Of a stretch of DNA of 36,348 bases, positions 1-36,348 are shown one piece after another (position 1 is the first letter of the stretch; the number at the start of each line of letters is the position of its first letter). The notes beneath the pieces are model-generated. The model ran no database searches. It was not told the DNA's origin and was given only the letters and a program-made list of their open reading frames with translations. The stretch covers positions 1 to 36,348 of the forward strand of contig DASQJL010000047.1 in the NCBI GenBank assembly GCA_035631035.1, given 5' to 3'. Made by a program: the position numbers and the translations under genes. This DNA comes from Candidatus Binatia bacterium (lineage in GTDB: Bacteria; Eisenbacteria; RBG-16-71-46; SZUA-252).

Positions 1-987
1 CCGGTTCCTCAAGAAGCTCCCTCGGAGGTTCGGCTCGAAGCGGGTACGGTTGAGCGCCTCAGTGTTCGTCACGTACAGATCGCCGGTCGGGGCCGCGGCC
101 GCGACATCGAATAGGTTCGTGCCCACGCCGGACACGGTGCGGATCACCGACCCGCTTCCCGCGTCCAGCACGATCAGATCCGCATCCGGGAGATCGTAGG
201 GAATGAACGCGTTCCAGGTCTTCACGCTCGCCGGTCGCTCGTCCACCCAGTCGTTCCCGACCTTCTGGACGATCAGACCGACGGCCGGAGGCGGTGGGAG
301 GCCGGCCTTGAGCGGCGGATCGGGCGGCGGCGGTCCGCCGCCGGCCTGCACCTCCGATGCGCTGAGCGTGGTCGTCCGGTTCCCCGCGTCGAGCACCGCG
401 ACGTAGACCTCGCCGCCGCGGGCCGCGAGCGCGCGCGGATGCCGGCCGGACACGGGGCGTACCAGGTCCAGGGTGGTTCCGGCCTCTCCACTCAGGGAGT
501 AGATCTTGATCGCATCCTCTCCGCTCACGCACACGAACGCTCGCCGCGGGCTTCCCGCGAAGACCACGTCCGTCGGCTCGTCGCCCACGCGCAGCGTGGC
601 CGCGACCCGCTTCGAATTCAGGTTCACGATGCTCACGTCGTCGGACACGTTGTCGACGACCCAGGCCACGCTGTCGTTCAGGGCGGCCACGGAGACGGGC
701 TCGAGTCCGACCGGGATCTCGCCGGCGCTCGTCAGTCCCGCATCGCCGATCGTGAAGATCTCGAGGCGGGCGTCCGGAAGGTTGCAGGCGAGAAGGCGCG
801 TTCCATCAGGCGTGAGTGCCAGCGGGTGGATCGGAAGCGACTCGAAATTGGCGAAGTCGGAGACAGCATGCGGCGTCGAGCGGAGGGGCGAGGCCGGCCA
901 GAGAAGGAGCGACGCGGCGAAGAGCAGGACGGCCGCCGCGAGAGCCGTGAGAAAGCGGAGAAGCCGGAAGGAACGGATTGACGACAT
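1..987 (-). CDS. YVTN-type beta-propeller protein, secreted (3' end outside window)
   Basis: An open frame of 329 codons runs from an ATG at 987 to the window edge with no stop, so the C-terminus is missing. The N-terminus has a basic start, a hydrophobic stretch (about residues 8-30) and then a mature domain, as expected for a Sec signal peptide or anchor. The body shows short repeats of the YVTN/lactonase-propeller kind, such as 'HPLALTPDGTRLLACNLPDARLEIF', 'VSVAALNDSVAWVVDNVSDDVSIVNL' and 'DLYVTNTEALNRTRF'. A proline/glycine-rich linker (about residues 210-230) interrupts the propeller. Proteins of this kind are often surface or periplasmic, sometimes next to cytochromes, but no ligand or reaction can be assigned. 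No strong ribosome binding site precedes the ATG. A good sigma70-like promoter lies about 70 bases upstream, so it is probably transcribed separately from the glycosyltransferase gene. Confidence 0.8.
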   Translation of the reverse strand, partial: MSSIRSFRLLRFLTALAAAVLLFAASLLLWPASPLRSTPHAVSDFANFESLPIHPLALTPDGTRLLACNLPDARLEIFTIGDAGLTSAGEIPVGLEPVSVAALNDSVAWVVDNVSDDVSIVNLNSKRVAATLRVGDEPTDVVFAGSPRRAFVCVSGEDAIKIYSLSGEAGTTLDLVRPVSGRHPRALAARGGEVYVAVLDAGNRTTTLSASEVQAGGGPPPPDPPLKAGLPPPPAVGLIVQKVGNDWVDERPASVKTWNAFIPYDLPDADLIVLDAGSGSVIRTVSGVGTNLFDVAAAAPTGDLYVTNTEALNRTRFEPNLRGSFLRNR

Positions 988-1056
988 CGGGCCCAAGATC
1001 GAGTCGAAGCGAGAGATAGCGACGGGTGGCCGCTCTAAGCCTCTGGAACGCAGCGC

Positions 1057-1085
1057 ATTATAGCATAACAGACTCCGGCGCGCAA
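1057..1085 (-). promoter_or_regulatory. sigma70-like promoter for the YVTN propeller gene
   Basis: Read on the minus strand: TTGCGC (1085-1080), a 17-base spacer, then a perfect TATAAT (1062-1057). This predicts a start near 1050 and a leader of about 60 bases before the ATG at 987. The -10 box overlaps the TAA stop codon (1060-1058) of the upstream glycosyltransferase gene. The -35 match is only partial (3 of 6). Confidence 0.55.
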
Positions 1086-2281
1086 GCCGTCAGCATCCGT
1101 TCCGGGGCCCGGCGATCGCTCCCCGCCGCCTCGAAGGCGTCCCACGCCTGACGCAGGAGCGAATCCATCCGCTCGCGATAGCGCTCCCGGTCGAACGCCT
1201 CGGCGTGACGACGCAGGCGGATCGGGTCGAACCTACGACGGTCGAGCGACCGGATCGCGGCCTCGAGCGCCGCGTCGTCGTCCCCGTCGTAGAGGATCCC
1301 CGTGCCCTCGGCGACCACCTCCGAGGCACCCCCGCGCGCGAGCGCCACGGCCGGACGGCCGCACGCCATCGCCTCGAGCGGCGCGATGCCGAAGTCCTCC
1401 TCGTGAGCCTGCACCAGCGCGCGGCAGGAGCGGTACGCCTCTCGCAGCGCCTCGGCGCTCAGCCAGCCGTCGAAGCGCACCGTCGGGCCGGCCAGACGCC
1501 GGAGCCGCGCCTCCTCCGGACCCGTGCCCACGATCCTCAGCGGAATCCGCATCCGGTTCGCGACGCGGATCGTCCGCTCCACGCCCTTGTAGGGGACGAG
1601 TGCCGAGACGATGAGGAGCGGCGCCTCGGCCGGCGGCGCGCCGGCGTCGGGCGCCCCAGCGGCGGGCGCGGGCGTGAAGAAGGCCGTGTCCACGGGCGGG
1701 TACACGACCGCCGCCGGACGGCCGTAGTGAGCGACGATCCGGTCGCGCACGTGGTTCGAGTCGGCGACGAAGAGATGCACGCGATCCGAGCTCGCACGGT
1801 CCCACTCGCGGAACCGCGGGGCGACCAGCGCGGCCGCGGCGCGCGTCAGGGGGCCCGCGCGGTCGGGGCCGAAGTACTCCGCGTAGAGGTCCCAGAAGTA
1901 GCGGACCGGCGTGAAGCAGTAGCAGACGTGGAGCGCGCCCGGCCGCGGGACCGCCCCTTTCGCCGCGCAGTGGCTCAGGGAGATCACGAGATCGTATCCC
2001 GAGAGATCGAACGATTCGACGGCGCGGGGATAGAGCGGCACGAACCAGCGGTAACGGGAGCGCCCCAGCGGGAGCCGCGCGATCCACGATTCGACGACGC
2101 GGCGCCGCTCGATCACGGGCGATACGCTGCCGGGCCGGTGCACGAGCGTGAAGAGGTCGGCGCCGGGGAATCGCTCGCAGAGGACCTCGAGGCACTTCTC
2201 GCCCCCGCGCATCCCGGTCAGCCAGTCGTGGACGAGGGCGACGCGAAGGGAGTCGAACGCGCGCTTCGGGACTTCCGTCAC
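1058..2281 (-). CDS. GT4-family glycosyltransferase
   Basis: 407 residues. It begins with a Rossmann strand, 'RVALVHDWLTGMRGGEKCLEVL', characteristic of GT4 (GT-B fold) enzymes of the RfaB/WbaZ-like group. It carries 'LLIVSALVPYKGVERTI' at about residue 222 and the nucleotide-sugar-binding E-x7-E motif 'EDFGIAPLEAMACG' (Glu295 and Glu303). It should transfer a sugar from a nucleotide donor to a polysaccharide or lipid acceptor at the inner face of the membrane; donor and acceptor are unknown. The start is GTG at 2281, which overlaps the gltX stop as GTGA, implying translational coupling. A much longer frame reading back through gltX is only an antisense or out-of-frame extension. An alanine/proline-rich insertion sits at about residues 203-221. 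Confidence 0.9.
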   Translation of the reverse strand: MTEVPKRAFDSLRVALVHDWLTGMRGGEKCLEVLCERFPGADLFTLVHRPGSVSPVIERRRVVESWIARLPLGRSRYRWFVPLYPRAVESFDLSGYDLVISLSHCAAKGAVPRPGALHVCYCFTPVRYFWDLYAEYFGPDRAGPLTRAAAALVAPRFREWDRASSDRVHLFVADSNHVRDRIVAHYGRPAAVVYPPVDTAFFTPAPAAGAPDAGAPPAEAPLLIVSALVPYKGVERTIRVANRMRIPLRIVGTGPEEARLRRLAGPTVRFDGWLSAEALREAYRSCRALVQAHEEDFGIAPLEAMACGRPAVALARGGASEVVAEGTGILYDGDDDAALEAAIRSLDRRRFDPIRLRRHAEAFDRERYRERMDSLLRQAWDAFEAAGSDRRAPERMLTACAPESVML

Positions 2282-3750
2282 GCCGGAGCGGGCGACTCGA
2301 GACGCTCCGCGGCCCTGCGAAGCCGTGCCACCGAGCGGTCCCTTCCGAGGAGGAGGATCACGTCGAAGATCCCCGGCGTCACCTTCTTCCCCGTGAGCGC
2401 GATTCGCGCGGGCATGATCACCTCGCCCGCCTTCACCCCCAGATCGGCCGCGAGTCCGCGCACCGCCTGCTCGATCGGATCGTGCTCGAACGGCTGCACC
2501 TGCGCGAGGACTTCGGCCAGCTTCTTCAGCCGCTCCCCCGCTCCCGTCTTGGCGACCAGATCGGCCCAGGCCGCCGGCTCCGGCACCAGCTCGTCGACGA
2601 ACGCGAACGCCGCGTACGTCAGGAAGTCGGCGGGGCGCCGCATCCGCTCGCCGACCGCCGCGACCGCGCGCTCCAGCTGCGGGCGATCCCGGAGCGCCGC
2701 CTCCGGCAGCCCGCCCGTTGCGCGAAGGTGCCCGGCGACGAGGTCGGCGCGCGTGCCGAGGGACAGCGCGCGGAAGTACTCGCCGTTCATCCACTCCAGC
2801 TTCTCGTGGTTGAAGATGGCGGGGTTCTTGGAGATCCGCTCCAGCGAGAAGACCTGGGTCAGCTCCTCGAGCGTGAAGATCTCGCGCTCGCCGTCGTAGG
2901 CCCACCCCAGGAGGGCCAGGAAGTTGACCATCGCCTCCGGGAGGAACCCCGCGTCGCGGTACTCGGTGACCGACGTCGCGCCGTGCCGCTTGGACAACCG
3001 CGTGCCGTCGGGTCCCAGGATCATCGGGACGTGCCCGAATACCGGCGGCTCCAGGCCGAGCGCCTTGTAGATCTGGATCTGCCGCGGCGTGTTCGAGATG
3101 TGGTCGTCCCCGCGGAGCACGTGCGAGATCCGCATCGCCGAATCGTCCACGACGGCCGCGAAGTTGTAGGTCGGGTGCTTGTCGGTGCGCAGGATCACCA
3201 GGTCGTCCAGCGTCGCGTTCTGGAAGGTCACCGTGCCGCGCACCGAATCGTCCCAGGCCGTCATCCCCTCGGGCATGAAGAAGCGGAGCGCGTGCGGCTC
3301 CCCCTTCGCGGCGCGCGCCGCCGACTCCTCGCGTGTCAGCCGGTGGCAGGTGCGGTCGTACTTGGGGGGCTCGCCGCGCGCGAGCGCCGCCTCGCGGCGC
3401 GCCTTGAGCGCCTCGGGATCGCAGAAGCAGCGGTAGGCCTTCTCCTCGACCAGGAGCTTCTCCGCCGCGGCGGCGTACAGTGCGAGGCGCTGGCTCTGGA
3501 AGTAGGGTCCGTAATCCCCTCCCTTGTCCGGCCCCTCGTCCCAGGTGAGGCCCAACCAGCGCATCCCCTCGAAGATGGCGTCCACCGCCTCCTTCGTGGA
3601 GCGCTCCCGGTCGGTGTCCTCGATCCGGAGGATGAAGACGCCGCCATGGCGGCGCGCGAAGAGGAAGTTGAACAGCGCGGTGCGCGCGCCGCCGACGTGG
3701 AGGTATCCCGTCGGACTCGGCGCGAAGCGCACGCGAACCGGCGCGGTCAT
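2278..3750 (-). CDS. gltX: glutamyl-tRNA synthetase
   Basis: 490 residues, the normal bacterial GltX length. It charges tRNA-Glu with glutamate in the cytoplasm. The class I HIGH-type motif is 'APSPTGYLHVGG' near residue 8. The KMSKS-type motif is 'RLSKRHG' near residue 250. 'DDHISNTPRQIQIYKALG' is a typical GluRS segment, and the C-terminal third is the helical anticodon-binding domain. The start is ATG at 3750 with AGGAG six bases upstream; in-frame codons further upstream do not look like GluRS. It lies 61 bases downstream of the C25 surface-protein gene and overlaps the glycosyltransferase by four bases. Confidence 0.97.
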   Translation of the reverse strand: MTAPVRVRFAPSPTGYLHVGGARTALFNFLFARRHGGVFILRIEDTDRERSTKEAVDAIFEGMRWLGLTWDEGPDKGGDYGPYFQSQRLALYAAAAEKLLVEEKAYRCFCDPEALKARREAALARGEPPKYDRTCHRLTREESAARAAKGEPHALRFFMPEGMTAWDDSVRGTVTFQNATLDDLVILRTDKHPTYNFAAVVDDSAMRISHVLRGDDHISNTPRQIQIYKALGLEPPVFGHVPMILGPDGTRLSKRHGATSVTEYRDAGFLPEAMVNFLALLGWAYDGEREIFTLEELTQVFSLERISKNPAIFNHEKLEWMNGEYFRALSLGTRADLVAGHLRATGGLPEAALRDRPQLERAVAAVGERMRRPADFLTYAAFAFVDELVPEPAAWADLVAKTGAGERLKKLAEVLAQVQPFEHDPIEQAVRGLAADLGVKAGEVIMPARIALTGKKVTPGIFDVILLLGRDRSVARLRRAAERLESPAPA

Positions 3751-3811
3751 TCGGTCTCCTGGTTGGGGTCGGATCGAAACGCCCGGGACGGTGCGTCGCG
3801 GGGCGGCGCTC

Positions 3812-6800
3812 TCAGCGCAGGAGCGCCATCTTCCGCGTGAAGGTCGAACCGCCGATCTCCGCGCGATAGAAATAGACGCCCGAAGCGAGCGGCGCGCCGG
3901 AATCCCCGGCTCCGTCCCAGCGGGCCTCATGATAGCCGGGATCGAAGCGGCGCGAAACCAGGGTGCGCACCAGCCGCCCGTCCGCGGCGTAGACCCGGAG
4001 GGTCACGTCCGCCGCGGCGGGCCCCGGCACCCGGAAGCCGATCACCGTGACCGGATTGAAGGGGTTGGGGCGGTTCTGCCCCAGGGAGGCGCGTGCCTCC
4101 GGGGAGGGCGACGGCTGAGGAACGGGCTGCGGGTCGGCCGAGGTGAGGATCGGGAAGGACGCGACGCCGGTATGCCAGTTGTCGTGGTGGAACATCGGCC
4201 AGGCCATCCCCACCGAAGCGAAGGTTCCCGGGTAGCGCCAGACGTGCACGGCGCCGTCCCACCCGGTGAGCGCGATCTCGCAGGCGCCATCGCCGTCCAG
4301 GTCCCATACGGCCGGCGTCGAGCGCACCTCGGCTCCGATCTCGATCGGAAACCCGCTCACCGGCGTCCCGTCGAAGTGGAACGCGTAGAGGCGTCGGTCC
4401 TCGGCTCCGATCAGTACCTCGAGCGCCCCGTCGCCGTTGAGGTCGGCCACGGCGGGCGACGCCTCACTGCCCGCGCCCAGCTGGACCGCGCTCCACCCCG
4501 GCAGGACCGCCCCGGCGCCATCGTAGGCGCGCACCCGGCCGTCCGTGCCGCAGACGATCACGTCCAGCGAGGGGTCGCCGAGATGCCGGCGCAACGGGGC
4601 CAGCACCGGCGAGGGGACGCGGCCGTTCCCCGGCGTAAGCTCCAGCGGCCGCGGCCATCCCGGCGCGCGCCGCCCCGCGGCGGTCAGGAGATAGAGGCTG
4701 TCGTTGGAGCAGGCCATCGCGATCTCGAGCCCGCCGCCGGGAAGGACGTCCCCGATCGCGGGCGAGCTGCTCATGAGCCCGTTCGCCGTGAAGGGCCAGC
4801 CGGTGAGAGGCGCCCCGTCCCGCAGCGCGTAGACGCGGCCGCCCGAGGTGCCGAAGACCACCTCCCGGCGGCCGTCGACGTCGAGGTCGGCGATCGCCGG
4901 CGACGAGATCACGGTGCCCACGGGGAGGAAGTAGACCCCGTCCGTGGCGGGATTGGCGTCCCCGTCGCGAAGCTCGGTCCCATCGGCGTGCCACGCGTAG
5001 AGCCGGCTGGCGTTGGAGCCGACCACGATGTCGGGCGCGCCGTCTCCGTCCAGGTCGCCCACGGCGGGCGAGGACCAGAACGGCGCCGCCCCCTTCTTCG
5101 GCCAGCCGGGAAGGAGGGTTCCGTTCGCGCGGAAGACCGCGACGAGGGAATCGTCCCAGGAAGCGGCGATGATCTCCGGCGCCCCGTCCAGGTTCACGTC
5201 GGCCGCGGCGGGCGTCGAGGCGATGTTGTGCAGGAGCGTCGAGAAGACGCCGAGGGAGACCGGGTTCGCGTCGCCGTCCCGCAACTCGGAACCGTCGGCG
5301 TGGAACGCATAGAGCTGATCGGCGCCCGCGATCACCTCCGGGCGTCCGTCGCCGTCGAGGTCGGCGAGGCATACCGAGGCCGAGGTCGCGGCGGCGAGGG
5401 GAGCGGGCCAGCCCGAAACCGAGCCCGGCGTCGTGCTCACGAGGATCCACGGGGTCCGCGGGCTCCGGTTGCCGCTCGAGTCCACGGCGGAGACCGCGAA
5501 CCAGTAGGCGGTGAGCGGCGCCAGCCCCGCGCTCTCGAACGCGGAGGTGCGCCGCACCGGAAGCGGCGACGCCTCGACCGGGACCGCGGTGGTGTCCGGT
5601 CCGGAGCGCAGCACCACGTAGCCGAGCAGGTCCGGCGCGGCCACCGCGTCCCAGGAGAGGGTAACGCCGGAAACGCCCGAGGCGGGCGCGCGCAGCCCCG
5701 CCGGTGCCGGCGGCGCCGCTCCCTCCACGGGAAGGGTCCACACGTGGCCGTAGGCGTCGGTGATCCGGAGATCGAAGAGGTGCTGTGGCGGCGCGCTCGC
5801 GGCGTGGATGACGATCGACGTGCTCGTCGCCGTGCCTCCCGGCGCGATGGACGGCACGCTGCCGCTTGCGGTGACGAACGTGATTCCCGCACCGGGATTG
5901 ACGGCGAGGATCGCCGGATTGCGCGCGCGGCCGTCGCCGTCGTTTCCGACCGTCCAGGTGAAGGTGCCGTTCTCGCCCGCCTCGAGCACCCCGTTTCCGT
6001 TGGTGTCGGTCCTCACGACCTTCGTGAAGAGAAGCGACGCGGCGGCCACCTCCACGTCCACGTCGGCGGTGTCCGCCCGGGCGGCGTCGCGCGCGATGAA
6101 GCGTAGGCGCGCGATCCCGGGCGCGTTGGGCACGGCCAGGGCGTGCGCGATCAGCGAATCGGGGATCGTGACCTGCGCCCCCGCTGCGATCGCGCCCACC
6201 ACCGCGATGCCCCGGTCGACGACCGCCGGCCCGCTCGCCGCCTTGATCTCCAGCGTGACCGGGCCGCTGCTCGCGGCGCCGCCCGTGTTCTTCACGACTC
6301 CCGCCACGCGGAACGATTCACCCGCCTCGATGAGCCCGTTGCCGTCGCCGACCACGGCATCGGAGGGCGCGACCCCGAGCGCCGCGAAGTGCGCGGGCGC
6401 GTCGGCCGCCACGTTCAGCGAGTCGAGATAGGGGCGCACCCCCTCCTTCGTGACCGCGATCGAGAACTTCCCGGTGGCCGAGGGATGGAACGGAAGCGTC
6501 GCCTGCCCGGCGCCGTTCGTAAGCGCCGTGACGTAGTCCTCCCCCGCTTTCCACGCCACGACGAGCGCCGACTCGGCCGGAGATCCCCCCGCCGTCACCG
6601 TCACGGCGATGCTCCTGCCGGAGAGCGGCACCGAGGCGGGCCGGGTCACCGCGAACGAGGAGGGAGGGCAGCGCCAGATCGGAAGGCTCGGCACGCCGAT
6701 CAGGATGCTCTCGAAGTAGGTCCAACGATCGGGCGTCTCGGTCTGGGCGGCGGGCAGGAGCGCCGAGCGCGCGTCCTCCACCGCCTCGCCGAGCGTCGTG

Positions 6801-7978
6801 CCGGACGCGGGAACGGGATCGTGGAAGAGGCGCGCCGCGAGGTCCTCCGTGAACGACGCCGCCGGGGCCGGCCAGGCGTCGCGGGTGGCGCCGACGTAGG
6901 CGAACGCTCCCCCGTCCGGCCGCCGCGTGAGCCGCTCCGCCACGCAGTCGTAGTCCACCCCGGCCGAAGAGCAGTTCGTCGCGATCCAGAGCGCCGCCGA
7001 ATCGCCGTTCGTGATCCCCGCCAGGTCCCCGAGCGTGAGGAGCTCCGAGCCGACGGAGAGCTGGGAACGCGCTCCGTGACTGATCTCGTACACGACGTTG
7101 TAGCCGCGCGAGAGGGCCGCGAGCGCATTGGCCCGGTTCAGGTGGGCGGCCCCGGGATAGGCCGTGTCGTTCTCGTAGTAGCGGTCCACGGCGGCGCAGC
7201 CGGGCGCGCCGGCCCGCAGCGCCTCCCCCTCCGCGGCTCCGTCCAGCTGGATGGGACCCCCGGGCGTCCAGTTCTGGGGCACGAGCACCTCGGCCAGCAC
7301 GAGCTGTTTCGCGAGCATCGGCGTGAGGGGCGCGCCGGCATAGCGAAGCGCTTTGTCCACGAGGGCGGTCGCGTCCGCCCGGCTCGCCGCCGAGAGTCTT
7401 CCGACGGCGATGTCGGGCTGCATGTCGAGGCCGTCGGCGGTCTCGCCGTAGATCCCGTTTCCGTTCGCGTCCCAGGTGCCGTCGAGGTCGGCGTAGTAGG
7501 CATCGGTGGGGATGTCCTCGACCGTCGCGAAGGTCACGCGGACCATCCGCAGCGGCACGGTATCGTGGTCCCCCGCCAGGATCGCCCACCGGATCCCCCA
7601 GAGGTCGCGCGCCGATCGCAGGAAGGAGCGGATCGCCTGCGGCAGGTCGTTCGAGCGCGGGTCAGCCGCGCGGATCGTGGAGATCCCCCGGACCACGGTC
7701 GGCCTGCCGATGCGGGTCTGGTAGTCGGCCAGCCGCTGGAAGATATCGGCCAGCGAATCGGGGGCGACGATCACGCAGTCGACCGGAGAGCCGGACGTGG
7801 ACGGAAGGAGCGTCGGCGCAAAGGGCGCCGCCTTTCCAGGCTGGCCGAAGAGCCGCGTCGCCCGGGGCGGCAGGGCCCCCTCCGCGCCACCGGCGACGAA
7901 AAGGCCCGCCAGAATCAGGAGGAGGAGCCGGAGGAAGGTGAGGCGATTCGTGAAGGAAGAAATGGAAACCGCTGTCAT
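3812..7978 (-). CDS. secreted C25 (gingipain-type) peptidase-like protein with FG-GAP propeller and FlgD/T9SS-like C-terminal sorting domain
   Basis: 1388 residues. A Sec signal peptide (hydrophobic core about residues 14-30, small residues before Ala35) is followed by a C25 peptidase domain. The catalytic pair is visible as His301 in 'YEISHGARS' and Cys336 in 'WIATNCSSAG'. Next come two CARDB/EF-like segments ('DGNGLIEAGE', 'DTNGNGVLEAGE'), a fibronectin-III-like domain, and seven or eight FG-GAP/VCBS repeats marked by 'DLDGDG'-type loops. The end is a FlgD-Ig-like domain starting 'NRPNPFNP' and finishing 'SGVYFYRAEIGG', the pattern of a type IX-type sorting signal. It is probably exported and attached to or released from the cell surface; the substrate is unknown. 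A GTG at 8017 is an alternative start with a GAGG upstream, but the ATG at 7978 gives the better signal peptide. It sits 57 bases after the membrane glycosyltransferase-like gene. Confidence 0.92.
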   Translation of the reverse strand: MTAVSISSFTNRLTFLRLLLLILAGLFVAGGAEGALPPRATRLFGQPGKAAPFAPTLLPSTSGSPVDCVIVAPDSLADIFQRLADYQTRIGRPTVVRGISTIRAADPRSNDLPQAIRSFLRSARDLWGIRWAILAGDHDTVPLRMVRVTFATVEDIPTDAYYADLDGTWDANGNGIYGETADGLDMQPDIAVGRLSAASRADATALVDKALRYAGAPLTPMLAKQLVLAEVLVPQNWTPGGPIQLDGAAEGEALRAGAPGCAAVDRYYENDTAYPGAAHLNRANALAALSRGYNVVYEISHGARSQLSVGSELLTLGDLAGITNGDSAALWIATNCSSAGVDYDCVAERLTRRPDGGAFAYVGATRDAWPAPAASFTEDLAARLFHDPVPASGTTLGEAVEDARSALLPAAQTETPDRWTYFESILIGVPSLPIWRCPPSSFAVTRPASVPLSGRSIAVTVTAGGSPAESALVVAWKAGEDYVTALTNGAGQATLPFHPSATGKFSIAVTKEGVRPYLDSLNVAADAPAHFAALGVAPSDAVVGDGNGLIEAGESFRVAGVVKNTGGAASSGPVTLEIKAASGPAVVDRGIAVVGAIAAGAQVTIPDSLIAHALAVPNAPGIARLRFIARDAARADTADVDVEVAAASLLFTKVVRTDTNGNGVLEAGENGTFTWTVGNDGDGRARNPAILAVNPGAGITFVTASGSVPSIAPGGTATSTSIVIHAASAPPQHLFDLRITDAYGHVWTLPVEGAAPPAPAGLRAPASGVSGVTLSWDAVAAPDLLGYVVLRSGPDTTAVPVEASPLPVRRTSAFESAGLAPLTAYWFAVSAVDSSGNRSPRTPWILVSTTPGSVSGWPAPLAAATSASVCLADLDGDGRPEVIAGADQLYAFHADGSELRDGDANPVSLGVFSTLLHNIASTPAAADVNLDGAPEIIAASWDDSLVAVFRANGTLLPGWPKKGAAPFWSSPAVGDLDGDGAPDIVVGSNASRLYAWHADGTELRDGDANPATDGVYFLPVGTVISSPAIADLDVDGRREVVFGTSGGRVYALRDGAPLTGWPFTANGLMSSSPAIGDVLPGGGLEIAMACSNDSLYLLTAAGRRAPGWPRPLELTPGNGRVPSPVLAPLRRHLGDPSLDVIVCGTDGRVRAYDGAGAVLPGWSAVQLGAGSEASPAVADLNGDGALEVLIGAEDRRLYAFHFDGTPVSGFPIEIGAEVRSTPAVWDLDGDGACEIALTGWDGAVHVWRYPGTFASVGMAWPMFHHDNWHTGVASFPILTSADPQPVPQPSPSPEARASLGQNRPNPFNPVTVIGFRVPGPAAADVTLRVYAADGRLVRTLVSRRFDPGYHEARWDGAGDSGAPLASGVYFYRAEIGGSTFTRKMALLR

Positions 7979-8035
7979 CAACTCACTTGGACGGGGTCTT
8001 GGGATGGACCGGCTCACGCGCCGCTTCCCTCGATG

Positions 8036-9628
8036 CTACTCCTCCGCGACCCGCGGATGCAATCGGTCGTAGAGCGTCCAGTCGATGGCGTAGACCGAGT
8101 AGACATAGGGGGTCGGCCGCGTGATCCCGAGATCGGGGATCGACCGCGAGAAGAGGAATCGATAGGGCGTGGCCGGATCGTCGGGGGGCGTCAGGCGCCC
8201 TTCCCGGGTGCTCCGATCGATGAGATAGGCGGGCCGGCCGACCGGTTCGTACAGGAGATTCCAGACCACCGCGTCGTACCCGTCGCGGACGGAGGCCCGC
8301 GCCATGCCGGGGGTGACGAGCCCGTACAGGTCGAGCACCGGCCGGTCGGAGTAGTAGCCGAAGGCGCCGATGTCGGGGACCGCGAAGAGGGTGCCCGGCG
8401 CGGTGCGCTCGCGGGCCCAGAGCCCGAGCGACGCCAGCGAGTCGCGGAGTCCCTGCGTGTGGCGCCGCGCGTGGGGTGCGCTGACGGCCAGGGTCACGTA
8501 GAGGTTCTGCGCCGCGAAGAGGAGGACCGCCGCCGCCAGCGCGGCCGCGCGCCGCCGCGGCGCCCACCCGCGCGAGGCGTCGCGCAGCGCGGCCAGCCCG
8601 ATGAGGACGATCGCGGGCATCACGGGCACCAGGTAGCGCGAGACCACCTGGACCCCTTCGGCGGCGAACGCGAAGACCAGAAGGAGGGGCCACGCCAGGA
8701 CCAGTCCCCACCAGGCGCGCCTGCCCCGCGACGTGCCGGCGGCTGCCCAGGGTCGCAGCAGAGCGAGCGCGAGCACCGCGATCCCGACCGGCACGAGATC
8801 GGCCGCGAGCAGCGCGCGGATCGACTCGCGGAGGGCCGATGCCGCCCGGCCGGGGTCGAGCCACGCCGCCGCCTTGGCGGCGCCGGTGTTTGGAAGCAGG
8901 CGATGGAACCACGCCCATGCCAGGGCCAGCCAGGGCGACGCGGCGAGCGCGGCTCCCCCCGCGAGCGCCGCGGCGCGGCCGGCCCGCGCGCGGGGATCGG
9001 CGGCCCACCCCACGGCGGTCAGCGCGAGCAGGAAGAGGAGGAGGAATTCGGGCCTCGCCAGGAACGCGGCCCCGAGCGCGAGCCCCGCCCACACGGGTCC
9101 GTGCCCATGGAGCAAGGCGCGCGCGAGGAGGAGAAACGCAAGCAGGGCGAGCGCGAGCGCGAGCGGGGTTTCCATTCCGGAGAGACCCCACCGCACCGAC
9201 CAGGCGTCGACCGCGACCAGGGCCGCCGCCGCAAGCGCCCATCGAGGCTCCCACCGGAGCGCGCGCGCGATTGCCGCCATGAGGAGCACGGAGGCCGCCG
9301 TGAAGAGGGCGCCCCAGACCTTCGCGGCGGCCGCGAGCGGCGGCATGGTGTCGGCCGTGGCGGGGGTCGCCCCCGCGCCGTGGAGGAACGCGCCCGTTCC
9401 GGCGAGGAGCAGCACCCAGAGCGGGCTCGTGGCGCCGTACGTGGGCTCTCCCGCGTTGAACGAGAAGCCCTCGCCACGGATCAGGTGCTTCGCGAACTGA
9501 AGGTGGATGAACGTGTCGTCGGTAAGGTAGCCGCGGAACGGCAGGAGGAGCGCCAGGGCCAGGAGAGCGAGACATCCGAGCGCCACCTGATGGCGCGCCC
9601 GCCAGGCGGAGGCGGGCCGGTCGCTCAC
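8036..9628 (-). CDS. polytopic membrane protein, GT-C/GT39-like
   Basis: 530 residues with about ten to twelve hydrophobic segments. The first periplasmic loop reads 'GYLTDDTFIHLQFAKHLIRGEGFSFN', with the acidic pair expected of GT-C (ArnT/PMT-like) glycosyltransferases that use a lipid-linked sugar. The following 'YGATSPLWVLLLA' is also usual in that group. The C-terminal part is soluble and probably periplasmic. It likely moves a sugar onto an envelope acceptor, perhaps together with the nearby GT4 enzyme, but substrates cannot be read from the sequence. The start is GTG at 9628 and no Shine-Dalgarno sequence is evident. It follows tkt by 37 bases, a gap containing a small tandem repeat. 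Confidence 0.8.
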   Translation of the reverse strand: MSDRPASAWRARHQVALGCLALLALALLLPFRGYLTDDTFIHLQFAKHLIRGEGFSFNAGEPTYGATSPLWVLLLAGTGAFLHGAGATPATADTMPPLAAAAKVWGALFTAASVLLMAAIARALRWEPRWALAAAALVAVDAWSVRWGLSGMETPLALALALLAFLLLARALLHGHGPVWAGLALGAAFLARPEFLLLFLLALTAVGWAADPRARAGRAAALAGGAALAASPWLALAWAWFHRLLPNTGAAKAAAWLDPGRAASALRESIRALLAADLVPVGIAVLALALLRPWAAAGTSRGRRAWWGLVLAWPLLLVFAFAAEGVQVVSRYLVPVMPAIVLIGLAALRDASRGWAPRRRAAALAAAVLLFAAQNLYVTLAVSAPHARRHTQGLRDSLASLGLWARERTAPGTLFAVPDIGAFGYYSDRPVLDLYGLVTPGMARASVRDGYDAVVWNLLYEPVGRPAYLIDRSTREGRLTPPDDPATPYRFLFSRSIPDLGITRPTPYVYSVYAIDWTLYDRLHPRVAEE

Positions 9629-9650
9629 CGCGTCACGTCCGATGGATCCG

Positions 9651-9670
9651 TCCGGTCACGTCCGGTCACG
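9651..9670. repeat. tandem duplication of a 10-base unit
   Basis: TCCGGTCACG occurs twice head to tail (9651-9660, 9661-9670), and a related GTCACGTCC copy lies a little to the left. The second unit contains the tkt stop codon (9668-9666 on the minus strand). The duplication lengthens the tkt to membrane-protein spacer. Confidence 0.8.
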
Positions 9671-11699
9671 TCCGCTCGAGCCACCGCGCCACCCGCGCCG
9701 CCACCGCGTCGGGGGTGAATCCCAGCTCCTTCGCGATCACGTCGGCGGGCGCCGAGGCGCCGTAGCGCGAGAGGCCGATCCGGAGCGCGTCCTTCCCCAC
9801 GATCGCCGCCCATGGCTCGGTGCGCGCGGCCTCGATCACCACCGTCGGCACTCCGTCGGGAAGCACCGACCTGCGGTAGCTCTCCGGCTCGGCCTCGAAG
9901 CGCTCGACGCAGGGGATGGAGACGACGCGCGCGCGGATGCCGCGCGCCGAAAGGTCGCTACGCGCCCCCGCCGCCAGCGGGACCTCCGAGCCGGTCGCGA
10001 CCAGGACCACGTTCGGCTTCCCTCCCTCCGCTTCGGCCAGGATGTAGCCGCCGCGCGCGACCTGCCCGCGATCGAAGCCCGCGGGGCGCGCAAGAGGCGC
10101 CAGCTTCTGCCGCGTGAGCAGGAGCGCCGTCGGCCCGCCCTCGCGCGTGAGAGCGCCGGCCCACGCCATCGCCGTCTCCAGCCCGTCGGCGGGGCGCCAG
10201 ACGTGCAGGTTGGGCATCAGGCGGAGCGCCGGGGCCTGCTCGATCGGCTGATGGGTCGGGCCGTCCTCCCCCAGGAAGACGCTGTCGTGCGTGAAGAGGA
10301 AGATGGAACGAAGGCCGGTGAGCGCGGCGATCCGGATCGCCGGGCGCATGTAGTCGGAGAAGACCAGGAACGTCGCGCCGTAGGGGATGAACGCGCCGTA
10401 GTAGGCCAGGCCGTTCACGATCGTTCCCATCGCATGCTCGCGCACGCCGAAGTGGAGCGTGCGCCCGGCGAAGGAGACCGGCCGCGAGGGATCGAGGTTC
10501 TCGCGCTCGACCTGGGGCGCTCCCTGGATGTCGGTGTTGGTCGAGGGGCCGAGATCGGCGGACCCGCCCACCAGCGAGGGGATCGCCGCCGCGGCGGCCT
10601 GGATCACCTTGCCGGACCAGGCGCGCGTGGCGAGCGGCTCCGCGCCCGAAGCCGCGGCCGCGAGGCGATCCACGAGATCGGCCGGGAGCTCGCGGCTCCA
10701 GTAGCGATCCCACGTCGCGGCCTCGTCGGGGTGCTCCCGGCGCGCCGCGGCGAGACGAGCCTCCCAGGCGGCGCGCTCCTTCGTCTTCGCCGCGCCCTGC
10801 TCGGCGAAGGAGGCGCGCACCTCGTCGGGAACGTGGAACGGAGGCTGGGTCGGCCATCCGGCCGCCTCCTTCGCGCCGCGGAGCTCACCCTCGCCGAGCG
10901 GCTCGCCGTGCGCCTTCTCCGACCCTGCTTTCGTGGGCGCGCCCTTCGCGATGATGGTCCGCGCGAGGATCAGGGAGGGGCGCTCCGCCTGCGCGGTGGC
11001 ATCGGCCAGGGCCCGCTCCACCTCGCGCCGGTCGTTTCCGTCGATGCGGCGCGTCCACCAGCCGTAGGCGTCGAAGCGCTTCTGCACGTCCTCGGTGAAG
11101 GCGAGGCCGGTCGAGCCCTCGATCGAGATGTGATTGTCGTCGTAGAGATAGACCAGATTGCCCAGCCCCCAGTATCCCGCGAGGGATGCCGCCTCGCTGG
11201 CGACGCCCTCCATGAGGTCGCCGTCGCTCACGATGCCGAACACCCGGTGGTCGAGAAGCGCGCCCAGGTTCGGCAGACGCGCGCGAAGGAGCTTCTGCGC
11301 GAGCGCCATGCCGACGCCGTTGCCGAACCCCTGGCCCAGGGGGCCCGTCGTCGCCTCGACGCCCGGCGTGTGCCCCGCCTCGGGGTGCCCCGGGGTGCGC
11401 GACCCCCACTGCCGGAAGCGCTCGATCTCCTGCATCGGGAGGTCGAAGCCGTACAGGTGGAGCAGCGAATAGAGGAGCATCGAAGCGTGCCCCGCCGAGA
11501 GCACGAACCGGTCGCGATTCACCCAGTGGGGATCGGACGGATCGAAATGGAGGAAGCGCGACCAGAGGACGTAGGCCATGTCGGCCGCGCCCATCGGCGT
11601 GCCGGGATGGCCCGATTTCGCCTTCTCCACGGCGTCCGCGGAGAGGAACTTGATGGTGTTCACACACTGCTCTTCGAGATCTACCGTGATGGCCGGCAT
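9666..11699 (-). CDS. tkt: transketolase
   Basis: 677 residues, the standard length. It is thiamine-diphosphate dependent and transfers two-carbon ketol units between sugar phosphates in the pentose phosphate (or Calvin) pathway. Visible family features are 'KSGHPGTPMGAADMAYVLW' near the N-terminus, 'GPLGQGFGNGVGMALA' and the ThDP/metal motif 'SDGDLMEGVASEAAS' with its downstream 'YDDN'. In the pyrimidine domain are 'FGVREHAMG' (catalytic Glu) and 'THDSVFLGEDGPTHQPIEQ'. The ATG at 11699 has GAGGGAG just upstream. It is the first gene of the minus-strand run and is divergent from the M48 protease gene. Confidence 0.97.
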   Translation of the reverse strand: MPAITVDLEEQCVNTIKFLSADAVEKAKSGHPGTPMGAADMAYVLWSRFLHFDPSDPHWVNRDRFVLSAGHASMLLYSLLHLYGFDLPMQEIERFRQWGSRTPGHPEAGHTPGVEATTGPLGQGFGNGVGMALAQKLLRARLPNLGALLDHRVFGIVSDGDLMEGVASEAASLAGYWGLGNLVYLYDDNHISIEGSTGLAFTEDVQKRFDAYGWWTRRIDGNDRREVERALADATAQAERPSLILARTIIAKGAPTKAGSEKAHGEPLGEGELRGAKEAAGWPTQPPFHVPDEVRASFAEQGAAKTKERAAWEARLAAARREHPDEAATWDRYWSRELPADLVDRLAAAASGAEPLATRAWSGKVIQAAAAAIPSLVGGSADLGPSTNTDIQGAPQVERENLDPSRPVSFAGRTLHFGVREHAMGTIVNGLAYYGAFIPYGATFLVFSDYMRPAIRIAALTGLRSIFLFTHDSVFLGEDGPTHQPIEQAPALRLMPNLHVWRPADGLETAMAWAGALTREGGPTALLLTRQKLAPLARPAGFDRGQVARGGYILAEAEGGKPNVVLVATGSEVPLAAGARSDLSARGIRARVVSIPCVERFEAEPESYRRSVLPDGVPTVVIEAARTEPWAAIVGKDALRIGLSRYGASAPADVIAKELGFTPDAVAARVARWLERT

Positions 11700-11769
11700 G
11701 GCTCCCTCGTCGCGTTACGTTCCTGGGCGGGCCCGGCGATCCCGTCACGCCCCCGGCGCCGCCACGGTG

Positions 11770-11776
11770 TATCATA
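11770..11776. promoter_or_regulatory. two-way -10-like element in the tkt / M48 divergent region
   Basis: The 118 bases between the divergent starts (11700-11817) contain TATCATA, which reads as TATCAT on the plus strand and TATGAT on the minus strand. It could serve as a -10 box for the M48 gene, for tkt, or for both. No good -35 box was found at 16-18 bases on either side, so this is a weak assignment. Confidence 0.25.
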
Positions 11777-11817
11777 ACTCTCCATTCCGGTGTACCCCTC
11801 TAAGGATGGAGAACGAG

Positions 11818-13296
11818 ATGACCCCGAGCCGAACGAGACTGGTCCCGATCCGGATCCTTGCCGCCCTCCTCCTCGCCGTCCAGGCGATCGGCGGGTGCGC
11901 CACCAATCCCGTCACGGGAAGGAAGCAGATCTCGCTCGTCTCGGAAGGGAAAGAGCTGCAGATGGGCGCCGAGGCCGATCCTGCCGTGATCACCGAGTAC
12001 GGTCTCTACTCGGACCAGGAAGTGCAGCGCTACGTGGATGGCGTCGGCCAGAGGCTGGGCAAGGTCTCCCATCTGCCGGCGCTCGCCTGGCATTTCCGCG
12101 TCCTCGACTCACCGGTGGTGAACGCCTTCGCCATCCCGGGGGGCTACATCTACATCACCCGCGGCATCCTCGCCTACATGAACTCCGAGGCGCAGCTGGC
12201 GGGGGTGCTGGGCCACGAGATCGGGCACGTCACCGCCCGGCACAGCGCCCAGCAGATCACACGCCAGGAGATCGCGGGAATCGGCGTGCTCGCGGGCGCG
12301 GTCTTCGTCTCGGCCTTCCGTCCCTACAGCGGCGTCGCCCAGCAGGGGCTCGGACTCCTGTTCCTCAAGTACAGCCGCGACAACGAGACCCAGGCGGACG
12401 AGCTGGGCGTGGGCTACGCGGCCAAGGCGGGCTACGACCCGCGCGAGATCCCGAGCACGTACGCCACGCTGAAACGGATCGGCGAGCGGGCCGGCTCTTC
12501 CCTGCCGAACTTCCTCTCCACGCACCCCGACCCGGGCGACCGCGAGATCCGCACGACGCAGCTCGCGAGCGCAGCCGCCGCCAGCGCGCATCGCGATCTT
12601 CGGATCGACGCGCCCGCGTACCGCGGCCACATCGACGGCATCGTCTTCGGCGACGACCCGAGGTCCGGATATTTCGTGGCGAACAGGTTTTACCACCCGG
12701 ACCTCAAGTTCCAGCTGATCTTCCCGCAGGGATGGCAAACGGCGAACCAGCCGTCGCAGGTGGTGGCCGCGAACCAGTCGGCCGGAGCCGCGATGCAGCT
12801 CACGCTGGTGAAGACGGAGGACACGTCCCTCTCCCCTGCCGACTACGTCGCGTCGCTCCAGAAAAAGGGGGAGATCACGCAGGCCAGCGGACGGAGCGAG
12901 AACTTCCGGGACTTCCCCGCGTGGCTCGGGACCGTGACCGCGCAGGGCGATGGAGGCTCCCAGGAGTTCATCGCCTGCTGGGCGCGGACCAAGCCGGGCG
13001 AATTTCTCCAGGTCCTGGGACAGGCCAAATCGCAGTCGGCGGCCGACCAGATCTTCGCTTCGGCGCGGAGCATCGCCGCGCTCACCGACCCGGCCCGGAT
13101 CAACGTGACGCCCGACGTGGTCGTGATCAAGCCCGCGCCCCGAAGCGCGGCCTTCTCCGATCTCTGGGCGAGCATGGGAGGCGGCGTGCTGAGCCTGGAG
13201 GACGGCGCCATCCTGAACAGCACGCGTCCGGCCACCGTGATCCCGGCGGGCGCTCCGGTGAAGACGGTGAAGAAGGGGACCAAGCCGACATCGTAG
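11818..13296 (+). CDS. M48-family zinc metalloprotease, lipoprotein (BepA/YfgC-like)
   Basis: 492 residues. A lipoprotein signal ends at 'AIGGC' (Cys27), followed by 'ATNPVTGRKQISLVSEGKELQMG', typical of periplasmic M48 proteases. The zinc site is HEIGH (residues 133-137), with the third ligand probably Glu190 in 'NETQADELG'. After about residue 265 comes a C-terminal domain of roughly 225 residues, common in this group but of unclear role. Family members degrade misfolded outer-membrane proteins or help envelope assembly. The ATG at 11818 has GGAG about six bases upstream. Another in-frame ATG at 11806 lacks a properly spaced ribosome binding site. It is transcribed away from tkt. Confidence 0.93.
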   Translation: MTPSRTRLVPIRILAALLLAVQAIGGCATNPVTGRKQISLVSEGKELQMGAEADPAVITEYGLYSDQEVQRYVDGVGQRLGKVSHLPALAWHFRVLDSPVVNAFAIPGGYIYITRGILAYMNSEAQLAGVLGHEIGHVTARHSAQQITRQEIAGIGVLAGAVFVSAFRPYSGVAQQGLGLLFLKYSRDNETQADELGVGYAAKAGYDPREIPSTYATLKRIGERAGSSLPNFLSTHPDPGDREIRTTQLASAAAASAHRDLRIDAPAYRGHIDGIVFGDDPRSGYFVANRFYHPDLKFQLIFPQGWQTANQPSQVVAANQSAGAAMQLTLVKTEDTSLSPADYVASLQKKGEITQASGRSENFRDFPAWLGTVTAQGDGGSQEFIACWARTKPGEFLQVLGQAKSQSAADQIFASARSIAALTDPARINVTPDVVVIKPAPRSAAFSDLWASMGGGVLSLEDGAILNSTRPATVIPAGAPVKTVKKGTKPTS

Positions 13297-13379
13297 GTTT
13301 TTTCGAGCGGGGTCGGCCCGGGGAGGGCAGCCATGCTCCAGCCCAGCATGAGCACGAACTCTGCATGGGCACGCAGCCC

Positions 13380-13407
13380 GAATCACGTTCCCCGGGGAAC
13401 GTAATTC
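13380..13407. repeat. 28-base near-perfect palindrome
   Basis: The perfect 18-base core ACGTTCCCC/GGGGAACGT (13385-13402) is extended by GAAT and ATTC arms with one mismatched pair (13384/13403). A further GGCAC and GTGCC pair lies outside. It could be an operator or a cruciform/stem-loop downstream of the protease gene. No T-tract follows it. Confidence 0.6.
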
Positions 13408-13583
13408 GTGCCGTCGTGACACGCTACCCGAGGCAATCCGTCAACATTAATGGACGGCGCGCCTCAGATTCCCCAACGTACTCGATACGTCATCCTGATT
13501 CCGCTTCAGGAAGACCGCGTTCCCTCACGTCGCAGCACCGCAGCGAATCCGCGAACAAGCCTGTTCTGGGGTTGAGGACGAGT

Positions 13584-13613
13584 CGGCCCTGTGTCGTGCA
13601 GTGCACGGGGCCG
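13584..13613 (-). terminator. two-part stem-loop just past the DedA gene
   Basis: CGGCCC (13584-13589) pairs with GGGCCG (13608-13613), enclosing CGTGCA (13595-13600) and TGCACG (13602-13607). It lies 12 bases past the dedA-like stop codon between convergent genes, where a terminator is expected. There is no U-tract, which is not unusual in such GC-rich DNA. Confidence 0.4.
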
Positions 13614-13624
13614 CACGAAGTTCT

Positions 13625-14215
13625 TCAGTGATGGGTGCCGAGAAAGCTCCATCCCATCGCGGCGCCGATCGCAATCACGACGTCCTTGGGAATCCGGCCG
13701 AAGAGAACCACGATCAGAAACTGCGGCCACGCGATGCCCGCGATGCCCGCCATGAAGCAAAGCGCGTCGGCGGGGGAAAACGGAAAGAGAAAGATCGGGA
13801 TCAGGGCCAGCCATCGCTTGCCCCGGATCGCGTGCTGCGCCTGATCGAGCGCCTCCTTGCCGATCCAGCGCTCGGCGATCTTGCGCCCCGCGCCCCGCCC
13901 GATGGCGAACGCGGCGGTCGAGCCGATCGCGGTTCCGATCGCGGTCAGCACCGATCCCCAGAGAGGCCCGTACAGCACGCCTGCGATCAGCGGCACGAAG
14001 ACACCCGGGATGGGCGCCGCCAGGATCTGCCCTGCTTGGACCCCCATCAGGGCGACCGGGCCCCAGGCGCCCGCGTCCTTCACCCACATCCTGAGCGCCT
14101 CGTGCGAGATGTGCGGCCGCAGCACCCAGCCCAGCGCGCCGATCACCGCGCCGATCGCCACGAAGAGGATCGTGGCGCGCAGCAGCGGATGCTTGGGGTG
14201 TGCGCGCTTGGCCAT
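13625..14215 (-). CDS. DedA/TVP38-family (SNARE-associated) membrane protein
   Basis: 196 residues with about five hydrophobic segments. The VTT/DedA signature is seen as 'GQILAAPIPGVFVPLIAGVLYGPLWGSVLTAIGTAIGSTAAFAIGRGAGR' and later 'LIPIFLFPFSPADALCFMAGIAGI'. Family members sit in the inner membrane and are implicated in lipid scrambling and envelope homeostasis. The ATG at 14215 is the only good start codon near the beginning of the conserved region; no clear Shine-Dalgarno precedes it. It is divergent from acnA and convergent with the M48 gene. Confidence 0.88.
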   Translation of the reverse strand: MAKRAHPKHPLLRATILFVAIGAVIGALGWVLRPHISHEALRMWVKDAGAWGPVALMGVQAGQILAAPIPGVFVPLIAGVLYGPLWGSVLTAIGTAIGSTAAFAIGRGAGRKIAERWIGKEALDQAQHAIRGKRWLALIPIFLFPFSPADALCFMAGIAGIAWPQFLIVVLFGRIPKDVVIAIGAAMGWSFLGTHH

Positions 14216-14310
14216 GGCCGGCGACTCTACGGGAGCGCTCCGTTCCCGGACACCAAAAACGGCCGCCTCCGGTACCCAAAAGGCGACCCGATTTCCGGGG
14301 CGGCATCCGA

Positions 14311-14316
14311 TATGAT
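14311..14316 (+). promoter_or_regulatory. possible -10 box for acnA
   Basis: TATGAT lies 66 bases upstream of the acnA ATG in the acnA / DedA divergent region. No convincing -35 box is found at the usual distance, so this is tentative. Confidence 0.3.
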
Positions 14317-14381
14317 GTAAGGAAGTTTCGCACACCGATCGTCTTCGTGGCGCACGCGCGCGACAACTCCGGAGGAAACGG

Positions 14382-17138
<2,757 letters not shown>

Positions 17139-17151
17139 GGCGGCCGATCGC

Positions 17152-19104
17152 TTGAGCCGCGGCCTTCCCTCGTTCCTCCGATCCGGCGGCCTCCAGCTGG
17201 GTCTCACCGCGCTCTGCGCCGCCGCGGGGATCGCGGGCGCCCTCGTGGGTCGCGCCCACCCGCACTCCACGCTTCATTACGTTCTGTACGGCCTGGCCTA
17301 TCTCTCGGGAGGCTTCGGGCCGGGACGCGAGCTGATCGCGAACCTCCTCGCGCGCCAGCTCGACATCAACCTCCTCATGGTCGCCGCCGCGGCGGGCTCC
17401 GCCGCGCTCGGGCACTGGGGCGAGGGAGCGGTGCTCCTCTTCCTCTTCTCGCTGAGCGGCGCGCTCGAGCGGATCACCATGGAGCGGACCGCGCGCTCGA
17501 TCGAGTCGCTGGTCCAGCTCCGGCCCGACACCGCCCTGGTGCTTCGGGACGGCGCCGAGACGCGCGTCCCCGTCGAGGCGATCGAAGTCGGCGAGACCGT
17601 GCGCACCCTTCCCGGCGAGCGGTTCGCCGTGGACGGCGTCGTCCTCGAGGGCTCCTCGTCGGCGGACGAATCGACCCTGACCGGCGAAGCGGAGCCGGTC
17701 GAGAAGGAGCCCGGCGGCTACGTCTACGCGGGGACGGTGAACCTGCGCGGGGCGCCGCTCGTCCGCGTCGAGAAGCGTCCCGAGGAGACGACCCTCTCGC
17801 GCATCGTCCGCGCGGTGCAGGAGGCGGGAAAGGCCAAGTCCACCGCCGAGCGCATCGTGGACCGCTGGCAGCGCCCCTACGTGATCGGCGTCTTCTCGGC
17901 GGCCGCGCTCGCCGGCTTCGTTCCCTGGCTCCTCGGGGCCTCCAGCGTGGAGGCCGTCTACCGCGGGCTGGTCCTCCTCGTCGCGGCCTCCCCCTGCGCC
18001 GTCGTCATCGCCACGCCGGCGGCCATGCTCTCGGCGATCACCCACGCGGCCCATCACGGCGTCCTCTTCAAAGGAAGCGTCCACCTCGAACGCCTCGCGG
18101 GCGTCACGGCGATCGCGGTGGACAAGACCGGCACCGTGACGCACGGCCGTCCGCGCGTCGTGGCGGTCTCGGACGCGGCGGAAGCCGGAGGCGGCGAGGA
18201 CCTGCTCCGGCTGGCCGCCTCGGTCGAGGCCCGGAGCGAGCACCACCATGGCCGCGCGGTGGTGGCCGAGGCCGAGCGACGGGGCCTGGCGCTGGCGCCC
18301 GTCACCGAATTCGAGAGCCACGCCGGGCAGGGAGTGCACGGCCACGTCGAAGGGCTCTGGGTCGGCGTCGGACGCGAAGCGCTCTTCCAGCAGCACGAGG
18401 CGCCGCTCCCGCGCGAGGCCGCGACGCTCCTCGCGGGATGGCGCGACGAAGGGCGCACCGCGCTCCTGGTGCTGGCATGCGCCCATCCGGGAGGAGCGCG
18501 CCCGGGGAACGGTCACGATCCGCGCTGGGGCGCCATCGCGGTCGCCGATACGATCCGGCCGAACGCGCGGGCGGCGATGGCCGCCTGCCGGCGGCTCGGC
18601 ATCCGCCACATCGCCCTCCTGACCGGCGACCACGAGGGCGTCGCGCGCGCGATCGGCAAGGAGATCGGAGCCGACGAGGTGCGCGCCGGCCTTCATCCCG
18701 AGCAGAAGGTGAGCGCGGTGCACCAGCTCTCGCGACGCTGGGGCGGGCTCGCCATGGTCGGCGACGGCGTGAACGACGCGCCGGCGCTCGCCACCGCGAC
18801 CGTGGGCGTCGCGATGGGCGGCGCAGGCACTGACGTGGCGCTGGACACGGCGGACGTGGTGCTGATGCGTGACGACCTGGAAGGGATCCCCTTCGCGATC
18901 TGGCTCGCGCGCAAGGCCCGCCGCGTGACGGCGCAGAGCCTCTCACTGGCCTTCGGCGTCATCGGGATCCTGGTCGCGAGCACGCTGGCCGGATTCCTTC
19001 CCCTGTGGCTCGCGGTCGTCTGCCACGAAGGAAGCACGCTGCTCGTGATCGCAAACGGCGTGCGGCTCCTCGGCATCCGGCACCCGGAGTTCGACCTGGC
19101 ATGA
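17152..19104 (+). CDS. P1B-4-type heavy-metal-transporting ATPase
   Basis: 650 residues. P-type hallmarks are the actuator TGE (residues 177-179), phosphorylated Asp324 in DKTGT, and 'MVGDGVNDAPAL'. The transmembrane metal motif is SPC (280-282), not CPC, and the last helix has HEGST (625-629). This pair is diagnostic of the P1B-4 subgroup, which exports Co, Zn, Fe or related divalent ions, rather than of Cu+ pumps. There is no N-terminal HMA domain, which also fits P1B-4. The usual SEHP of the nucleotide domain reads SEHH. The start is probably TTG at 17152; no ATG or GTG suits better. The stop overlaps the cytochrome start as ATGA, suggesting coupling. The metal identity is an inference. 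Confidence 0.93.
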   Translation: MSRGLPSFLRSGGLQLGLTALCAAAGIAGALVGRAHPHSTLHYVLYGLAYLSGGFGPGRELIANLLARQLDINLLMVAAAAGSAALGHWGEGAVLLFLFSLSGALERITMERTARSIESLVQLRPDTALVLRDGAETRVPVEAIEVGETVRTLPGERFAVDGVVLEGSSSADESTLTGEAEPVEKEPGGYVYAGTVNLRGAPLVRVEKRPEETTLSRIVRAVQEAGKAKSTAERIVDRWQRPYVIGVFSAAALAGFVPWLLGASSVEAVYRGLVLLVAASPCAVVIATPAAMLSAITHAAHHGVLFKGSVHLERLAGVTAIAVDKTGTVTHGRPRVVAVSDAAEAGGGEDLLRLAASVEARSEHHHGRAVVAEAERRGLALAPVTEFESHAGQGVHGHVEGLWVGVGREALFQQHEAPLPREAATLLAGWRDEGRTALLVLACAHPGGARPGNGHDPRWGAIAVADTIRPNARAAMAACRRLGIRHIALLTGDHEGVARAIGKEIGADEVRAGLHPEQKVSAVHQLSRRWGGLAMVGDGVNDAPALATATVGVAMGGAGTDVALDTADVVLMRDDLEGIPFAIWLARKARRVTAQSLSLAFGVIGILVASTLAGFLPLWLAVVCHEGSTLLVIANGVRLLGIRHPEFDLA

Positions 19105-19616
19105 CGCCGGTCCCCCACGGGCTCCTGTCCCTCGCGATCCCGGCCTTTCTCGCCATGGTCGCCCTGTCCGCGCCCGGATGCGGCCGCAAGGCGCCCGAGA
19201 CGCCGGCGGCATCCGCTCCCGTCTCTCCCTACGACACCGGCCCGCGCGCCGGGGAGTTCCCCGTCGCGGAGCGCCTGGCGGAAAAGGGGCGGGACCTTTT
19301 CAAGCAGAAGGGGTGCACCGCCTGCCACGCGTTCGGGCGGCTCCTCACGGGGCCGGACCTCCGGGGCGTGTCGATGCGGCGGAGCGCGCGATGGATGGAG
19401 ATGCAGATCCTCCATCCCGACGTGATGGTGACGGAGGACCCGATCACCATCGACCTCTACAACACCTACCTCGTGCGCATGGCGAACCAGGGGCTCACGC
19501 CGGACGAGGCCAGGTGCGTGATCGAATATCTCAAGTGGGTGGACGAGGATTCGACGAAGGCCCCCGTCATCCCACCCTCGACCAATCCACCCACGCCGCC
19601 GCCCCCGAGCAGCTAG
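19101..19616 (+). CDS. lipoprotein-like monohaem cytochrome c (copy 1)
   Basis: 171 residues. A hydrophobic leader ends at 'SAPGC' (Cys27), a non-ideal lipobox. One haem site, CTACH (72-76), is present, with Met127 in 'MANQGLTPDE' a likely axial ligand. A proline-rich tail closes the protein. It matches the cytochrome at 21052 in about 70 of 109 aligned positions counted by eye, including an unusual shared linker 'VSPYD(T/S)GPRAGE'. It should carry electrons in the periplasm, possibly to NosZ. It overlaps the ATPase gene by ATGA. Its stop shares the palindrome CTAG with the stop of the convergent regulator gene. Confidence 0.9.
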   Translation: MTPVPHGLLSLAIPAFLAMVALSAPGCGRKAPETPAASAPVSPYDTGPRAGEFPVAERLAEKGRDLFKQKGCTACHAFGRLLTGPDLRGVSMRRSARWMEMQILHPDVMVTEDPITIDLYNTYLVRMANQGLTPDEARCVIEYLKWVDEDSTKAPVIPPSTNPPTPPPPSS

Positions 19617-20317
19617 CTTCCCTCCGCGATCTCCCGCAGCTTCTCGCGCGAAGGGATCAGGAAGCGGTTCTCTCCCGAGATCACGATCCGCTCGCGCCCC
19701 CAGCGCGACAGCACCCGGATCGCGGATTCCACGGTGGTCCCCACGAGGTCCGCGATCTCCTGCCGCGTGAGCTGGATCGGGATCTCGATCCCGCCCTTCG
19801 CCTCCTTCCCGAGCCGCTCGGCCAGGGTCAGGAAGAGTTGCGCGATCCGCGCGTCCACTTTCTGGCCGCGCATCTCCTGGAGCTTCCGCGCCATGGCGAC
19901 GACCAGCTTCGTCAGCTCGCGGATGATCGCGCGCGCGAAATCGGGGTTGCGGTCCAGCAGCTCGAAGTAGTCGCGCCGCGGCAGCGTCAGCAGCACCAAC
20001 GGCTCCATGCAGACCGCGCTGGCGGGATAGGGCATGTAGTTGTAGACCGCGATGGCGCCGACCGGCTCACCCTCCTCGAACAGCTCGAGGATCGTGTCCC
20101 CCGTATCGCCATGGGTCACGATCTTCACGCGCCCCTTCACGATGATCGTGAGGTGCTCCGCCGGATCTCCCGTGCGCCAGAGGAAGTCCCCGCGGTCGTA
20201 GTTCTTGAGCGTGGCGAGCGCCGCGAGCCGCTTCTGATCCTCGGAGGAGAGCCCCCGGAAGAGCGGGGTCGCCCGGACCGCCTGGTAGACCCGTTCGGAC
20301 TCCGAGATCAGCGCCAC
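19613..20317 (-). CDS. Crp/Fnr-family transcription regulator
   Basis: 234 residues. An N-terminal cyclic-nucleotide-binding-type beta barrel (about 15-125) leads to a dimerisation helix (about 126-150) and a winged helix-turn-helix, 'LTRQEIADLVGTTVESAIRVLSRW' (183-206). In the recognition helix Glu197 and Arg201 align with the Glu and Arg that read the TGA half-site in CRP and FNR. Only one cysteine (Cys103) is present, so there is no FNR-type iron-sulfur cluster. A haem or NO sensor of the DNR/NnrR kind is possible but unproven. GTG at 20317 is chosen because a strong GGGGAGGGG stands five bases ahead. It is divergent from the nos operon, and a matching palindrome lies between its -10-like box and its start, suggesting negative autoregulation. 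Confidence 0.92.
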   Translation of the reverse strand: MALISESERVYQAVRATPLFRGLSSEDQKRLAALATLKNYDRGDFLWRTGDPAEHLTIIVKGRVKIVTHGDTGDTILELFEEGEPVGAIAVYNYMPYPASAVCMEPLVLLTLPRRDYFELLDRNPDFARAIIRELTKLVVAMARKLQEMRGQKVDARIAQLFLTLAERLGKEAKGGIEIPIQLTRQEIADLVGTTVESAIRVLSRWGRERIVISGENRFLIPSREKLREIAEGS

Positions 20318-20331
20318 ATCCCCTCCCCTCG

Positions 20332-20347
20332 TATGACGGGCGTCATA
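20332..20347. promoter_or_regulatory. Crp/Fnr-type operator, site 1
   Basis: The perfect palindrome TATGAC-GGGC-GTCATA has the TGA-N-TCA geometry of Crp/Fnr-family sites. It lies between a -10-like TATAAG and the GTG start of the regulator gene, where a bound protein would block transcription. Confidence 0.6.
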
Positions 20348-20354
20348 CCCCGAG

Positions 20355-20360
20355 CTTATA
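20355..20360 (-). promoter_or_regulatory. possible -10 box of the Crp/Fnr-type gene
   Basis: TATAAG on the minus strand places a start near 20349, directly at operator site 1. The -35 position (GCTGCC) is poor. Confidence 0.35.
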
Positions 20361-20427
20361 CCATGCCGCAAGCCCATGGCAGCAGAGGCGTTTCACCGAC
20401 CGCCCGCGCCGGACATTCTTCGACCTG

Positions 20428-20443
20428 TATGACGCCCGTCATC
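20428..20443. promoter_or_regulatory. Crp/Fnr-type operator, site 2
   Basis: TATGAC-GCCC-GTCATC has the same half-sites as site 1, with one mismatched outer base and the spacer reverse-complemented. Its centre is 96 bases from site 1 and about 84 bases ahead of the hemerythrin ATG, a suitable place for activation. An AAGATT at 20467-20472 could be the -10 box. Confidence 0.6.
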
Positions 20444-20518
20444 GCGGCGGAGGGGCGCGATGGCCGAAGATTCCTATCGTTGGTAGTGAACGCGATCGCC
20501 TCGCCACGGAGGAGAGTG

Positions 20519-21055
20519 ATGGAAGCCACGACCTTGATCGAGCGCCTGAGGCGCGACCACGAGCGGGTGCTCCGCGACATCACGGAGCTGGAGGGAGCGC
20601 TCGTCCGATCGGCCCCGGCAACACGCGGTGCCGCCGCGGAGGAGCGGATCGGAAGCGTGCTCGCCATGCTCGAACGCCAGTTCCAGACGCACATGGCGGC
20701 CGAGGACCAGATCCTCTACCCCGCCATCAGCCGCGCCATCCCGGCGTCGGCGCCCAGCCTGGAGCCGCTCCACGACGAGCACGCCGAGCTCCGGCAGATG
20801 CTCCATCGCCTACAGGCCACGCTCGGCGAGCCGAAGAGCGCCGATCGCGACGAGCAGATCCCGATCCAGGTCCACGACCTGGCCGACCTGCTCCGCCTGC
20901 ACATCCGCAAAGAAGAATCGCTGGTGTTCCACGTGGCCGCGCGCCTTCTCGCCGACGAAGAGATCGCCGCGGTCCTGAAGCGCATGAACGGGGACGCCGA
21001 CGCCGCCGGCGCGGAGACCCGGAAACCTCTCCTGAAGAAAGGAAGCTCCCGATGA
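20519..21055 (+). CDS. hemerythrin HHE-domain protein
   Basis: 178 residues, mostly helical. Likely di-iron ligands are His14 in 'RDHER', His58 and Glu62 in 'THMAAEDQ', His88 in 'HDEHAE', His128 and Glu132 in 'LHIRKEES'. Proteins of this family bind O2 or NO or help repair iron centres; there is no signal peptide, so it is cytoplasmic. It is the first gene after the operator region, ahead of the cytochrome and nosZ, and overlaps the cytochrome start as ATGA. A role in protecting N2O respiration from O2 or NO is inferred from position. The ATG has GGAGAG close upstream. Confidence 0.88.
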   Translation: MEATTLIERLRRDHERVLRDITELEGALVRSAPATRGAAAEERIGSVLAMLERQFQTHMAAEDQILYPAISRAIPASAPSLEPLHDEHAELRQMLHRLQATLGEPKSADRDEQIPIQVHDLADLLRLHIRKEESLVFHVAARLLADEEIAAVLKRMNGDADAAGAETRKPLLKKGSSR

Positions 21056-21528
21056 ACCGCTCGATCGCCGTCGCCTCGTTCCTCGTTCTCCTTCTGGCCG
21101 CCGCGGGCTGCGGCAGCAAGTCCGAGCCGCAAGGCGCCGGGTCGGGCTCGGGCGCGACCGCGGTGTCGCCGTACGACAGCGGCCCGCGCGCCGGAGAGTC
21201 TCCCGTCGAGCCCGCAATGGCCGAGAAGGGCGAGGGGTTGTTCAAGACCAAGGGGTGCACCGCCTGCCACGCCTACGACAAGCGCATCACCGGCCCCGCT
21301 CTGAAGGGTGTCACGCAGCGCCGCACCGCGGCCTGGATGGAGCAGCAGATCCTCCACCCCGAAGTCATGACGAAGCAGGATCCGATCTCGAAGCAGCTGC
21401 TCGGGACCTACATGGTGCAGATGTCGAACCAGGGCTTGAAGCCCGAGGAGGCCAAGGCGGTCATCGAATATCTGAAGAAGCTCGATGAAGAGTCTTCTGA
21501 GACGCAGCAGGCCGGCGTCGGCAAGTGA
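21052..21528 (+). CDS. lipoprotein-like monohaem cytochrome c (copy 2, nos operon)
   Basis: 158 residues. A short leader ends at 'LAAAGC' (Cys20), a plausible lipoprotein site. It has one CTACH haem site (69-73), and Met124 in 'MSNQGLKPEE' is the likely sixth ligand. It lies 25 bases upstream of nosZ, so electron delivery to NosZ is the obvious role, similar to the NosC cytochromes of Wolinella-type nos clusters. It is closely related to the cytochrome at 19101, and 22 bases around the haem motif are identical (21251-21272 and 19309-19330). AGGAAG precedes the ATG. Confidence 0.92.
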   Translation: MNRSIAVASFLVLLLAAAGCGSKSEPQGAGSGSGATAVSPYDSGPRAGESPVEPAMAEKGEGLFKTKGCTACHAYDKRITGPALKGVTQRRTAAWMEQQILHPEVMTKQDPISKQLLGTYMVQMSNQGLKPEEAKAVIEYLKKLDEESSETQQAGVGK

Positions 21529-21553
21529 ACCAGGAGCCCAAGGAGGCCCATGT

Positions 21554-23455
21554 ATGAAACGGTGGATGCTGGCCGCGCTCGCGGTGGCCGCTCTGGTGGG
21601 CGGCGCCGCGCTGATGCAGGGGTGCACGAAGGGGATACGGGGGGGCGGGTCGGCCGCCGCCAAGACCTATGTGAAGCCGGGTGAATACGACACCTACTAT
21701 GCCTTCCTGTCGGGAGGCCATTCCGGGCAGGTCTTCGTCTACGGCATGCCCTCCTGCCGTTACATCACCACGATCCCGGTCTTCACCCCGGAGTCCGCGA
21801 AGGGCTGGGGCTACGACGAGGAATCGAAGGCGATGCTGAAGGGGATGAACTGGGGCGACGCTCACCATCCCGGCCTCTCGGAGACGGACGGCGACTACGA
21901 CGGTCGCTGGCTCTTCATCAACGACATGCCGCACGCGCGGATCGCCCGGATCGATCTGACCGACTTCACGACGAAGGAGATCTTCGGACCGATCCCGAAC
22001 ATCTCCGCCGCGCACGCCTGCCCCTATCCCACCCCGAACACCGAGTACGTGTTCGCGGCGTCGCGCTTCTCGATCCCGCTTCCCTACCCGACCGTCGACA
22101 AGGTCGAGAACTACGCCAAGGACTTCAAGGGGATCATCGCGGGAGTCAAGGTCTCCCCCGAGGGGCACATGTCGCTCGGTTTCGAGATCCTGATGCCGCC
22201 GTTCGACTGGGATCTGGCGGACGCCGGCAAGGGCCCCAGCCACGGCTGGGAGTTCTTCACCTGCTACAACAGCGAGGAAGCGCACGACTCCCTGGAGATC
22301 AAGGCGTCGCAGAACGAGATGGACTATGTCGCGGCCGTCGACTGGCGCGCGGCGCAGAAGGCGGCTGACGCCGGCGAGGGAACGATGATCGGAGGCGTGA
22401 AGGTGCTCGACCCCAAGGTGACGAAGGGGATCGTCTACCTGGTGCCGGTGCCGAAGAGCCCGCACGGCGTGGACGTGGACCCCAGCGGCCAGTACATCTG
22501 CGCCTCCGGCAAGCTGCAGGCCGAGGTCACCGTGCACAGCTTCGCGAAGCTGATGGCGGGGATCCAGGCGAAGAAGTTCGAGAAGGAGATCGAGGGAATC
22601 CCGGTCCTCGCGTTCAACGACGTGCTCGAGGCGAAGGTGCCCGTGGGGCTGGGACCGCTGCACACCCAGTTCGACGGCAAGGGGAACGCCTACACCTCGC
22701 TCTTCCTCGACTCGCAGATCGCGAAGTGGAAGATCGGACCGCCCTGGAACGTCACGGACAAGATCGACGTCTACTACTCGATCGGTCATCTGATGGTCGC
22801 CGGCGGCGACACCCGGCATCCCTATGGCGACTACATGGTCGCCCTGGACAAGCTCTCCAAGGACCGCTACCTGCCGGTCGGGCCCTCGCATCCCGAGGCG
22901 GCGCAGCTGATCGACATCAGCGGCCCCAAGATGGAGCTTCTCTACGACTTCCCCACCTATCCCGAGCCCCACTACGCGCAGATGATCCGGGCGGACAAGC
23001 TCAAGCCGATGAAGATCTATCCGCTCGCCGACAACAAGAATCCGTATGCGATCAAGAGCGCCGATCAGGCGAGGGTGGAGCGCCACGGGAAGCGCGTGGA
23101 CGCCTATCTCCTCGCAATCCGGACCCACTACACGCCGGACATCGTGCGCGTCGCGCAGGGGGACACGGTCTACTTCCACGTGACGAACCTGGAGCAGGAC
23201 GCCGACATCACGCACGGCTTCGGAATCCTCTTCTCGAACTGCGACATGCAGGTCGAGCCGGGCGAGACCAAGACGATGAAGTGGGTCGCCGAGAAGGCGG
23301 GCGTGACCCCCTTCTACTGCTCCAACTTCTGCAGCGCGCTGCACCAGGAGATGCAGGGATACATCGAGGTGGCGCCGGCCGGCACGCGGATCGCCTCGGT
23401 CTCCAAGCCCAGCCGTGAGCAGCTGGCCCAGGTGGCCCCGCTGCTTCGCCGCTAA
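21554..23455 (+). CDS. nosZ: nitrous oxide reductase, clade II (Sec-type)
   Basis: 633 residues. It reduces N2O to N2 in the periplasm. The seven CuZ histidines are visible: His104 and His105 ('DAHHPG'), His154 ('SAAHACP'), His304 ('KSPHGVDVDPSG'), His370 ('GPLHTQFDG'), His411 ('SIGHLM') and His473 ('EPHYAQ'). The CuA site has His554, then Cys589, Cys593, His597 and Met600 in 'YCSNFCSALHQEM'. The signal peptide lacks twin arginines, which marks clade II, and ends 'LMQGC' (Cys24), so a lipid anchor is possible though the lipobox is imperfect. The ATG at 21554 has AAGGAGG eight bases upstream; an earlier in-frame ATG at 21485 lies inside the cytochrome gene. Confidence 0.98.
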   Translation: MKRWMLAALAVAALVGGAALMQGCTKGIRGGGSAAAKTYVKPGEYDTYYAFLSGGHSGQVFVYGMPSCRYITTIPVFTPESAKGWGYDEESKAMLKGMNWGDAHHPGLSETDGDYDGRWLFINDMPHARIARIDLTDFTTKEIFGPIPNISAAHACPYPTPNTEYVFAASRFSIPLPYPTVDKVENYAKDFKGIIAGVKVSPEGHMSLGFEILMPPFDWDLADAGKGPSHGWEFFTCYNSEEAHDSLEIKASQNEMDYVAAVDWRAAQKAADAGEGTMIGGVKVLDPKVTKGIVYLVPVPKSPHGVDVDPSGQYICASGKLQAEVTVHSFAKLMAGIQAKKFEKEIEGIPVLAFNDVLEAKVPVGLGPLHTQFDGKGNAYTSLFLDSQIAKWKIGPPWNVTDKIDVYYSIGHLMVAGGDTRHPYGDYMVALDKLSKDRYLPVGPSHPEAAQLIDISGPKMELLYDFPTYPEPHYAQMIRADKLKPMKIYPLADNKNPYAIKSADQARVERHGKRVDAYLLAIRTHYTPDIVRVAQGDTVYFHVTNLEQDADITHGFGILFSNCDMQVEPGETKTMKWVAEKAGVTPFYCSNFCSALHQEMQGYIEVAPAGTRIASVSKPSREQLAQVAPLLRR

Positions 23456-23463
23456 CACACGTC

Positions 23464-23493
23464 GCGCGGGGCCGTCCGCAAGCGGCCCCGCGC
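23464..23493 (+). other. strong stem-loop in the nosZ-nosB spacer
   Basis: GCGCGGGGCCG (23464-23474) pairs perfectly with CGGCCCCGCGC (23483-23493) across an 8-base loop, starting nine bases after the nosZ stop. There is no T-tract. It could stabilise the 3' end of a nosZ message or partly stop transcription, giving more NosZ than the downstream accessory proteins. Confidence 0.65.
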
Positions 23494-23504
23494 CCCGAAA
23501 GGGG

Positions 23505-24143
23505 ATGAGTTTCGTGGTTCGTTACCTGACCGGCGGTTTCCGAAGCTCCGAGCGGCGGCTGATCCTTCTCGCCGCGCTCGTGCTCCTGCCCGTCTTCTTC
23601 CTCCCGGTGCTGCCGATCTGGGAGATGCACCTCCGGGCGCCGCAGTATCCGGAAGGACTGAAGCTCACCATCTACTCCAACACCATCCGGGGAGACCTGG
23701 ACAAGGTCAACAGCCTGAACCACTACGTCGGGATGCACGCGATCACCCCCGAGGACTTCGCGGAGTTCCGCTACCTGCCGCAGCTCCTCACGGGGTTCGG
23801 TTTCCTCGCGCTCCTGGCCGGTCTTCTGAACCGCCGTTGGATCGCCGCCCTGGGCTGGCTCCTCTTCACCGGATTCGCCGTGTACATGTTCCGCGACTAC
23901 GTCCTCTGGCTCTACCGCTACGGCCACGAGCTCGACCCCCGCGCGGCGATCACGATGAAGTCGTTCATGCCTCCGGTGATCGGCTATTCCAAAATGGCCA
24001 ACTTCCACGTCCTGAGCCTTCCCGGCCCCGGCACCGTGGTGCTCGGCATCGCCTGGCTGCTCGGTCCTCTGGCGCTCTGGATGGAACGCCGCGCGGAGCG
24101 CGCGCACGCCCACGCCGCGGCCGCCGCGACGGTGGCGGCATGA
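23505..24143 (+). CDS. nosB: NosB-like membrane protein
   Basis: 212 residues with about four transmembrane segments (about 20-40, 90-108, 112-130 and 170-188). Between the first two lies an exported loop of about 50 residues. A protein of this kind directly after nosZ is typical of clade II clusters and is called NosB in Wolinella; its biochemical role is not settled. The call rests on position and topology more than on a motif. The ATG at 23505 directly abuts GGGG; a GTG at 23514 would be better spaced from that purine run and is an alternative start. Its stop overlaps nosD as ATGA. Confidence 0.75.
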   Translation: MSFVVRYLTGGFRSSERRLILLAALVLLPVFFLPVLPIWEMHLRAPQYPEGLKLTIYSNTIRGDLDKVNSLNHYVGMHAITPEDFAEFRYLPQLLTGFGFLALLAGLLNRRWIAALGWLLFTGFAVYMFRDYVLWLYRYGHELDPRAAITMKSFMPPVIGYSKMANFHVLSLPGPGTVVLGIAWLLGPLALWMERRAERAHAHAAAAATVAA

Positions 24144-25660
24144 GCCGTCCCTTCCGCGATTCGGGCCGTGCGGAAGCCGGCTCCCGCGATCCCTTCATCG
24201 GCCTGCTCCAGGCCGCGCTCGCGATCGTCCTCCTGGCCGCGGTCGCGATCACCCTCGTCCTTCTCGTGGGGGTGGCCCCGCCGCGCGCCTCGGCCGCGGT
24301 CCGGCGCGTCCCGCCCGGCTCGGCGGTCCCGGCGATCGCGTCGGCGTCGGACGGCGACACTCTGCTGCTCGCCGCCGGCGTCCACCGCGGCCCGATCACG
24401 ATCGCGCGCCGTGTCGCGCTGATCGGCGAGCCGGGCGCCGTGGTGGACGGCGGCGGCCGCGGATCGGTCATCACGGTGGCCGCCGGCGGAGTGCGGATCG
24501 AGCGGCTCTCCATTCGCGCGAGCGGCGACAAGGCCGAAGATCTGGATTCGGGCGTCCGGCTCACGTCGGCGCCTGGCGCGCGGCTCGCCCACCTGCGCCT
24601 GGAGAACGTCCGCTACGGCATCGCGGCCGAGCGTTGCGACGACCTCGACGTCGAGGAATGCACGCTGACGGGCCGCGTGGTGCCCTCGATCGACGCCGCT
24701 CCCGAGATGGACGTCGCCGCGGGCAACGGCATCCACGTCTGGTATTCCCGAGGCGCGCGCGTCCGTCGCACCGAGATCCGGCGCTTCATGGACGGGATCT
24801 ATCTCTCCTTCGCCGACTCGATCCGGATCGAGGGGTGCGGCTCCTCGGGCAACGGCCGCTACGGCCTCCACACCATGTACTGCCAGGACAACCGGATCGC
24901 GGAGAACCGCTTCACCGGCAACATCGCCGGGTGCGCGATCATGTTCTCGAACCACCTGGAGCTCGCCCGGAACGATTTCATGCACAACCGCGGCCCGCGG
25001 ACCTACGGCATCCTGCTGCGCGACTGCTCGGACGGCTTCTTCCACGAAAACCGCCTGGTCGACAACACGATCGCGGTCTTCATGGACGGATCCAACCGGA
25101 ACCACATCCACGGCAACCTGGTGCAGGACGACGGCTGGGGCGTGATCCTCTTCTCCTCCTGCGACGGCAACGAGTTCGCGGGGAACGATTTCGTGAACAT
25201 CGACTACCCGGTGGCGCTGGACATGAGGCGCACCGACAACCGGTTCGACGACGGCGCGCGCGGCAACTACTGGAGCGCGAGCGCCCCCTACGACCTGAAC
25301 GCCGACGGCATCGGCGACGTGCCTTACGGTCCCGTGAGCGCGTTCGCTTTCCTCTCGAAGCAGTATCCCGACCTGGCGATCTTCGGCGAGAGCCCCGCTG
25401 CGGGGGCGCTCTCCCTTGCCGAGCGCACGATCCCGGCGCTCCGTCCGAGCGAGGCTCTGGACCACTACCCCCTGGTCCACCCCGCCGGCGCGGGCGTCGG
25501 GTCACGCTCGGCGGCGGGCGACTTGCCCGCTGCCGCATCGTTCGGCTCGGATCCCGCTTCGGGCACCCGACGCGCGGCGCCGCGCGCCGCGGCCGCCGGC
25601 TTCCTCCTGCTCGCCGGGGCGGGCGCGATCGGCATCGCCCGGCGGAGGGGCTCACGATGA
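24140..25660 (+). CDS. nosD: NosD, periplasmic beta-helix copper-site maturation protein
   Basis: 506 residues. A long N-terminal leader with a hydrophobic segment (about 22-45) precedes a CASH-type right-handed beta-helix made of repeats such as 'DNRIAENRFTGN', 'LELARNDFMHN' and 'RNHIHGNLVQDDGWGVILFSSCDGNEFAGNDF'. It ends with the NosD-type 'GNYWS...YDLNADGIGDVPYGP'. Unusually, it closes with a hydrophobic helix and 'RRRGSR', which could anchor the C-terminus. With NosF and NosY it is needed for assembly of the NosZ copper-sulfur site. It overlaps nosB and nosF by four bases each. Confidence 0.94.
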   Translation: MSRPFRDSGRAEAGSRDPFIGLLQAALAIVLLAAVAITLVLLVGVAPPRASAAVRRVPPGSAVPAIASASDGDTLLLAAGVHRGPITIARRVALIGEPGAVVDGGGRGSVITVAAGGVRIERLSIRASGDKAEDLDSGVRLTSAPGARLAHLRLENVRYGIAAERCDDLDVEECTLTGRVVPSIDAAPEMDVAAGNGIHVWYSRGARVRRTEIRRFMDGIYLSFADSIRIEGCGSSGNGRYGLHTMYCQDNRIAENRFTGNIAGCAIMFSNHLELARNDFMHNRGPRTYGILLRDCSDGFFHENRLVDNTIAVFMDGSNRNHIHGNLVQDDGWGVILFSSCDGNEFAGNDFVNIDYPVALDMRRTDNRFDDGARGNYWSASAPYDLNADGIGDVPYGPVSAFAFLSKQYPDLAIFGESPAAGALSLAERTIPALRPSEALDHYPLVHPAGAGVGSRSAAGDLPAAASFGSDPASGTRRAAPRAAAAGFLLLAGAGAIGIARRRGSR

Positions 25661-26589
25661 TCCGACTCGACGACGTCACCAAGCGCTACGGCGCGGTCAC
25701 CGCGGTGGACGGCCTCTCCTTCGCCGTGGAGCCGGGCGAGACCTTCGCGCTGATCGGCCCCAACGGCGCGGGCAAGACCACGACGCTGAAGCTGATCCTG
25801 GGACTGGCGCGCCCGACCTCCGGCCGGATCGCGGTCGGGGTCGCGGGACTTCCGCCGCACGCCGCCGAGACGCGGCGCGGCATGGGCTACGTGCCGCAGC
25901 GGGTAGATCTCCCCGCGGGACGCACCGCGGCCGAGGTGCTCGGCTTTTTCGCGGCGCTCCGCGGCCTGGACGGGAGCGCGGTCTCCCGCGCGCTCGACCG
26001 CGTGGGCATGACGGCGCTGGCCGGACGCCGCGCCTCGGAGCTTTCGGGCGGCTTCGCGCAGCGCCTCCTCCTCGCGCAGGCGCTGCTCGGCGACCCTTCG
26101 CTCCTCGTGCTGGACGAGCCGACCGCCAGTCTCGATCCCGAGGCCACCTGGGAGTTCCGCTCCCTGGTCGAGGGGCTGCGCCGGGACGGCAAGACGATCC
26201 TCCTCTGCTCGCACCTCCTGGCCGAAGTGGAGCGGGTGGCCGACCGCGTGCTGATCCTGGCCGGCGGGCGCCGCGTGGCGCTGGAATCGCTGGCCGACCT
26301 CCGCGCGCGGCAGGCCTCGAGCGCGCGGCTCGAGATCGAGGCGCGGAACGCGGAGGCGGCGGGCGCCGCCCTCGCGCGTCGCGGGATCGCGTACACCCCG
26401 TGGGGCGAGCGGCGCGTTGCCATCGAGGGGGCGAATGGGCGCGGGGTCGCCGCGCTCGAAGCATTGCGCGAGGCCGGCGTGGAAATCCGCACGTTCGAGC
26501 TGACGCGGCCCACGCTGGAAGAGATCTTCCTCGCGGCGGTGCGCCAGGAGCGCGAGACGCGCGCCACGGCGCCGGAGACCAGGCCATGA
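25657..26589 (+). CDS. nosF: NosF, ABC transporter ATPase
   Basis: 310 residues. Walker A is 'GPNGAGKTT' (34-42), the signature 'LSGGFAQR' (129-136), Walker B 'LLVLDEPT' (149-156), followed by the H-loop 'CSH'. The C-terminal 80 residues are the accessory domain usual in NosF. It powers the NosDFY complex at the inner membrane, thought to supply a sulfur species or handle copper for NosZ. It overlaps nosD and the following cupredoxin-like gene as ATGA. Confidence 0.95.
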   Translation: MIRLDDVTKRYGAVTAVDGLSFAVEPGETFALIGPNGAGKTTTLKLILGLARPTSGRIAVGVAGLPPHAAETRRGMGYVPQRVDLPAGRTAAEVLGFFAALRGLDGSAVSRALDRVGMTALAGRRASELSGGFAQRLLLAQALLGDPSLLVLDEPTASLDPEATWEFRSLVEGLRRDGKTILLCSHLLAEVERVADRVLILAGGRRVALESLADLRARQASSARLEIEARNAEAAGAALARRGIAYTPWGERRVAIEGANGRGVAALEALREAGVEIRTFELTRPTLEEIFLAAVRQERETRATAPETRP

Positions 26590-26999
26590 GGCGCTACGGA
26601 CTCCTCGCCCTCGCCGTGCTCGCCGGCGCGGCGCTGATCCTCGCGGCCGCGCGGCCCCGCTCGGTGGCCGTGGCGCCGCGCGCGGTCCCCGCGGAAGGGC
26701 GCGCGAAGCGCACCCTTTCGCTCGTGATCTCCGGAGGGGTCGTCGCACCGGCGCGGACCGAAGTGCCCAAGGGTACCGAGGTCCTCGCGCGTGTCCTGAA
26801 TCGCGATTCTTCCCCGCATCGATTCTCGCTTCTCGGCTACGAGAGCGCGGTATCCCCCGCCGCGCTCTCGCCGGGGGGCGGGGCTACGGTCCGGTTCATC
26901 GCCGACCGCCCCGGCAGCGACTTCGCATGGCTCCTCGACGGGAAGCCCGCCGGGGTCTTCGTCGTACAGGGTTCCCATCTCGTGGAGGGACACCGATGA
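26586..26999 (+). CDS. small membrane-anchored cupredoxin-fold protein lacking most copper ligands
   Basis: 137 residues. A hydrophobic N-terminal helix (4-22) is followed by one cupredoxin-like domain: 'RTEVPKGTEVLARVLNRDSSPHRFSLLGY' and 'LSPGGGATVRFIADRPGSDFAWLLDGKPAGVFVVQG'. One histidine (His78) stands where the first copper ligand is expected. The usual Cys-His-Met loop near the C-terminus is absent, and the domain contains no cysteine. It is not NosL, which has a different fold and a lipobox. Its place between nosF and nosY, with four-base overlaps on both sides, points to a role in NosZ maturation, perhaps in place of NosL. That role is inference. Confidence 0.78.
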   Translation: MRRYGLLALAVLAGAALILAAARPRSVAVAPRAVPAEGRAKRTLSLVISGGVVAPARTEVPKGTEVLARVLNRDSSPHRFSLLGYESAVSPAALSPGGGATVRFIADRPGSDFAWLLDGKPAGVFVVQGSHLVEGHR

Positions 27000-27877
27000 A
27001 CACCGCATCCGCCGTCGCCGCCGCCCCCGTCGCGACGGCGTCCGTTCCGGGCCGCTCGCGCCGCATCGCCGTCATCGCGCGCGAGGAATACCGGCGCGCG
27101 CTGGAGACCCGCTGGCTCTTCGCCTTCACCGCACTCTTCGCGGCGCTCGTTCTCGGCGTCTCCTTCTTCGGTCTCGTGCAGAGCGGCGAGGTCGGCTTTC
27201 AGGGCTTCTCGCGCGTCACCCTGAGCCTCCTGAACCTCGTGCTCTTCACCGTGCCGCTCACCGGGCTGGTGCTCGGGGTGGGCAGCGTGTCGGGCAGCGC
27301 GGAGACGCTGCCGCTCCTGCTCGCCCAGCCGGTCGGCCGCGGCGAGGTCCTCGCCGGCAAGTATCTCGGCCTGACCGCCGCGCTCGGCGCGGCGCAGGCG
27401 ATCGGGTTCGGCGCGGGCGGGCTGATCGTGGCCCTCCAGGCGGGTCCGGACCAGATCCGCGGCTTCGCCGCGCTCACCGCCGTGTCGCTCCTCCTTGGAT
27501 CGCTCTCGCTCGCTGCCGCGCTCGCGCTGGCATCCATCCTGGCCGATCGCGTGAAGGCGCTCGCGGCCGCGGTATTCCTCTGGCTCCTCCTCGTGATCGC
27601 CTACGACCTCGCCGTGCTCGGCGCCACCGCGCTCCTGCGCGGCGTCCCGCTCCAGTCGGTGCTCTTCCCCGCGCTGCTCCTGAACCCGGTGGATCTCGCG
27701 CGCGTCCTGGTGACCCTGGCCGTCGGCTCGGGAGCGCTCTTCGGACCGACCTCCGCGGTGCTCGTGAAGCTCCTGGGCGGCGGCGGCGGCGCGCTCCTCG
27801 GCCTGGGCGTGCTTCTCCTCGAGACCGCCGTTCCCCTCGCCGTGGCGGCCCGCGTCTTCGGCCGCCGGGACTGGTGA
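26996..27877 (+). CDS. nosY: NosY, ABC transporter permease
   Basis: 293 residues with six predicted membrane helices after a cytoplasmic N-terminus. Typical NosY/ABC-2 features are 'RRIAVIAREEYRRALETRWLFAF' at the start and 'SAETLPLLLAQPVGRGEVLAGKYLGL' in the middle. It forms the membrane channel with NosF and NosD. GGAGGG stands six bases before the ATG. It overlaps the cupredoxin-like gene as ATGA and nnrS as GTGA. Confidence 0.94.
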   Translation: MNTASAVAAAPVATASVPGRSRRIAVIAREEYRRALETRWLFAFTALFAALVLGVSFFGLVQSGEVGFQGFSRVTLSLLNLVLFTVPLTGLVLGVGSVSGSAETLPLLLAQPVGRGEVLAGKYLGLTAALGAAQAIGFGAGGLIVALQAGPDQIRGFAALTAVSLLLGSLSLAAALALASILADRVKALAAAVFLWLLLVIAYDLAVLGATALLRGVPLQSVLFPALLLNPVDLARVLVTLAVGSGALFGPTSAVLVKLLGGGGGALLGLGVLLLETAVPLAVAARVFGRRDW

Positions 27878-29139
27878 GGGCCGTGGCAACACCCCTCAGG
27901 CCCGCGCCCGCCCCGCTGGCGGCCGCTCCCGGAGCGACGGCGGCGCGGAAGCCGATCGATCCCTATCGCGTCCTCTTCCCCCTGGGGGTCCTGTACGGGA
28001 TCGTCGGCGCGCTCCTCTGGCCGCTCCATGCCGCGGGGCTCATTCCCTATCCCGCCGTGACACACTGGACCTTGATGATCCAGGGCTTCCAGCACGCCTT
28101 CATCCTGGGCTTCCTGCTCACGTCGATGCCGGCGTGGATGCACTCCCTGCCCAGCCGTCCGTGGGAGCTCGCGACCGCCACCCTGCTCATGCTGGGGGTG
28201 GGCGCCGCGGCGCTCCTCGGCGCGCCCTTCCTCGTGCAGCTCTTCTACGCGGCCACGCTCGCGCTGGTGGTGGTCATGGCGCTCCGCCGCGTGACCCGGA
28301 GCACGTCGCCGCCCCCCGAGGAGTTCCTGCTCGTTGCGTTCGGGCTGCTGCTCGGGTTTGCCGGCGCGGTCATGGCCGCCGGATCCGCGCTGGGCGCCTG
28401 GGCCGAGCCCTCGCCCCGCTTCGGCCTTCGCCTGATCTGGATGGGGATGATCCTCTCCATCGTCCTGGGCGTGGGCGGGCTCCTCGTCCCCACCTTCACG
28501 TCGATGCGCGATCCCCTCGTGATCCCCGGCATCGCGAAGCCGCACGTGCGAAAGCCGCGCCGCATTCTCTATGCCCTGATCGCGCTGGCCATGCTCGGCT
28601 CGCTGCTGCTCGAGGCGTCCGGGCGCGCGGAAGCGGGAGCGCTCCTTCGCGCGGTGACCGGTTCCGTCATGCTGCTCCTCGTCTGGAAGCTCTTCCGGCT
28701 CCCGGGACGCGCCGACCGGGTCTCCTGGTTTCTCTGGGGATCCGGCTGGATGCTGTTCCTGGGGCTCTGGCTGATGGCCCTGGCGCCGGGAACGCTCCTG
28801 ATCGGCGCGCACACGCTCTTCATCGGCGGGTTCGGAGCGCTCTCGGCCGGTATCGCGACGCGCGTGGTGATCCGCCATGGCAGCTATCCGATTGCGCAGG
28901 AAACGCAGGTGCTCCGCCCGGGGATGGCGGCGCTGCTGGCGACCGCGCTCGTGGGCCGGATCCTGGCCGAGATGATCCCCTCGGCGCGCATGACGATGCT
29001 CGCGGTGAGCGGAACGGGATGGATCCTCGCCTGGCTCGTCTGGATCGCCGGCGCGCTGCCGCGCGTGCTGCGCCGGGCCCCGGCCGAGAAGGTCGCGTTC
29101 CAAACGTCACCAAGGCCGAGTCAGCCCACGCCTTTCTAG
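27874..29139 (+). CDS. nnrS: NnrS family membrane protein
   Basis: 421 residues with about twelve membrane helices. It carries the family-type 'MIQGFQHAFILGFLLTSMPAWM' and 'LLIGAHTLFIGGFGALSAGIATRVVIRHG', with histidines in place. NnrS proteins bind haem and copper and support survival under NO stress; they are common in denitrification clusters. The start is GTG at 27874, overlapping nosY as GTGA; GTG at 27883 is possible. It ends the closely coupled nos operon. Confidence 0.92.
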   Translation: MRAVATPLRPAPAPLAAAPGATAARKPIDPYRVLFPLGVLYGIVGALLWPLHAAGLIPYPAVTHWTLMIQGFQHAFILGFLLTSMPAWMHSLPSRPWELATATLLMLGVGAAALLGAPFLVQLFYAATLALVVVMALRRVTRSTSPPPEEFLLVAFGLLLGFAGAVMAAGSALGAWAEPSPRFGLRLIWMGMILSIVLGVGGLLVPTFTSMRDPLVIPGIAKPHVRKPRRILYALIALAMLGSLLLEASGRAEAGALLRAVTGSVMLLLVWKLFRLPGRADRVSWFLWGSGWMLFLGLWLMALAPGTLLIGAHTLFIGGFGALSAGIATRVVIRHGSYPIAQETQVLRPGMAALLATALVGRILAEMIPSARMTMLAVSGTGWILAWLVWIAGALPRVLRRAPAEKVAFQTSPRPSQPTPF

Positions 29140-29176
29140 CTGTCCCGCGGTCCGCCCCGTCCGCTAGAGTCGCCTC

Positions 29177-30430
29177 ATGTCCCCCGAGGCGGAGGCCGCG
29201 CTCCACGTCGCGATCGCAGGGCTGGGCGGCGCCGCCATCGGGATCGAGCGCCAGTGGTCGGGGCACGCGACGGGTCCCCGCGCCCGCTTCGGCGGCATCC
29301 GCACCTTCACCCTCCTCGGGCTCCTGGCCGGCGCGGCGGGACTCTGCTGGGCGCTCCAGGCCCCCGAGCTCGGCGCCGTGCTCGCGGCCGGCGGCGCCGC
29401 AGTCGTGGCGGGCGGCTACTGGAAGCTCCATCGCGACGACGTCGAGGCCACCACCGAGGTCGCCGCCCTCGTCGTGATCGCGGCGGGCGTGCTGGCGGGC
29501 GCGGGCCGGCTGGAGCTGGCGAGCGGCATGATCGCGATCACGGCCCTCCTCCTCGTGGAGAAGTCGCGGCTCCATCACGCCGTGAGCCATCTGGATTCCC
29601 GCGAGGTCCGGGCGGCGGCGCAGTTCCTGGTCATGGCCGTCGTGATCCTCCCGCTGCTCCCCCAGGGGCCCTACGGCCCCCTCGGCGGCATCCGCCCACG
29701 CCAGCTCTGGATCCTCGTGCTCTTCTTCTCGGGGCTCTCCTATCTCGGGTTCATCGCCCGCCGCGTGATCGGCGAGAAGCACGGCTACCTGGTGGCGGGA
29801 CTCCTGGGGGGATTGATCTCCTCCACCAGCACTACGCTCACCTTTTCGCGCGAGAGCCGCGAGCATCCCGAAGCCGGGTCGCCGCTGGCGTTCGGCATCC
29901 TCGCCGCCTGCGCGCTGCTCTACGTGCGCGTCGTCGTGGCCACGGCGGTGCTGAACGCCGATCTCATGACCCAGACGCTTCCCTACCTGGCCGCTCCCTT
30001 CGCGGTCACCGTGCTGGTGACCCTGATCGGGCTGCGGCGGGCGCGCCACGAGCATGCCTCGATGCCCGAGCCCAAGAACCCGCTCCAGCTGAAGAGCGCG
30101 CTCCAGATGGCGGCGATCTTCCAGGTCGTGCTCTTCGCGGTGCACGCCGTGCGGACCCTGTGGGGCGGCGCGGGACTCCTCGCCTCGGGCGGGGTGCTGG
30201 GCCTGACCGACGTGGACGCGCTCACGATCTCCATGGCGCGCACCGCGGAGGATCCCTCCATGCTCCTGGTCGCCGCGCAGGCGATCGCCGTGGGCGTTCT
30301 TTCGAACACGGTATTCAAGATGGGGATCGCCCTGATCGTCGGACGGGGCGCGGTGCGGACGATCGCGGCGGCGGGGCTCCTGCTCGGCGCGGCGGCGTCG
30401 GCGGCGTCGCTCTACCTGATGCTCCGCTGA
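29177..30430 (+). CDS. MgtC/SapB plus DUF4010 membrane protein
   Basis: 417 residues with about eleven hydrophobic segments. The N-terminal third is an MgtC/SapB-type domain, recognised by 'GLGGAAIGIERQWSGHATGPRARFGGIRTFTLLGLLAG'. The rest matches DUF4010, including 'LVAGLLGGLISSTSTTLTFSRES'. The function is unknown; MgtC relatives affect magnesium and membrane energetics. It follows nnrS by 37 bases without an obvious terminator, so some read-through from the nos operon is possible. No clear ribosome binding site was seen. Confidence 0.9.
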   Translation: MSPEAEAALHVAIAGLGGAAIGIERQWSGHATGPRARFGGIRTFTLLGLLAGAAGLCWALQAPELGAVLAAGGAAVVAGGYWKLHRDDVEATTEVAALVVIAAGVLAGAGRLELASGMIAITALLLVEKSRLHHAVSHLDSREVRAAAQFLVMAVVILPLLPQGPYGPLGGIRPRQLWILVLFFSGLSYLGFIARRVIGEKHGYLVAGLLGGLISSTSTTLTFSRESREHPEAGSPLAFGILAACALLYVRVVVATAVLNADLMTQTLPYLAAPFAVTVLVTLIGLRRARHEHASMPEPKNPLQLKSALQMAAIFQVVLFAVHAVRTLWGGAGLLASGGVLGLTDVDALTISMARTAEDPSMLLVAAQAIAVGVLSNTVFKMGIALIVGRGAVRTIAAAGLLLGAAASAASLYLMLR

Positions 30431-30433
30431 TCC

Positions 30434-31027
30434 ATGGCCGGCTCCCGTCCGCCCGGCGCGCCACCGGCAAGGGCTCCCGGCCCCGACGCGATCTTCGTCT
30501 TCGCCGGAGGGCAGGCGCGCAAGGAATGCGCGGCCGGCCTCTGGGAATTTCTCACCCGTGAGCCGCGCCTGACCGAGATGGCCCTGGTCGTGAGCGTGGC
30601 GCGCTTCGAGTGGCGGCGCTACGCGCTCCTGGGGCTTCCGGGCGTCGACGCGCTGCAGGAGGCGGTGGATCTCGTCCCGCCGGAACAGCGCCACTTCTTC
30701 GTGATCCTGGAGCGGAACCAGGTCGAGGTGCGTCACGTGACGCCGCGCCGCTGGGGCACGCGGAACGAGGCGCGGGCGCTGGCTGCGCTGGTGGCCGAGC
30801 GCGGCTGGAGAAGCCTTCTCGTGATCTCCTCGAAGTTCCACCTCGCGCGCGTCCGGTGGGTGGTGCGCCGGGCGCTTTCGGAACGCACGGTCTCGGTCGC
30901 GTATGCCACGCCGTCCCGGGGCGCCGACCCGCACGGGCCCGGCCGCTGGTTTCGGAGCCGGAGAGGCATCCGGCTGGTCGCGAGCGAGCAGGTGAAGCGG
31001 CTCGTTTACCTGTTTCTCAAGCCGTGA
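30434..31027 (+). CDS. DUF218 (YdcF-like) domain protein
   Basis: 197 residues. It begins with an alanine/proline-rich stretch and 'DAIFVFAGGQARKECAAGLWEFL'. The family pattern continues as 'RWGTRNEARALAALVAERGWRSLLVISSKFHLARVRWVVRRAL'. DUF218 proteins include YdcF and ElyC and are linked to envelope metabolism, but their reaction is not firmly known. No signal peptide is evident. It starts three bases after the MgtC-type gene and its 3' end overlaps the convergent methyltransferase by 11 bases. Confidence 0.85.
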   Translation: MAGSRPPGAPPARAPGPDAIFVFAGGQARKECAAGLWEFLTREPRLTEMALVVSVARFEWRRYALLGLPGVDALQEAVDLVPPEQRHFFVILERNQVEVRHVTPRRWGTRNEARALAALVAERGWRSLLVISSKFHLARVRWVVRRALSERTVSVAYATPSRGADPHGPGRWFRSRRGIRLVASEQVKRLVYLFLKP

Positions 31028-31769
31028 CCGCTCCCGGGCCGCGCACGCCCGTCACGATAGCCGAGGAGCCGAACAGCCGCTCCTCCACGCGCACCCGCTC
31101 GTAGCCCACTTCCTCCATCAGCCGCGCCAGGCGCGCCTGCCCCGGATAGGCTCGCAGCGATTCGACGATGTGCCAGTAGGTGCCCGGCTTTCCGTGCAGC
31201 ACCGCACCCCAGACGGTGCCCATCCCGAGCAGGTAGCCGAACATCACGCGTCGCAGGATTCCATTCCGCGGCACCCCGAAATCGAGGGAGACGAAGACGC
31301 CGCCCGGACGGAGCGAGCGGAGGATCTCGGCGAGCACGCGGCGCAGGTCTTGCGGGTAGCGAAGGCCGTAGCCGACGAGCACGGCATCGAAGGCTCCCTC
31401 CGCGACCGGCACCGTGTTCAGATCCGCCGCCACGAAGTGGATGCCGCTCCAGCCGGCGGCTCTCGTCTTGGCGCGTCCCCGCTCGAGCATGAAGCGGCTC
31501 CGGTCCACCGCGATCACGCGCTCGGTGCGTCCCCGCTCGCGCGCCAGGAGCGGCAACTCGCCCGTGCCCGTCGCGAGGTCGAGGATGACGCCGTCCGCGC
31601 GGGGCGCCGGCAGCCGCGCGATCACGGCTTCCTTCCAGCGGCGGTCCTGGCCGAACGAGAGCACGCGCGTGAGGAAATCGTAGCGGGGCGCGATCCGGCG
31701 GAAGATGGCGTCCACGTAGCTGCGGCGCGCCTCGGGAAGACGCGGCCATTCCCGGGTGACGAGCGGCAT
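31017..31769 (-). CDS. ubiE: UbiE/MenG-like C-methyltransferase
   Basis: 250 residues. 'VDAIFRRIAPRYDFLTRVLSFGQDRRWKEAVI' is the UbiE/COQ5 start. The SAM-binding motif I is 'ILDLATGTGELPLLA', followed by 'YGLRYPQDLRRVLAEILRSLRPGGVFVSLDFGVP'. It probably methylates demethylmenaquinone (or the ubiquinone precursor), giving the quinone that feeds respiration. The ATG at 31769 lies one base past the stop of the patatin gene, with GAGACGTAGG upstream, so the genes are coupled. A longer frame starting at 31805 would overlap the patatin gene and adds no conserved sequence. Confidence 0.88.
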   Translation of the reverse strand: MPLVTREWPRLPEARRSYVDAIFRRIAPRYDFLTRVLSFGQDRRWKEAVIARLPAPRADGVILDLATGTGELPLLARERGRTERVIAVDRSRFMLERGRAKTRAAGWSGIHFVAADLNTVPVAEGAFDAVLVGYGLRYPQDLRRVLAEILRSLRPGGVFVSLDFGVPRNGILRRVMFGYLLGMGTVWGAVLHGKPGTYWHIVESLRAYPGQARLARLMEEVGYERVRVEERLFGSSAIVTGVRGPGAVTA

Positions 31770-31770
31770 C

Positions 31771-33159
31771 CTACGTCTCGAGCCACCCCGCGCGATCCAG
31801 CGCACGGAGCGCGTCGAGCTCCCCGCGCCGGATCAACCGCGCGGCGATCTTGGGGGAATAGGCGAGCGTTCCGCCCGGGAGCGCCGCCTCGGGCTCGACC
31901 AGACAGAGCGCGCGCGGCAGCGCCTCCCCCTGCCAGCCCGCGGGAAGCGCCACCAGCTCCTGCTGCAGGTCGCGCCAGTTGGCGAGGTCGAGATAGCGCC
32001 CCCAGACCTCGAAGGGATTCTGCGGGGGCCGGGGCGCGGGCGGCGCGCCGCTCGGGGCCACGACGATCACCACCGCCGCGTCGGCGTCGTCGTAGATGGC
32101 CGCGCGAAGCGGATGCATCGAGAAGGCGACGGCATCCACGAAGTCGCGGCCGCCGATCCGCGCCGGCTCGAAGAGCACGGGAATCGCCGACGACGCGATC
32201 GCCGCCTCCACCACCTCCTCCGGGCCCACGAGCGGGATCACCTCGCCCAGCGAGGCCTCGACGCGCGCATGGAAGCGCGCCTTGGTGGCGGGCCAGTTCA
32301 CGAAATGGGCGACGCGGCCGTTGTCCAGCGCGAGCGCGCTCAGGATGAGATGGGTCTCGCCCGGCCAGAGGCGTTCCAGGCGTCGCACTCCGATCAGGCG
32401 CGCCAGCAGGCGCCGCCGCGCCGCGCTCCCCCAGATCCCGCGGCCGTCGGTCTCGGGCATGAGGAGGAAGAGAACGCGGCGGGCGATGGCGCCCGCGCGC
32501 TGGGAGCGGGTCACGAACCACACGCCCGCCGTCACCGCGAGCAGCGTGGCGCTGAAGCGATGGGGCCAGGGCCAGCCGAGGAGCCACGTCGTGAAGTGCG
32601 CGATCGACCAGAGGAGGAGGATGATCGAGCCCCAGAGCCGGCCCCGGCGCTCCGAGTCGGGGTCGCCGAACCGAGCGAGAAACTTCTCCCATTCGCGCGA
32701 GGAGCGGAGCAGCGCGAAGCCGCCGGCCGCGACCAGGAGCCACGCGAGGATGTCGAGGAAGGACGACGTGGGCCAGAGCCCGACCGGCGCTCCGTGGTGG
32801 AACAGGGCGAGGAAGCTCAAGTCGGAGGATCCGGTCACGCTCACCAGGGCCTGCAGCAGGCCGAGGACGAGAAGGAGGCCGCCCGCGGCCCGCAGCGCGA
32901 CCGTCGTCCAGCGCATGCCGATCTCCGCGGCGTCCACGTGCCGCCAGACGCGCTCGAGCGCCGAGGTCTTGAAGTCGTGCGCGACCCAGGCGACCGCGTT
33001 CAGCGCGCCCGCCGAGGCGCCCGAGACGATCGCCGGGCGTAGCCCGATCCGTTCCAGGGTGCGGAGAACGCCCGTCTCATACGCGGCCAGCGCGCCCCCG
33101 CCGGAGAGCACGACCGCGATGCGCTTGAACGGCAGGTCGGAACGAAGCCGGCGCGCCAT
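31771..33159 (-). CDS. patatin-like phospholipase with inserted membrane segments
   Basis: 462 residues. The oxyanion motif 'SGGGA' (19-23) and the nucleophile motif GASAG (47-51, Ser49) identify the patatin fold. The catalytic Asp is probably Asp342 in 'DFVDAVAFSMHP', which lacks the glycine that usually follows. Between them lies an insertion with about four hydrophobic segments (about 92-108, 134-152, 176-194 and 202-216), so the enzyme is likely an inner-membrane protein with a split catalytic domain. It should hydrolyse acyl esters of lipids. The ATG at 33159 has no Shine-Dalgarno. Confidence 0.87.
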   Translation of the reverse strand: MARRLRSDLPFKRIAVVLSGGGALAAYETGVLRTLERIGLRPAIVSGASAGALNAVAWVAHDFKTSALERVWRHVDAAEIGMRWTTVALRAAGGLLLVLGLLQALVSVTGSSDLSFLALFHHGAPVGLWPTSSFLDILAWLLVAAGGFALLRSSREWEKFLARFGDPDSERRGRLWGSIILLLWSIAHFTTWLLGWPWPHRFSATLLAVTAGVWFVTRSQRAGAIARRVLFLLMPETDGRGIWGSAARRRLLARLIGVRRLERLWPGETHLILSALALDNGRVAHFVNWPATKARFHARVEASLGEVIPLVGPEEVVEAAIASSAIPVLFEPARIGGRDFVDAVAFSMHPLRAAIYDDADAAVVIVVAPSGAPPAPRPPQNPFEVWGRYLDLANWRDLQQELVALPAGWQGEALPRALCLVEPEAALPGGTLAYSPKIAARLIRRGELDALRALDRAGWLET

Positions 33160-33165
33160 GGCGCC

Positions 33166-33171
33166 ATCATA
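33166..33171 (-). promoter_or_regulatory. -10 box giving a possibly leaderless patatin transcript
   Basis: TATGAT ends seven bases before the patatin ATG on the minus strand, placing the transcription start at or next to the ATG. No ribosome binding site is visible, and the -35 region is weak. Confidence 0.35.
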
Positions 33172-33176
33172 CGGGA

Positions 33177-33205
33177 TTGTCCGCGGAAACCGGAGCCGGT
33201 ACGCT
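33177..33205 (+). promoter_or_regulatory. possible promoter of the AlkA-type gene
   Basis: TTGTCC (33177-33182), a 17-base spacer and TACGCT (33200-33205) lie ten bases upstream of the ATG at 33215. Both boxes match only partly. Confidence 0.3.
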
Positions 33206-33214
33206 CACGGGCTC

Positions 33215-33880
33215 ATGCCCAAGGCCAAGCGTCCGACCGGACCCGACTACATCGATCACGCCGTGCGCCACCTGCGCGACGCCGATCCCACGCTCGCCAA
33301 GCTCATGGACCGCGTCGGGAACTGCGGCTTCCACGCCACCCGCTCGACCAAGAGCCCGTTCCTGGCGCTCGCCGAGTCGATCGCCTACCAACAGCTGAAC
33401 GGCAAGGCCGCGGCCACGATCTGGGGCCGCTTCGACGCGCTCTATCCCGGCACGGGCCCCACGCCCGAAGGGGTGCTCGCGACCTCCGACGAGGCGATGC
33501 GCGGCGCCGGGCTCTCGCGCGCCAAGACGCTCGCCATCCGCGATCTCGCCGCGAAGACCCTGGACGGCACCGTGCCCACGTCGGCCCGGCTCCGCTCCCT
33601 CGAGGACGAGGAGATCGTCGAGCGGCTCACGTCGATTCGAGGGATCGGAAGGTGGACCGCGGAGATGCTCCTGATGTTCCGCCTCGGCCGCCCCGACGTG
33701 CTGCCCGCGACCGACTACGGCGTGCGAAAGGGCTTCTCCATCGCCTACCGGAAGCGCTCCCTGCCCACGCCCGCGAAGTTGCTCGCGCATGGCGAGCGAT
33801 GGCGCCCCTACCGGTCGGTGGCGAGCTGGTATCTGTGGCGAGCGGTGGACCTGGGCGCGGAGAAAAAGGGCCGGAGCTGA
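33215..33880 (+). CDS. AlkA-type DNA-3-methyladenine glycosylase (HhH-GPD)
   Basis: 221 residues. The helix-hairpin-helix 'LTSIRGIGRWTAEMLLMF' (138-155) is followed by the catalytic Asp167 in 'LPATDYGVRKG'. 'SPFLALAESIAYQQLNGKAAATIWGRF' is the usual first part of the fold. It removes alkylated bases from DNA in base-excision repair. It lacks the N-terminal beta domain of E. coli AlkA and resembles the shorter yeast Mag1-like group. Its stop is one base from the convergent hypothetical gene's stop. Confidence 0.93.
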   Translation: MPKAKRPTGPDYIDHAVRHLRDADPTLAKLMDRVGNCGFHATRSTKSPFLALAESIAYQQLNGKAAATIWGRFDALYPGTGPTPEGVLATSDEAMRGAGLSRAKTLAIRDLAAKTLDGTVPTSARLRSLEDEEIVERLTSIRGIGRWTAEMLLMFRLGRPDVLPATDYGVRKGFSIAYRKRSLPTPAKLLAHGERWRPYRSVASWYLWRAVDLGAEKKGRS

Positions 33881-33881
33881 C

Positions 33882-34625
33882 CTAGGCGCCTGCAGCCGGC
33901 GTGACTCGAACCGCTCCGTCCGACCCGAAGTCGATCCGGCCCGCGCCCTGGGACGTCAGATCCACGGTCGTCCCTTCCGCGATTCGCCCACCGGGCCACT
34001 CGATCCCCTTTCGGAAGGTGATCCGGTGGATGGACACCTGGGTGTCCTCATCCCGCTTCCGTTCGTAGAAGTCCCCTTCGATCTCCACTCTCGTCGGCGA
34101 GGCGTAGAAGACACGGAGCACGTTCTTGCCGCCGGCCTGGACGAGCAGCGTGTGGGCATCCCTTCGCGTGTCCAGGTAACCGGCCCGTGCCGGGACGCCG
34201 TTCTGGACGATCTTGGCAGCGTCTCCCTGCTCGGATTGGACCGTGCACGTCACCCGCAATTTCGACCGTTCGAGGTCGAGCGTCAGGAACGGCGCTCCCT
34301 CGACGGACAGCACGTACTGCTCGGCGGACGCGACGCGCACGAGCACGCCGCCCAAGACCAGCGCCGTCGCGGGCTTTCCGGTGGGAGCCTCCGCGCTGCT
34401 CTTTACGGCGGGAGTCAGCGCCAGCGTTTCCGACTCACGGTGCATCGTCTTGGCGAGCACGAAGGCGAGCGCGATGCAGCCCAGCGCGCCTGCGGCCGCC
34501 TTCAGCGCGTCTGCGCGGCGACCGACGAGTAGAAAGCGGATCGCCGCCACTCCAGAAAATACTGCGGCAATCAGCAGCGCGGTCTCGGGCAGGAACTGCG
34601 GGTCAATCGGCACGACGAGGATCAT
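33882..34625 (-). CDS. unrecognised membrane-anchored protein
   Basis: 247 residues, family not recognised. Two hydrophobic helices (about 14-33 and 40-59) at the N-terminus are followed by a soluble part of about 185 residues rich in beta-type sequence, for example 'KSAEAPTG' then 'LVRVASAEQYVLSVEGAPFLTLDLERSKLRVTC'. This part has one cysteine and no enzyme motif. The topology suggests the soluble part faces one side of the membrane. No Shine-Dalgarno precedes the ATG. It is 86 bases downstream of carB on the same strand, with two hairpins in the gap. Confidence 0.65.
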   Translation of the reverse strand: MILVVPIDPQFLPETALLIAAVFSGVAAIRFLLVGRRADALKAAAGALGCIALAFVLAKTMHRESETLALTPAVKSSAEAPTGKPATALVLGGVLVRVASAEQYVLSVEGAPFLTLDLERSKLRVTCTVQSEQGDAAKIVQNGVPARAGYLDTRRDAHTLLVQAGGKNVLRVFYASPTRVEIEGDFYERKRDEDTQVSIHRITFRKGIEWPGGRIAEGTTVDLTSQGAGRIDFGSDGAVRVTPAAGA

Positions 34626-34650
34626 GGCGCCCAGCTAGGCTAGGTCCGCC

Positions 34651-34666
34651 TGTCAGACCCCTGACA
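34651..34666. repeat. palindrome TGTCAG-N4-CTGACA
   Basis: A perfect 6+6 palindrome with an ACCC spacer, 26 bases upstream of the hypothetical gene's ATG. On the minus strand it partly overlaps TTGTCA, a good -35-like hexamer, so it may be an operator; it may equally be part of a carB terminator. Confidence 0.45.
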
Positions 34667-34692
34667 AACTCTGGAGTATGTAGAGTGTGCCA

Positions 34693-34707
34693 CCCTGTCC
34701 CACAGGG
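34693..34707 (-). terminator. hairpin just after carB
   Basis: CCCTGT and ACAGGG pair across a 3-base loop, five bases past the carB stop. No T-tract follows, so termination is uncertain. Confidence 0.35.
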
Positions 34708-34711
34708 GCAA

Positions 34712-36348
34712 CTAGCGCTGACCTACCGCCACGGTGCTCGCGTCTTCCGGTGACCTCTCGCCGGCGGGGGCGTGGATCTCCTGCAGGCTGATCACTTCCG
34801 ACGCGCCGCGCTCGCGCAGCGCGCGGATCGCCTCGACCGTCGCCGCGGCGGCGGTGATCGTGGTGAGGCAGAGGACTCCGTAGAGGATGGCGTTCTTGCG
34901 GATGGCGCCGTCGTCGTAGAAGGAGGCCTCGCCCAGGGGCGTGTTGACGATGAGGTCGATCGCGCGGCTCTTGATGCGGTCCACGACGTGCGGGCGGCCC
35001 TCGTTCACCTTGTAGATCATCTCGCAGGGCAGCCCGCGGCCCTCGAAGAAGGCCGCGGTTCCGCGCGTGGCGATCAGCGCGAACCCCATCTCGTGCAGCG
35101 CGGCGGCGATCGGGAGCACCGCCTCCTTGTCGTGGTCGTTCACGCTGACGAACGCCGTGCCCGAAGTGGGAATCTCCGATCCCGCGGCCGACATCGCCTT
35201 GGCAAAGGCGATGCCGAAGTTCTCCGAGATCCCCATGACCTCGCCGGTCGACTTCATCTCGGGGCCGAGCAGGATGTCGGCGCCGGGGAACTTGAGAAAG
35301 GGGAAGACCGGGGCCTTGATGAAGAACCGGTCCACCGTGAGATCCCGGGTGATCCCCTGCTCCGCCAGCAAGCGCCCCGCCATGACCCGCGCGGCGACCT
35401 TGGCCAGCGGCACGCCGGTCGCCTTGCTGATGAACGGCACCGTCCGCGACGCGCGAGGATTCACCTCGAGGACGTAGACGCGGTCTTTCTGGATCGCGAA
35501 CTGGACGTTCATGAGCCCGCGCACGCCGAGCCGCAGTCCCAGCCGTCTCGTGGCATCGCGGATCGTCTCCAGATGCCGCTCCGGGACGTCGAACGTCGGG
35601 AGCACCGCGCAGGAGTCGCCGCTGTGGATCCCGGCCTCCTCAATATGTTGCAAGATGCCGCCGATCACCACCCGCTCCCCGTCCGCCACCGCGTCCACGT
35701 CCAGCTCCTGGGCGTGCTCGAGGAAGCGGTCGATCAGGATGGGGTGCTCGGGCGAGGTGCGCACCGCCTCGCGCACGTATTGCTCGAGGTGCGCCTCGGC
35801 GTAGACGATCGCCATGGCGCGGCCGCCCAGGACGTACGAGGGGCGCACCAGGACTGGATAGCCCACCCGCGCCGCGACCTCCTTCGCCTCGTCCAGCGAG
35901 GTGGCCGTGCCGCTCTCCGGCTGCGGGATCCCCAGCTCATCCAGAAGCGTGCTGAAGCGGCGCCGGTCCTCGGCCAGGTCGATGGCGTCGGGGCTGGTAC
36001 CCAGGATCGGCACGCCGGCGCGATGGAGCGGGAGCGCCAGACGGAGCGGCGTCTGCCCCCCGAACTGGATCACCACCCCCTCGGGCTTCTCCCGCTCGAT
36101 CACGTTCATCACGTCCTCGAACGTGAGCGGCTCGAAGTAGAGGCGGTCGGAGGTGTCGTAGTCGGTGGAGACGGTCTCCGGATTGCAGTTCACCATGATC
36201 GTCTCGAACCCCTCCTCGCGGAAGGCGAACGAGCCGTGGCAGCAGCAGTAGTCGAACTCGATCCCCTGCCCGATCCGGTTGGGCCCCGAGCCCAGGATCA
36301 TCACCTTGCGCCGGTCGGTGGGCGCGGCCTCGCACTCCTCTTCGTAGG
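34712..36348 (-). CDS. carB: carbamoyl-phosphate synthase large chain, C-terminal half (5' end outside window)
   Basis: 545 complete codons are visible; the frame is open at the window edge, where '[15 protein letters not shown]' precedes the internal methionine at 36304, so that methionine is not the start. '[20 protein letters not shown]' begins the second synthetase half. An ATP-grasp domain ('[19 protein letters not shown]', '[21 protein letters not shown]') is followed by the MGS-like allosteric domain ('[27 protein letters not shown]'). CarB makes carbamoyl phosphate from bicarbonate, ATP and ammonia supplied by CarA, for pyrimidine and arginine synthesis. The stop is TAG at 34712. Confidence 0.97.

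Follow-up and report, generated by a model that had tools for sequence, protein, structure and literature searches.

What does a cupredoxin-like protein without a canonical copper site do inside an operon devoted to copper insertion into NosZ? The main biological sink known for nitrous oxide is NosZ, whose activity under copper shortage is limited by the supply of copper to its CuZ centre. The question is raised by a small gene, which we call CUP, in a 36,348-nucleotide stretch of DNA (the window) from a genome of the phylum Eisenbacteria. The initial annotation had described its product as an anchored cupredoxin tied to the NosZ assembly machinery, and had offered it as a substitute for the copper chaperone NosL, as a structural partner of NosY/NosD or as a Cu(I) handler with other ligands. 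We propose, with a probability of roughly one half, that CUP serves the NosDFY copper-insertion machine as an accessory subunit, linked to NosL and acting in docking.

The operon of the window is a clade II nos operon that runs from a cytochrome c gene through nosZ, a NosB-like gene, nosD, nosF, CUP and nosY to nnrS:

19613..20377, minus strand: Crp/Fnr-type regulator, divergent to the cluster (PF00027, PF13545)
21052..21528, plus strand: c-type cytochrome, 5' of nosZ (Pfam Cytochrom_C)
21485..23455, plus strand: nosZ, Sec-type (clade II) (TIGR04246, 866 bits)
23415..24143, plus strand: NosB-like multi-helix membrane protein, adjoining nosZ (compare the description of NosB in PMC11388526)
24140..25660, plus strand: nosD (TIGR04247, 351 bits)
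25657..26589, plus strand: nosF, ABC ATPase (PF00005)
26586..26999, plus strand: CUP, anchored cupredoxin-like protein
26996..27877, plus strand: nosY, ABC-2 permease (PF12679)
27874..29139, plus strand: nnrS (PF05940)

The conserved start of nosZ probably lies about 23 codons inside its open reading frame. The NosB-like protein has no match in Pfam or NCBIfam, and most related clusters likewise have the Crp/Fnr-type regulator upstream, on the opposite strand. A little upstream of the operon sits another pair of genes, a heavy-metal P-type ATPase beside a second nos-type cytochrome c (17152-19104 and 19005-19616); this ATPase has SPC instead of CPC and no HMA match.

CUP itself is an open reading frame of 137 codons (26586-26999) on the plus strand, slotted between nosF and nosY with an ATGA overlap at either end, just as first annotated. 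Its parts are as follows:

26586..26589, plus strand: ATGA overlap, stop of nosF and start of CUP
26598..26648, plus strand: predicted hydrophobic helix near the N-terminus (residues 5-21), with R23 shortly after it (AlphaFold)
26706..26969, plus strand: predicted cupredoxin-like beta sandwich, residues 41-128, without Cys or Met and without the CuA-type ligand loop
26970..26996, plus strand: C-terminal tail GSHLVEGHR, residues 129-137 (alignments, model and codon check)
26984..26989, plus strand: Shine-Dalgarno-like GGAGGG, 6 nt 5' of the nosY ATG, within the VEG codons of the tail
26996..26999, plus strand: ATGA overlap, stop of CUP and start of nosY

The tie to the NosZ assembly module holds well beyond the window. 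Among 47 genomes of the same phylum (hereafter Eisenbacteria), nine carry a CUP homologue, always within a nos cluster. Every nos cluster of the phylum that no contig end cuts at this point has the gene (9 of 9), and in all of them it stands between nosF and nosY, directly 5' of nosY, whose start it overlaps by 1-4 nt. nosZ is likewise present in 9 of the 47 genomes, eight of which have both genes (Fisher 2.5e-7, relatedness ignored). The two mismatches are contig ends: one contig stops before nosZ (G012) and the other within nosF (G046). A wider survey of 385 genomes over many phyla, 43 of them with nosZ, gave no CUP homologue outside Eisenbacteria except in two genomes of another phylum (G052 and G340), where the domain is part of a fusion. 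CUP thus keeps the conserved cluster position expected of a nos accessory gene, although most clade II NosDFY systems are without it. A scan of genome contigs with the CUP alignment found two loci only, both from Eisenbacteria already in the set, and a plasmid search found none. Weak matches in other phyla proved to be NosZ CuA domains, and one in G122 an ordinary cupredoxin with its copper loop intact.

A confident model gives CUP a cupredoxin fold. AlphaFold2, run on a three-sequence alignment, predicts a beta sandwich with pLDDT 85-96 over residues 41-128, and a Foldseek search of the PDB with this model returned 250 matches at E up to 0.001, headed by cupredoxins and CuA domains. The best is FtrB (8vuk, E 1.4e-6); Thermus CuA (E about 5e-6) and the CuA domains of several NosZ structures (5e-5) are matched as well. 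At the sequence level, Pfam Cupredoxin_1 (PF13473) matches CUP with E 1.2e-5 and 25.7 bits, below its curated cut-off of 27, and matches 6 of the 11 CUP sequences at E up to 1; the cupredoxin matches from a PDB sequence search are weak, as is the profile similarity to the CuA domain of the window's own NosZ. The fold named in the initial annotation is thus upheld by Pfam (near its cut-off), AlphaFold and Foldseek. Hydropathy shows an N-terminal segment in all nine Eisenbacteria members, and we infer that the predicted helix 5-21 stays uncleaved as a membrane anchor.

The classical copper site is gone, in contrast with the CuA domains of the same fold in NosZ and cytochrome oxidase subunit II. 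CUP has no CxxxCxxxHxxM loop, the entire CuA ligand loop of NosZ being missing; the position of the N-terminal His ligand is unconserved, and CUP is a separate anchored protein. The window protein has no Cys anywhere, and its mature part is free of Met, in agreement with the reported absence of a Cys-His-Met loop and of any domain Cys. In the family, Cys is absent from 10 of the 11 members and the canonical copper ligands from all 11, so that neither a type 1 nor a CuA site is present: the loop has collapsed and His78 is not conserved. This speaks against thiol or thioether carriage of Cu(I). The small cupredoxins of the EfeO/FtrB or Cupredoxin_1 type are the best structural match (8vuk, and also 4hcf, whose structure contains bound copper); unlike them, CUP is without such ligands, keeps company with nos genes and ends in a C-terminal tail that is peculiar to it.

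Across the nine Eisenbacteria sequences, whose identity to the window protein is 31-48%, 13 residues are invariant (R23, G84, Y85, P96, P109, G110, V127, G129, S130, H131, L132, G135 and H136), and these, the tail included, are the same in clusters with and without NosL. The tail, with the family consensus GSHLxEGH, is predicted to be disordered (pLDDT under 50 at 134-137). G129 and H131 are invariant in 11 of 11 sequences; L132, G135 and H136 are found in all Eisenbacteria members, and His136 is absent from the fused forms. His78 had been taken for the sole histidine kept, and a potential ligand; in fact there are three (78, 131 and 136), the first of which occurs at its position in the window protein only, and it is 131 and 136 that are conserved. 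Since varied synonymous codons are used at G129, S130, H131 and L132 (Ser130 is written with five codons and His131 with CAT and CAC), the tail is conserved as protein. His136 is always CAC, and the codons for residues 133-135 coincide with the Shine-Dalgarno site that precedes nosY, which means that part of the conservation may not be protein-driven.

How does CUP relate to NosL? NosL (PF05573) is the Cu(I) chaperone for CuZ assembly; its Cu(I) ligands are Cys and, probably, Met (PMC6530538). CUP shares with it the nosF-nosY slot, the process and, probably, a membrane-anchored periplasmic placement. It is not itself a NosL: it has a different fold and no Cys or Met ligands, it gives no PF05573 match, and it coexists with NosL in 5 of the 9 Eisenbacteria clusters, where a nosL with CxxCGM lies directly 5' of CUP. 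In at least nine genomes of other phyla nosL alone fills the slot. In G052 and G340 the slot holds a single open reading frame of 252 or 259 codons, NosL (with CxxCGM) and then the CUP domain, which a profile built from Eisenbacteria CUP only recovers at E 2.2e-10 and 7.7e-8. With 59% identity between them, and each in its own genome of a single genus, the two fused proteins are unlikely to result from misassembly. In a search of open papers we found no description of CUP or of the CUP-NosL fusion, and while the fold is a known one, this NosL-linked nos accessory family appears to be undescribed. We envision that the fusion could serve as a natural construct for structural work.

The initial annotation had pointed out that the window contains no NosL, and this extends to the whole genome. 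Because PF05573 missed the NosL of two genomes (G029 and G045), we added a clade-specific and a broad NosL profile; with all three models, NosL is found neither in the window's genome (97.4% complete) nor anywhere in G039, G021 and G026. A nosL gene elsewhere together with a CUP missing from relatives would have spoken against the initial annotation; what we find is a genome without nosL and a CUP conserved across related clusters. In a tree of NosZ, NosD, NosF and NosY, the branches with good support require that NosL presence changed at least twice while CUP was kept. Because nosL is in the same place wherever it occurs, repeated loss explains this more simply, and a regain within the sampled tree is possible. 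The window's genome (G000) also gives no match to SCO1 or PCuAC, and G026, 100% complete, is likewise without NosL, SCO1 and PCuAC; SCO1 is patchy in both groups, with and without NosL. Copper delivery in the NosL-less genomes with CUP must run otherwise, and a genome without SCO1 and PCuAC makes a copper role for CUP more attractive. We also looked for residues of NosZ, NosD, NosF and NosY that separate lineages with NosL from those without. No clear excess over random partitions emerged, and the sole perfect column, NosZ 377 (Tyr/Phe), is put down to chance, as Phe occurs there in many NosL-containing genomes elsewhere.

To explain these results we favour the partner of NosY/NosD already put forward, widened to include NosL. 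CUP is linked to NosL by position and fusion and has neither Cys nor Met in its mature part in the window, and a docking subunit is therefore preferred: in all likelihood CUP provides a docking site for NosL or apo-NosZ and is not a Cu(I) chaperone of the Cys/Met type. CUP would be a cupredoxin-like domain anchored in the inner membrane, facing the periplasm and devoid of a canonical copper site, and would originally have worked jointly with NosL in their shared slot. NosL would carry Cu(I); CUP, through its cupredoxin domain and GSHLxEGH tail, would hold NosL (or apo-NosZ) against NosD/NosY on the membrane. In some lineages, including that of the window, nosL would have been lost and the docking subunit would have stayed; copper may then reach NosDFY by another way, possibly aided by the tail histidines. 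As CUP survives where NosL is absent, it cannot be a dock for NosL only, and in this proposal it is kept because it also contacts NosDFY or NosZ. CUP is thus a concrete candidate for a copper-delivery partner beyond NosL and NosDFY.

Could CUP instead belong to NosDFY independently of NosL, as an anchored brace between NosY and NosD or as a receptor that recognises apo-NosZ by its CuA domain? This is possible, if on the unlikely side. The constant overlap with the nosY start, the retention of CUP where nosL is absent and a fold near the NosZ CuA domain are all consistent with it, but in the only fusion found CUP is joined to NosL and to neither NosY nor NosD, and most clade II NosDFY systems manage without CUP.

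That CUP stands in for NosL in lineages without it, binding copper by His131, His136 and perhaps Glu134 and carrying it to NosDFY/NosZ, is unlikely. It draws on two genomes lacking NosL, SCO1 and PCuAC, on the slot that nosL takes in other phyla and on the two tail histidines invariant in Eisenbacteria. Against it, five clusters have CUP and nosL side by side and two have them fused, the four NosL-less members gain no shared ligand, His136 is lost in the fused forms, and the Cys and Met ligands of NosL (PMC6530538) are absent. In addition, three nos genomes without NosL (G122, G264 and G276) have no CUP either, and some Bacillota N2O reducers lack NosL (PMC11388526); NosL loss alone therefore demands no replacement. 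The substitute as first worded does not stand, but it is possible that CUP came to substitute for the lost NosL in the window's own lineage. A copper route through the mobile GSHLxEGH tail, by which CUP would deliver or gate histidine-bound copper to NosDFY and CuZ in lineages without NosL, SCO1 and PCuAC, we regard as doubtful.

Two further readings fare much worse. The cupredoxin fold might suggest a redox-active protein that passes electrons to NosZ or acts as a CuA-like relay, but this is very improbable given that all 11 members lack the canonical ligands and that a c-type cytochrome gene already adjoins nosZ. It is just as hard to believe that CUP is a decaying, functionless pseudo-domain retained solely for nosF-nosY translational coupling, as its lost copper site and the overlap of its tail with the Shine-Dalgarno site might hint, since 13 invariant residues at 31-48% identity, written with several synonymous codons, indicate a protein under selection, and the domain is conserved in another phylum.

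Fusions in other nos clusters, too, join neighbours that work together, and like NosL-CUP they unite adjacent genes, with other partners. The NosB-like protein and NosD, separate and overlapping genes in the window (23415-24143 and 24140-25660), form one open reading frame in two Eisenbacteria (L026:691-2649 and L028, reverse complement, 5147-7153). Two genomes from another phylum have a NosD-NosF fusion (L106, 3409-5733, and L107, 3501-5828, both reverse complement), giving proteins of 774 and 775 residues with a periplasmic beta-helix, one transmembrane stretch and an ABC ATPase, the ATPase half being recognised by eye. A protein of 1103 residues (L089:2527-5838) joins a NosR-like part, with FMN-binding and 4Fe-4S portions identified by eye, to NosD. 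Cluster layout varies as well: about 2.5 kb separates nosF from nosL in G144 (L088, reverse complement, 6057-8574), and one nos cluster contains a tandem pair of different nosZ genes (L104, reverse complement, 599-2863 and 2863-5238).
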